Virus record (IMG/VR): IMGVR_UViG_3300021964_000169
Span: 1-40,375 of that record
DNA: 40,375 nucleotides
Strand: one strand, 5' to 3'
Origin: a virus
The notes beneath the pieces were generated by a model, which did no database searches, was not told the DNA's origin, and saw nothing but the letters and a program-made list of their open reading frames with translations. Position numbers and translations under genes: made by a program. How positions within the stretch are numbered: position 1 is the first letter of the stretch; each line of letters begins with the position of its first letter. Shown here piece after piece: positions 1 through 40,375 of the stretch.

Positions 1-1
1 A

Positions 2-2356
2 ACAAGCTCAACTAATGTTGTTTTAGGCGAAGGCTCATATGGTGGCGTACAAGGAAGAAAATATTACAGAGACAACACAGTAGTATTAGACAGAATATTA
101 AGATTAGGGTCTGCACAAGATACAACTACTGGGGTTTATAATACAATACCTACAATACATATGGGTGATCCAGAATGGGTTCGCTCTAATCCTTTTATAA
201 ATTACGCAGGTATACAAGGCTTTTTCCCTACATACGAGCAAAACAGCACTTTGTATTCCAATAGATTTATGTATTTTTCAAGCGTAAACGTACCTTCAGA
301 CGGTACTGCTTGGGGCTCTGGAGTGCACACAGATGGAGCTCGATACCAAATGATGTTTGACGCCCAGTTTGGATTACCTAGTGGTGGAACCGGGCGAGGC
401 GATGTTTTTGGAACTAGCTCTGACGCTAACTGTAGCGCTGGTGTGGTAGAATACCGAACGGCTTCTCAAAATTATGATTACCAAAACGGGCCGCAATCAA
501 CTCCAGGCAGTCAAGGTATATTTACTTTTGACGCACGATATGACAATAACAATTATACCGCTATTGCAGGAACTAGTCTGTTTTTGCTAAAATCAGGTTA
601 TGGTAATAAAAAGTTTGAAATAAAACAAAACGCGGGCGGATCTTCAAACCCCGGAGCAGCTCTTATATTTGGTAAAGGCGCGTCTTCAACTTCTGAAAGC
701 TCTGTTGCAATGGGTAATGCTGTAACGGCAAGCGGGCTTTATTCTTTTGCCACAGGCGACACAACCACAGCGTCTGGCGTTAGCTCGTTCGCCAGCGGTA
801 AAAATACAACTACAACAGCAGAGGGAGGGGCGGTTTTCGGTAAAAACAACAGTACCACCGATGCTTTATTTACAATAGGCAAAGGAGCTTCAACCACCGC
901 TAAATCAGATTTGTTTGTAGGAACTTCAAATGGGCCAACGCATATCAGCTTCAATGCTTCTAAGGAGTCTCTAGAGTTTACCCCGCCAGTAAATCACATT
1001 CTATTTGAGTTAAAATCCGGTCCAACCAATAAGTTTTCCATTACACAAGATGGGGGCGGAGGTGTTCAAGTCGGTAATGGCTACACATCTCCCGGGCCAT
1101 CGTTTAATATGGGTGGCAATGCTTTTGCTAATGGTAAAAATGCCTTAGCGCTTGGAGCGGCTACAACTGCTTTTGGTAACGGTGCGCTTGCGGCTAACTT
1201 TTTAACACTCGCTTCAGGCGGAGGCGCGTCTGCGTTTGGCTTATTAACTGAAGCGGCGGGATTAGCCTCTGTGTCTTTTGGTAACAAGTCAGTTGCATCT
1301 GGTGACTATAGTATTGTAGCTGGACAAGATTCTATTGCCTCAGGCCAATCATCAGTAGCTATTGGTGAAAAAGGTGATGCTCAAGGTAAAAATACTTTTG
1401 TTTCTGGATTTGGTGGTACAGCTACAGCAAATAACGCTGTTAAGTTTGGTTATGAAGGATCTGCTAGCGGAAATAACTCAGCTAAATTTGGTTTTGAATC
1501 AGTAGCTTCAGGCGCAAACTCTTTAGCTACAGGTACTGGCACAACAGCAGGCGGCGCGCAGTCTATAGCAACGGGCGATAATAATGTTGTTTCAAATAAC
1601 AATAGTTTTGTAGGTGGTAAAAACAGTACTGTAACAGGGCAAAGCGCTTTTGCTTTTGGCCAAGCGAACACAGTGGCATCACTTACTTCCGCTGCTTTTG
1701 GGCAGTCTAATACTGTAAATGGTTTTCAATCTTTTGTAGCTGGTTGGAATAATAATACTAATAACTTTGCTAATCAAATATTGCTTGGTATAGGGTTAGA
1801 TAGCTCTCAAAACGAAGCTGTTGTATTAGGAAGATACAATGACAACACTGATAATTATAATAAATTCCAAATAGGCAATGGAACTGCTGACGCAGCCAAA
1901 TCAAACGCTCTAAGTATAAATGGGGCTGGTTATATTAAACTTCCAACATATGGCTCTGGCAATGTAAGCGGAACTGCAACACGTAATTTATCTGTCGCGG
2001 CCGATGGCCAAATAATAGAAACGCCTGTGGTTGCTGGACCAGATTATTTAAGCTTTGTATGTTTGCTTAGCCAATCAGGGGGTGCAGATCCACAGCCAGA
2101 TTTAGTTTTAGAAAACTCTTTAGGTATACCAACGCCATTTACGGCTTTTACAAGAGTTTCAAGCGGAGAGTATAATTTAAGCGCAACGGGTAAATTTAAA
2201 TCATTAAAAACAATTGTATTTTTAAACGGAGGATCAGCAGAAAATAACCACGATGTTGCATGGGAGGTTATTGACGCTAACAATTTAAGAATACGTACAC
2301 ATAATAGTGACGACAAGCTTACAAAAGCTGCGTTAGAAATAAGAACTTATAATTAA
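2..2356 (+). CDS. Tail fibre / adhesin with YadA-type head repeats (5' partial)
   Basis: The reading frame is open from base 2 without a stop, so the gene begins before the window and the ATG at 161 is probably internal. Seen: 784 codons before the TAA. About twenty degenerate 13-15-residue repeats of the type 'SxAxGxxxxASG' (for example SSVAMGNAVTASG, LYSFATGDTTTASG, QSSVAIGEKGDAQG) lie at roughly residues 233-300 and 366-585, counted from base 2. They are separated by a non-repeat insert. After the repeats comes a non-repetitive C-terminal domain rich in beta-type sequence. Known: such repeats form left-handed trimeric beta-rolls in YadA/Hia adhesin heads and recur in phage fibres. No membrane anchor is seen, and the virion-gene context supports a receptor-binding tail fibre rather than a bacterial autotransporter. 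The exact role is inferred. Confidence 0.8.
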   Translation, partial: TSSTNVVLGEGSYGGVQGRKYYRDNTVVLDRILRLGSAQDTTTGVYNTIPTIHMGDPEWVRSNPFINYAGIQGFFPTYEQNSTLYSNRFMYFSSVNVPSDGTAWGSGVHTDGARYQMMFDAQFGLPSGGTGRGDVFGTSSDANCSAGVVEYRTASQNYDYQNGPQSTPGSQGIFTFDARYDNNNYTAIAGTSLFLLKSGYGNKKFEIKQNAGGSSNPGAALIFGKGASSTSESSVAMGNAVTASGLYSFATGDTTTASGVSSFASGKNTTTTAEGGAVFGKNNSTTDALFTIGKGASTTAKSDLFVGTSNGPTHISFNASKESLEFTPPVNHILFELKSGPTNKFSITQDGGGGVQVGNGYTSPGPSFNMGGNAFANGKNALALGAATTAFGNGALAANFLTLASGGGASAFGLLTEAAGLASVSFGNKSVASGDYSIVAGQDSIASGQSSVAIGEKGDAQGKNTFVSGFGGTATANNAVKFGYEGSASGNNSAKFGFESVASGANSLATGTGTTAGGAQSIATGDNNVVSNNNSFVGGKNSTVTGQSAFAFGQANTVASLTSAAFGQSNTVNGFQSFVAGWNNNTNNFANQILLGIGLDSSQNEAVVLGRYNDNTDNYNKFQIGNGTADAAKSNALSINGAGYIKLPTYGSGNVSGTATRNLSVAADGQIIETPVVAGPDYLSFVCLLSQSGGADPQPDLVLENSLGIPTPFTAFTRVSSGEYNLSATGKFKSLKTIVFLNGGSAENNHDVAWEVIDANNLRIRTHNSDDKLTKAALEIRTYN
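698..1756 (+). repeat. In-gene array of YadA-head-type coding repeats
   Basis: Degenerate 39-45 bp coding repeats, recognisable at protein level as (S/A)xxxG-x5-(A/T)(S/A)G units, in two blocks (about 698-900 and 1097-1756). The DNA copies have diverged, so this is an old protein-level repeat rather than a recent tandem expansion. It is the likely trimeric stalk/head of the fibre. Confidence 0.75.
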
Positions 2357-2364
2357 AAGCAAAC

Positions 2365-2682
2365 ATGGCAACCTGGAAAATATTAACATTAGAATACAAA
2401 AACAGCAATAGCGAAGATGAGCTAATAGTAATATCCGCGGCTCAAGGCCAGGACGGTGTTGGCTATGCTAGAAAAGTGTTTACAACTACTTCGACCGGGG
2501 TAATAGGGCCCGCTCCCCTTACTCCTTATGATAGTTTGACTGAATCTCAAGTTATAGGTTTAGTTCAAACAGCTTTAGGCTCAACAGTTGTAACAGAAGC
2601 TGAAACCTACGTAGACGCGCAGGCTACAATTAAAAAAGAACATATAGAAAATACACCAACAAACGCAGGGCTACCCTGGTAA
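2365..2682 (+). CDS. Small conserved virion-type protein, paralogue A
   Basis: 105 aa, beginning 8 bp after the fibre stop. It aligns over its whole length with the next gene: W-x-IL near the start, then ISA, GxGYAR, F, GP, PY-x-x-LTE, a conserved LG, and an ending G-L-P-W. From memory this pattern ('LTE..VxGxV...LG...E...G-x-PW') belongs to a small protein family common in marine phages near tail-fibre genes (I recall it as DUF7936). The molecular role is unknown. Position suggests a fibre-associated or minor tail component. The start ATG at 2365 is preceded by AAAGCAAAC and has no Shine-Dalgarno. Confidence 0.7.
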   Translation: MATWKILTLEYKNSNSEDELIVISAAQGQDGVGYARKVFTTTSTGVIGPAPLTPYDSLTESQVIGLVQTALGSTVVTEAETYVDAQATIKKEHIENTPTNAGLPW

Positions 2683-2694
2683 TAATTATAAGAT

Positions 2695-3054
2695 ATGAGC
2701 TGGACAATATTAAACATGAAACACAGAACAGCAGATGGGTACGTAATAGACGTAATTTCTGCTTACGAAAAACAAGAGGGGCCTGGGTATGCTCGCGAAA
2801 CATTTAATAATGTTTTTGAAGGTACACCCGGACCTGGGTATATCCCCTATGAAGATCTTACAGAGGAAATAGTATTAGGCTGGGTTAAAGACAGCTTAGG
2901 TGCTGACGCTGTTTTGCAAATAGAATCAGAAGTAAACGCGGAGGCTCTGGCTAATAAAGAGGCCGTTGAAAATCCTATCGTTGAAGATGGCAAGCCTTGG
3001 GATGAAGACGAGTTTGATCCTACACAAGATCAAGGCGGATTAACGCCGTCATAA
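2695..3054 (+). CDS. Small conserved virion-type protein, paralogue B
   Basis: 119 aa and clearly paralogous to the preceding gene, sharing the SW-x-IL opening, VISA, GPGYAR-x-TF, PYEDLTE and the GKPW that ends the common core. It carries an extra acidic tail of about 17 residues after GKPW (DEDEFDPTQDQ...). The tandem arrangement with a 12 bp spacer indicates local duplication followed by divergence. Function is unknown. By analogy with marine-phage proteins placed beside tail fibres it may be a structural or fibre-accessory protein, but no catalytic motif or membrane segment is visible. Confidence 0.7.
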   Translation: MSWTILNMKHRTADGYVIDVISAYEKQEGPGYARETFNNVFEGTPGPGYIPYEDLTEEIVLGWVKDSLGADAVLQIESEVNAEALANKEAVENPIVEDGKPWDEDEFDPTQDQGGLTPS

Positions 3055-3125
3055 ACTACGTAATATATAAAATATACCGGCTCGGGATAGAGCAACCAAA
3101 TAGTAATAATTAAACCAAAACCAAA

Positions 3126-3419
3126 ATGACACTATTTTACCGGACTAACTCGTGGACTAGTCAACCACAACCAACAGAAAAAACCGTAGAAACTTGGAAG
3201 CATGCGTCTACCAAATCCAACTGGCGTATTGTGCAGTTACCAAATGGATTCTACCAAACAGAAATAAAAGTACCAGACGAAGACTCCTGGAAAGATATTA
3301 CAAGGAGAGAAACTATCGAGGGTGCAGAAGCGGCAATTGACGGATCAATTCAATATTATCAGAAAAAACTTGATTTTATAAAAGGCCCTAAAGTTGTAAA
3401 GACTTTTGAAAAAGAGTAA
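3126..3419 (+). CDS. Hypothetical small phage protein upstream of groEL
   Basis: 97 aa, soluble and charged, with Trp-rich N-terminal half (W11, W24, W33) and a predicted C-terminal helix (RRETIEGAEAAIDGSIQYYQ). It starts after a 71 bp gap that holds a TACGTAAT-type AT-rich motif and ends 20 bp before groEL. No known domain is recognised. I recall similar proteins with an 'RRETIEAAEAAID' helix in other marine phages, but no function. Its place directly before the chaperonin pair makes co-expression likely. Confidence 0.6.
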   Translation: MTLFYRTNSWTSQPQPTEKTVETWKHASTKSNWRIVQLPNGFYQTEIKVPDEDSWKDITRRETIEGAEAAIDGSIQYYQKKLDFIKGPKVVKTFEKE

Positions 3420-3439
3420 ATAATTTAAAATTTAATTTA

Positions 3440-4993
3440 ATGGAATTTAATAACCCTAGTGAGATAGTTAAAACTCTCACATTTGGCAATGAAGCCAAAG
3501 AGCAAATTATGCAAGGCGTCGAAAAATTGTCAAACGCAGTAAAGAGCACATTAGGTGCCTCTGGAAAATGCGTGATATACGAAGACGCTCTTGGAAAACC
3601 GGTGATAACAAAAGATGGTGTAACCGTTGCGGAAAGCGTAGTCTTATTACATCCGGTTGAGAACATTGGCGCAACACTTATAAAAGAAGCGGCAAGCAAT
3701 ACAGTAAAAGAAGCCGGGGACGGTACAACAACATCAACTGTCCTCGCGCATTCTTTGCTAAAAACGGTTAATCAGCATTTAGATGAAGAAAAAATTAGAG
3801 AACTTAAAAGTGGCATTACTAGTGGCGCTGAAAAAGTTATGGTTTATCTTAATAAAGCCAGTATTGAAATTAAGGGTGACATGCTTAAGCAAGTTGCTAG
3901 TATTTCATGCAACAACGACACAGAGCTTGGAGATAAAATTGGACAAGCTTATGAAAAGGTTGGAAAAAATGGAGTCGTTTTAATGGAAGAGTCTGATACA
4001 AACGAAACTTATGTTGAGTTTGTTGACGGCGTACAATTTGACAGCGGCTTAAAATCCTCGCATTTATCTACGGATAAAAATAAAGGTACAGCCACATTAG
4101 AAGACCCATATGTTCTTATAGTATCTTCGCCGATACCTAATATAAGAAGAATACAAAATATATTAGAGTTTGTAATTAAAAATAAAAAGAGTTTACTAAT
4201 AGTAGCGGATGTAGATCAGCAGCCATATCAAACTTTGCTAGCTAATAAAGTAAAAGGTAATATAAAAGTAAATATAGTTGATTTGCCGGGCTTTGGTCCA
4301 ACTAAGCAACAAACGCTTGAAGACCTAGCGATACTAACTGGAGCTAAAATCATAAATGAAGAGTTAGGAGACGATTTAGACTTTATAGACCCTAATGTAT
4401 TAGGCAAAGCATTTAAAGCTGTTACAGACGATAAAAACACTGTTCTGCAAGTTGCTGAAGCAAACGAAGAGGTTGCATTAAGAATAATGGATGTTGAAAA
4501 GCAAATAGCTGAGGAATCAAATCCATTTTTTAAGAAAAAATTAGAGCAACGATTATCAATGCTAACTGGTCAAGTCGGCATAATTTATGTCGGAGCAGAC
4601 TCTAAGGTTGAGCTTAAAGAAAAGAAAGATCGTATTGAAGATGCAATATATGCGACAAAAGCCGCTTATAAAGAAGGTATAGTCCCTGGAGGCGGTGTTG
4701 CCTTATTAAATGCCTCTACATTAGTAAAAGCTAAAAACAAAGGTGAAGAGATATTGCTAGAAGCAATAAAATCACCATACGAAACTATATTAGAAAATGC
4801 TAATATGCCTGTTGTGTATCCTCAAATTAAAAATAGAGGTATAGATGTTAAAACAGGTAAAGATGTTAATATGATCAAAGCTGGAATTATAGATCCCGTG
4901 TTGGTTACAAAAACAGCTTTAAAGAATGCGGTAAGTGTTGTTAACACAATTATATCTGCCGATTGTATAATCAGTAATAAACGATTAGCATGA
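3440..4993 (+). CDS. groEL: Phage-encoded GroEL-like chaperonin (Hsp60)
   Basis: 517 aa, against about 545 in bacterial GroEL; the C-terminal GGM tail is absent (ends CIISNKRLA). Group I chaperonin signatures are present: TLGASGKCVIYE, TKDGVTVA (D59, equivalent to E. coli D52), GDGTTTSTVLA at 93-103 (D94, equivalent to D87), the apical PGFG at 283-286, IEDAIYATKAA (D401, equivalent to D398), GIVPGGGVALL and GIIDPVLVTKTAL. ATP binding and hydrolysis therefore look intact. In the apical domain, the segment equivalent to E. coli GYLSPYF reads GLKSSHL (203-209), so Y199, Y203 and F204 are replaced by L, H and L. The stop overlaps the groES start as ATGA, suggesting translational coupling. It probably folds a virion protein; the substrate is unknown. 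Confidence 0.95.
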   Translation: MEFNNPSEIVKTLTFGNEAKEQIMQGVEKLSNAVKSTLGASGKCVIYEDALGKPVITKDGVTVAESVVLLHPVENIGATLIKEAASNTVKEAGDGTTTSTVLAHSLLKTVNQHLDEEKIRELKSGITSGAEKVMVYLNKASIEIKGDMLKQVASISCNNDTELGDKIGQAYEKVGKNGVVLMEESDTNETYVEFVDGVQFDSGLKSSHLSTDKNKGTATLEDPYVLIVSSPIPNIRRIQNILEFVIKNKKSLLIVADVDQQPYQTLLANKVKGNIKVNIVDLPGFGPTKQQTLEDLAILTGAKIINEELGDDLDFIDPNVLGKAFKAVTDDKNTVLQVAEANEEVALRIMDVEKQIAEESNPFFKKKLEQRLSMLTGQVGIIYVGADSKVELKEKKDRIEDAIYATKAAYKEGIVPGGGVALLNASTLVKAKNKGEEILLEAIKSPYETILENANMPVVYPQIKNRGIDVKTGKDVNMIKAGIIDPVLVTKTALKNAVSVVNTIISADCIISNKRLA

Positions 4994-5247
4994 AAGCAAT
5001 AAATCACTTTGTAATTGTAGACAAGATAAAAGAAGAGCCATCGAAAGTTGGTGGACTCGAACTTACTGAAAAGCAAAATAAAGACGTTCGTTACGTTAAA
5101 GGTAGAGTAATAAGTATAGGTGATCAAATAGATATACTCCAAGGTGGTGACCTGGTTAGATATGATAAGCACGCAGGGCACGGTATTGAATGGAACGATC
5201 ATTTGTATTACGTACTAAAAATATCAGATATAGTTCTTATAGAATGA
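4990..5247 (+). CDS. groES: GroES-like co-chaperonin (Hsp10)
   Basis: 85 aa, slightly shorter than bacterial GroES (about 97). It shows the GroES fold order: N-terminal VIVDKIKEE strand, a mobile-loop equivalent at about 17-35 (SKVGGLELTEKQNKDVRY), KGRVISIGDQ, GGDLVRYDKHAGHGIEWN, and YYVLKISDIVLIE at the end. The E. coli IVL contact triad of the mobile loop is represented by L23-E24-L25. The gene overlaps groEL by 4 nt and the following gene by 4 nt (ATGA at 5244-5247). It presumably caps the phage GroEL, since the gene pair is contiguous; whether it also works with host GroEL cannot be told. Confidence 0.85.
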   Translation: MKAINHFVIVDKIKEEPSKVGGLELTEKQNKDVRYVKGRVISIGDQIDILQGGDLVRYDKHAGHGIEWNDHLYYVLKISDIVLIE

Positions 5248-5684
5248 GGCTAACTGGTAAAGATCTGCAAGATATGAATTTGTTAAAGTATTACAGGCTT
5301 ATCAGAAGGTGGGCCTGTAAGACTTATAACTTAAAAGACGCAGATTTAGAGCTGCTTATTTACCTAGATTGCAAAAAGCTTTTTACACGTAATGATTTTA
5401 TTAATGGCGTATATACCTACAGCTGGGATAAAAACCGGTGGGAAAGATTACGCCGAGAAGGTTGGATTGATGTATTTAAAGAACGCAACAGAACAACCTC
5501 AAAGTATGCTGCATACAAAACGTCAAGTAAATGTAAGCTACTAATAAAAAGAATATACAGAATAATGTTGGCTGAAGAAGATTTACCAACATCTGAAAGA
5601 AGTACATTTTACAAAAACAAAACATATACAGATAAAGTCTTTAATAAGGCGATTGATGATATGATTAACGATAAAGAAAGATAA
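5244..5684 (+). CDS. Putative winged-helix DNA-binding protein
   Basis: The start is chosen at ATG 5244, which overlaps the groES stop (ATGA) and gives 146 aa; an in-frame ATG at 5190 would run deep into groES and is less likely. The protein is basic and helical. Residues from about 15 to 100 have the helix-helix-helix-wing look of MarR/winged-helix proteins: YYRLIRRW, LELLIYLDCKKLFTRNDFI, then WERLRREGWIDVF followed by a basic turn RNRTTSKYAAYKTS. I recall related proteins in other marine flavophages annotated as MarR-like. DNA binding and any regulatory target are inferred, not shown. Co-transcription with the chaperonin genes is likely. Confidence 0.6.
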   Translation: MRLTGKDLQDMNLLKYYRLIRRWACKTYNLKDADLELLIYLDCKKLFTRNDFINGVYTYSWDKNRWERLRREGWIDVFKERNRTTSKYAAYKTSSKCKLLIKRIYRIMLAEEDLPTSERSTFYKNKTYTDKVFNKAIDDMINDKER

Positions 5685-5685
5685 T

Positions 5686-5838
5686 ATGGGACCAAAAGGA
5701 ATAGGGCCAAACAAACTAGGCGCAGTAAAAACACCTTCAAAAATATTAGGAGCAATCGCCGGGGCGGTAGCACCAGCTTTAATTAAAGGTGCAGCAGGAG
5801 CATTAGCTGGAAAGTTAGTGGGCGGCAAAAAAGGATAA
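5686..5838 (+). CDS. 50-aa glycine/alanine-rich hydrophobic peptide
   Basis: A short frame between two tightly linked genes: ATG one base after the previous stop, and TAATG overlap with the next start (5836-5840). Sequence: MGPKGIGPNKLGAVKTPSKI followed by a glycine/alanine-rich helix (LGAIAGAVAPALIKGAAGAL, AGKLVGG) and a KKG end. The G/A-x3-G/A spacing resembles glycine-zipper membrane helices. It has basic residues at both ends and no acidic residue. It could be a small membrane-active peptide (holin-like or virion penetration) or a DNA-associated peptide. Function is unknown. Perfect packing between neighbours supports a real gene. Confidence 0.6.
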   Translation: MGPKGIGPNKLGAVKTPSKILGAIAGAVAPALIKGAAGALAGKLVGGKKG

Positions 5839-6218
5839 TGGCATTTAAGTTAAAGTCTAAAGGAGAAATATTCGGCATAAACGAAGAGCTATCGGAGTTT
5901 GGTAGGCCAGTTTTTGAAAAAAATTTAGACGCAAACGTTATTGCTGAGGCCAATCGCGACGGGACTACATTTGTAGACAAAGGGGCTTCTGAAAAAGAAA
6001 AGCGAGATGCAATAGACCACGAGAATGAGCATCACAAACAGTTTTTGCAAAATAAATTGCAATATACTGACGAGACTGTAACGTGGAAAAAAGACACGAA
6101 ATCACCCGCTAGAGTTTACGACAGAGTGGGTGGAATGATAAAATCAAGAGACGGCGAAAAAAGCCACGAAGGGCACGCGGGTTTCGAATGGGAAAAAGAA
6201 GCATATAATCCAGAATAA
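5838..6218 (+). CDS. Small HExxH protein, possible zinc metallopeptidase
   Basis: 126 aa. Residues 59-66 read IDHENEHH, giving HExxH at 61-65 (H61, E62, H65), the zinc-binding motif of gluzincins and related peptidases. A C-terminal acidic/aromatic segment (GHAGFEWEKEAYNPE; E117, E119, E121) could supply the third ligand, as in small SprT/DUF45-like or eCIS-type zincin domains where a W-x-x-EAY-like segment follows. The starting MAFK is shared with the gene at 37851. No signal peptide or membrane segment is seen. Peptidase activity is inferred from the motif only; a role in virion maturation or host-wall attack is possible but untested. Confidence 0.6.
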   Translation: MAFKLKSKGEIFGINEELSEFGRPVFEKNLDANVIAEANRDGTTFVDKGASEKEKRDAIDHENEHHKQFLQNKLQYTDETVTWKKDTKSPARVYDRVGGMIKSRDGEKSHEGHAGFEWEKEAYNPE

Positions 6219-6220
6219 CT

Positions 6221-6526
6221 ATGGCGATACCAATTACACAAAAAGCAAAGTCCCCTTGTAAATATGACATAATAGAGGGAGAAAAACAAACGCTAGATTA
6301 TGGCGGTAATAATATTGCCCAAATGATAGACAAGTCTATTAAAAAAGACGAAAAGAAAGAGGATTCTGTGCAAGCCCCGCCAGAGCAAGAAGGTTCGGAA
6401 GGATCCGATGGCACAGGGGGTAAAAATGTATTTACCGGTATGATGAATAAATTTAACAAGAAAAAAAGCGCGGGTGATTATAAAATAGATTTGCCTGATT
6501 TTGATTTTTCAAATATAAAACTATAA
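6221..6526 (+). CDS. Hypothetical virion-type protein with IPITQKAK N-terminus
   Basis: 101 aa, low-complexity and charged. The N-terminus (MAIPITQKAK) is nearly the same as that of the otherwise unrelated protein at 37310 (MSIPITQKAK). The middle is a Glu/Lys/Gly-rich linker (EKKEDSVQAPPEQEGSEGSD), and the end (YKIDLPDFDFSNIKL) looks like a short binding tail. No enzymatic motif is visible. It lies 2 bp after the HExxH gene and 11 bp before the next. Function is unknown. The shared N-terminal tag suggests recruitment to a common partner, perhaps the virion. Confidence 0.55.
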   Translation: MAIPITQKAKSPCKYDIIEGEKQTLDYGGNNIAQMIDKSIKKDEKKEDSVQAPPEQEGSEGSDGTGGKNVFTGMMNKFNKKKSAGDYKIDLPDFDFSNIKL

Positions 6527-6537
6527 CAACGACAGTC

Positions 6538-7638
6538 ATGAACAATAAACCAATAACATCTAGAATTCAGCATAGTAGCAAGGGGGGTATGGTAAGAGAG
6601 CCTCTTTTAAATGTTGGGTCAGTCGCAAAACAGAAGCTTGAAGACGCCACAAAAGAAGGCGATCAACTTAGCCTTAATCCAAATCAATCTTATGTTGTAA
6701 AAGACAACAAGATTAAAATTAAGACTAAAGGAAAAGACGCCAAAACAATTTATACTCCACCAAAAAGAACTGCAGAGGGAGACGCGGCATACGAGGCGCT
6801 TACGCCAGAGCAAAGAAGAGCTCAAGATGCTAAGTGGAGAAAAATGAATACTAAAGTAACTCCAGGTACTGCTGATACTTTTGATGATATTCCATCTTCT
6901 ACGCCGGGCACCCCGGGCACGCCTGATGAGCCTGAAAAAAGAGGTGATGCGTTTACCTCTTACCAACAAAGAAATGTTTTAAGGAAAGGCGAAGTTACAA
7001 ATAGAAAGTCTAAAAAAAGTGGCAAGAAAGAACTTAAAGAAGAAAAGAAACAACTTAAAGCTGGATTAAAAGCGGCTACAGGTGCAAACTTTTTCCAAAG
7101 AACATTTGGAACAGGCGAAAAAGGTAAAGAATATAAGGAAAATGTAAAACGATTCAATAAAGGCCAGTATGAGGATATTGCAGTCAAAGATGGAGATGTC
7201 TCTAAATTTGGTTTTAGCGCGGATGAAGCCACATCTAAAAAGAAAATAGCTTTAGGTGAAGGATTTGATTTAAACAAGTACAACAAAGCGGCTGGTGATC
7301 ACATTCAAAAGCAAACAGCGCAGGGCATTAGAGGTAAGTCTACAATGGAGCAAACCAGAACAGGTGGAACTAATGACAACAGGGTTGTTACGAAAGAAGC
7401 TAAAAAAGGTACCCCTGGCACAGAAGGCACGTCAAAAAAATACACAGACGCTACTGATGAAAACAAAAAGAATTTCGGAATTGAGATGCGAAGAGGTTAT
7501 AAGCAAGCGCCAAAGAGCATGGCTATGAAAGCCCTTATAGGTAATCAAAAGAATTTGCCAGACGCGTTAAAGGCTAAAATTTTAAAAGCGCCGGAATCTT
7601 CTGCTAAAAATTATAAAAAAGGATATTACGGTAAATAA
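6538..7638 (+). CDS. Lys-rich, largely disordered hypothetical protein
   Basis: 366 aa, very basic and poor in hydrophobic residues. Features seen: N-terminal NKPITSRIQHSSKGG, faintly like the IPITQKAK tag of the preceding protein; Thr/Pro/Gly repeats at about 105-130 (TPGT, STPGTPGTP) and again near 288 (KGTPGTEGT); Lys/Glu-rich helices near 155-180; and a C-terminal KNYKKGYYGK. It most resembles a disordered linker or nucleic-acid-associated virion protein. No domain is recognised. The ending G-Y-Y-G-K and the lysine content could allow DNA contact inside the head, but that is speculation. Confidence 0.55.
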   Translation: MNNKPITSRIQHSSKGGMVREPLLNVGSVAKQKLEDATKEGDQLSLNPNQSYVVKDNKIKIKTKGKDAKTIYTPPKRTAEGDAAYEALTPEQRRAQDAKWRKMNTKVTPGTADTFDDIPSSTPGTPGTPDEPEKRGDAFTSYQQRNVLRKGEVTNRKSKKSGKKELKEEKKQLKAGLKAATGANFFQRTFGTGEKGKEYKENVKRFNKGQYEDIAVKDGDVSKFGFSADEATSKKKIALGEGFDLNKYNKAAGDHIQKQTAQGIRGKSTMEQTRTGGTNDNRVVTKEAKKGTPGTEGTSKKYTDATDENKKNFGIEMRRGYKQAPKSMAMKALIGNQKNLPDALKAKILKAPESSAKNYKKGYYGK

Positions 7639-7640
7639 TT

Positions 7641-7931
7641 ATGTACACGCAACCATACGCATCGTCACCGGTACAAAAACTTCGTAAAACAACGAAAGGC
7701 AAAGGGAGACATTTCTTAAGCGCAAAAGAAGGTGCTGGAATGACTGCCGCCGGTAGAAAAGCATATAATAAGCAAACGGGTGGAAACCTTCAAGCCCCTC
7801 AACCGGAAGGTGGGTCAAGGCGTACATCATATTGCGCTAGATCATTAGGGCAAATGAAAATGCACAATATTAATTGTAGTAAAACGCCAGATAAAAGAAT
7901 CTGCGCTGCAAGGCGTAGATGGAAATGCTAG
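7641..7931 (+). CDS. Small basic Cys-containing phage protein (DUF6321-like)
   Basis: 96 aa, strongly basic. It carries the pattern SAKEGAGMTAAGRKAYNKQT, GGNLQAPQPEGG, RRTSYCARSLGQM and a C-terminal ARRRWKC. From memory this matches a domain recurrent in cyanophages and other marine phages (I recall it as DUF6321: 'SAKxGAGLTAxGRxxYN...APxP...R..SFCAR...RRWKC'). The conserved Cys residues (in SYCAR, NCSK, RICA and the C-terminal WKC) could bind metal. It is usually near structural genes; function is not known to me. Start at 7641 lies 2 bp after the previous stop. Confidence 0.7.
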   Translation: MYTQPYASSPVQKLRKTTKGKGRHFLSAKEGAGMTAAGRKAYNKQTGGNLQAPQPEGGSRRTSYCARSLGQMKMHNINCSKTPDKRICAARRRWKC

Positions 7932-7935
7932 TATT

Positions 7936-8091
7936 ATGAAATCAAAAGGTTTTGGGGACACGGTAGAAAAAATAACTAAAGCAACCGGAATAAAGACTGT
8001 CGTTGATAAAGTTTCGGAAGGTTTAAATATACCATGTGGCTGTGCAGCCAGGAAGGCAAGGCTAAATAAAATGTTTCCGTACAAAAAATAA
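7936..8091 (+). CDS. 51-aa CGC-motif small conserved protein
   Basis: A short frame filling the gap between neighbours (4 bp after one stop, 6 bp before the next start). The protein opens MKSKGFGDTVEKITKATGIK and continues with VVDKVSEGLNIPCGCAARKA and RLNKMFPYKK. An amphipathic helix is followed by a C-G-C-x-x-R-K-x-x-LN-x-x-FPYK motif. I recall very similar short proteins ('..KxTGIKxxVD...DCGCxxRxxxLN..FPY') in Bacteroidota phages, so this is likely a genuine conserved gene. Function unknown; the two close cysteines suggest metal binding or a redox pair. Confidence 0.65.
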   Translation: MKSKGFGDTVEKITKATGIKTVVDKVSEGLNIPCGCAARKARLNKMFPYKK

Positions 8092-8097
8092 AATATA

Positions 8098-8496
8098 ATG
8101 AAAAAAATATGGGAATGGCTAAGCGGCGGAGTAATTAAAGAAGTCGGGGATGTCATTGATAAATTAACTACAACTAAAGAAGAAAAATTAGAAGCTCAGC
8201 GATTAATAACTGAGATACTAGAAAAAGCAGATAAAGAAGCGCAAGAGCAAGTAACAGCGAGATGGGAAGCGGATATGAATTCAGATTCGTTTTTATCAAA
8301 AAACATAAGACCTATGGTTCTTATATATTTGACTGTTATATTCACAGCGTTATGTTTTTTTGACGGCAATATAGGTGAGTTTAAAATAGCAGAAGACTAT
8401 ATACCAATTTTTCAATCTTTACTAATAACAGTTTACGGGGCGTATTTTGTTGGGCGTACCTGGGAAAAAGCAAAAAAATCCAACAATAACAATTAA
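8098..8496 (+). CDS. Holin of the GTA/3TM type
   Basis: 132 aa. A helical soluble N-terminal part (about 1-68, with the sequence ARWEADMNSDSFLSKNIRP) precedes two clear membrane segments, at about 72-89 (PMVLIYLTVIFTALCFF) and 101-119 (IPIFQSLLITVYGAYFVGR), and a charged tail. The RWxADMxSDSxLSKNxRPMVL signature is typical of the 3TM holin family known from gene-transfer agents (GTA_holin_3TM, PF11351, by memory). It would form inner-membrane lesions that release the endolysin. It lies about 30 kb from the M15 endolysin gene, so the lysis functions are split across the late operon. Confidence 0.8.
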   Translation: MKKIWEWLSGGVIKEVGDVIDKLTTTKEEKLEAQRLITEILEKADKEAQEQVTARWEADMNSDSFLSKNIRPMVLIYLTVIFTALCFFDGNIGEFKIAEDYIPIFQSLLITVYGAYFVGRTWEKAKKSNNNN

Positions 8497-8506
8497 ATTA
8501 AATCAA

Positions 8507-8749
8507 ATGGCTAAAACAGAAAAGCTAACAGCAGAAGAACTAGAAGTTCTAACAAACATTATTAAACAGTTAAATAGCGTACAATCACAGATCGGCGGAT
8601 TAGAATTACAAAAGCATGAGCTGCTACATACGTTTGCGCAAGTTAAAGCAAAGCTTGATGAGCAGCAAAAAGAGCTGCAAGAAAAGTATGGAGACAAAGT
8701 GATTAATATTAATACTGGTGAGTTGAATGAACCTGCTAAGGAAGATTAG
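8507..8749 (+). CDS. Small coiled-coil protein
   Basis: 80 aa from ATG 8507. An in-frame ATG at 8447 lies inside the holin gene and is less likely. Nearly the whole protein is helical and heptad-like (LEVLTNIIKQLNSVQSQIGG, LELQKHELLHTFAQVKAKLD), followed by YGDKVININTGELNE. I recall homologues next to structural genes of marine flavophages. It is probably an oligomeric coiled-coil accessory or a small scaffold-like factor. No catalytic motif. Its 3' end overlaps the next gene by 23 nt. Confidence 0.65.
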   Translation: MAKTEKLTAEELEVLTNIIKQLNSVQSQIGGLELQKHELLHTFAQVKAKLDEQQKELQEKYGDKVININTGELNEPAKED

Positions 8750-8945
8750 TATAGGTAAAGACTATAAAAATGACGCCATGCACTATGCTGTTGGACAGGA
8801 AGTGTATGGCGGCCATACTATAGTTAATATTATAGAGGAGGAAGAAAAGTACTCGATCTATATTCAAAAAGGCGAAGACGTTATACCTTGGAAAGATTTT
8901 AATAAAAATATGGCAATAGCCATTGAATATAATATCGATTACTAA
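8727..8945 (+). CDS. Conserved hypothetical protein (ISIGKDYKN type)
   Basis: 72 aa, opening MNLLRKISIGKDYKNDAMHY; the remainder reads as a small beta-rich domain (GQEVYGGHTIVNI, YSIYIQKGEDVIPWKDFN, AIAIEYNIDY). It overlaps the preceding gene by 23 nt and shares one base with the next start (TAATG at 8943-8947). I recall similar proteins in marine Bacteroidota phages without assigned function. The overlaps on both sides indicate tight translational packing and support a real gene. Confidence 0.65.
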   Translation: MNLLRKISIGKDYKNDAMHYAVGQEVYGGHTIVNIIEEEEKYSIYIQKGEDVIPWKDFNKNMAIAIEYNIDY

Positions 8946-9544
8946 TGAAAGGCGTTTTTGATTTTGTTATTACGCCTAAAGAGCATAGATATAACAATAC
9001 AAAAGCGGTTGGCGATAAAGAGTTAATAATAAACACAGAGCTACAAAACCATAATTTTGTTTCAAGAATAGGTGTTGTTATGGCTACGCCCAACCCAAAC
9101 CCTACCGGCGTACGCGAGGGCGATGAAGTTATATTGCACCACAACGTATTTCGTAGATTTCGGGACATAAGAGGCGAGGAAAAAAATAGCAAGAGCTATT
9201 ACAAAAACAATATGTATTTTGTTTCACCCGACCAAATATTTGCATATAAGCGAATAATAAAGTGGATCCCACTTAATGGGTTTAACTTTGTCAAGCCAAT
9301 TAAAGAAGACAAAATGTTTTCTATTAATTTTGAAAAACCGTTAGTAGGTATATTAAAATACAAAGACCCATCATTAACAGAAGTAAAAGAAGGTGACCTA
9401 GTTGGTTTTAAACCAGGCGCTGAGTATGAGTTTTTAATTGATAAAGAAAAATTATATCGTGTTCCAACAAATCTAATTACAATTAAATATGAATATCAAG
9501 GAAACGAAGAAGAATATAATCCAAGCTGGGCACAAAGCAGTTGA
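8945..9544 (+). CDS. Tandem GroES-like-fold protein
   Basis: 199 aa that read as two consecutive GroES-like beta-barrels. First (about 1-110): KELIINTELQNHNFVSRIGV, then a GVREGDEVILHHNVF strand, then MYFVSPDQIFAYKR. Second (about 125-190): KPLVGILKYKDPS, EVKEGDLVGFKPGAEYEFLI, DKEKLYRVPTNLITIKYEY. The order 'G-xV...V-x-GD-x-V-x-F...E...I-D-x-E-x-LY-x-V...I' follows the GroES core, including the diagnostic GD in each half. It differs from the single-domain groES at 4990. It may be a second co-chaperonin or a structural protein using the fold. It overlaps the next gene by 56 nt. Confidence 0.55.
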   Translation: MKGVFDFVITPKEHRYNNTKAVGDKELIINTELQNHNFVSRIGVVMATPNPNPTGVREGDEVILHHNVFRRFRDIRGEEKNSKSYYKNNMYFVSPDQIFAYKRIIKWIPLNGFNFVKPIKEDKMFSINFEKPLVGILKYKDPSLTEVKEGDLVGFKPGAEYEFLIDKEKLYRVPTNLITIKYEYQGNEEEYNPSWAQSS

Positions 9545-9764
9545 AGAGTTGATTAAGGTAGCTAAAGAAGCTATTGTAGATTCAGATGATGATATATCAG
9601 CTGATAGACTTAAGAATGCGGCGGCCACAAAAAAACTAGCTATATTTGATGCGTTCGAAATATTAACGCGCATCCAAGAAGAAGAAGCTATACTTGACAA
9701 TAAACCTAAAGAAGAGGAAAAAAAGAAAACTTTCTCGGGCTTTGCAGAAAAAAGGTCTAAGTAA
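9489..9764 (+). CDS. Putative terminase small subunit
   Basis: 91 aa, almost entirely helical: KKNIIQAGHKAVEELIKVAK, then ISADRLKNAAATKKLAIFDA, then a charged tail ending SGFAEKRSK. It lies directly upstream of the large terminase and shares one base with it (TAATG at 9762-9766), the usual position of TerS. The size fits a short TerS, which recognises phage DNA and stimulates the large-subunit ATPase. No classical helix-turn-helix can be picked out with certainty, so the assignment rests mainly on position and helical character. The start is 56 nt inside the previous gene. Confidence 0.55.
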   Translation: MNIKETKKNIIQAGHKAVEELIKVAKEAIVDSDDDISADRLKNAAATKKLAIFDAFEILTRIQEEEAILDNKPKEEEKKKTFSGFAEKRSK

Positions 9765-11974
9765 TGTACGAGCAAACTTTATATAGCATAATAACACCCA
9801 TAAAGAAAACCACAATATCCAGGTTAAATAAAAGTAAAAAATGGAGGTACGGTTATAACAAAGAGCACGATGTTATTGTTATAAGCAAAACCGGGCAAAT
9901 AGGCGATATATATAAAATACAAAATTTAAAAATCGCTTTACCCAAAACTCCTGCTGAAATAAATAAATCAAATGATAAATGGGTTGTCGAGGCGTTGCCA
10001 AAAGAATTAAAACGCATACAAAGTGTTTTTGAGTGGCGAGATTATCCTGACGACTTTAAAGAAAAATGGGAACCATATATAGATGAACAGTTCAGACGCC
10101 GCGAAGAAGGCCATTGGTTCAATAATAAAGGTGTGGGCACTTACATTACTGGCACTCACTTTATGTACTTGCAATGGTCTAAGATTGACGTTGGGCACCC
10201 AGAATTTAGGGAAGCCAACAGATTATTCTTTATCTTTTGGGAGGCTTGCAAAGCAGACCAAAGATGCTACGGTATGTGTTACCTCAAGAATAGACGTTCA
10301 GGATTTTCGTTCATGGCAAGTGGCGAGACCGTTAACATGGCCACAATATCAAGCGATGCACGATTCGGAATATTATCAAAGTCCGGTGCTGATGCTAAAA
10401 AAATGTTTACCGACAAAGTAGTACCAATATCAGTAAACTATCCTTTTTTCTTTAAGCCAATACAAGACGGTATGGACCGTCCAAAAACGGAGCTAGCGTA
10501 TAGAATACCAGCTTCAAGACTTACAAGAAAGTCTATTCAGAATAAACAAGATCAAGAGTTATTAGAGGGATTAGACACCACGATCGACTGGAAAAACACA
10601 GGGGATAACTCCTACGATGGAGAGAAGCTTAAACTCCTCGTACATGATGAGAGTGGGAAATGGGAAAGGCCAGACAACATCCTCAACAACTGGCGCGTCA
10701 CTAAAACTACATTAAGATTAGGTAGTAGAGTTATTGGTAAATGTATGATGGGCTCAACATCAAACGCTTTAGACAAGGGTGGAGAGAACTTTAAAAAACT
10801 TTATAATGACTCAGACGTTACAAAAAGAAACCGCAATGGACAAACTAAGTCAGGATTATATTCTTTGTTCATACCTATGGAATGGAATTACGAAGGATTC
10901 ATTGATGATTATGGAATGCCTGTATTCGAAAACCCACCAGAAGATTGTGTTGGCCCACACGGAGACGCTATCGAAGTCGGGGTCATCGAACATTGGGATA
11001 ATGAGGTAGAGGGATTAAAAGGCGACCAGGACGCTTTAAATGAGTTTTACAGGCAGTTTCCGCGTACAGAAGAGCATGCGTTTAGAGATGAAACCAAAAA
11101 TAGTATATTTAATTTAGTTAAAATATACGAACAAATAGACTACAACGAAGATTTAAAAAGCACGGGAGTCGTTACAACTGGAAGCTTTAGCTGGGAACAC
11201 GGCGTAAAAGATAGCAAAGTTATGTTTTCGCCAAATCCAAATGGAAGATTTAAAGTATCTTGGGTGCCTAAGGTTGCATTACAAAATAAACAAGTAATTA
11301 AAAATGGTATAAGATACCCTGCTAATGATCATATAGGTGCATTTGGCTGTGATAGTTACGATATATCAGGAACTACAGACGGCAAGGGATCCAAAGGAGC
11401 ATTACATGGGCTTACTACTTTTAGCATGGAGGATGCGCCGTCGAATACATTTTTTTTAGAATATGTAGCGCGACCACAAACAGCTGAAATGTTTTTTGAG
11501 GATGTTCTTATGGCTTTAGTGTTTTATGGAATGCCTCTTCTTTGTGAAAACAATAAACCAAGATTATTGTATTATTTAAAGCGTAGAGGATATAGAGGTT
11601 ACTCTATGAATCGCCCTGATAAAACATACACAAAATTATCCGTTACAGAAAAAGAAATAGGCGGTATACCTAACTCTTCTGAGGATATAAAGCAAGCTCA
11701 TGCAGCTGCTATTGAAACTTATATACAAAACCACGTTGGTATTACTAATGATGGCCAATACGGTTCAATGTATTTTAGCCAAACCTTAAACGATTGGGCT
11801 AAGTTTGATATAAACAAAAGAACAAAATTTGACGCGGCTATTAGTTCAGGGTTAGCAATAATGGCCTGCAATAGACATCTATACAGGCCAAACCCAAATA
11901 CACAAAAACCTAAGTTAAATATACATATTGCAAAATATAAAAACGCCGGTTCAATATCGGAAATAATAAAATAA
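9764..11974 (+). CDS. Terminase large subunit (TerL)
   Basis: 736 aa DNA-packaging motor. ATPase part: a variant Walker A region at about 176-188 (NRRSGFSFMASGE), a strand FGILSKSGADAKKMF, and Walker B at 291-296 (LLVHDE; D295, E296). Nuclease part (RNase H-like): first acid D530 in FGCDSYD, second E595 in LLCENN, third D690 in TKFDAAIS. The Walker A lacks the textbook GxxxxGKT, as is common in TerL families with 'RxxGfT/S' P-loops. The protein threads DNA into the prohead and cuts concatemers. It sits between putative TerS and portal (4 bp gap). Length fits large TerLs of crAss-like and marine phages. Confidence 0.92.
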   Translation: MYEQTLYSIITPIKKTTISRLNKSKKWRYGYNKEHDVIVISKTGQIGDIYKIQNLKIALPKTPAEINKSNDKWVVEALPKELKRIQSVFEWRDYPDDFKEKWEPYIDEQFRRREEGHWFNNKGVGTYITGTHFMYLQWSKIDVGHPEFREANRLFFIFWEACKADQRCYGMCYLKNRRSGFSFMASGETVNMATISSDARFGILSKSGADAKKMFTDKVVPISVNYPFFFKPIQDGMDRPKTELAYRIPASRLTRKSIQNKQDQELLEGLDTTIDWKNTGDNSYDGEKLKLLVHDESGKWERPDNILNNWRVTKTTLRLGSRVIGKCMMGSTSNALDKGGENFKKLYNDSDVTKRNRNGQTKSGLYSLFIPMEWNYEGFIDDYGMPVFENPPEDCVGPHGDAIEVGVIEHWDNEVEGLKGDQDALNEFYRQFPRTEEHAFRDETKNSIFNLVKIYEQIDYNEDLKSTGVVTTGSFSWEHGVKDSKVMFSPNPNGRFKVSWVPKVALQNKQVIKNGIRYPANDHIGAFGCDSYDISGTTDGKGSKGALHGLTTFSMEDAPSNTFFLEYVARPQTAEMFFEDVLMALVFYGMPLLCENNKPRLLYYLKRRGYRGYSMNRPDKTYTKLSVTEKEIGGIPNSSEDIKQAHAAAIETYIQNHVGITNDGQYGSMYFSQTLNDWAKFDINKRTKFDAAISSGLAIMACNRHLYRPNPNTQKPKLNIHIAKYKNAGSISEIIK

Positions 11975-11978
11975 ACAT

Positions 11979-14405
11979 ATGGCTGAGTCAGTTATAAATA
12001 GTTTTTTTCCAAGCCAAGTTGCTAGCGATGCTGAAAAGCTTTCGCCTGAATACGGTTTAAGAGTTGGTAGAGCGATTCAAGATGAATGGTTTAAATCCGA
12101 TTCTGGTACTAATAGATATAAAAGTAATCAAAATACATTTCATAGATTAAGATTATATGCTAGAGGTGAACAAGGTATACAAAAGTATAAAGATGAGTTG
12201 TCAATTAATGGCGATTTATCCTATTTAAATTTAGACTGGAAGCCAGTTCCTATTATACCTAAGTTTGTTGATATTGTAGTTAATGGTATATCTGAAAGGG
12301 CTTTTGATATAAAGGCGTATACGCAGGATCCTTATGGTGTAGAAAAAAGAACCAAATATATGGAAGCTATCATTCGTGATATGCAAACCATGGAGCTTAA
12401 CCAATTTGTTGAGCAAGAATTTGGCATTAATTTATTCGAATCAGATCCCGACAAATTACCGGAATCACAGGAAGAATTAGAAGTTCACATGCAGCTATCT
12501 TATAAGCAAGCTGTAGAAATGGCCGAAGAGCAGGCTATTGAGACTTTGCTAAAAGGTAATTATTATGATTTAACAAAGAAAAGGGTTATATATGACTTAA
12601 CAACTATTGGCATTGGGGCTGTAAAAAATTATTTTTCAAAATCAGAAGGCGTTGTTGTTGATTATGTGGACCCTGCTAATTTAGTTTGGTCTTATACGGA
12701 ATCCCCTTATTTTGATGATATATATTATGTAGGAGAAGTTAAGTCCATTCCTTTAAATGAACTTAAAAAGCAATTTCCTGAGCTAACAGACGAGGACTTA
12801 GAATCAATATCAAAACAAGGTTATCAAAACAATGGTTTTTACGATAGAACGTTATCAAACTATAATGAAACCGATTCAAACACAGTCCAAATATTGTACT
12901 TTAACTACAAAACTTACATGAATGAAGTTTATAAAGTTAAAGAAACAGCTACAGGTGCAAGTAAAATACTTGTTAGAGATGATCAATTTGATCCGCCTGT
13001 GGATGAGTTGGAAAGGAAATTTGGTAAGCTATCAAGATCTTTAGAAGTTTTATACGAAGGGGTTTTAGTATTAGGAACTAATCAGTTGCTTAAATGGGAA
13101 ATGGCCAAAAACATGATGCGCCCCAAAAGCGATAGTTCTAAAGTGTTAATGAATTACAGCATTACAGCTCCTAGAATGTACAAAGGTAAAATAGAATCTT
13201 TAGTGTCTAGAATTACTGGTTTTGCTGATATGATACAGCTTACGCATTTAAAACTACAACAAGTTATGTCAAGAATGGTGCCAGATGGCGTATATCTTGA
13301 TGCTGATGGGTTAGCTGAAATAGATTTGGGGAATGGAACTAATTATAATCCGCAAGAAGCATTAAACATGTTTTTCCAAACAGGTTCTGTAATTGGTCGA
13401 TCGTTTACTCAAGACGGGGATATGAACCCAGGCAAAGTACCAATCCAGGAAATTACAAGTGGCTCCGGAGGTAACAAACTAAGCGCGTTAATTAGCACAT
13501 ATAACTATTATTTGCAAATGATACGTGATGTAACCGGGCTAAATGAAGCTCGCGATGGTAGTATGCCAGACGCAAAAGCCCTTGTGGGTGTGCAAAAAAT
13601 AGCAGCGGCTAATAGCAATACAGCTACAAGACATATTATGGAGGGTGGTTTATTTATAACATCTCAACTAGCTGAATGCTTATCATTAAGAGTATCTGAT
13701 ATTATAGAGTACTCTCCAACAAAAGAAGCGTTTATACAAAAAATAGGTGCTCACAATGTAGCTACACTTTCCGAAATGGAAAACTTACACCTGTATGATT
13801 TTGGCATATTTATAGAGTTAATGCCCGATGAAGAGGAGAAAGCTATGCTTGAAAACAATATACAAACAGCACTTTCTGCTGGTTTAATTGATTTAGATGA
13901 CGCAATTGATATACGGGATATTAAAAATCTTAAATTAGCTAATCAATTGTTAAAAATAAGACGTAAGCAAAAGCAAGAGCGAGATCAAATGATGCAGCAG
14001 CAAAATATTCAAGCTCAGTCTGCCGCAAACGCACAAGCGCAAGAAGTCGCAGCGGCCGCCGAGGTGCAAAAAAATCAAGCTTTAACATCCCAAAAAGCCG
14101 AGCTAATGCAAATGGAGAATCAATTTGAATTACAAAAGCTCCAGGCTGAGGTTATGGCTAAAAAAGAACTAATGGCTCAGGAGTTCCAATATAATATGCA
14201 ACTTAAAGGCATGGAGGTTAATGGCCAAAGCGCAAAAGAGCAAGAAAAAGAAAATAGAAAAGATCAAAGAACTAAGCTTCAGGCAACTCAGCAAAGTGAA
14301 TTAATTGAGCAAAGAAAAAATAATACACCGCCAAAAAACTTCGAATCCAGCGGAAACGATATAATTGGCGGAGGGTTTGACTTAGGAACCTTTGAACCTA
14401 AGTAA
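11979..14405 (+). CDS. Portal protein
   Basis: 808 aa, immediately after TerL, the expected place and size for a large portal of podovirus-like or crAss-like phages. Portal-type features include an N-terminal segment with WKPVPIIPKFVDIVVNGI (about 87-104) and a wing/clip region VDYVDPANLVWSYTESPYFD. The long C-terminal Gln/Ala-rich coiled coil (about 650-790, KQKQERDQMMQQQNIQAQSA) would form the barrel that projects into the capsid. The dodecameric portal is the DNA channel, packaging dock and connector nucleus. No fusion or frameshift is seen. The following 33 bp gap is AT-rich. Confidence 0.85.
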   Translation: MAESVINSFFPSQVASDAEKLSPEYGLRVGRAIQDEWFKSDSGTNRYKSNQNTFHRLRLYARGEQGIQKYKDELSINGDLSYLNLDWKPVPIIPKFVDIVVNGISERAFDIKAYTQDPYGVEKRTKYMEAIIRDMQTMELNQFVEQEFGINLFESDPDKLPESQEELEVHMQLSYKQAVEMAEEQAIETLLKGNYYDLTKKRVIYDLTTIGIGAVKNYFSKSEGVVVDYVDPANLVWSYTESPYFDDIYYVGEVKSIPLNELKKQFPELTDEDLESISKQGYQNNGFYDRTLSNYNETDSNTVQILYFNYKTYMNEVYKVKETATGASKILVRDDQFDPPVDELERKFGKLSRSLEVLYEGVLVLGTNQLLKWEMAKNMMRPKSDSSKVLMNYSITAPRMYKGKIESLVSRITGFADMIQLTHLKLQQVMSRMVPDGVYLDADGLAEIDLGNGTNYNPQEALNMFFQTGSVIGRSFTQDGDMNPGKVPIQEITSGSGGNKLSALISTYNYYLQMIRDVTGLNEARDGSMPDAKALVGVQKIAAANSNTATRHIMEGGLFITSQLAECLSLRVSDIIEYSPTKEAFIQKIGAHNVATLSEMENLHLYDFGIFIELMPDEEEKAMLENNIQTALSAGLIDLDDAIDIRDIKNLKLANQLLKIRRKQKQERDQMMQQQNIQAQSAANAQAQEVAAAAEVQKNQALTSQKAELMQMENQFELQKLQAEVMAKKELMAQEFQYNMQLKGMEVNGQSAKEQEKENRKDQRTKLQATQQSELIEQRKNNTPPKNFESSGNDIIGGGFDLGTFEPK

Positions 14406-14438
14406 TAATAGTAATGTATAATTATATAATATTTTATC

Positions 14439-15647
14439 ATGTCAGAAAACCAAGAAGAAGTTCTTGAGGTTCAAGAAGAAACCCAAGAGCAGCCAACAAC
14501 TGAAAATGAAGTTGTTGAAGAAAAGCCAGATACCGGCGCATCAGTCGCGGATGACGGCACTATTAAAATAGATTTAAGTAAACTTAATAAACCAGTAGAA
14601 GATGCCGTTCAAGAGCAAAGCCCAGATGACAGCGATGCTGCTGTCGGAGAATCCGAAGACACGCCAGACGGCGAAGAAGTGGTTGAAGAAGTACGGGACG
14701 CCGAAGAAAAAGAAGTAGCACTGGAAGAGGTAACCGAAGAGGAGGTTGCAGAACAGGCTCAAGAAATACAAGAAGAAGTTGAAGCAGCTGTAGCTGAGTC
14801 AAATGAAACAGGGGTTGAGCTTCCTGAAAATATTCAAAAAGTTGTAGACTTTATGAATGAGACAGGCGGGAGCCTTGAGGATTACGTAAAACTAAACACA
14901 GATTATTCTAAATTAAACGAAGCGCAGTTGATACGTGAGTATTACGAAACAACGAAACCGCATTTAGATAAAGAAGACATAGAGCTTCTTATGGAGGACT
15001 TTTCATATGACGAAGAGTTAGATGAACCAAAAGAAATACGTAAAGCTAAAATTGCTTTTAAAGAAGAAGCTGCTAAAGCAAAGCAACATCTTGAAAAACT
15101 TAAAAACAATTATTACGAAGAAATTAAAGCTGGATCAAAATTAAATCCAGATCAACAAAAAGCGGTAGAGTTCTTTAACCGGTATAATAAGGAACAAGAA
15201 CAAACAAAAAGTATTGCTGAAAAGCAAACAAAATTATTTTTGCAAAAAACTGATAGTGTTTTTAATGAGGATTTCAAAGGTTTTGAATATTCCGTAGGGG
15301 ACAAAAAATATCGGTTTAATGTTAAAGATAAAGAGGGTGTAAAAGAAAACCAAAGTAACATCAACAATTTCGTTAAGAGGTTCTTAAATGAAAACAATGA
15401 GATGAAAGACGCTAAAGGTTATCATAAAGCCTTATTTACAGCAATGAACACTGATGCTATTGCAAATCATTTTTATGAGCAAGGCAAAGCTGACGCGATG
15501 AAACAAAGTATAGCTAATTCGAAGAACGTGGATATGGGGCCGAGAGGGACTCATGAAAAAGTCACCGCTTCAAACGGCTGGACTATACGCGCGGTGCCAA
15601 GCGATGCAAATAGCACAAGTAGTTTTAAAATTAAAAAACGAAAATAA
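14439..15647 (+). CDS. Acidic scaffold-like protein
   Basis: 402 aa between portal and major capsid genes, the canonical scaffold position. The N-terminal 130 residues are extremely acidic (runs such as EEVTEEEVAEQAQEIQEEVE), the middle is helical/coiled (ETTKPHLDKEDIELLMEDF, AKAKQHLEKLKNNYYEEIK), and the C-terminus is basic (SSFKIKKRK), as in scaffolds whose basic tail binds the coat protein. It would direct prohead assembly and then leave or be degraded. No serine-protease motif is visible, so a fused maturation protease is unlikely. Identity is by architecture and location; sequence family not recognised. Confidence 0.7.
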   Translation: MSENQEEVLEVQEETQEQPTTENEVVEEKPDTGASVADDGTIKIDLSKLNKPVEDAVQEQSPDDSDAAVGESEDTPDGEEVVEEVRDAEEKEVALEEVTEEEVAEQAQEIQEEVEAAVAESNETGVELPENIQKVVDFMNETGGSLEDYVKLNTDYSKLNEAQLIREYYETTKPHLDKEDIELLMEDFSYDEELDEPKEIRKAKIAFKEEAAKAKQHLEKLKNNYYEEIKAGSKLNPDQQKAVEFFNRYNKEQEQTKSIAEKQTKLFLQKTDSVFNEDFKGFEYSVGDKKYRFNVKDKEGVKENQSNINNFVKRFLNENNEMKDAKGYHKALFTAMNTDAIANHFYEQGKADAMKQSIANSKNVDMGPRGTHEKVTASNGWTIRAVPSDANSTSSFKIKKRK

Positions 15648-15669
15648 TAACCATTAAAAATTAAAAAAA

Positions 15670-17082
15670 ATGGCTGGAGAATTTACTGGGAGCGCAACTG
15701 CTCTCGCACACTTAACCCCACGACCTGTTAAAGGATTGTTTGGCGACAATTACTTAGCTGTCGGGGACCTAGACTTTACGCAACAATTTTTGCCTGAAGT
15801 TTACGAAAAAGAAGTAGAACGATATGGAAATCGTACTATCTCTGGATTCCTACGTATGGTAGGCGCGGAAATGCCTATGGCATCTGACGTAATTACTTGG
15901 TCTGAACAAGGACGTTTACACATCGCTTATGACGACGCGGCAGTGGCATCAGCTACTACGCTAACATTACCTGCTGGCCACTTGATTGGCAAAGGAATGA
16001 CACTTGTTGTTTCTAAAGGTTTTGATACTCAAAAAGCATATGTACAAGACGTAGTTGGTCAAACTGTAACTGTAGATACTTATGGCGACGCATCAGGATT
16101 AACTATCACTGGAAGCGACGTAAAAGTATTTGTATACGGTTCTGAGTATGCTAAAGGAACATCGCAAGCTGGTAATTCAGTTGATGCTTCTTTCACAACT
16201 TTCAACAACAAACCAATTATTCTTAGAGATAAGTATAATGTAAATGGTTCTGATGTTGCTCAAATTGGTTGGGTAGAAGTAACTACTGAAGCTGGAACTT
16301 CTGGATACCTTTGGTATTTGAAGTCTGAGCACGAAGCACGTATTCGTTTCGAGGATCAACTTGAAATGGCTATGGTTGAAGCGGAAAAATCAACAGATGG
16401 TGCAGGCAATGTACGTGATATTGCTGCTGCTGCTGGATTTGGCGGTGGTGCAAATGTTACTGGATCTGAAGGTCTATTTGCTGCCCTAGAAGATAGAGGA
16501 CTAGTTTATGCTGACTCTGCATTTGGTGGTGCTGACGGCCTTGCTGACTTTGATACTATTTTAGCTGAGCTAGACAAACAAGGTGCGATTGAAGAAAACA
16601 TGCTTTTCTTGGATCGTGGTACTTCTTTGGCTATCGATAACATGCTAGCTGCTCAAAATTCTTATGGAGCTGGCGGTACATCTTACGGTGTATTCGACAA
16701 TTCAGAAGACATGGCGCTAAACCTTGGATTCTCAGGATTCCGAAGAGGTTCTTACGATTTCTACAAAACTGACTGGAAATATCTAAACGATGCTACAACT
16801 CGTGGATTAGTTGCAGATGTTGAAGGTGTATTAGTTCCTGCTGGAACTTCTACGGTTTACGATCAGCAACTCGGAAAGAACATTTCTCGACCATTCCTAC
16901 ACATCCGCTACAGAGCTTCTGAGGCTGATGACCGTAGATTGAAGTCTTGGGTAACTGGATCAGTTGGAGGTAACTATACTTCTGACGCTGATGAAATGAA
17001 TGTACACTTCTTGTCAGAGAGAGCGTTGTGTGTTCAAGCTGCAAATAACTTCGTATTATTGAAGGCTATTGCACCAGTATAG
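15670..17082 (+). CDS. Major capsid protein
   Basis: 470 aa following the scaffold-like gene. The N-terminus (LAHLTPRPVKGLFGDNYLAV, DFTQQFLPEVYEKEVERYGN) resembles capsid proteins of marine flavophages from memory. An HK97-type fold is expected but cannot be shown by eye. Codon choice is unlike neighbouring genes: by my hand count Phe is about half TTC, and Arg is often CGT, whereas portal and connector genes use mostly TTT and AGA. This fits very high expression. It is followed by a 79 bp gap containing a hairpin (17100-17124). The leader reads ATTAAAAATTAAAAAAAATG with no Shine-Dalgarno. Confidence 0.85.
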   Translation: MAGEFTGSATALAHLTPRPVKGLFGDNYLAVGDLDFTQQFLPEVYEKEVERYGNRTISGFLRMVGAEMPMASDVITWSEQGRLHIAYDDAAVASATTLTLPAGHLIGKGMTLVVSKGFDTQKAYVQDVVGQTVTVDTYGDASGLTITGSDVKVFVYGSEYAKGTSQAGNSVDASFTTFNNKPIILRDKYNVNGSDVAQIGWVEVTTEAGTSGYLWYLKSEHEARIRFEDQLEMAMVEAEKSTDGAGNVRDIAAAAGFGGGANVTGSEGLFAALEDRGLVYADSAFGGADGLADFDTILAELDKQGAIEENMLFLDRGTSLAIDNMLAAQNSYGAGGTSYGVFDNSEDMALNLGFSGFRRGSYDFYKTDWKYLNDATTRGLVADVEGVLVPAGTSTVYDQQLGKNISRPFLHIRYRASEADDRRLKSWVTGSVGGNYTSDADEMNVHFLSERALCVQAANNFVLLKAIAPV

Positions 17083-17099
17083 TAAATTAATGTAATTGT

Positions 17100-17124
17100 T
17101 ACCCTCGTTGTATTAACGGGGGTA
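17100..17124 (+). terminator. Hairpin after the major capsid gene
   Basis: Stem TACCCTCG / CGGGGGTA (8 bp with one G-U) around the loop TTGTATTAA, 17 bp after the capsid stop. It is not followed by a clear T-run, so it may be a weak terminator or an mRNA 3'-end stabiliser or processing site that raises capsid transcript levels relative to downstream genes. Confidence 0.5.
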
Positions 17125-17161
17125 GCCATTACTCTTATCAATTATTTAATTATATTATATC

Positions 17162-17932
17162 ATGTCAAAGAAAAAAGAATCCCCAGTTTTGGATAACTCT
17201 TGGGAAATAAAAGATAGATTATATACGCTTAAAAATAACAAGCGTCCATTAGTATTCACAGTACCATCTAAGCATACTGCAAAAAAGCCATTGCTTTATT
17301 TTGATGCAGAAAAAGGATACCAACGGGAATTAAAATATGCTACTAATCAGCCATCTCCATTTGTTGAAGAGCAAAAAGGCGTAGCTACATTGGGGCGTAT
17401 TGTTTTTAGAGACGGAGCTTTAACCGTTAAAAAAGAAAATCAAGTTTTACAAAAACTATTATCATTATATCATCCCTGGAGCGACAGCGTTTGGGAAGAA
17501 TACAAACCTCAGCAACAAGCGGCCAGCCAGTTAGATTGGATTGAAGCTGAAATTACAGCCTTGAATTTAGCTAAGTCACTCGACATAGATCAAATGGAGG
17601 CTATACTAAGAGTACAGTTTGGGTCTAAAGTAAATGAATTATCAAGCAGTGAATTAAAGCGTGATGGTTTAATATTTGCAAAAAGAAACCCAATACTTTT
17701 TGTTGAGTTAGCAGAAGATGATAATGTTCAATTAAGAAACTTTGGTATCAAAGCTACTGAAAGCGGCATAATAAAATTATCGCAAGACCAAAGAACATTT
17801 ACATATGGTGATGGCGATAGAAAACTTATGACTGTTCCTTTTGACGAAAACCCATATTCTGCATTAGCAGCGTGGTTTAAAACAGATGAAGGTGTTGAAG
17901 TTTATAAAGCAATTGAAAAAAGACTTAAATAG
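17162..17932 (+). CDS. Capsid-proximal virion protein, function unknown
   Basis: 256 aa between capsid and connector genes. Features: KPLLYFDAEKGYQRELKYAT near the N-terminus, DGALTVKKENQVLQKLLSLYHP at about 85-105, helix DWIEAEITALNLAKSLDIDQ, then SSSELKRDGLIFAKRNPILF and a NFGIKATESGIIKLSQDQRT segment. I recall proteins with the same order of segments in marine flavophages in the same gene position. It could be a head-decoration, head-completion or auxiliary capsid protein. No catalytic motif is seen. It is bracketed by hairpins (17100 and 17946), suggesting a mRNA unit of its own. Confidence 0.6.
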   Translation: MSKKKESPVLDNSWEIKDRLYTLKNNKRPLVFTVPSKHTAKKPLLYFDAEKGYQRELKYATNQPSPFVEEQKGVATLGRIVFRDGALTVKKENQVLQKLLSLYHPWSDSVWEEYKPQQQAASQLDWIEAEITALNLAKSLDIDQMEAILRVQFGSKVNELSSSELKRDGLIFAKRNPILFVELAEDDNVQLRNFGIKATESGIIKLSQDQRTFTYGDGDRKLMTVPFDENPYSALAAWFKTDEGVEVYKAIEKRLK

Positions 17933-17945
17933 TCACTCATAGTGG

Positions 17946-17970
17946 TTGGGCCATCTTATGGGTGGCCTAA
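17946..17970 (+). terminator. Hairpin before the connector genes
   Basis: Stem TTGGGCCATC / GGTGGCCTAA (10 bp including two G-U pairs) with a short loop TTATG, 13 bp after the preceding stop and 19 bp before the next ATG. No T-run follows (ATTACTATAAATAAAAAAATATG). It is a candidate partial terminator or RNA-processing site. Confidence 0.45.
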
Positions 17971-17989
17971 TTACTATAAATAAAAAAAT

Positions 17990-18775
17990 ATGAGCGTAAG
18001 TATAGATACTGTTTATCAAAGAGTATTAGGCATACTCAATAAAGAACAACGAGGGTATGTTACGCCTCAGGAATTTAATTTGTTTGCAAATCAAGCTCAA
18101 TTAGATTTGTTTGAGCAATATTTTTATGATATAAATCAATTTGGTAGAATACCAGGCAATGATACGGAGTACTCCGACATGCTGGACCTGCTAAACAAGA
18201 AAATAGCAATATTTGAAACTCAAGGCGATTTAACATATGACGACACAAATAATCGCTTTCCACTACCTACAGATATGTATAGGCTTGGCACTGTTATATT
18301 TACTAATACAACAACAAGGGATCTTTACCCGTCGCCAACTCAGGAAGCAAACTTTCCACAAAACAATCCTACTATATACAGACAAACTCTTAATGAAGAC
18401 ATTGAAGCGGAGCGTATAAACGGCAATGAATTTTTATATATTAATTCTTCACCATTAACAAAGCCTAAAAATACAAGGCCAATATACGTAGCTAAAAACG
18501 GCGCTATAAATGTATACGGTAATACCGAATTAACTTCCGCTGTAAAGTGTAATTATATACGTAAGCCAGCCAAAGTTGAATGGAAATATCAAATGGTTTA
18601 TGGCGAAGCATTATACGACGCTACTTACTCCCAAGACTTCCAGTTACATCCTTCAGAAGAAACTGAGCTTGTAATAAAAGTGCTAGAATTCGCTGGGTTA
18701 GTTGTTAAAGATATAGAGATGTATCAAATAGCGGCTGGCGAAGAAATTAGAAATACACAACAAGAAAAAGTATAA
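17990..18775 (+). CDS. Head-tail connector / adaptor protein
   Basis: 261 aa. The N-terminal helical region (TVYQRVLGILNKEQRGYVTP, QEFNLFANQAQLDLFEQYFY) is followed by a beta-rich middle and a helical end (ETELVIKVLEFAGLVVKDIE). I recall this pattern as a conserved structural protein next to capsid and tail genes in crAss-like and marine flavophages, where such proteins form rings below the portal. Position between the capsid-proximal protein and a second connector-like gene agrees. Exact ring assignment is not possible from sequence alone. Confidence 0.65.
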   Translation: MSVSIDTVYQRVLGILNKEQRGYVTPQEFNLFANQAQLDLFEQYFYDINQFGRIPGNDTEYSDMLDLLNKKIAIFETQGDLTYDDTNNRFPLPTDMYRLGTVIFTNTTTRDLYPSPTQEANFPQNNPTIYRQTLNEDIEAERINGNEFLYINSSPLTKPKNTRPIYVAKNGAINVYGNTELTSAVKCNYIRKPAKVEWKYQMVYGEALYDATYSQDFQLHPSEETELVIKVLEFAGLVVKDIEMYQIAAGEEIRNTQQEKV

Positions 18776-18778
18776 TAG

Positions 18779-19699
18779 ATGGGTTTACTATATCAAAATA
18801 ACGAACAATACTACTTAGGCCCAGATGGCATATGGAATAGTTATGATGAAAACTACGGTGACTATCAAGCTGTTTCCATAAAAGACATTATAAATAATTT
18901 TATAATATCTTACGTTGGTCAAGATAAGCTTATAAGCAAGATAAAAAGAACTGATGTAGCTTTCCACGCACAACGCGGGCTGGCTGAAATGAGTTTTGAC
19001 ATATTACCATCTGCAAAATGGATTGAGGTTGAAGTAGGGCCAACACTGTATGTACCATTGCCACAAGATTTTGTGGGCTATGTAAAAGTAGCGATGACTG
19101 ATGAATCTGGTATAGAAAGAATATTATATCCAGCAAGAAAGACAGGTGATCCCGTTCCTTATATACAAGATAACGAATATGAATATATATTTGATGAGCA
19201 AAGTAGAGAAATTGTAACAGCGACACCGTCTGAAACATTCAAAAGATTTAGAAGATCAGAAAGATCCGGCAGCACGCCAGAAACAGATTTTCAAAATATG
19301 AACAATGCTGATCTTATCCAAGGCGCGTCTTTAGGGCGGAGATACGGATTAGACCCTGAGCACTCACAAAGTAATGGTGTATTTTTTATAGACCCCGTAA
19401 GAGGAGTTATGCACTTTAGTTCAAACATAGTAGGTCAAATAATTACAATAAAGTATATATCAGACGGGCTGGCAACAGACGACGAAAGTAAAATACATAA
19501 GTTTGCAGAAGAGGCTTTGTATAAATATATAGCTTATGCTATTCTATCCACTAGGCCGCAAACACCCGAGTACATAGTGCAACGTTACAAGAAAGAAGCA
19601 AGAGCATCAAAACGTAACGCAAAACTAAGGTTATCAAACATTAAATTAGAAGAAATAACGCAAGTTATGCGTGGTAAATCTAAGCAAATAAAACACTAA
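18779..19699 (+). CDS. Head-tail connector / tail ring protein
   Basis: 306 aa, starting 3 bp after the previous stop. N-terminal part: SIKDIINNFIISYVGQDKLI and HAQRGLAEMSFDILPSAKWI, then a beta strand pair VEVGPTLYVPLPQDFVGYVK typical of gp4-like and tail-tubular connectors. The C-terminal helices are KFAEEALYKYIAYAILSTRP and RNAKLRLSNIKLEEITQVMR, ending GKSKQIKH. The C-terminal block is, from memory, a strongly conserved feature of connector proteins in crAss-like and flavophage genomes. It probably forms a dodecameric ring between portal and nozzle. No enzymatic motif. Confidence 0.7.
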   Translation: MGLLYQNNEQYYLGPDGIWNSYDENYGDYQAVSIKDIINNFIISYVGQDKLISKIKRTDVAFHAQRGLAEMSFDILPSAKWIEVEVGPTLYVPLPQDFVGYVKVAMTDESGIERILYPARKTGDPVPYIQDNEYEYIFDEQSREIVTATPSETFKRFRRSERSGSTPETDFQNMNNADLIQGASLGRRYGLDPEHSQSNGVFFIDPVRGVMHFSSNIVGQIITIKYISDGLATDDESKIHKFAEEALYKYIAYAILSTRPQTPEYIVQRYKKEARASKRNAKLRLSNIKLEEITQVMRGKSKQIKH

Positions 19700-19702
19700 A
19701 AT

Positions 19703-22700
19703 ATGCCTGAAGTTGTAAGAACCTTCCAATTAGGGAAGATGAATACAGATCTTGATGAAAGGCTTGTTCCAAACGGCGAGTATAGAGACGCTTTAAATAT
19801 ACAAGTGTCAAGCTCAAATGCAGCTGATGAAGGAGCGGTCGAAAACATTGAAGGAAATGCTGAAGTAAGGAATAAAACTTACAGCTTGGTAACAGGTATG
19901 AGTACACTTTGGCCTAATGATTTTTTACCACCAGACGCTACTTGTGTCGGTATTATTGCTGATAATACCACGGAAAAAATATATTGGTTTATATCCGCTA
20001 GGATAGATGATGGCCTTACTAATGTTCCAATTAGTGCTATTGCTGAATATGATCAAACAACAAAAGTTATATCGCCTATATTGGTAGACACTGCAGATGT
20101 GTTAAAATTTGATAAAGATAGGTTAATAACAGGCATAAATGTCATGGAGGGTATATTGTTTTTTACAGACAATCACACCGAGCCTAAACAAATTGATATA
20201 AATTTATTTAAAAATTCTGCGCCAAATTTTACAACGCATTCACAAATATACGGTAGAGATTTTATAGAGCAGGATATTACTGTAATTAAAAAATCGCCTT
20301 TAACGGCACCAAGTATAGAGTTGCTTACTTCTTTTAGAGATGAGCCCACTAATTTTACGTTTAGTTATGACTTTTTAACTACAGATAGTTTGGGCAATAT
20401 AATAGCTTTACCTGTTGGCACAGCAATTACAGTTAATAGTAATATTATACCAAATCTAAGAGAAGGCGATACGGTTGAAATAACAGCAACCGACACAGAC
20501 CCAGCAACGGGTGAATCAATAGACATACAAATAAGGCTGCAAGTTTCAGCCGATGTGTTTACAACGTCATTTACCATGGTTGTTGCTAATCAACCCGAAA
20601 ATGTACCGTCGGGAACATTGTTATGGGCGGCTGATTTAGTGGAGCCACCGGGTGTTTTTCAATTTGAATTTGTAAGATTTGCTTATAGATGGAAATATAA
20701 TAATAATCAATACTCAGCTTTTTCTCCTTTTAGCGAGGTTGCTTTTAAGCCGGGTGATTACGAGTGGAATACTTTAAAGGGGTTTAATTTAGGTATGGTA
20801 AACCAAATTAAAAAACTTATTTTAAGCGGTTTTGAAGAGCCACCTTCGGATGTAACAGATATTGAAATATTATATAAAAATGACCAAAGCAATAGTATAT
20901 ATTCTGTTGACAATATAAAAGATTATAACACAGAATATGAGCTAGATACAGAACTAATATTTAAGCAAATAGAAGCTAATCAAATATTAAGACCATGGGA
21001 TAATGTTCCTAGATATTCTTTAGGCCAAGAAATTAGCGCTAATAGATTAGTATATGGCAACTATGTGCAAAACTACGATATGGGATTTGAGCCCATGCCT
21101 CGGTTGCAAGTCCTAGCTGGCAGCGAAGAGTTTGGTGAAAACGTCCCAAAACCTTCGATAAAAACATTAAGAACATATCAATTAGGTATTGTATATCAGG
21201 ATAAGTACGGTAGGCAATCACCTGTATTTTCTTCAGAAAATGCTTCGGCGGCGCTTGACAAAGAGTATGCTGTTGATCAAATGTTTCTTAATGCCACCAT
21301 GCAAAGTAATCCTCCTTCCTGGGCTACACATTTTAAATATTTTATAAAAGACGCGGCTGGGCCATACTACAATTTAGCAATGGACCGCTATTATTTAGCT
21401 GAAGATGGTAATGTTTGGATAAGCTTTCCGTCTGCAGATAGGAATAAAGTAACAGAAGAAACTTTTTTAATACTTAAGAAAAGACACAGCAGTACTGACC
21501 CGGTGACAGATGAAGCTAGATTTAAAATTATAGCTATATCTAATGAAGCTCCTTTATTTTTAAAAATACGGAAAGTGCAGGTTGGCAATTCCTCACTATT
21601 AGATGGTTTCAATGATGGCTCCGGAACATATAGTTATTTGCCACAGCCAGACTTTGTTACTTTTGACTTTAAAAAATCTACTTGGGAAGAGGCTGGTTTG
21701 GAAGGCACAGAAACTAAGTCCGGTTTAGTTGTGCAGTTTTCATCTTCAAATGAAAAATCAGACCAATATGATATTGCATCTATATCGTTAGTTAATAATC
21801 CAGATAGATATAGAATTCAAGTCGAAGGCAGATTTCAAGATGATATTGAAGATGTTGTTGGAACGGTGGACGCACCTAAAACAGGTGTTGGATTTTCAAT
21901 TTTTCAGAAAAAAGAAGAAAACAAACCTGAATTTGAAGGAAGGTTTTTTGTTAAATTATTTAGAAATAACGATTTAAATAATAATATATTAACACAAGAT
22001 AACCCTGAAAATTTTTCTATACAGTCCGTAATTAGAGAGGTCAGAAATACAAGAGTATTAGCGTATAACGCATATGATCATTGGAGATATGGCAGCGGTG
22101 GCGTTAGAGGGGGTTGGCAAATTGATAACTCTAATGTCTATAGACCAAGCGACGCGCCTGATCCTGGCTACGGGGTTAAAGTAGGGGCAACTAAAATAAC
22201 AATATCTTATCATGGAGAAAGATTTAGCGGCTTAGGTAACACCAGCGGTACTTCTCAATACGCTACATTCGTATCTGCGCTTAAAGAGCCCGGTGCTAAA
22301 CTAAGATTTGCAGACGACCCAGACCAAACCGTTTATACAACTACAAATGTTAAGCTGTATGGTATTAGAAACTTTGACAAAAGTTGGTCGCGCGACAGTA
22401 ATTGGAGTTCAAATAAAAGATCTAGATTTGATTTAACTTTAGATAAACCAATTGTGTGGTCGCCAGAACCAGGGATGCCGTTAAATGCGCGTAGAAACAA
22501 TCAAAGTACCGCCACTACTTCTATCGAACTTCTAAGCGCTTTTACAGAAGAGTCTGCTTTTACAAGTGATAATCCAGCTATATTTGAAACGGAACCAAAA
22601 GAAACGGCTGATTTAGATATTTACTGGGAAGCAAGTAATGCTTTGCCTGTAAGTGAGCATGGCAACCCCGTGCAATTATCTTATTTTAATTCTTTTAATT

Positions 22701-23980
22701 TTGGGAATGGGGTAGAGTCTAATCGAATAAGAGATGATTTTAATTCACCAACAATAGCAAAAGGGGTAAAAGCGTCAGCGCCTCTTGACGAGCCTTATGA
22801 GCAAGAACACAGGGGAAGCGGGTTAATATTCTCGCAAATATTTAACTCTAGGGCTGGTATAAACAGACTTAATCAGTTTATACAAGCATTACCTATAACT
22901 AAAGATTTAAATCCTTTATATGGCTCTATTCAAAAGTTATATTCAAGATCTAAAGACGGCGATTTAATAACATTATGTGAAGATAAGTCTTTAAAAATAT
23001 TAGCTAACAAAGACGCTTTATTTGAAGCAAATGGCAACGCGCAATTAGTAAGCAATAATAAAGTATTAGGCCAAGCCGTTCCGTATAATGGGGAATTTGG
23101 TATAAGTAAAAATCCAGAGTCGTTTGTTCAATATGGATTTAGGTCATATTATACAGATAAAAACAGAGGGGTTGTATTAAGACTATCTGGTGATGGGCTG
23201 GAAGAAATATCAAGGTATGGCATGGGTGATTTCTTTTCTGATAACCTAGCTAATACAGATAAAATAATTGGAAGTTTTGACAGCTCAAAAGGGACATATA
23301 ATTTAACATTGGATTTAACCGATGAGTGGTTAAATAAAACTGGTGATTCTAAAACTACCATATCGTTTAAAGAATCTATGAATGGATGGGAATCGCGTAA
23401 ATCATTTATACTTGAAAATGCGGTTACTTTAAATAATATATACTACTCAATAAAAGCCGGAAGAATTTGGCAGCACGAAGCTAACCCGTTATATAATAAT
23501 TTTTATGGTGTACAATATAACAGCTCATTAACTTTAATAGAAAACACACAGCCAACAACAGTAAAAGGTTATAAAACGATTAACTACGCTGGCTCACAAG
23601 CAAAAGAATATTTTTATTTAGCTAGTGGCAAAGGTAATGAAAGATTTTCTATACAACAAATACAGGCAAATAATTTAACGCCTGTTCAACAAAATGACAT
23701 AGACGGTTGGTATGTTGAAAGTATAAAAACAGATTTACAAGAAGGCACAGTTGATTATTTTGTAAACAAAGAAGGCAAGTGGTTTAACAATATAAAAGGC
23801 ATACCGACTTATTTTAATACAAACGCAGATACAAATGTAGATTCGCAAGAGTTTACTGTTCAAGGTATAGGGCGGGCTGATGAAATTATTGCGCCACCTG
23901 TAACTGAGTTTGATGTTAATATATTTGTAGACCAAAGTTGTTCACAGGAAATACCACCACTAACAGCCGAAATACCTTAA
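19703..23980 (+). CDS. Tail nozzle / stabilisation (muzzle-type) protein
   Basis: 1425 aa, beta-rich throughout with no transmembrane segment. Near the N-terminus it has GKMNTDLDERLVPNGEYRDA followed by LNIQVSSS, a block I recall as characteristic of the large tail stabilisation/nozzle proteins (P22 gp10-like, T7 gp12-like, crAss muzzle) of Bacteroidota phages. Later regions alternate beta-propeller-like and insert segments (for example GSIQKLYSRSKDGDLITLCE, DKSLKILANKDALFE and SDNLANTDKIIGSFDSSKGT). It should form the hexameric tube that ends the short tail and carries the fibres. It starts 3 bp after the connector stop. It is the main argument for a podovirus-like virion, as no tape-measure or sheath gene is visible. 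Confidence 0.75.
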   Translation: MPEVVRTFQLGKMNTDLDERLVPNGEYRDALNIQVSSSNAADEGAVENIEGNAEVRNKTYSLVTGMSTLWPNDFLPPDATCVGIIADNTTEKIYWFISARIDDGLTNVPISAIAEYDQTTKVISPILVDTADVLKFDKDRLITGINVMEGILFFTDNHTEPKQIDINLFKNSAPNFTTHSQIYGRDFIEQDITVIKKSPLTAPSIELLTSFRDEPTNFTFSYDFLTTDSLGNIIALPVGTAITVNSNIIPNLREGDTVEITATDTDPATGESIDIQIRLQVSADVFTTSFTMVVANQPENVPSGTLLWAADLVEPPGVFQFEFVRFAYRWKYNNNQYSAFSPFSEVAFKPGDYEWNTLKGFNLGMVNQIKKLILSGFEEPPSDVTDIEILYKNDQSNSIYSVDNIKDYNTEYELDTELIFKQIEANQILRPWDNVPRYSLGQEISANRLVYGNYVQNYDMGFEPMPRLQVLAGSEEFGENVPKPSIKTLRTYQLGIVYQDKYGRQSPVFSSENASAALDKEYAVDQMFLNATMQSNPPSWATHFKYFIKDAAGPYYNLAMDRYYLAEDGNVWISFPSADRNKVTEETFLILKKRHSSTDPVTDEARFKIIAISNEAPLFLKIRKVQVGNSSLLDGFNDGSGTYSYLPQPDFVTFDFKKSTWEEAGLEGTETKSGLVVQFSSSNEKSDQYDIASISLVNNPDRYRIQVEGRFQDDIEDVVGTVDAPKTGVGFSIFQKKEENKPEFEGRFFVKLFRNNDLNNNILTQDNPENFSIQSVIREVRNTRVLAYNAYDHWRYGSGGVRGGWQIDNSNVYRPSDAPDPGYGVKVGATKITISYHGERFSGLGNTSGTSQYATFVSALKEPGAKLRFADDPDQTVYTTTNVKLYGIRNFDKSWSRDSNWSSNKRSRFDLTLDKPIVWSPEPGMPLNARRNNQSTATTSIELLSAFTEESAFTSDNPAIFETEPKETADLDIYWEASNALPVSEHGNPVQLSYFNSFNFGNGVESNRIRDDFNSPTIAKGVKASAPLDEPYEQEHRGSGLIFSQIFNSRAGINRLNQFIQALPITKDLNPLYGSIQKLYSRSKDGDLITLCEDKSLKILANKDALFEANGNAQLVSNNKVLGQAVPYNGEFGISKNPESFVQYGFRSYYTDKNRGVVLRLSGDGLEEISRYGMGDFFSDNLANTDKIIGSFDSSKGTYNLTLDLTDEWLNKTGDSKTTISFKESMNGWESRKSFILENAVTLNNIYYSIKAGRIWQHEANPLYNNFYGVQYNSSLTLIENTQPTTVKGYKTINYAGSQAKEYFYLASGKGNERFSIQQIQANNLTPVQQNDIDGWYVESIKTDLQEGTVDYFVNKEGKWFNNIKGIPTYFNTNADTNVDSQEFTVQGIGRADEIIAPPVTEFDVNIFVDQSCSQEIPPLTAEIP

Positions 23981-23985
23981 TAAAT

Positions 23986-26109
23986 ATGGCTATAAATAAT
24001 ATTACAATAACTAATATAACATTCAGGGCGAAAGAAAATGAAACGTTTGTTGACGCTTATGGTGCTAGCTATGTTGTTTTAACATTAACACCAAATCAAG
24101 GCTACACGATAAGCGCTAATGATTTTTCTATTATTGAGCCCCTACCTAGCTATTTTACAAACATCCCTGCGCCTACTTTTGTTCAGGACGGCATGAATAT
24201 ATTACTTACTTTGCATTTTGCAAGTGGGGCCGCTATGCCCGAGCCTGGAGACAATATAGATATACCTATATGTTTAAATGGCATAGCATTTAGCGCTGCA
24301 TTTACATTAAATGGCACTGTTGAATATTTAACAGGAGCCAACATAACACCGCAGCCGTCATTAACAACATATACTGCGGCTGGAAATGAAGGTGAAACAA
24401 AACAAGCTTTTTCAAGGAGCGTAGAGGCTAATTCTGGTTATAGGTTTTTACCTGACCCTCAAATTATACAAACGCAAGGAGATACATCAAGCTATAGTAA
24501 TGCTTCTGAAATTAAAGAATATTGGGATCAAAACCAAACGCAACTTAGAAAAGTAACTTTTTCAACAGATTATACATTTAATAACGCTAGCGTGGCGGGT
24601 GATTATTTTAAAATATACGGTGAAACAGTTCCTATTGGCACAGTAGACCAGTGTATATCTGGCTATAGTATTAATACAGGCAATATAGGCGAAAATGGTG
24701 GTGTAAGAACAATGACTGTATTTGGCGCAGAAAACAGTACATTTAGTGTTACATTAAGCGATGGCACAACACAGTCGCCGATTGTAACAAATCAATCAAT
24801 GCCCGCGTCTTCCTCGTATTCATTTAATATTACATTCCCGCCAACAACCGTGGATGTAACATGGACAATAGAAATTACGGGGGACATTTGCTCAACAATT
24901 TCACAGCCAAACCCTTTTACAATAAGTCAATTAACAAATATAGCTGTAACGTTTACAGTAATAGATGATTTGGGGGATTTTACAATAACAAACGATAGTG
25001 ATATAGTATTACCAGCATCTACAGCATTCCCTTCACCTCAAGGGTTTACAAAAGTAATACAAATAGAATACACAGGAGCGGGATCCCCTGAATTAACTGA
25101 CCAGCCTGATATTACAGATTGGTCATATCAAAGTGGAGATCCTCAAGCTTATGGAACATTATTTAGCGTCACCAAAACAGGCGCAACTATAGACGCTTCA
25201 GATCCTAATAAATTTGCAGTTGAAGTTGCCGGTGAGATTGACGATTCAGGTACTCAAAGTTTTGTGTCTTTTATAAACTTAAGCGATATTATAACTGCTA
25301 CAGAATTACCTACTATTGTTACTAAAGGTGTAACTGGAGAAACGGGAACTGAAGTTGATAGTGGTGGCGAAAGTATTACAGATGGTAATGGCACAATATC
25401 TTCTAAAGGTATACAATGGTCAGAGGTTGCAGATTTTAGTACTATACTAGGGGCTAATGACGAAGGAACAGGTACAGCGGATTTTAATTCGACTATTACA
25501 GGACTTACTACCGGTAATACTTATTACGTAAGAGCTTATGCCCAAAACGAAGCCGGCGTAGGATATGGTCAAGTAATAGGATTTGTTTCTAATATAACTG
25601 TACCATGTAGCTCAACATCAAGCTCAGGCGGTACAGGAATTACAGACTTAAATATTAACTTAGATAGCGGAGGTGGTTTAGTAGCGCTGCTGTTTGATCC
25701 AATAGGTGTTCCTGATAAAATGGAAATTATACATGGAGGTCCCGATGGTACAAAAGTTGCTACATCTGGATTTGACAACGGCACTGATGGAAACTCAGGG
25801 CCATTTGATAATGTTTACGGGACTGAACCATCTAATACCATACCTAGCTCTACTAATGTTGCAAATACAGATCAATTTATAGGCACTAATAAAGGAACAG
25901 CGCCTACGCGCGAAACACAATTTACCAATGAAACGGGTTATATTGCAACCATGGGCAGTTACCAGCAAATCGTATGGTGGCAATACACGGCGACAGATTG
26001 GCAAACCGCGCCTAATGTTACAGTGCGAATTACTGGATCAACAGGCACATCATGGAGCTTTTTAAGGTTATGTTGCCCCGATGGCAATTGTAGCGTTGAC
26101 ATTAGTTAA
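23986..26109 (+). CDS. Tail fibre / adhesin with fibronectin-III-like segment
   Basis: 707 aa from ATG 23986 (5 bp after the nozzle stop); an ATG at 23938 would overlap the nozzle gene and is rejected. The protein is Thr/Ser/Asn-rich and beta-type. Residues about 442-536 resemble the Bacteroidota Fn3-like unit, with KGIQWSEVADFS, ITGLTTGNTYYVRAYAQNEA and GVGYGQVIGF. The C-terminal domain is aromatic-rich (YQQIVWWQYTATDWQ) and ends CCPDGNCSVDIS with three cysteines. This is likely a nozzle-attached fibre or receptor-binding protein. The Fn3-like unit is typical of Bacteroidota surface proteins and supports that host phylum. Confidence 0.7.
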   Translation: MAINNITITNITFRAKENETFVDAYGASYVVLTLTPNQGYTISANDFSIIEPLPSYFTNIPAPTFVQDGMNILLTLHFASGAAMPEPGDNIDIPICLNGIAFSAAFTLNGTVEYLTGANITPQPSLTTYTAAGNEGETKQAFSRSVEANSGYRFLPDPQIIQTQGDTSSYSNASEIKEYWDQNQTQLRKVTFSTDYTFNNASVAGDYFKIYGETVPIGTVDQCISGYSINTGNIGENGGVRTMTVFGAENSTFSVTLSDGTTQSPIVTNQSMPASSSYSFNITFPPTTVDVTWTIEITGDICSTISQPNPFTISQLTNIAVTFTVIDDLGDFTITNDSDIVLPASTAFPSPQGFTKVIQIEYTGAGSPELTDQPDITDWSYQSGDPQAYGTLFSVTKTGATIDASDPNKFAVEVAGEIDDSGTQSFVSFINLSDIITATELPTIVTKGVTGETGTEVDSGGESITDGNGTISSKGIQWSEVADFSTILGANDEGTGTADFNSTITGLTTGNTYYVRAYAQNEAGVGYGQVIGFVSNITVPCSSTSSSGGTGITDLNINLDSGGGLVALLFDPIGVPDKMEIIHGGPDGTKVATSGFDNGTDGNSGPFDNVYGTEPSNTIPSSTNVANTDQFIGTNKGTAPTRETQFTNETGYIATMGSYQQIVWWQYTATDWQTAPNVTVRITGSTGTSWSFLRLCCPDGNCSVDIS

Positions 26110-26121
26110 TAAAAATAAAAT

Positions 26122-26454
26122 ATGGATCAAATAACTTTAATTTTTACAAATCCCATAAATGTTTCAGTACAAATAGGTGACACAGCATATTATACCAACG
26201 ATGTAAACGGGGATGCGATTATAAAAATTGGTATAATAACTGATATTAATCACGGTAATAACTCAATATCGTGTGAAATTAATGCGTTCACAGTTAGGCC
26301 TACTGGAACATCGTTTATATTGTTCAGCAAAACAAATGCTGCTAATACAAGCGCTTTAAAGGGGTATTTTGCAAAAATTAAATTTGTTGATAATAGTACC
26401 AATAAATCTGAGCTTTTTTCCGTTGGCTCAGAAATATTTGCTAGTAGCAAATAA
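26122..26454 (+). CDS. Small conserved virion-associated protein
   Basis: 110 aa, beta-rich: LIFTNPINVSVQIGDTAYYT, then TGTSFILFSKTNAANTSALK, GYFAKIKFVDNSTNKSELFS and VGSEIFASSK. I recall the 'NxLNVSxQxGDTxYYT ... FSKxNxxNTSxLxGYFAxxxxxNNSxxKxELFSVGSE' pattern as a repeatedly occurring small protein between fibre and ejection genes in marine flavophages. Function unknown; a minor virion component is likely. It is followed by a 32 bp gap that holds a TACGTAAT-type motif. Confidence 0.65.
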   Translation: MDQITLIFTNPINVSVQIGDTAYYTNDVNGDAIIKIGIITDINHGNNSISCEINAFTVRPTGTSFILFSKTNAANTSALKGYFAKIKFVDNSTNKSELFSVGSEIFASSK

Positions 26455-26486
26455 TACGTAATAATAATATATAAAACAATACAATT

Positions 26487-27116
26487 ATGCCAATACCATT
26501 AGGATTAGCAATGTCGGGAATCAAAGGGATAGCAGGAATTGCTGGAGGCATTATCGGCAGCAAGAAAAGAAAAAGAGAACTAAAAAACGCTCAAGCTGAA
26601 TACAACAGAGTAAAGCAGCGTATGCTTAATAGAGATACATCTAATCTATACGCAAACAGGGAAAATGTATATGAAGACTTAACTGTAAATACTCAGCAAG
26701 CAGATTTTGCGGCAGAACAACAGCAACAAGCACTGGCAAACACTATGGACACTATGCAGGGAGCTGCTGGTGGCTCTGGTATAGCTGCGCTTGCTCAAAC
26801 GCTAGCAAATCAGCAATCAAAAAATTTAGCTGCCGCTTCTATAAGTATAGGGCAGCAGGAACAACAAAATCAAATGGCAGAGCGCGGAATGGCTAATACG
26901 TTGCAAGAGCAGGAAATTGCTGGCGAATATCAGTCAAGAGCAGATGAAAAAGAAAAGGTTACACAAATGATGGGCATGGCTCAGCAAAGGCTTGGTGCGG
27001 CAAAAGCTGCAAAACAAGCTGCAACTAAATCTATTATTGGCGGTGCAACTGGATTAGTAACCGCCGGGATGGGCCAAATGGAAATGTTTGGAGGCGAAGG
27101 ATTTGATTTCGCATAA
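26487..27116 (+). CDS. Small ejection / internal virion protein (T7 gp14-like architecture)
   Basis: 209 aa. N-terminal glycine-zipper helix (SGIKGIAGIAGGIIG) directly followed by a basic patch SKKRKRE, a long Gln-rich helical middle (FAAEQQQQALANTMDTMQGA), a Gly/Ala-rich stretch AAGGSGIAALAQTLANQQSK, and a second hydrophobic Gly-rich region near the C-terminus (IIGGATGLVTAGMGQ). The arrangement is that of the small T7-type ejection protein that inserts in the outer membrane. It leads a run of three genes of increasing size, like T7 gp14-gp15-gp16. Assignment by architecture and order. Confidence 0.7.
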   Translation: MPIPLGLAMSGIKGIAGIAGGIIGSKKRKRELKNAQAEYNRVKQRMLNRDTSNLYANRENVYEDLTVNTQQADFAAEQQQQALANTMDTMQGAAGGSGIAALAQTLANQQSKNLAAASISIGQQEQQNQMAERGMANTLQEQEIAGEYQSRADEKEKVTQMMGMAQQRLGAAKAAKQAATKSIIGGATGLVTAGMGQMEMFGGEGFDFA

Positions 27117-27132
27117 TTAAACTTACAATATA

Positions 27133-28359
27133 ATGGCTATAGATATAATAAAAGGAGAACAATACGCGATAACAGGTGGGAATCCAAATGGTGGGTTTTT
27201 AGATGTTGGTGCAGTCGTTGGCGAAGCTGCTGATAAAGTTCTTAAGGTCGTAGACAAAGAAAGAGCTCAAATGCAAGTGGCTTCTAACAGAAGGCGTGCT
27301 GAAGCGGAAAAAGCTAATAGGCGTATTTCTAGCTATCTTGGCAAAATGAAGTCAGGCTCTGATATTGAAGGCTTAAATAAAGAGCAAAATAAAGTTATAA
27401 AAGATTTTTTAGTAAACAAAAAAAATACATATGTTCAAGCCGCAAACAAATTAGCCACTATGTCGCCTGGTGATGCGGGTTATATGGAACAAGTGGATAT
27501 AATGAATTCGGTTAATCAGGATATTACCAATTTAAGTAATATTTCAAAAACATATAAACTTAATCAAAAAGATTTATTAGAGGATTATCAAGAAAATTTA
27601 CTTTCAATGGGAGATCCTTTAAGGCTAAATCAAGCCGCGTCTATATATGATCCTTCTGCTATATTTAGTCTTGACGAAAACGGCTCCATGATATTTGATG
27701 TAAATGGTCAAAAAATTGATTATGCTGATTTTAACAACCCAGCTCCAAAAGCAACAAGTTCAGCGACGGCTATATTAAAACTAACCGACAATGTGTACAA
27801 CTCTTCGTTTAAAAACGGGCAGGCTTTAAATCAATATAAATTAGCTAACATAAGATCACAAATAGAAGAGGTTGTTGGTGGTAATCCAGATATAGCAAGG
27901 TCTTTAATTATGGATAACCTTCTTACTAACACGCCGTTAGCTATAAATGAAGAAGATTATAATGACCCTGATAAGTTACAAACGACTCTTGTTAATGATA
28001 TAATGGAGGGCATATTGGCAGCTTCAAATAAAGGGGTGAGTGATTATAAAATTCAAAACCCGAGCGGACCTAAAGGGGGTAAAAGTTTTTCAAGCGATGA
28101 TATGAAAGCAAATGCCACTAGATTAAATGAAGCTATAAAAGCCATTAATACCGGCTTGCCTTTACCTGCTTTAGACTTTAAAGATCGTAGATCAAATAAA
28201 CAAATATCGTTTAAAGATATGATGATTGAAAAGGATGCAGACGGCAAAGTAATAAACGTAGCTGTTTATCTTACCTCGGATAAAACTAGTCCATACTATA
28301 TTATAAAAGACGGACAATCAACATCGACCGCTAAAGAGGTGCTTGGAATAAGCATGTAA
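27133..28359 (+). CDS. Middle ejection / internal virion protein
   Basis: 408 aa, second in the run of internal virion genes. N-terminal small-residue-rich segment (GGNPNGGFLDVGAVVGEAAD) followed by coiled-coil-like helices (VDKERAQMQVASNRRRAEAE) and mostly helical remainder, with a small beta-type end (VAVYLTSDKTSPYYIIKDG). By order it corresponds to T7 gp15-type periplasmic tube proteins. No enzymatic motif is visible. A 50 bp AT-rich gap without a recognisable element precedes the giant protein gene. Confidence 0.6.
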   Translation: MAIDIIKGEQYAITGGNPNGGFLDVGAVVGEAADKVLKVVDKERAQMQVASNRRRAEAEKANRRISSYLGKMKSGSDIEGLNKEQNKVIKDFLVNKKNTYVQAANKLATMSPGDAGYMEQVDIMNSVNQDITNLSNISKTYKLNQKDLLEDYQENLLSMGDPLRLNQAASIYDPSAIFSLDENGSMIFDVNGQKIDYADFNNPAPKATSSATAILKLTDNVYNSSFKNGQALNQYKLANIRSQIEEVVGGNPDIARSLIMDNLLTNTPLAINEEDYNDPDKLQTTLVNDIMEGILAASNKGVSDYKIQNPSGPKGGKSFSSDDMKANATRLNEAIKAINTGLPLPALDFKDRRSNKQISFKDMMIEKDADGKVINVAVYLTSDKTSPYYIIKDGQSTSTAKEVLGISM

Positions 28360-28409
28360 AATAAATTAAAACACTAATTGCTTAGGCAGTAAAGTTAATA
28401 ATTAATAAA

Positions 28410-31400
28410 ATGTCAAAAATAGAAAACAAAAATTACCAATGGGATCAAGAATCCCAGCAGTTCGTTGAAGTATCGAGTGAACCACAAGATGACGCACAAC
28501 AGGATTTTCAAAACGGAGTTGCGGAGACGGATGCACTTGCAGCTCCAATATTCAAACCAGCGTCCGAAAATGGGGAATCCAGCTTGGAAGAGGATTTTTC
28601 GGTTTTACGATTAGGTGATGCCGAAACAACGGATATAACTGTAGAGGATTGGATTAAAGAAACAGAAGCCGGTATTCGAGAAGACATGACAGCAGATGAA
28701 CTTGACGCTTGGATAAATAGACCTGGTGGCCCATCTGATGATCAGTATTCTTTTTTAGAAGAAAAAGAAATATACGAAGCAAATAAAGACGATAAGAAAA
28801 AAGGTAAAAAACCTAAAACTCTTGATCGTTCACCATATATGGTAGAATTATTTGAGGGATCTGATTTAGGGCAATATGCTAATCAACCCTTTATTTTATA
28901 TAGTAAATCAAAACAATTTTTAGAGGAAGAAAGAAAACAAATACCTTTAATAAACACTAAACTTCAAAAAGAATTTGACGATGAGATTTATCGCTTAGAC
29001 TATTTAGCAAATAATATGGACACTGTTATAGCGTCCAACAGAGCTAATAAGTTTTTAGATATAAAAAATCAAATAAATAATTACGACACGCAAATACAAC
29101 AAGCGGAGTCTAATTATGAAAATGGTAAAATAAGCCTAGATCAAAAAGAATTAACAATTGAAAGGCTTAATTTTGATAAAAACGCTACTATTGAAAATTT
29201 ATCACCTTATGATAAACAACAATATGATAAAAATCTTAAAATATTAAATGAAGTAACTACGGCTAGTGATAAAGATACTTATAGTAGTTTTTCAAAAGAC
29301 GATGAAGAAAAAGCAAGCCTTAATAATAGAGTAGAGCAAGAAATACTAACAATAGCGCTGCAAAACGATAAGCTTCAAGGTAAAATATTAGATGGGAATT
29401 TAAATTTAGCAGGTAAAGAATCATTAATACAACAAGCTAAATCGGTTGTTCTTGAAGATGATTATAACGAGTATTTAGATGAGTTTAATAAAGCCGAAGA
29501 AATAATATTTTCTTTTGGGGACATGTCGGATATAACACCCGAGGCAGCCACTAAAGCACAAAATATAATTATAAATGCAGGAGAAAAAGTACAAGATTCT
29601 TTTGCTGAATTAAGTTTTAATGTTGGTGAAGGCGTGTTTTTAAATTCATTTGAAATGACAGATGAATTTCAAGAATGGAGAGACCGCCATATAAAAGATA
29701 TGGGTGTAGTTGGAGACTTGCTAGATGCCGGTGGAACTTTAGTGCAAGGGTTACAACAAATTGGAGGAGACTTTTTTGGTGGCAGCGCGATATGGCTAAA
29801 CGAAGTTGCGTTTGCGGGATTAGAAAAAGTTGGAATTGAAGCTCCTAATAAATATGGCCTAGAGTATAATAGGTTGGACATGGTTCAAGACTGGTTCGAG
29901 AATTATAATAATTTTAATTACTTAGGTGTTAGCGATCTTGGTGGCAGCATTTCTCAAGATGGATTTTCATTTAGATCAGGCACAAAAACTATTGCTAATC
30001 TTTTACCATTTACAATTGGTGTAGCTATGTCAGCTAGAAAAGGTGACATTAAAGGAACAAGAAGATTATTTTCCGCGTTAAAAGGCATGGGTGCTTCGCC
30101 CCGTGTTATTAATAGTATAAAAATGGGTGGCTTCGCTTACGGTGCAACTGTTAATGATAATTTTAACGAGGGTAAACAATTAGGGTTATCTACAGATGCA
30201 GCAATTGCATACTCAAGTATGACATCAACCGCAACAGCTTTAGTTCAAAGTATAATGCCGGACGCTAACTTTTTCAAAACAAGCGTTGGTAATACAATAA
30301 AACAGCAGCTTGTTGAAAATCTTAAAAAAGCAGGGAGCGCCGAAGCAAGAAAAGCAGTTGGCAAACAATTTTTTAACAATTTAATTGGTGAACTTGGTGA
30401 AGAAGAGGCTGAACTTGCTCTGCAAGATTTAGCTAAAATTACAGTAGGGCTAAGTAATGATACCCAATTTTGGGATTGGGACACTCAATTAGAAACAATA
30501 GCAGGTACAATACTATTAACGGGTAGCACATCTGCTGCGACGAGCTCGACTCAATACAACAATTTTAAGAACCAAGTATATAATACTTATAGGTTACAAG
30601 GCAAAGACGTTATAAGTACCTTAAACGAGGCTAAAAAGCAATCTGAAGCTAAATTAAAAAGAGCCAGAAGTGTTAAAGGGAAAGAAAATGCGCAAAGACA
30701 ATTAGATCAGATCAATGCGGCGTTATCTTATGGCAACGAAATCATGAAGGCCATAAATGTTGCTCCTGATATAATGAATGATAGTCAAATAGATTTACTT
30801 ATACAAAAAAGTAAATTAATATCGCAAAGAGATTCAAAAAGAGTTGGAGCTACAACAGAAATAGACCAACAAATTGCCGATATAGATGCTCAAATTGCAG
30901 GTACAGATGTTACAAAGCAAGGCGAAGTAATCCAAAAAAGAACTGAGGCTGGTGTTCAAAAAATAGCCGGCGATTTAGGTATTGAATTTGAAAAAGGGAA
31001 TACAGAGCAGGCGGCGAAACTTATTGAAGAGGAAAACAAAAGGCGCAAAAAAAGCAAAGAAAAGCCGATTGATGTTAAAAAGACATCAAATGATAACGGG
31101 TTTATAATACAAAACCCTGACGGTTCGCAAAAAATATTTATAAATGAGGATGTGGCAGGCGATAATAAAGCCGTTACAACAGCGCAGCATGAGCTTTTGC
31201 ATGGGGTTTTATTAAAAACAATTAAAGACAATCCCAATGCTATTGTACAAATGTCAAACGCATTGCGGTCTGAAATAGATAAGATGATACCCACGGGAGT
31301 TTCGTTTAATAATTCTTATATAAATGCAAGACTAGAAGCTTATAAAACAGATCCTGATAGCATAAAAGCTGAGGAGCTATTAACTATATTCTCAGAAGGT

Positions 31401-34400
31401 TTAACACAGGGCTTTATAGCATTTGAAGAAAATGCTTTTACAAAAATAGGCGACTCTGTAAGAAGAGCATTACAATCATTGGGTCTGGGTGTTAAATTTA
31501 ATTCTGGCCGAGATGTTTATAATTTTATAAAAGATTTTAACAAAAGCGTTGAAATGGGCCAGGGCTTAAGCAAAGGACTTCAGCGTACGGCAACAAAGGG
31601 AGCTAAAATAGGTACAAAATTAGGAAGTAGCAGTGCATTTTTATATAATGCAAATTTTGAAAACGCTGTACAAACTATTTATACAGAAGAATCAGATATG
31701 TCAGCGCAGCAAAAGGCCATACAAATAGCTCTTGTTTATAAAGATAAGGTTGCTGCACTAATAAATAAAAGTTCTGGAACTCCATTTGGTTTAAAAGAAA
31801 ATTATGCCGCGATGGAAAATGTGCTTATTGGTAAAACCAATACTAACAGCATATTTAATATTGTAATGAATTATAATCCCGACTCCGGTATATCATTAGA
31901 TCAAACAATAGGTAGATCTATAGCGGGGCAAATACAGTATGGCAATGCAACTGTTAAGTCTTCGGCTAACCTTTCTAGGGAAGCGGAGCAAGCTAAGAAA
32001 ATATTAAATGATCTTTCTAAAGAAGATGGATTTAATCCTCAAACCGGAAGAGATTATGAGATCGTAGGTAGTCAGCTTATTGGCATGACGTCTGCACAAG
32101 TTTTTAAAAGGTTTCCATCTTTAGACGACGGGAAAAAAGAGGAGCTTACTTTTGATATAATCGAACGGGTTCTTAGAAAATCACCGGGCAAACAAACGTC
32201 GGCAGATTTAAATTGGGACGGCAGAGGAGATTTTTACGGCTTTTTAAATGGCAGAATAAGCGATAGAATGTTAGACGCTTTAAAACAAAATCCAGATTAT
32301 TTATCTCAAATAGACCAGAATCAATTTGATCAGTTAGAAAAAGAAGCCAGCAAAGTAACAAACGAAATATCAGAAACAAAAGTAGAAGATAAACCTGTTT
32401 ATCCTAATTTAATAAAAACAAAAGTACTACCGTCAGATTTAGCAAGCGCGGTAAAAGCTAAAGTATTATCTACAATAAGAGTATTAAAAACTAGAATTGA
32501 CGCTGCCGCTGGTAAAAACGCATCTGTTACGCCTATAATAAATGATATTAAAAATCAAATGGGCAAGCAAGCTGACATTGAGTTTAAAAAAATGTTAGGA
32601 ACCAAAAAAGGAGATGCTTTAAAAAACAATTTGCTTAAGCTTAAAAAGCCTATTCTTGAAAATATGACTACAACTTGGTTAATGCAAGCTATGCCTTTTG
32701 CTGTGCAAAAATCAGTTGGTGGAAGTTATAGAGTTGATGAAGATGGTAAAAGAATAAAAAACGAAAATGATGAATTTATTTTTGACCCTAAGTTTACTTT
32801 AAATTGGCAAGGACAAAAAATTGACAGAGCAAAAACGTCGACAGATCAGCAAGGTAAAACTTCAGGGCCTGAAATTGTGAAAAGAGTACCAGCGGGCAGA
32901 ATAACAGATGAGCAGTTTTTAAGTTACATGTTTAAAGACGGTGAAATTATACGTGGCCGAAAAGAGTCTTTGGCAAAAGCAATGGCCGAAGAGTATTCTT
33001 TTGATTTATTAAACAGCGAGCTACAAGATCCTACAAGCAAAATTAGAGAAGCTTTTGAAAACAATCAAGAATTGCTAGGTGTTACTATAGCCGAAAATTT
33101 TATACAAGATTTTGCAAGACAAGCGGAAAGAGGGACTGTTAAAAGAAGCGGTAATGTAGCAATGTTTGAAGAAATGCTGTCTCTTGAAATAAGAGGCGAC
33201 ATTGATGGTTCCGCCGCTATGTTCGAATCTTTATCAAAAGAAGACAAGGAGTTTTGGCAAGCAGCTACTTCAGACTTAAGGGTAGCAACAACAAAATACA
33301 AAGCGGGGCTCAAAAAATTAAATGTACCTCAAAATGTAAAGCAATATTTAGATCAATATTTTAAAAATCCTTCGGCTAAAACGAATAAGCAGGCCATGAA
33401 GGAAATGAATAAGTTTAGTTTAGCTATGATTGATGCTTTACCTAATAACATAGTTAAAGCATTAGGCGCCGATTTCTTTGGGGCTCACTATAGATATTTA
33501 AACCCTAAGGACGGAAGAACTATGGGTGCTAAAATAAAAGCTAAAATAGACGCTTTACCAGAAACGGATTCTGATATAACTTTAATACAGGCGGGTTTTG
33601 GTTTTGTTGGAACACTTACAAAAGACGTATTATATAAAGATTTTAAAACTGTACAAGAAAAAGTAGATTACTTAACAGAGAACTACGGGGATAAAATTGA
33701 AGCTTTAAATACTGCAAACAAAGCTGCTATTGAAATGGTAGTTAAAACAGCATATGATCTTGCTATTAAAAACCCTGAATACACAATAGGTTTTTTAAGA
33801 ATGCTAGAATCAACAACTAATATTGGCAAATCCTTAAGAGCGTTAACCGGTATAATTGATATACAAATGACAGCAGAATCACAGGCTGTATATGTAAACA
33901 AAAAGACGGGACAAGGCTACGGTAATACTTTAACAGACGCGCAAAGACGTAAATTAAAAAGCGGTGAAATCGTTATAAATGAAAATCATCCTAATTACAA
34001 AGACGCTCAAAAATTTATAAAAGACGGATCAAAACAAACTTTAGCTCAATTGCTAAGAATTAAAGGTGAGCATGCCACACCCTCATCTAACTTTAACTTA
34101 AAACTAGCTGATCAATTTCTAACTGCTTTAAGTATAGGTTTAGAAAACCCAGGGGGAGTTGAGCAAGCAAAAAATTCTCTTGTAGCAAATACAAACTCGT
34201 TAGCTATTGATTTTAATCAACAATTAAATACTAAAGTGCTATCCGATATACAAGATGCTAAATTAGGTTCAACTAGTGATATAGGGGATTTAAGATTGTT
34301 AGCTTTACCAGAAGCTAGTCAAGCGTCGTTTTTTGATATAGAAGGCAGGCAAACAATTGGTAGAGTGCAAAGACTTGTTAAAGAAATATTTAATAAGGAT

Positions 34401-37313
34401 AAAACAAAAACAATTGCTAAAATTAATACTGAGCAAAAAGCTATAAATGAAGGTATTAAATCGTCTAAGCCCGCAAAAGGCATTAGCGTGTATGATTTTG
34501 ATGACACATTGGCTTTTAGCAAAAGCGAGGTTATAGTTAAAATGCCGCAGGATCCAGAAATACTTGATATTGCGGCAAGAAGGATGTTTGCTGAAGAGTT
34601 TAAAGACAAGCCAGGTTTTTTAAGAACGTTTGACAATCTTACAAAAGAGCAGCAAGAAAAAGTAAGCAATAGTGTTCCAAGATCAACAAAAAAGATTACA
34701 CCCGCTGAATTTGCAAAGCAAGGTGATAAATTAGCTAAAGAAGGTGCTGAATTTGATTTTAGCGAATTTAGCAAAGTGGTGCAAGGGACGCCTGGGCCAT
34801 TAGCTCCAAGACTTAAAAAAGCAATTGAAAAATTTGGCAACCAAAATATATTTGTATTAACAGCCAGGCCAGCTGAATCGGCAAATGCTATACACGCATT
34901 TTTAAAAGGTCTAGGTTTAGAAATACCTCTTAAAAATATAACAGGTTTAGCAAACGGGGCGCCTTCCGCTAAAGCTAATTGGATGGTTGGAAAGGTATCT
35001 GAGGGGTATAACGATTTTTATTTTGTAGATGATCATTTAGGAAATGTAAAAGCTGTAAAAGATGTTTTAGATACATTCGATGTTAAAGGCAAGGTGCAGC
35101 AAGCACGCGTAAAAAGATCCGCTAATCTAAGTATAGAGATTAACGAAATGATAGAGCGCAACAAAGGCGTTAGAGCTGAAACCACATACTCAAAAATAAA
35201 GGCCAGAAAAGACGGTGCTCGCAAAGGTAGATTTAAATTTTTCTTACCATACGGAGCAGAGGACTTTAGAGGATTAACATCTTATACATTAGCAGGCAAA
35301 GGAAAGCAAGGTGAAGCTGATCAAAAATGGTTTGATGATAATTTAGTTAAACCATATTTAAGAGGTATTGCGGCAATGGAGGTTGCAAAGCGCGCGCTTA
35401 AAAATGATTTTTCTTCATTACTAAGATCAATACCAGGTCTTAAAAAGCGGTTAAATAAAAGAATAGGTGATACTGATTATACAGTTGATCAAGCGGTTCG
35501 TGTATATTTATGGACACAACAGGGTTTTAAAATCCCAGATATATCTAAAAGAGACCAAAAAAAATTAAATAGTTTAGTTAAAAAAGACCCTTCGCTTGTT
35601 TCTTTCGCTGAGTCACTACAGGCTATTTCTAAAAAAGATAAATGGGTCGAGCCTGCTGATTATTGGATAGCTGGCAGTATATTAAAAGATATAAACGATA
35701 TTGGAGAAAAAACAAATAGGGCGGAGTATTTACAAGAGTTTAATCAAAGTGTAGATATTGTTTTTAGCGAGCAAAATTTAAATAAGCTTGAGGCTATATA
35801 TGGCACTCGATATACTAACGCTTTAAAGAATTCAATAGCCAGAATGAAGTCTGGTAGAAACAGACCAGCGCAGCCAGGTGCTTACGAACAAAAATGGCTA
35901 AACTGGGTTAACAATTCTGTTGGTACTATAATGTTCTTTAACAGACGTTCGGCTATGATGCAGATGTTGTCTTTTGCGAACTTTGTAAATTGGGGTGATA
36001 ATAACCCGTTAAAAGCAGGTATAGCTTTTGCTAATCAGCCAGCTTACTGGAAAGCATGGTCTAAAATATTTAATTCACCGAAGCTAAAAGAGCGTAGAGG
36101 CGGTTTAAAATCCGACGTACAAGAACAGGAGATTGCAAGTCAAGCTAAAAATAGTAAAGACAAAGCAAGCGCAGTAATTGCATACTTATTAAAAATAGGT
36201 TTTACGCCTACACAATTAGCGGATAGTTTTGCAATTGCAACCGGAGGAGCGACGTTTTTAATTAACAGAACAAAAACATATAAAAAGCAAGGTTTATCTC
36301 AAGCTGAAGCAGAAGCAAAAGCGTTCGAAGACTTTAGCGCTATTTCTGATGAAACACAGCAGTCTGGTGATCCAATGCTTATTTCCGCACAACAGGCAAG
36401 TCATTTAGGGCGCCTTATATTGGCTTTCCAAAACACGCCTATGCAATATACCAGATTAATGAAAAAAGCTGGTCAAGATCTTATAAATGGACGTGGGGAT
36501 GCTAAGACTAATATTAGTAAGATAGCCTATTACGGGTTTGTACAAAACCTTATATTCAGTGGGTTACAAAACGCATTGTTTGCATTAATACCAGGATTTG
36601 ATGATGAAGAAAAAGAAGACGAACAATACGAAAAAATCATTAATACAAAGACTGAAAGAATTGTTAATTCTATGGTGGACACTATTCTTAGGGGATCTGG
36701 ATTAACAGGGGCTGTTGTATCAACATTAAAAAATACTATTAATAGATATTACAAAGAAGAGAAAAAAGGATATAATGCAGATCACGCTTATACATTATTA
36801 GAGCTGGCAAACGTTTCGCCACCAATAGGTTCTAAGCTTAGAAAAGTATATGGCGGGATACAAACAAAAAAGTTTGATAGAGATGTAATAGAAACGCAGG
36901 GTTGGGATGTTACATTAGATGGCAGATTTAATATATCGCCTAATTACGAGATACTGGGCTCTCTTACATCAGCGGGTTTAAATTTACCATTAGATAGAGC
37001 ATTGGCAGAGGTGGACGCTATTTCTGAAATGCTTGACGCAAGAAACACCTCTTATCAAAGAATAGCTTTAGGATTAGGCTGGAGAACTTGGGATGTTAAT
37101 GCAGATAAAGAAGAGGAAGAGAAAGTAAAAGTTGAAGGAAAAGCCAGAAGAAAAGTAGAAGGCCAAGAAAAAGCTAAAAGAACAAGAGCTGAAAATAGCG
37201 CAAAATTAAGAGGGCTTCAACAAAATCTTACTATTGAACAGGCTAATGCTTATGGTAAATGGAAAAAAGGAAAAACGGTTAAAGAAAAAATTAAATACCT
37301 GGAAAAATTATGA
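28410..37313 (+). CDS. Giant (2967-aa) internal virion / ejection protein with metallopeptidase- and HAD-type motifs
   Basis: The largest gene of the window and third in the ejection-protein run. Seen: acidic N-terminus (1-110); coiled-coil region (about 155-370); Gly/hydrophobic segment (about 430-475); HELLH at 927-931 (H927, E928, H931), with E989 or E996 as possible third zinc ligand; a HAD-type block with DFDDT at 2029-2033 (D2029, D2031), LTARP at 2150-2154, K2188 and FVDDH at 2205-2209; amphipathic/hydrophobic stretch at about 2705-2732 (FVQNLIFSGLQNALFALIPG); and a Lys/Glu-rich C-terminal helix. Known: giant phage polyvalent proteins carry such enzyme domains and are injected with DNA. 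Inference: an ejected multi-enzyme protein, perhaps with cell-wall or host-protein and phosphate-transfer activities. No lytic transglycosylase or RNA-polymerase DxDxD motif was found. The stop overlaps the next ATG. Confidence 0.75.
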   Translation: MSKIENKNYQWDQESQQFVEVSSEPQDDAQQDFQNGVAETDALAAPIFKPASENGESSLEEDFSVLRLGDAETTDITVEDWIKETEAGIREDMTADELDAWINRPGGPSDDQYSFLEEKEIYEANKDDKKKGKKPKTLDRSPYMVELFEGSDLGQYANQPFILYSKSKQFLEEERKQIPLINTKLQKEFDDEIYRLDYLANNMDTVIASNRANKFLDIKNQINNYDTQIQQAESNYENGKISLDQKELTIERLNFDKNATIENLSPYDKQQYDKNLKILNEVTTASDKDTYSSFSKDDEEKASLNNRVEQEILTIALQNDKLQGKILDGNLNLAGKESLIQQAKSVVLEDDYNEYLDEFNKAEEIIFSFGDMSDITPEAATKAQNIIINAGEKVQDSFAELSFNVGEGVFLNSFEMTDEFQEWRDRHIKDMGVVGDLLDAGGTLVQGLQQIGGDFFGGSAIWLNEVAFAGLEKVGIEAPNKYGLEYNRLDMVQDWFENYNNFNYLGVSDLGGSISQDGFSFRSGTKTIANLLPFTIGVAMSARKGDIKGTRRLFSALKGMGASPRVINSIKMGGFAYGATVNDNFNEGKQLGLSTDAAIAYSSMTSTATALVQSIMPDANFFKTSVGNTIKQQLVENLKKAGSAEARKAVGKQFFNNLIGELGEEEAELALQDLAKITVGLSNDTQFWDWDTQLETIAGTILLTGSTSAATSSTQYNNFKNQVYNTYRLQGKDVISTLNEAKKQSEAKLKRARSVKGKENAQRQLDQINAALSYGNEIMKAINVAPDIMNDSQIDLLIQKSKLISQRDSKRVGATTEIDQQIADIDAQIAGTDVTKQGEVIQKRTEAGVQKIAGDLGIEFEKGNTEQAAKLIEEENKRRKKSKEKPIDVKKTSNDNGFIIQNPDGSQKIFINEDVAGDNKAVTTAQHELLHGVLLKTIKDNPNAIVQMSNALRSEIDKMIPTGVSFNNSYINARLEAYKTDPDSIKAEELLTIFSEGLTQGFIAFEENAFTKIGDSVRRALQSLGLGVKFNSGRDVYNFIKDFNKSVEMGQGLSKGLQRTATKGAKIGTKLGSSSAFLYNANFENAVQTIYTEESDMSAQQKAIQIALVYKDKVAALINKSSGTPFGLKENYAAMENVLIGKTNTNSIFNIVMNYNPDSGISLDQTIGRSIAGQIQYGNATVKSSANLSREAEQAKKILNDLSKEDGFNPQTGRDYEIVGSQLIGMTSAQVFKRFPSLDDGKKEELTFDIIERVLRKSPGKQTSADLNWDGRGDFYGFLNGRISDRMLDALKQNPDYLSQIDQNQFDQLEKEASKVTNEISETKVEDKPVYPNLIKTKVLPSDLASAVKAKVLSTIRVLKTRIDAAAGKNASVTPIINDIKNQMGKQADIEFKKMLGTKKGDALKNNLLKLKKPILENMTTTWLMQAMPFAVQKSVGGSYRVDEDGKRIKNENDEFIFDPKFTLNWQGQKIDRAKTSTDQQGKTSGPEIVKRVPAGRITDEQFLSYMFKDGEIIRGRKESLAKAMAEEYSFDLLNSELQDPTSKIREAFENNQELLGVTIAENFIQDFARQAERGTVKRSGNVAMFEEMLSLEIRGDIDGSAAMFESLSKEDKEFWQAATSDLRVATTKYKAGLKKLNVPQNVKQYLDQYFKNPSAKTNKQAMKEMNKFSLAMIDALPNNIVKALGADFFGAHYRYLNPKDGRTMGAKIKAKIDALPETDSDITLIQAGFGFVGTLTKDVLYKDFKTVQEKVDYLTENYGDKIEALNTANKAAIEMVVKTAYDLAIKNPEYTIGFLRMLESTTNIGKSLRALTGIIDIQMTAESQAVYVNKKTGQGYGNTLTDAQRRKLKSGEIVINENHPNYKDAQKFIKDGSKQTLAQLLRIKGEHATPSSNFNLKLADQFLTALSIGLENPGGVEQAKNSLVANTNSLAIDFNQQLNTKVLSDIQDAKLGSTSDIGDLRLLALPEASQASFFDIEGRQTIGRVQRLVKEIFNKDKTKTIAKINTEQKAINEGIKSSKPAKGISVYDFDDTLAFSKSEVIVKMPQDPEILDIAARRMFAEEFKDKPGFLRTFDNLTKEQQEKVSNSVPRSTKKITPAEFAKQGDKLAKEGAEFDFSEFSKVVQGTPGPLAPRLKKAIEKFGNQNIFVLTARPAESANAIHAFLKGLGLEIPLKNITGLANGAPSAKANWMVGKVSEGYNDFYFVDDHLGNVKAVKDVLDTFDVKGKVQQARVKRSANLSIEINEMIERNKGVRAETTYSKIKARKDGARKGRFKFFLPYGAEDFRGLTSYTLAGKGKQGEADQKWFDDNLVKPYLRGIAAMEVAKRALKNDFSSLLRSIPGLKKRLNKRIGDTDYTVDQAVRVYLWTQQGFKIPDISKRDQKKLNSLVKKDPSLVSFAESLQAISKKDKWVEPADYWIAGSILKDINDIGEKTNRAEYLQEFNQSVDIVFSEQNLNKLEAIYGTRYTNALKNSIARMKSGRNRPAQPGAYEQKWLNWVNNSVGTIMFFNRRSAMMQMLSFANFVNWGDNNPLKAGIAFANQPAYWKAWSKIFNSPKLKERRGGLKSDVQEQEIASQAKNSKDKASAVIAYLLKIGFTPTQLADSFAIATGGATFLINRTKTYKKQGLSQAEAEAKAFEDFSAISDETQQSGDPMLISAQQASHLGRLILAFQNTPMQYTRLMKKAGQDLINGRGDAKTNISKIAYYGFVQNLIFSGLQNALFALIPGFDDEEKEDEQYEKIINTKTERIVNSMVDTILRGSGLTGAVVSTLKNTINRYYKEEKKGYNADHAYTLLELANVSPPIGSKLRKVYGGIQTKKFDRDVIETQGWDVTLDGRFNISPNYEILGSLTSAGLNLPLDRALAEVDAISEMLDARNTSYQRIALGLGWRTWDVNADKEEEEKVKVEGKARRKVEGQEKAKRTRAENSAKLRGLQQNLTIEQANAYGKWKKGKTVKEKIKYLEKL

Positions 37314-37849
37314 GTATACCAATAACACAAAAAGCGAAAATACGCGGTATTTATAAAGACAATATGGATATAGCTATGAATGCTGATGGCAGCGGCGGCC
37401 CCGTATCTATTGCTAAGCAAATGGAGGTGTATTCTAAAGTTACTCAAAAAGGTGACAATAAGAATACATCCTATAAAGCAGAACGCGTTGTGCGCGATAA
37501 AAATAGTACGACCATACAGCGCGCAAATGAAAACAAAGTAAAAACAAGATCATATCGCACGAATGTTGATGGTACTGGAACTCTTGTTGTGTCTAGTTCA
37601 AATAACCCAAGAGGTAGAACAAGGACTATAAATAACCCTAAAAAAGCACAGCGGAAAATGGAAAGGGTAAATAAAAGAGCGGATAAAATTATAGACAATG
37701 ACAAAGTGGTTTCTCCCGCTAAAAAGAAAGACGCTTGCTATAGTAAAGTAAAAAGCAGATATAAGAAGTGGCCCTCAGCATATGCGAGTGGCGCTTTAGT
37801 TAAATGTAGAAAAGTTGGCGCTGCTAACTGGGGGAATAAATCTAAATAA
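37310..37849 (+). CDS. Basic protein with IPITQKAK N-terminus and DUF5872-like C-terminus
   Basis: 179 aa, start overlapping the giant gene stop (ATGA). N-terminal tag MSIPITQKAK matches the protein at 6221. The middle is polar, low in complexity and Lys/Arg-rich (NPKKAQRKMERVNKRADKII). The C-terminal about 40 residues read KKDACYSKVKSRYKKWPSAY, then ASGALVKCRKVGAANWGNKS. I recall this Cys/Trp domain from cyanophages and large viruses (DUF5872, from memory). The two cysteines are 23 residues apart. It may bind nucleic acid or metal; function unknown. Its placement suggests a virion component. Confidence 0.7.
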   Translation: MSIPITQKAKIRGIYKDNMDIAMNADGSGGPVSIAKQMEVYSKVTQKGDNKNTSYKAERVVRDKNSTTIQRANENKVKTRSYRTNVDGTGTLVVSSSNNPRGRTRTINNPKKAQRKMERVNKRADKIIDNDKVVSPAKKKDACYSKVKSRYKKWPSAYASGALVKCRKVGAANWGNKSK

Positions 37850-37850
37850 T

Positions 37851-38093
37851 ATGGCATTTAAAATGAGACCCTCGCCGTTTAAAAACCTTAAACGTTGGTT
37901 TGAGGAAGAATGGGAAACGCCAAGTGGTAAAGAAGATTATAGCGAAGGCGAAAATACCTTTAGACCAACCAGAAGAATATCCAAAGATACACCAGCAACA
38001 TGGGATGAACTAACCCCTGCGGAAAAAGCCAGAGGGCAAAAAGAAAAAAATACTAAAGGTAGAGTTAGCCGTTATAAAAAGAAAAAAAAATGA
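37851..38093 (+). CDS. Small basic hypothetical protein (MAFK start)
   Basis: 80 aa from ATG 37851, one base after the previous stop; an earlier in-frame ATG (37815) would lie inside the previous gene. Opening MAFKMRPSPFKNL is like the MAFKLKSKGEIFG of the HExxH protein at 5838. The middle is acidic/aromatic (RWFEEEWETPSGKEDYSEGE) and the end is basic (DELTPAEKARGQKEKNTKGR, then poly-Lys). I recall similar '..TWxELxxxEKxKxxKEKxxKGRVSxxKxxKKKK' proteins in marine phages. Function unknown. It overlaps the next start by 4 nt (ATGA). Confidence 0.6.
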   Translation: MAFKMRPSPFKNLKRWFEEEWETPSGKEDYSEGENTFRPTRRISKDTPATWDELTPAEKARGQKEKNTKGRVSRYKKKKK

Positions 38094-38260
38094 GTTTTTC
38101 AGAAATTAGATTATACATTATTAATTTAGGGACATTAGGTGTTACCACTTTTGCGCAAATAGAAATGACATTAAAGATATTATTATTGTTAGTTACTATC
38201 GGTTATACTGTAACAAAGTGGATAGACCTTAAAAACAATAAGAATGGCGGAACTAAGTGA
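38090..38260 (+). CDS. 56-aa small membrane protein, possible holin
   Basis: A short frame overlapping both neighbours: ATG in ATGA with the preceding stop, and its 3' end overlaps the next gene by 17 nt. It has a hydrophobic N-terminal half and a main transmembrane segment at about 28-43 (LKILLLLVTIGYTVTKW) followed by a charged tail DLKNNKNGG. Size, membrane segment, basic C-terminus and location two genes before the endolysin suggest a pinholin-like or antiholin-like lysis protein. The other holin candidate is at 8098. Confidence 0.6.
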   Translation: MSFSEIRLYIINLGTLGVTTFAQIEMTLKILLLLVTIGYTVTKWIDLKNNKNGGTK

Positions 38261-38576
38261 AAATACTAAGTTTAACATTAATGTAAAAACAATAATAGCA
38301 ATTTGTGCCGGGCTTTTGTCGGTAGCAGGCGTGTATTTTACGTTGATAGCTGAAATTCAACAATTGCATATTGATGTAATGCGAATGCAATCGGAGCTTG
38401 AAATGAACAATGAGTTCCGAATTAAATGGCCAAGAGGTGAATTAGGCTCGCTTCCAGATGACGCTGAACAAAACATGCGACTACTATACTTAGAAAAGTA
38501 TCAAGAAAAAGCAATTGCAGATATTGAAGCGCTTAAGTTAAAAGTAAAAGAGTTAGAAGGCTGTATAAACGAATAA
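38244..38576 (+). CDS. Membrane-anchored coiled-coil protein, possible spanin-like
   Basis: 110 aa. A single N-terminal transmembrane segment (about 15-35, KTIIAICAGLLSVAGVYFTL) is followed by coiled-coil helices (EIQQLHIDVMRMQSELEMNN) and a C-terminal heptad region (KYQEKAIADIEALKLKVKEL), ending EGCINE with a Cys. This N-in, periplasmic coiled-coil topology is that of an inner-membrane spanin (Rz-like). Position immediately upstream of the endolysin agrees. No outer-membrane lipoprotein partner was found nearby, so the call is tentative; it may instead be a lysis accessory. Start at ATG 38244 inside the previous gene. Confidence 0.5.
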   Translation: MAELSENTKFNINVKTIIAICAGLLSVAGVYFTLIAEIQQLHIDVMRMQSELEMNNEFRIKWPRGELGSLPDDAEQNMRLLYLEKYQEKAIADIEALKLKVKELEGCINE

Positions 38577-38587
38577 AATAAAATTAA

Positions 38588-39049
38588 ATGAGTAAAATTA
38601 GTGCACATATAAGTTTGCGCGAAGCAATTGAATCTTATACAGCGAAAAGAAAAGGTATAGAAAATATACCAAGCGAATATGAACTTACCAATATGGTCGG
38701 TGTAGCAGAAAATGTATTTGAACCATTACGCGAGTGGGTTGGCGGTCCTATAAAAATTAATTCATTTTTTAGAGGTGTTGAACTTAACAGAGCAATAGGT
38801 GGAAGTTTTAAGTCGCAGCATTGTCAAGGTAGAGCAATTGATATTGATGATGTGTATGGTCATAAGACTAACGCTGAAATGTTTAACTACATTAAAAACA
38901 ATTTAGACTTCGATCAAATTATATGGGAATTTGGTACAAATGAAAACCCAGATTGGGTGCATGTAAGCTATGTATCAGCCGATGAAAATCGAAGACGGTG
39001 TTTAAAAGCCGAACGAACAAAAGGCAAAACAGTGTATAGCATAATATAA
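38588..39049 (+). CDS. Endolysin, M15-family D-Ala-type peptidase
   Basis: 153 aa. Peptidase M15 signature: INSFFRGVELNRAIGG, then SQHCQGRAIDID, where H78 and D85 are the first zinc ligands (S-x-H-x-x-G-x-A-x-D), and DWVHVSY, with H125 as third ligand. E114 (IIWEFG) is a plausible catalytic acid. It should cleave peptidoglycan stem peptides (D-Ala-D-Ala carboxypeptidase/L-Ala-D-Glu type). There is no signal peptide, so it needs a holin. It is the last gene of the plus-strand operon, 9 bp before a strong terminator. Confidence 0.85.
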   Translation: MSKISAHISLREAIESYTAKRKGIENIPSEYELTNMVGVAENVFEPLREWVGGPIKINSFFRGVELNRAIGGSFKSQHCQGRAIDIDDVYGHKTNAEMFNYIKNNLDFDQIIWEFGTNENPDWVHVSYVSADENRRRCLKAERTKGKTVYSII

Positions 39050-39057
39050 AAAATAAA

Positions 39058-39085
39058 GGGGACTCAATTACGAATCCCCTTTTTT
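39058..39085. terminator. Bidirectional rho-independent terminator after endolysin
   Basis: GGGGACTC / GAATCCCC stem (8 pairs, one C-A mismatch) with loop AATTAC, followed by TTTTTT on the plus strand. On the minus strand the same stem is followed by TTTATTTTTTATATT. It lies 9 bp after the endolysin stop and between convergent genes, so it can stop transcription from both sides. Confidence 0.85.
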
Positions 39086-39096
39086 AGTAAAAATAT

Positions 39097-39126
39097 GCCA
39101 GTAAAACTAATAACTGGCGTTTTTTT
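39097..39126 (+). terminator. Second rho-independent terminator
   Basis: GCCAGT / ACTGGC stem (6 bp perfect, loop AAAACTAATA), then G and seven T. It is a back-up terminator for the plus-strand late operon, 12 bp beyond the first one. Confidence 0.8.
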
Positions 39127-39130
39127 AGTT

Positions 39131-39150
39131 AGTGCATTATGTTGCACTAT
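39131..39150. repeat. Dyad repeat copy 1 (AGTGC...GCACTAT)
   Basis: AGTGCATTATGTTGCACTAT: perfect 6 bp inverted repeat AGTGCA/TGCACT. It matches copy 2 at 39192-39211 in 17 of 20 positions. No T-run follows on the plus strand; on the minus strand it is followed by AACTAAAAAAACG. It may be an RNA hairpin or a protein-binding site. Confidence 0.55.
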
Positions 39151-39191
39151 AACGTAAAATATAATTTACAATTATATTAAATATTAATAAA

Positions 39192-39211
39192 AGTGCTTTA
39201 TATCGCACTAT
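39192..39211 (-). terminator. Dyad repeat copy 2, likely nrdA terminator
   Basis: AGTGCTTTATATCGCACTAT on the plus strand. On the minus strand the stem AGTGC/GCACT overlaps the nrdA stop (TAG at 39210-39208) and is followed by TTTTATTAATATTTAA, so it can serve as a weak rho-independent terminator for the minus-strand operon. It is a near-copy of 39131-39150. The 40 bp between the two copies is AT-only filler with no recognisable element. Confidence 0.55.
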
Positions 39212-40374
39212 CCATCACAACTTAAACAGTCTGGGTCCATTGCACTTGCTGCAATATCACCCCTGAGTACTGATTCGGTACGCATATAATATAAGGTCTT
39301 AACACCTTTCTTCCATGCATCTAAATGAACTTGGTTAATCCATTTAGGTGTTGCCTCAGAAGGAAACGCTAAATTAAGTGATACAGATTGATCAACATAT
39401 TGCTGCCTTATACCAGCTTGATTAACCAGCTCTAATTGGTTTATTTCCTTAAAGGTTTTAAATACATCTTTAGCTGGTATGTCGTGCGTCATTGTTATGC
39501 CTTCAAGCTCTTTAATGTCTTGCACACTACCGCCATCAGCAAGTATCTTATCCCATATTTCATTTGTATTTAACTTATGCTTTCTTAAAAGCTTTAAGAG
39601 CGTGGGGTTCTTCCTAATGAACGTACCCTTCGCACTTTGTTCCGTGAAAACATTAGCGGCCCAAGGCTCAATGCCAGGACTAACATTACCACTAAGCTTA
39701 CTATTAGACACAGTAGGAGCAACAGCCCTAAGATGGGTGTTACGATAACCAGTGCCGGCACACCAAAGAGGTTCGCCATAAACTTCCGCAAGGTCCATAG
39801 ACGCTCGTTCGCTTTCGATTTTGATTTGCGAAAATATTTTCCTAGTTTCAAATTGAGCAAGTAGACCCTCAAAAGGAATGCCCTTTTCTTGGAGATACGT
39901 GTGCCATCCGAGTACACCCAGCCCAAGCGCTCGTCCTTTCGTAGCAGAACGAACGGCATTTTCAAAACCGCGAAGTCCTTTGGCTCTTTGAATAAATTCC
40001 TCCATAACGCCATCAAGAAACCACGTGGCGTCGTATATAAGGTTAGTACCTTTCCATTCTTCATATTTAGCTAAGTTTAATGATGATAAGCAACAAACAA
40101 AACTATGACTCTCGTCTGTGTGCAATGTAATTTCACTACATATATTTGTCATATGTACTTTTAATCCGTTGTCTTTGTATGCTTTTGGATTTGCTTTGTT
40201 AGTATTTCCTTTAAACAAGATATACGGTTCTCCAGTTGCTTTTCGCTTTCTAAGTAATTTACTCCATCTATTTCTAGCTTCCGAATCTCCTTGTTCAAGC
40301 TTACGCATAAACTTATCACCAACAACTGCGCACTGATGTAAGTTAAGCGATTGTCTGTTAACATCGCCTTTAGG
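39208..40374 (-). CDS. nrdA: Ribonucleotide reductase class I large subunit, C-terminal part (partial)
   Basis: On the minus strand the frame is open up to the window edge (388 codons before the stop), so the ATG at 40308 is internal and the gene continues beyond. It reduces ribonucleotides to deoxyribonucleotides for phage DNA synthesis. Seen: VHMTNICSEIT with the active-site N, C and E (equivalent to E. coli N437, C439, E441), VCCLSSLNL with the partner Cys, GRALGLGVLGWHTYLQ, SNSKLSGNVSPGIEPWAANV, the radical-transfer tyrosine pair in KTLYYMRTES, and the C-terminal CLSCDG (C-x-x-C) used for re-reduction. All key residues visible are intact. It runs opposite to the structural operon and probably marks the edge of the nucleotide/replication module. 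Confidence 0.93.
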   Translation of the reverse strand, partial: PKGDVNRQSLNLHQCAVVGDKFMRKLEQGDSEARNRWSKLLRKRKATGEPYILFKGNTNKANPKAYKDNGLKVHMTNICSEITLHTDESHSFVCCLSSLNLAKYEEWKGTNLIYDATWFLDGVMEEFIQRAKGLRGFENAVRSATKGRALGLGVLGWHTYLQEKGIPFEGLLAQFETRKIFSQIKIESERASMDLAEVYGEPLWCAGTGYRNTHLRAVAPTVSNSKLSGNVSPGIEPWAANVFTEQSAKGTFIRKNPTLLKLLRKHKLNTNEIWDKILADGGSVQDIKELEGITMTHDIPAKDVFKTFKEINQLELVNQAGIRQQYVDQSVSLNLAFPSEATPKWINQVHLDAWKKGVKTLYYMRTESVLRGDIAASAMDPDCLSCDG

Positions 40375-40375
40375 T

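Follow-up and report, generated by a model that had tools for sequence, protein, structure and literature searches.

A minimal zincin-like phage protein encoded beside a MarR-like gene, and a coupled exchange at residues 61 and 123 among its relatives

The window analysed here is the whole of a 40,375-nucleotide stretch of viral DNA (IMG/VR record IMGVR_UViG_3300021964_000169, positions 1 to 40,375). Among 87 records compared, its terminase is closest to that of MW202828 (64.6%), followed by those of Flavobacterium, Cellulophaga, Tenacibaculum and Maribacter phages. With a terminase resembling that of Flavobacteriia phages, the virus probably infects a bacterium of this class. The capsid gene gives a match to Crass_capsid that lies below threshold (15.9 bits against a cut-off of 27). 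The features on which the discussion depends are as follows.

3440-5247, + strand: phage GroEL (3440-4993) and GroES (4990-5247), conserved upstream neighbours (PHROG 5725, Pfam Cpn60_TCP1 and Cpn10, synteny)
5244-5684, + strand: MarR-fold winged-helix protein, 146 aa, as predicted (56-row homologue alignment, AlphaFold2, Foldseek, VIA-align)
5838-6218, + strand: minimal zincin-like protein, 126 aa (ORF, conservation in 94 members, structure prediction and comparison)
6018-6032, + strand: HENEH codons, residues 61-65 (translation, arithmetic from the ORF start)
6189-6206, + strand: WEKEAY codons, residues 118-123 (translation, conservation, predicted helix 117-123)
8098-8496, + strand: holin-like protein, GTA_holin_3TM (PF11351 in Pfam at 25.5 bits, cut-off 24.8; synteny)
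9764-11974, + strand: terminase large subunit, with which the conserved block closes (PHROG 6681, 4e-169; synteny)
38588-39049, + strand: Peptidase_M15_3 protein, likely endolysin (Pfam match)

Several other genes deserve mention in their own right. The product of 161-2356 (+), a probable receptor-binding fibre, gives matches of YadA-head and ice-binding beta-roll type that lie close to the Pfam cut-offs. A cysteine-rich basic DUF6321 protein (7641-7931, +; 54.7 bits) is retained in some of the related loci. Two small proteins encoded 31 kb apart (6221-6526 and 37310-37849, both +) have a common N-terminus, M[AS]IPITQKAK, and other small basic proteins near them may be virion components. Near the record end and on the opposite strand, 39208-40308 (-) encodes the C-terminal part of a ribonucleotide reductase (Ribonuc_red_lgC).

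The ORF at 5838-6218 begins with ATG and runs without interruption to give a product of 126 aa. Translation bears out what a preliminary description of the sequence had reported, HENEH at residues 61-65, and places WEKEAY at residues 118-123. On composition alone an HExxH motif arises in 2.1% of shuffled copies of the protein (200,000 trials). The 33 gene products checked (12,636 aa) hold two such motifs against 0.096 expected, this one and the HELLH at residue 927 of a 2967-aa protein (28410-37313, +), around which 400 residues have no Pfam match at E 0.01. The conservation of HENEH across the family argues still more firmly against a chance origin. The same description took the two HExxH proteins to be the only protease candidates, and this is wrong, since it overlooks the Peptidase_M15_3 protein, the evident wall-acting enzyme of the window.

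The family as assembled here comprises 94 distinct members including the window protein: 67, then 4 that are remoter, then 23 from a scan started with the neighbouring gene. IMG/VR contigs were scanned with the window protein, an alignment and one relative as queries, and separately with the neighbouring gene. The scan with the alignment kept the best 80 of 265 relatives, so the true family is larger than 94. Its members come almost wholly from marine-type viral contigs. As a lone query the window protein finds nothing usable in Pfam (no family even at E 10), PHROGs or the PDB sequences, a PDB profile search gives chance-level matches only, and one scan of a bacterial and archaeal genome collection returned 12 stretches that match a pattern, of which none encodes a relative by tblastn. 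Against named phages the window protein matches Tenacibaculum phage pT24 at E 0.8, while a relative used as query matches four records of Methylophilales phage Melnitz at 2e-4. The homologue in Melnitz-3 (L156, 5950-6372), a 141-kb Kyanoviridae phage, is surrounded by small genes without assigned function; the family is therefore not confined to the phage group of the window. In another relative (L155, 2971-3399) a segment of about 20 residues containing the GEANMDG motif is duplicated in tandem within the protein. Among the titles listed from the open-licence PMC literature, none concerns this protein.

Thirteen positions are invariant in all 94 members: P24, V25, E37, A38, N39, D41, E62, H65, Y76, G112, W118, E119 and A122. 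This makes the segment E37-A38-N39-x-D41 as invariant as the active site. The preliminary description had named loss of H61, E62 or H65 in homologues as the observation that would count against a zincin. E62 and H65 are kept in 94/94, and the window protein retains all three residues. Position 61, by contrast, is His in 80 and Glu in 14 of the 94, so for this one predicted ligand the expectation of conservation failed. Two other candidate ligands have been dropped. E121 varies (E 89, D 4, Q 1), unlike the invariant E119, and H113 is His in only 20/94 members.

An AlphaFold2 model built from 66 sequences (pLDDT 80.5, pTM 0.68) assigns HENEH to a helix spanning residues 52-70 and WEKEAY to another near the C-terminus, 117-123. 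The minimal zincin domain that had been proposed at the outset is upheld by these helices together with the structure comparison, in which rows 1-16 of VIA-align are zincins with modest scores and row 17 is an SH2 domain (Z 3.3). Twelve of those 16 rows are zincins by title and general knowledge, and the other four, which belong to a Mycobacterium tuberculosis regulator, count as such if it carries an ImmA/IrrE-type domain. The top rows are this regulator (6cyy, Z 5.8), PprI (8sln, Z 5.6) and IrrE (3dte, Z 5.5), followed by SPRTN (6mdx, Z 4.2), Wss1 and abylysin; the tool itself warns that a Z below 8, as all of these are, may reflect a common arrangement. The regulator (6cyy/6cyj/6cz6/6d2s) is taken to carry that domain; the assignment of PDB entries to zincins or MarR-type proteins by title, and the choice of typical MarR and M78 members, follow general knowledge of these families. 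Foldseek finds nothing significant in the PDB (best E 0.25), its rows 1-6 being selecase and abylysin. In a viral structure library one uncharacterised protein is significant (9.5e-6), and SprT-like phage proteins are among the rows below it. Overall, the conservation, the model and the comparison make it very probable that the window protein is a small HExxH zincin with H61, H65 and E119 as ligands, E62 as base and residue 123 as the partner of H61. The helix of HENEH and that of E119 are predicted, as had been hoped of a structure prediction, and a ligand role of E119 is likely.

How does such a protein compare with known kinds? HENEH is an HExxH motif of the gluzincin type, and E119, invariant in 94/94 and on the predicted helix 117-123, is the candidate third ligand; zinc-dependent proteolysis by the window protein is putative. 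The minigluzincins (abylysin and selecase/jannalysin) are of similar size (chains of 104-109 aa), supply the Foldseek rows just mentioned and score Z 3.6-3.7 in VIA-align. However, they differ in the long insert between the second His and the Glu helix, and there is no sequence match. The M78 proteins (ImmA/IrrE/PprI) supply the best structural rows, combine HExxH with Glu and are encoded beside a DNA-binding protein. On the other hand, the neighbour here is of MarR fold instead of an Xre-type repressor, and 126 aa compares with a 247-aa chain for IrrE. In Pfam the window protein has no match to Peptidase_M78 at E 10, and one of 27 relatives matches it at 0.0042. Relatives do reach PHROGs. One (L108) matches 10499 and 16532, both of unknown function, and 87 ('metallo-protease') at 8.8e-7, 5.5e-9 and 3e-6, and the Melnitz-3 homologue matches phrog_10499 at 6.4e-18. 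Matches of relatives to 10499 and 16532 span both the HExxH region and the C-terminus. The window protein itself gives only 0.031 (16532) and 0.43 (10499), with no match to 87.

The Glu at position 61 does not come alone. K123 is present in 14/14 of the E61 proteins and in none of the 80 that have H61, where residue 123 is Y in 72, N in 5, D in 2 and R in 1. E62, H65 and E119 are all kept in the 14 E61 members. The E61/K123 pair has at least two origins: the tree of 94 members built without columns 61 and 123 needs two changes, its well-supported branches force two, and a tree of 67 members with all columns gives two likewise. One origin is represented by a single contig (L086), which groups with two proteins that have H61 and N123 (L071 and L111), the forks within this group being weakly supported in the 94-member tree. 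The other is a clade (that of L021) whose sister, L076, has H61 and R123. Since the relatives of L086 and the sister of the L021 clade keep H61 without Tyr123, loss of Tyr123 appears to precede loss of His61. Asn is a one-base stepping stone between the Tyr and Lys codons. A third origin through L150 and L228 was considered and dropped because the tree puts both inside the main E61 clade, although they have long branches of unsure place.

Residues 61 and 123 are reciprocal best covariation partners, with a background-corrected mutual information of 0.292 (z 4.4). By mutual information the pair ranks only 24th among 7381; of the 15 highest pairs, ten are confined to residues 100-120 and three include residue 44. 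Two independent events are also too few for significance in any sign test of dependence between 61 and 123. Perhaps the swap is an artefact of sequencing or assembly? This has been rejected: the E61 proteins lie on 23 different IMG/VR contigs by hand count, and His to Glu and Tyr to Lys need two base changes each.

The swapped form seems to be in use. For the E61 clade (11 proteins; 52/55 pairs) the pairwise dN/dS comes to 0.10-0.11, and for three H61 clades (8, 5 and 16 proteins; 16/28, 8/10 and 110/120 pairs) to 0.05-0.08. Such values suggest selection on the E61 clade that is somewhat relaxed at most and clearly not neutral. In six E61 records (the long ones of L085, L074 and L090, and those of L228, L150 and L086), all of which may be fragments, no second zincin copy was found. 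Being the sole copy there, at a dN/dS of about 0.1, the swapped form would still matter.

A structural rationale is offered by thermolysin, in which, according to PMC3268031, Glu166 is the third ligand and Asp170, four residues on, hydrogen-bonds His142, the first His of HExxH. Residue 123 likewise follows E119 by four residues, on predicted helix 117-123. On the strength of this spacing we infer that E119 is the likely third zinc ligand and residue 123 a second-shell residue touching H61. Substitution of Glu for the first His has precedent: according to PMC3650047, its frequency in substituted HExxH motifs is about double that in average proteins. The accompanying Lys is what is added here.

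The gene upstream starts at 5244, in an ATGA overlap with the GroES stop, where its homologues begin in a 56-row alignment; the start at 5190 given by the ORF tool (5190-5684) is wrong for this reason. AlphaFold2 predicts a winged helix (pLDDT 84.6). All 50 Foldseek matches listed are MarR-type by title or general knowledge (probability 0.98-1.00, best E 1.4e-3), and VIA-align gives MarR-type rows with a best Z of 8.9. Pfam at E 0.01 has no match for the 164-aa reading of the gene (best 0.13). The homologue in MW202828 is annotated 'repressor protein'.

The two genes belong to a recurring order: GroEL, GroES, the MarR-like gene, the zincin, variable small genes, the holin-like gene, small genes and the terminase. 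Among 104 loci, not all of them on separate contigs, 100 have the MarR-like gene upstream of the zincin, and in the four where it was not found (L040, L055, L060 and L095) the zincin lies 63-333 bases from the contig end. When the scan starts from the MarR-like gene, the zincin is downstream in 78 of the best 80 of 357 loci, a sample that favours close relatives, at a distance of five bases or fewer in 42/78 and 970 at the farthest. The two exceptions are L231 (a 54.9-kb record) and L233 (14.4 kb); in these records, as in phi38:1, MW202828 and Panino, the MarR-like gene is present and no zincin of this family was found. It therefore does not need the zincin, and a dependence of that kind is rejected. 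The zincin is also linked to GroEL/GroES and other operon genes as tightly as to the MarR-like gene, so the neighbourhood does not single out the latter.

What, then, might the protein do? It would be a soluble minimal zincin of the HExxH-plus-Glu kind, with H61, H65 and E119 binding zinc, E62 acting as general base and H61 held by a second-shell residue at 123, which is Y in this protein and N, D or R in a few others of the family. During infection it may serve within the cell as a regulatory peptidase, much as IrrE does towards DdrO or BlaR1 towards BlaI, its substrate being the MarR-like protein encoded upstream. This role is preferred because IrrE and BlaR1, small HExxH proteases, act on DNA-binding partners, the former cutting DdrO and the latter BlaI (PMC7593790). 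The likeness to BlaR1/BlaI extends to the winged-helix fold of the partner, and BlaR1 (8exr) appears in VIA-align at Z 2.9, but the 126-aa protein has no membrane or sensor part and cleavage of a partner is hypothetical here. A regulatory peptidase acting on its MarR-like neighbour is a weak guess, doubtful in itself, that we still place above any single rival. The change from H61/Y123 to E61/K123, made jointly in two lineages or more, would either rebuild the metal site around a carboxylate as first ligand or put a Glu-Lys salt bridge in place of the metal, and the swapped protein would stay under selection. Zincin site, regulatory role and coupled swap together form the best explanation, one to which we give an even chance.

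If catalysis is dispensable, the protein might instead be a binding or scaffolding protein that keeps the zincin fold. The 14/94 members that have E61/K123 from at least two origins would fit, as would their sole copies and dN/dS of about 0.10, the additional Q121 of one E61 member (L228) and the invariance of E37, A38, N39 and D41 like that of the active site. However, full HExxH is present in 80/94 members, and a structural role does not obviously demand that E62, H65 and E119 be invariant in 14/14 E61 members, which leaves this reading unlikely. Equally improbable is a peptidase of SprT/SPRTN-like or host-directed type, one that would free DNA of proteins or eliminate a protein of the host. 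The best structural rows include SPRTN (6mdx, Z 4.2) and Wss1, SprT-like phage proteins stand high in the viral library, and the Melnitz-3 homologue matches SprT-like at 1.1e-4 (22.4 bits, gathering score 25.6). Yet the window protein has no such match, 126 aa is too short for a separate DNA-binding domain, and the genes that share a block with this one are holin-like and packaging genes, not replication genes.

The preliminary description raised the possibility of a virion-associated peptidase acting in capsid maturation or wall penetration; nothing found here points to it, and this is the least probable of the single roles. The gene does share the transcriptional direction of the structural genes. 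It had also been said that no prohead protease is apparent, a claim that is only partly substantiated: S78 and S49 profiles matched nothing in ten related records (52-67 kb) of uncertain completeness, where the controls gave matches in 4 and 11 of 14 genomes. The window protein itself matches no Pfam profile of a serine-type prohead protease at E 10. Against such a role, the gene lies between GroEL/GroES/MarR-like and holin-like/terminase, upstream of the capsid genes and not adjoining them; some lineages are without the canonical site, some related records without the gene, and the wall already has its evident enzyme in the M15 peptidase. Moreover, the main text of a paper on a crassvirus virion (PMC10172136) contains none of protease, peptidase, cleav- or scaffold-; a related virion may thus need no maturation protease, which is no more than suggestive.

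The minimal zincin-like protein is real, and the double exchange that occurs naturally among its relatives is unusual. The family keeps almost the same position throughout a group of phages with terminases related to those of Flavobacteriia phages and has been without a named function; for the preferred regulatory role the MarR-like neighbour provides one concrete candidate substrate. In its boldest and rather improbable form, that role would amount to a two-gene phage switch, a MarR-fold regulator controlled by a minimal zincin whose ligand and partner were exchanged at least twice, still working through a Glu-His-Glu metal site or with the Lys ammonium replacing the metal. The natural H61/Y123 and E61/K123 forms can readily be compared to learn what keeps a zincin useful.

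Follow-up and report, generated by a model that had tools for sequence, protein, structure and literature searches.

Giant ejected multi-enzyme proteins carrying a zincin are a described class in phages, and the peptidases of these polyvalent proteins comprise a three-stranded core, a helix bearing the HExxH motif and then a glutamate-bearing helix (Iyer et al., 2017; PMC5512222). In the virion RNA polymerase (vRNAP) of phage N4, the C1 domain with its conserved HExxH adjoins a large helical C2 domain (PMC12633501), and the crAss cargo proteins provide a precedent for packaged giants (PMC10136315). Regarding HAD phosphatases, those reported from jumbo phages and belonging to the Pnkp and Swiss-army-knife families have been described as RNA-repair phosphatases (PMC7824862), and no HAD domain within a phage protein of the polyvalent or ejected kind turned up in the literature that was searched. 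A preliminary description of the viral DNA considered here had called the delivery of a HAD domain by an ejection protein with an HELLH motif unusual; as far as a giant ejected multi-enzyme zincin protein is concerned it is not, the class being described (PMC5512222), but the HAD is indeed the less usual part.

The window, i.e. the whole stretch of DNA analysed, is the entire virus record of 40,375 bases. It encloses an ORF with an ATG start and no internal stops, which encodes a protein of 2967 aa with the following features:

28410..37313 (+), giant polyvalent-type ejection protein gene, 2967 aa, the final large gene of the virion module
28410..31838 (+), exchangeable N-terminal half, aa 1-1143, delimited by its identity to the relative L009 compared with the rest of the protein
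30366..30575 (+), weak match to LPD14 (large polyvalent protein-associated domain 14), aa 653-722, scoring under the curated cut-off
30930..31547 (+), zincin-like metallopeptidase domain, about aa 841-1046, from conservation, AlphaFold model and structural matches
31188..31202 (+), HELLH, aa 927-931, exact and conserved motif
31374..31376 (+), E989, invariant and predicted to be the third zinc ligand
34470..35075 (+), HAD phosphatase domain, aa 2021-2222, from motif conservation, predicted fold and structural matches
34494..34508 (+), HAD motif I, DFDDT, aa 2029-2033, exact and conserved motif
34545..34688 (+), cap-site insert of the HAD, 48 aa long (aa 2046-2093), which most relatives do not have
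34860..34871 (+), HAD motif II, TARP, aa 2151-2154, exact and conserved motif
34971..34973 (+), HAD motif III, K2188, exact and conserved residue
35028..35033 (+), HAD motif IV, D2207-D2208, exact and conserved residues
35127..37310 (+), helical C-terminal region, aa 2240-2967, conserved in relatives and seen in the model

In shuffled copies of the giant protein, 0.0015 HExxH and 0.75 DxDxT are expected by chance. Since DxDxT alone stands at about chance level, the motif by itself could not carry the HAD assignment, and both domains are considered real because of conservation and fold rather than motif counts alone. The motifs first noticed by eye, namely HELLH at 927-931, DFDDT at 2029, TARP at 2151, K2188 and DD at 2207-2208, all recur exactly in the ORF; the proposal that a zincin and a HAD share one polypeptide is borne out by fold, conservation and synteny, and the AlphaFold predictions show both of the elements on which it hung, a HAD core at 2029-2209 and a helix carrying HELLH. 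These unrelated catalytic domains are kept together well beyond the window, as an HExxH lies upstream of the HAD, mostly 800-1,200 residues ahead, in 92 of the 93 relatives whose ORF is complete at its 5' end, L061 being the sole exception (L numbers designate related loci). The identity of the domains and the architecture of the protein, a zincin and a HAD in one chain, are held with high confidence.

Regarding the peptidase domain, H927, E928, H931 and E989, the latter 61 residues past E928, are invariant in a 35-sequence alignment around HExxH that averages only 19% identity per column. AlphaFold models a zincin-like core with confidence, and in it HELLH sits on one helix (model residues 128-141) and E989 on another (model residues 191-203). 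When compared with solved structures, zincins of the lethal-factor type rank top, with Z scores of 5.4-6.4 vs. at most 3.7 for unrelated entries, and carboxypeptidase, selecase and leukotriene A4 hydrolase come lower in the ranking. Because these scores are middling, the assignment rests on fold and ligands together; as modelled, the HELLH segment is a zincin metallopeptidase by both. The match to the lethal factor family, drawn from the same model, concerns the fold alone and does not imply toxicity.

As for the second catalytic domain, motif I, TAR in motif II, lysine in motif III and DD in motif IV do not vary among 37 aligned sequences and come in HAD order, motif I reading DFD[DE]T and motif II TAR[PAT] across about 98 distinct relatives. 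A few motif I listings of the D.DGS or DIDET type in the relatives, the window included, are earlier chance matches, the true motif I of the window being DFDDT. In a 968-aa AlphaFold model covering the HAD and the C-terminal region, aa 2021-2222 adopt a HAD Rossmannoid fold, and all 50 matches listed by VIA-align for this model are HAD-fold proteins (Z 7.9-10.6). The top one is the 3'-phosphatase of T4 Pnkp (5uj0; Z 10.6, rmsd 2.8, 122 residues), with several other HADs within Z 1 of it. The E-values of a Foldseek comparison of the same model with the PDB are all weak, probably because of its length. By its predicted fold and catalytic motifs, aa 2021-2222 is a HAD phosphatase, and one that looks active judging from the modelled fold and the catalytic residues. 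It is also the best conserved stretch of the giant protein, with 87.5% aa identity to L009, a dN of 0.09 and a dS of 1.6, the latter near saturation. At the level of the subfamily, PHROG 415 ('polynucleotide kinase') matches several family members along the HAD (E 6e-6 to 4e-3) and DUF2608 matches 33 of the 37 HAD sequences, while in an hhalign profile comparison with four reference proteins T4 Pnkp scored best, yet weakly, with motif I alone aligned. Searches of the HAD against the PDB, by phmmer and by profile, gave no useful match.

Scanning with the HAD sequence retrieved 45 loci and scanning with the HAD alignment at least 475 confirmed matching stretches, 80 of which were kept for analysis. 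The complete ORFs among these relatives encode 2,058-3,621 aa (median 2,838), the giant proteins of L101, L103 and L107 reaching about 3,600 aa, some 600 aa above the usual length. In single records, i.e. L031, L035/L086, L050, L063 and L008, the giant ORF is apparently broken by stops or frame changes, which may be assembly errors or genuine splits. Matches in prokaryote genomes amount to 14 loci in MAG contigs, mostly short, from which no host name can be derived, and tblastn of isolated phages with the whole protein and with the HAD gave no match.

The gene also shuffles domains. Over aa 1-1143 the protein is about 20% identical to L009 and has no significant match to L002, whereas from about aa 1144 onward identity to L009 is 49-88%; in other words, either an exchange or divergence past recognition has affected the N-terminal half, with the zincin motif retained. 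The switch between the exchanged half and the conserved C-terminal part is abrupt, at about position 31838 (aa 1143/1144). At the cap site of the HAD of L002 and L014 (about aa 2026-2187) is nested a complete P-loop kinase, with AAA_33, zeta toxin and bacterial Pnkp as best family matches, and a near-identical kinase follows the zincin, far from the HAD, in L035/L086 (aa 834-995). This second location indicates that the modules are mobile, so that proximity is weak evidence of teamwork between kinase and HAD, and the nested kinase was dropped as proof of a kinase/phosphatase pair. The cap site of L114 holds instead another piece, of about 140 aa. A piece of 45-48 aa occupies the cap site in the window, L007-L009, L052, L054, L058, L060, L063, L065, L071 and L079, and lies directly upstream of HAD motif I in L092, L117 and L120; to judge from its sequence distribution, it would be a very small mobile module.

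The C-terminal region, aa 2240-2967, is helical in the AlphaFold model and conserved among the relatives. When the whole 968-aa model was searched against BFVD, uncharacterised proteins of uncultured viruses ranked first, followed by proteins annotated as polyvalent, as 'Structural protein' in elemoC and as 'Internal virion protein D', all of them large viral proteins, with matches that span the HAD and the C-terminal region together. Pfam, PHROGs and NCBIfam searches of the window protein or of its pieces gave sub-threshold matches only, among which LPD14, a known polyvalent module (E 0.001-0.003, 17.9-19.5 bits vs. a cut-off of 27).

The gene closes a virion block that starts with GroES and continues with the large terminase, the portal, proteins of structural and capsid type, one of 1425 aa that weakly matches the crAss muzzle and several further genes, one of which encodes 408 aa. 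Cellulophaga phage phi38:1, Calle_1 and Flavobacterium phage elemoA share this gene order, their closing gene likewise being a giant annotated as structural, and the virion module of the window is related to those of Callevirus (Pervagoviridae) and Elemovirus. Homologues of the virion genes of the window lie near the giant gene, all upstream and on the same strand, in 99 of the 102 loci with more than 2.5 kb of upstream sequence. The positional counterparts, phi38:1 gp101 (1691 aa) and elemoA gp21 (3694 aa), both 'structural protein' by database annotation, are likewise giants closing a syntenic virion module. ElemoA gp21 shares the HExxH region with the window protein (E 7e-7 by blastp when three sequences were compared, E 5.6e-5 by hhalign), the sequence match being confined to the peptidase part, whereas phi38:1 gp101 has neither HExxH nor convincing sequence similarity to the giant of the window; the HAD motif set is absent from both. 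Elsewhere in the window were observed a GroEL-like chaperonin (3440-4993; phrog_5725, E 2e-140), a GroES-like co-chaperonin (8945-9544), a 731-aa protein whose repeats resemble ice-binding beta-rolls and YadA heads, with scores at or around the Pfam cut-offs (161-2356), and, at the window end, an ORF resembling the ribonucleotide reductase large subunit that covers the later part of the profile only (39208-40308, minus strand). In the phi38:1 record (NC_021796.1 15000-40000, L125), a tRNA splicing ligase of the RtcB type and 16 tRNAs are annotated.

Altogether, the gene probably encodes a giant protein internal to the particle of a marine phage, serving as cargo or for ejection, of polyvalent build and with a zincin, a HAD and a helical C-terminus. 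By analogy with the known giants, this protein is also likely to be virion cargo delivered to the host: the preliminary description had read it as an ejection protein from gene order, which the synteny of the virion module supports, ejection into the host being the inferred part, and conservation of both enzyme domains in about 100 uncultured relatives suggests that the phage probably carries them in the particle and delivers them with its DNA. From its position and the annotation of its counterparts, the protein would be made alongside the virion proteins and packaged; like the crAss001 cargo and N4 vRNAP, it would then be ejected with or before the DNA. Either in the head or after entry, the zincin could cleave the giant chain itself and free its domains, or it could cleave a host protein. 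During the first minutes after entry, the HAD would dephosphorylate a substrate that is small or lies at an end, the likeliest candidates being a nucleotide or a nucleic-acid 3' end.

Regarding this substrate, the favoured guess, tentatively held, is an enzyme acting at nucleic-acid or nucleotide ends. The suggestion made at the outset, a phosphatase of nucleotides or of tRNA or DNA ends, stands insofar as it fits the tied-top match to T4 Pnkp, PHROG 415 and the nested kinase of the L002 type; it falls short insofar as sequence does not settle the subfamily and no RNA ligase was found in 12 related records. In these 12 records, which may be incomplete, neither RNA ligase (PF09414) nor RtcB (PF01139) was found, and their incompleteness is why this weakens a role in RNA repair without excluding it. 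No tRNA was found within 10 kb across 25 loci. HADs commonly act on small phosphates, and the domain could instead target a small nucleotide used in signalling or defence, and not nucleic-acid ends, disarming an early alarm of the host before the phage genes are read. Domains with a predicted action on nucleotides and nucleotide signals are already described from polyvalent proteins (PMC5512222), but no specific link to a signalling system appears in the window or the relatives examined, and the top fold and family matches favour, not decisively, Pnkp-type phosphatases, which makes this alternative rather unlikely. More ambitiously, the HAD might represent an undescribed class of virion-delivered effector, which would heal or edit nucleic-acid 3' ends or erase a defence nucleotide in the first minutes of infection, ahead of all phage gene expression, and would in some relatives pair with the inserted polynucleotide kinase as a particle-borne end-healing enzyme; so specific a reading is considered unlikely.

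Delivery of working enzymes must also be weighed against a role in assembly only, in which the zincin would mature the giant chain inside the head, while the HAD would be structural or regulatory and inactive in the host. For such a role speak the region of N4 vRNAP that holds the peptidase domain, which is required for encapsidation, and DdrB of phage P1, which is cleaved prior to packaging (PMC5512222); yet the catalytic residues of the HAD are all invariant across strongly diverged relatives, which exceeds what a scaffold needs, and such a restricted role appears quite improbable. Finally, the reading of DFDD as part of the active-site motif of a crAss-type virion RNA polymerase, evoked by the giant size and position of the protein and by the crAss muzzle-like gene of this phage, is refuted for the DFDDT domain by its HAD fold, common to all 50 structural matches listed, TAR, K and DD coming in HAD order and no polymerase family being matched, and keeps next to no probability for the protein.

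The preferred reading, a packaged and delivered giant with a peptidase and a phosphatase, extends the known range of domains in giant phage ejection proteins by a well-supported phosphatase and brings out the HAD-bearing giants as a widespread group, mostly from uncultured viruses. Should injection take place, a phosphatase and a peptidase would be among the first enzymes met by the host, which bears on how such phages survive early host defences. Natural comparisons are available in the relatives whose kinase or N-terminal half is exchangeable, and the Cellulophaga and Flavobacterium phages are culturable relatives sharing the virion module.

Compared with known systems, the likeness to T4 Pnkp lies in its HAD 3'-phosphatase, the top structural match of the HAD of the window and tied with other HADs, whereas the alignable sequence is limited to motif I and a kinase is lacking from the window protein. 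T4 Pnkp is, besides, a free enzyme produced inside the cell. A stand-alone marine HAD of 187 aa (L137, NHDW01000006.1, labelled as a Methylococcaceae MAG) is homologous across the whole HAD (hhalign E 1.6e-21), but it is a separate small protein where the HAD of the window is fused within a giant chain. The ejection protein of podovirus T7, gp16, is of the transglycosylase type, and the window protein gave no family match to such a domain; the initial remark that no transglycosylase is recognisable agrees with the family searches of the giant protein, which gave neither transglycosylase nor lysozyme, though a diverged copy could escape them. With N4 vRNAP it shares giant size, ejection, as far as can be judged, and a zincin domain with HExxH, behind which comes a large and mostly helical part (PMC12633501), but the N4 protein is an RNA polymerase and no polymerase domain was found in the window protein. 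A close parallel is offered by the polyvalent proteins, a concept that the giant protein fits: in both, a very large phage chain brings together unrelated enzyme domains, including a zincin with HExxH and a helix-borne glutamate, the genes adjoin virion genes and domains swap between relatives (Iyer et al., 2017; PMC5512222). The LPD14 match stays below threshold, and the HAD phosphatase, unnamed in the main text of that survey (PMC5512222), is what sets the window protein apart within this build.
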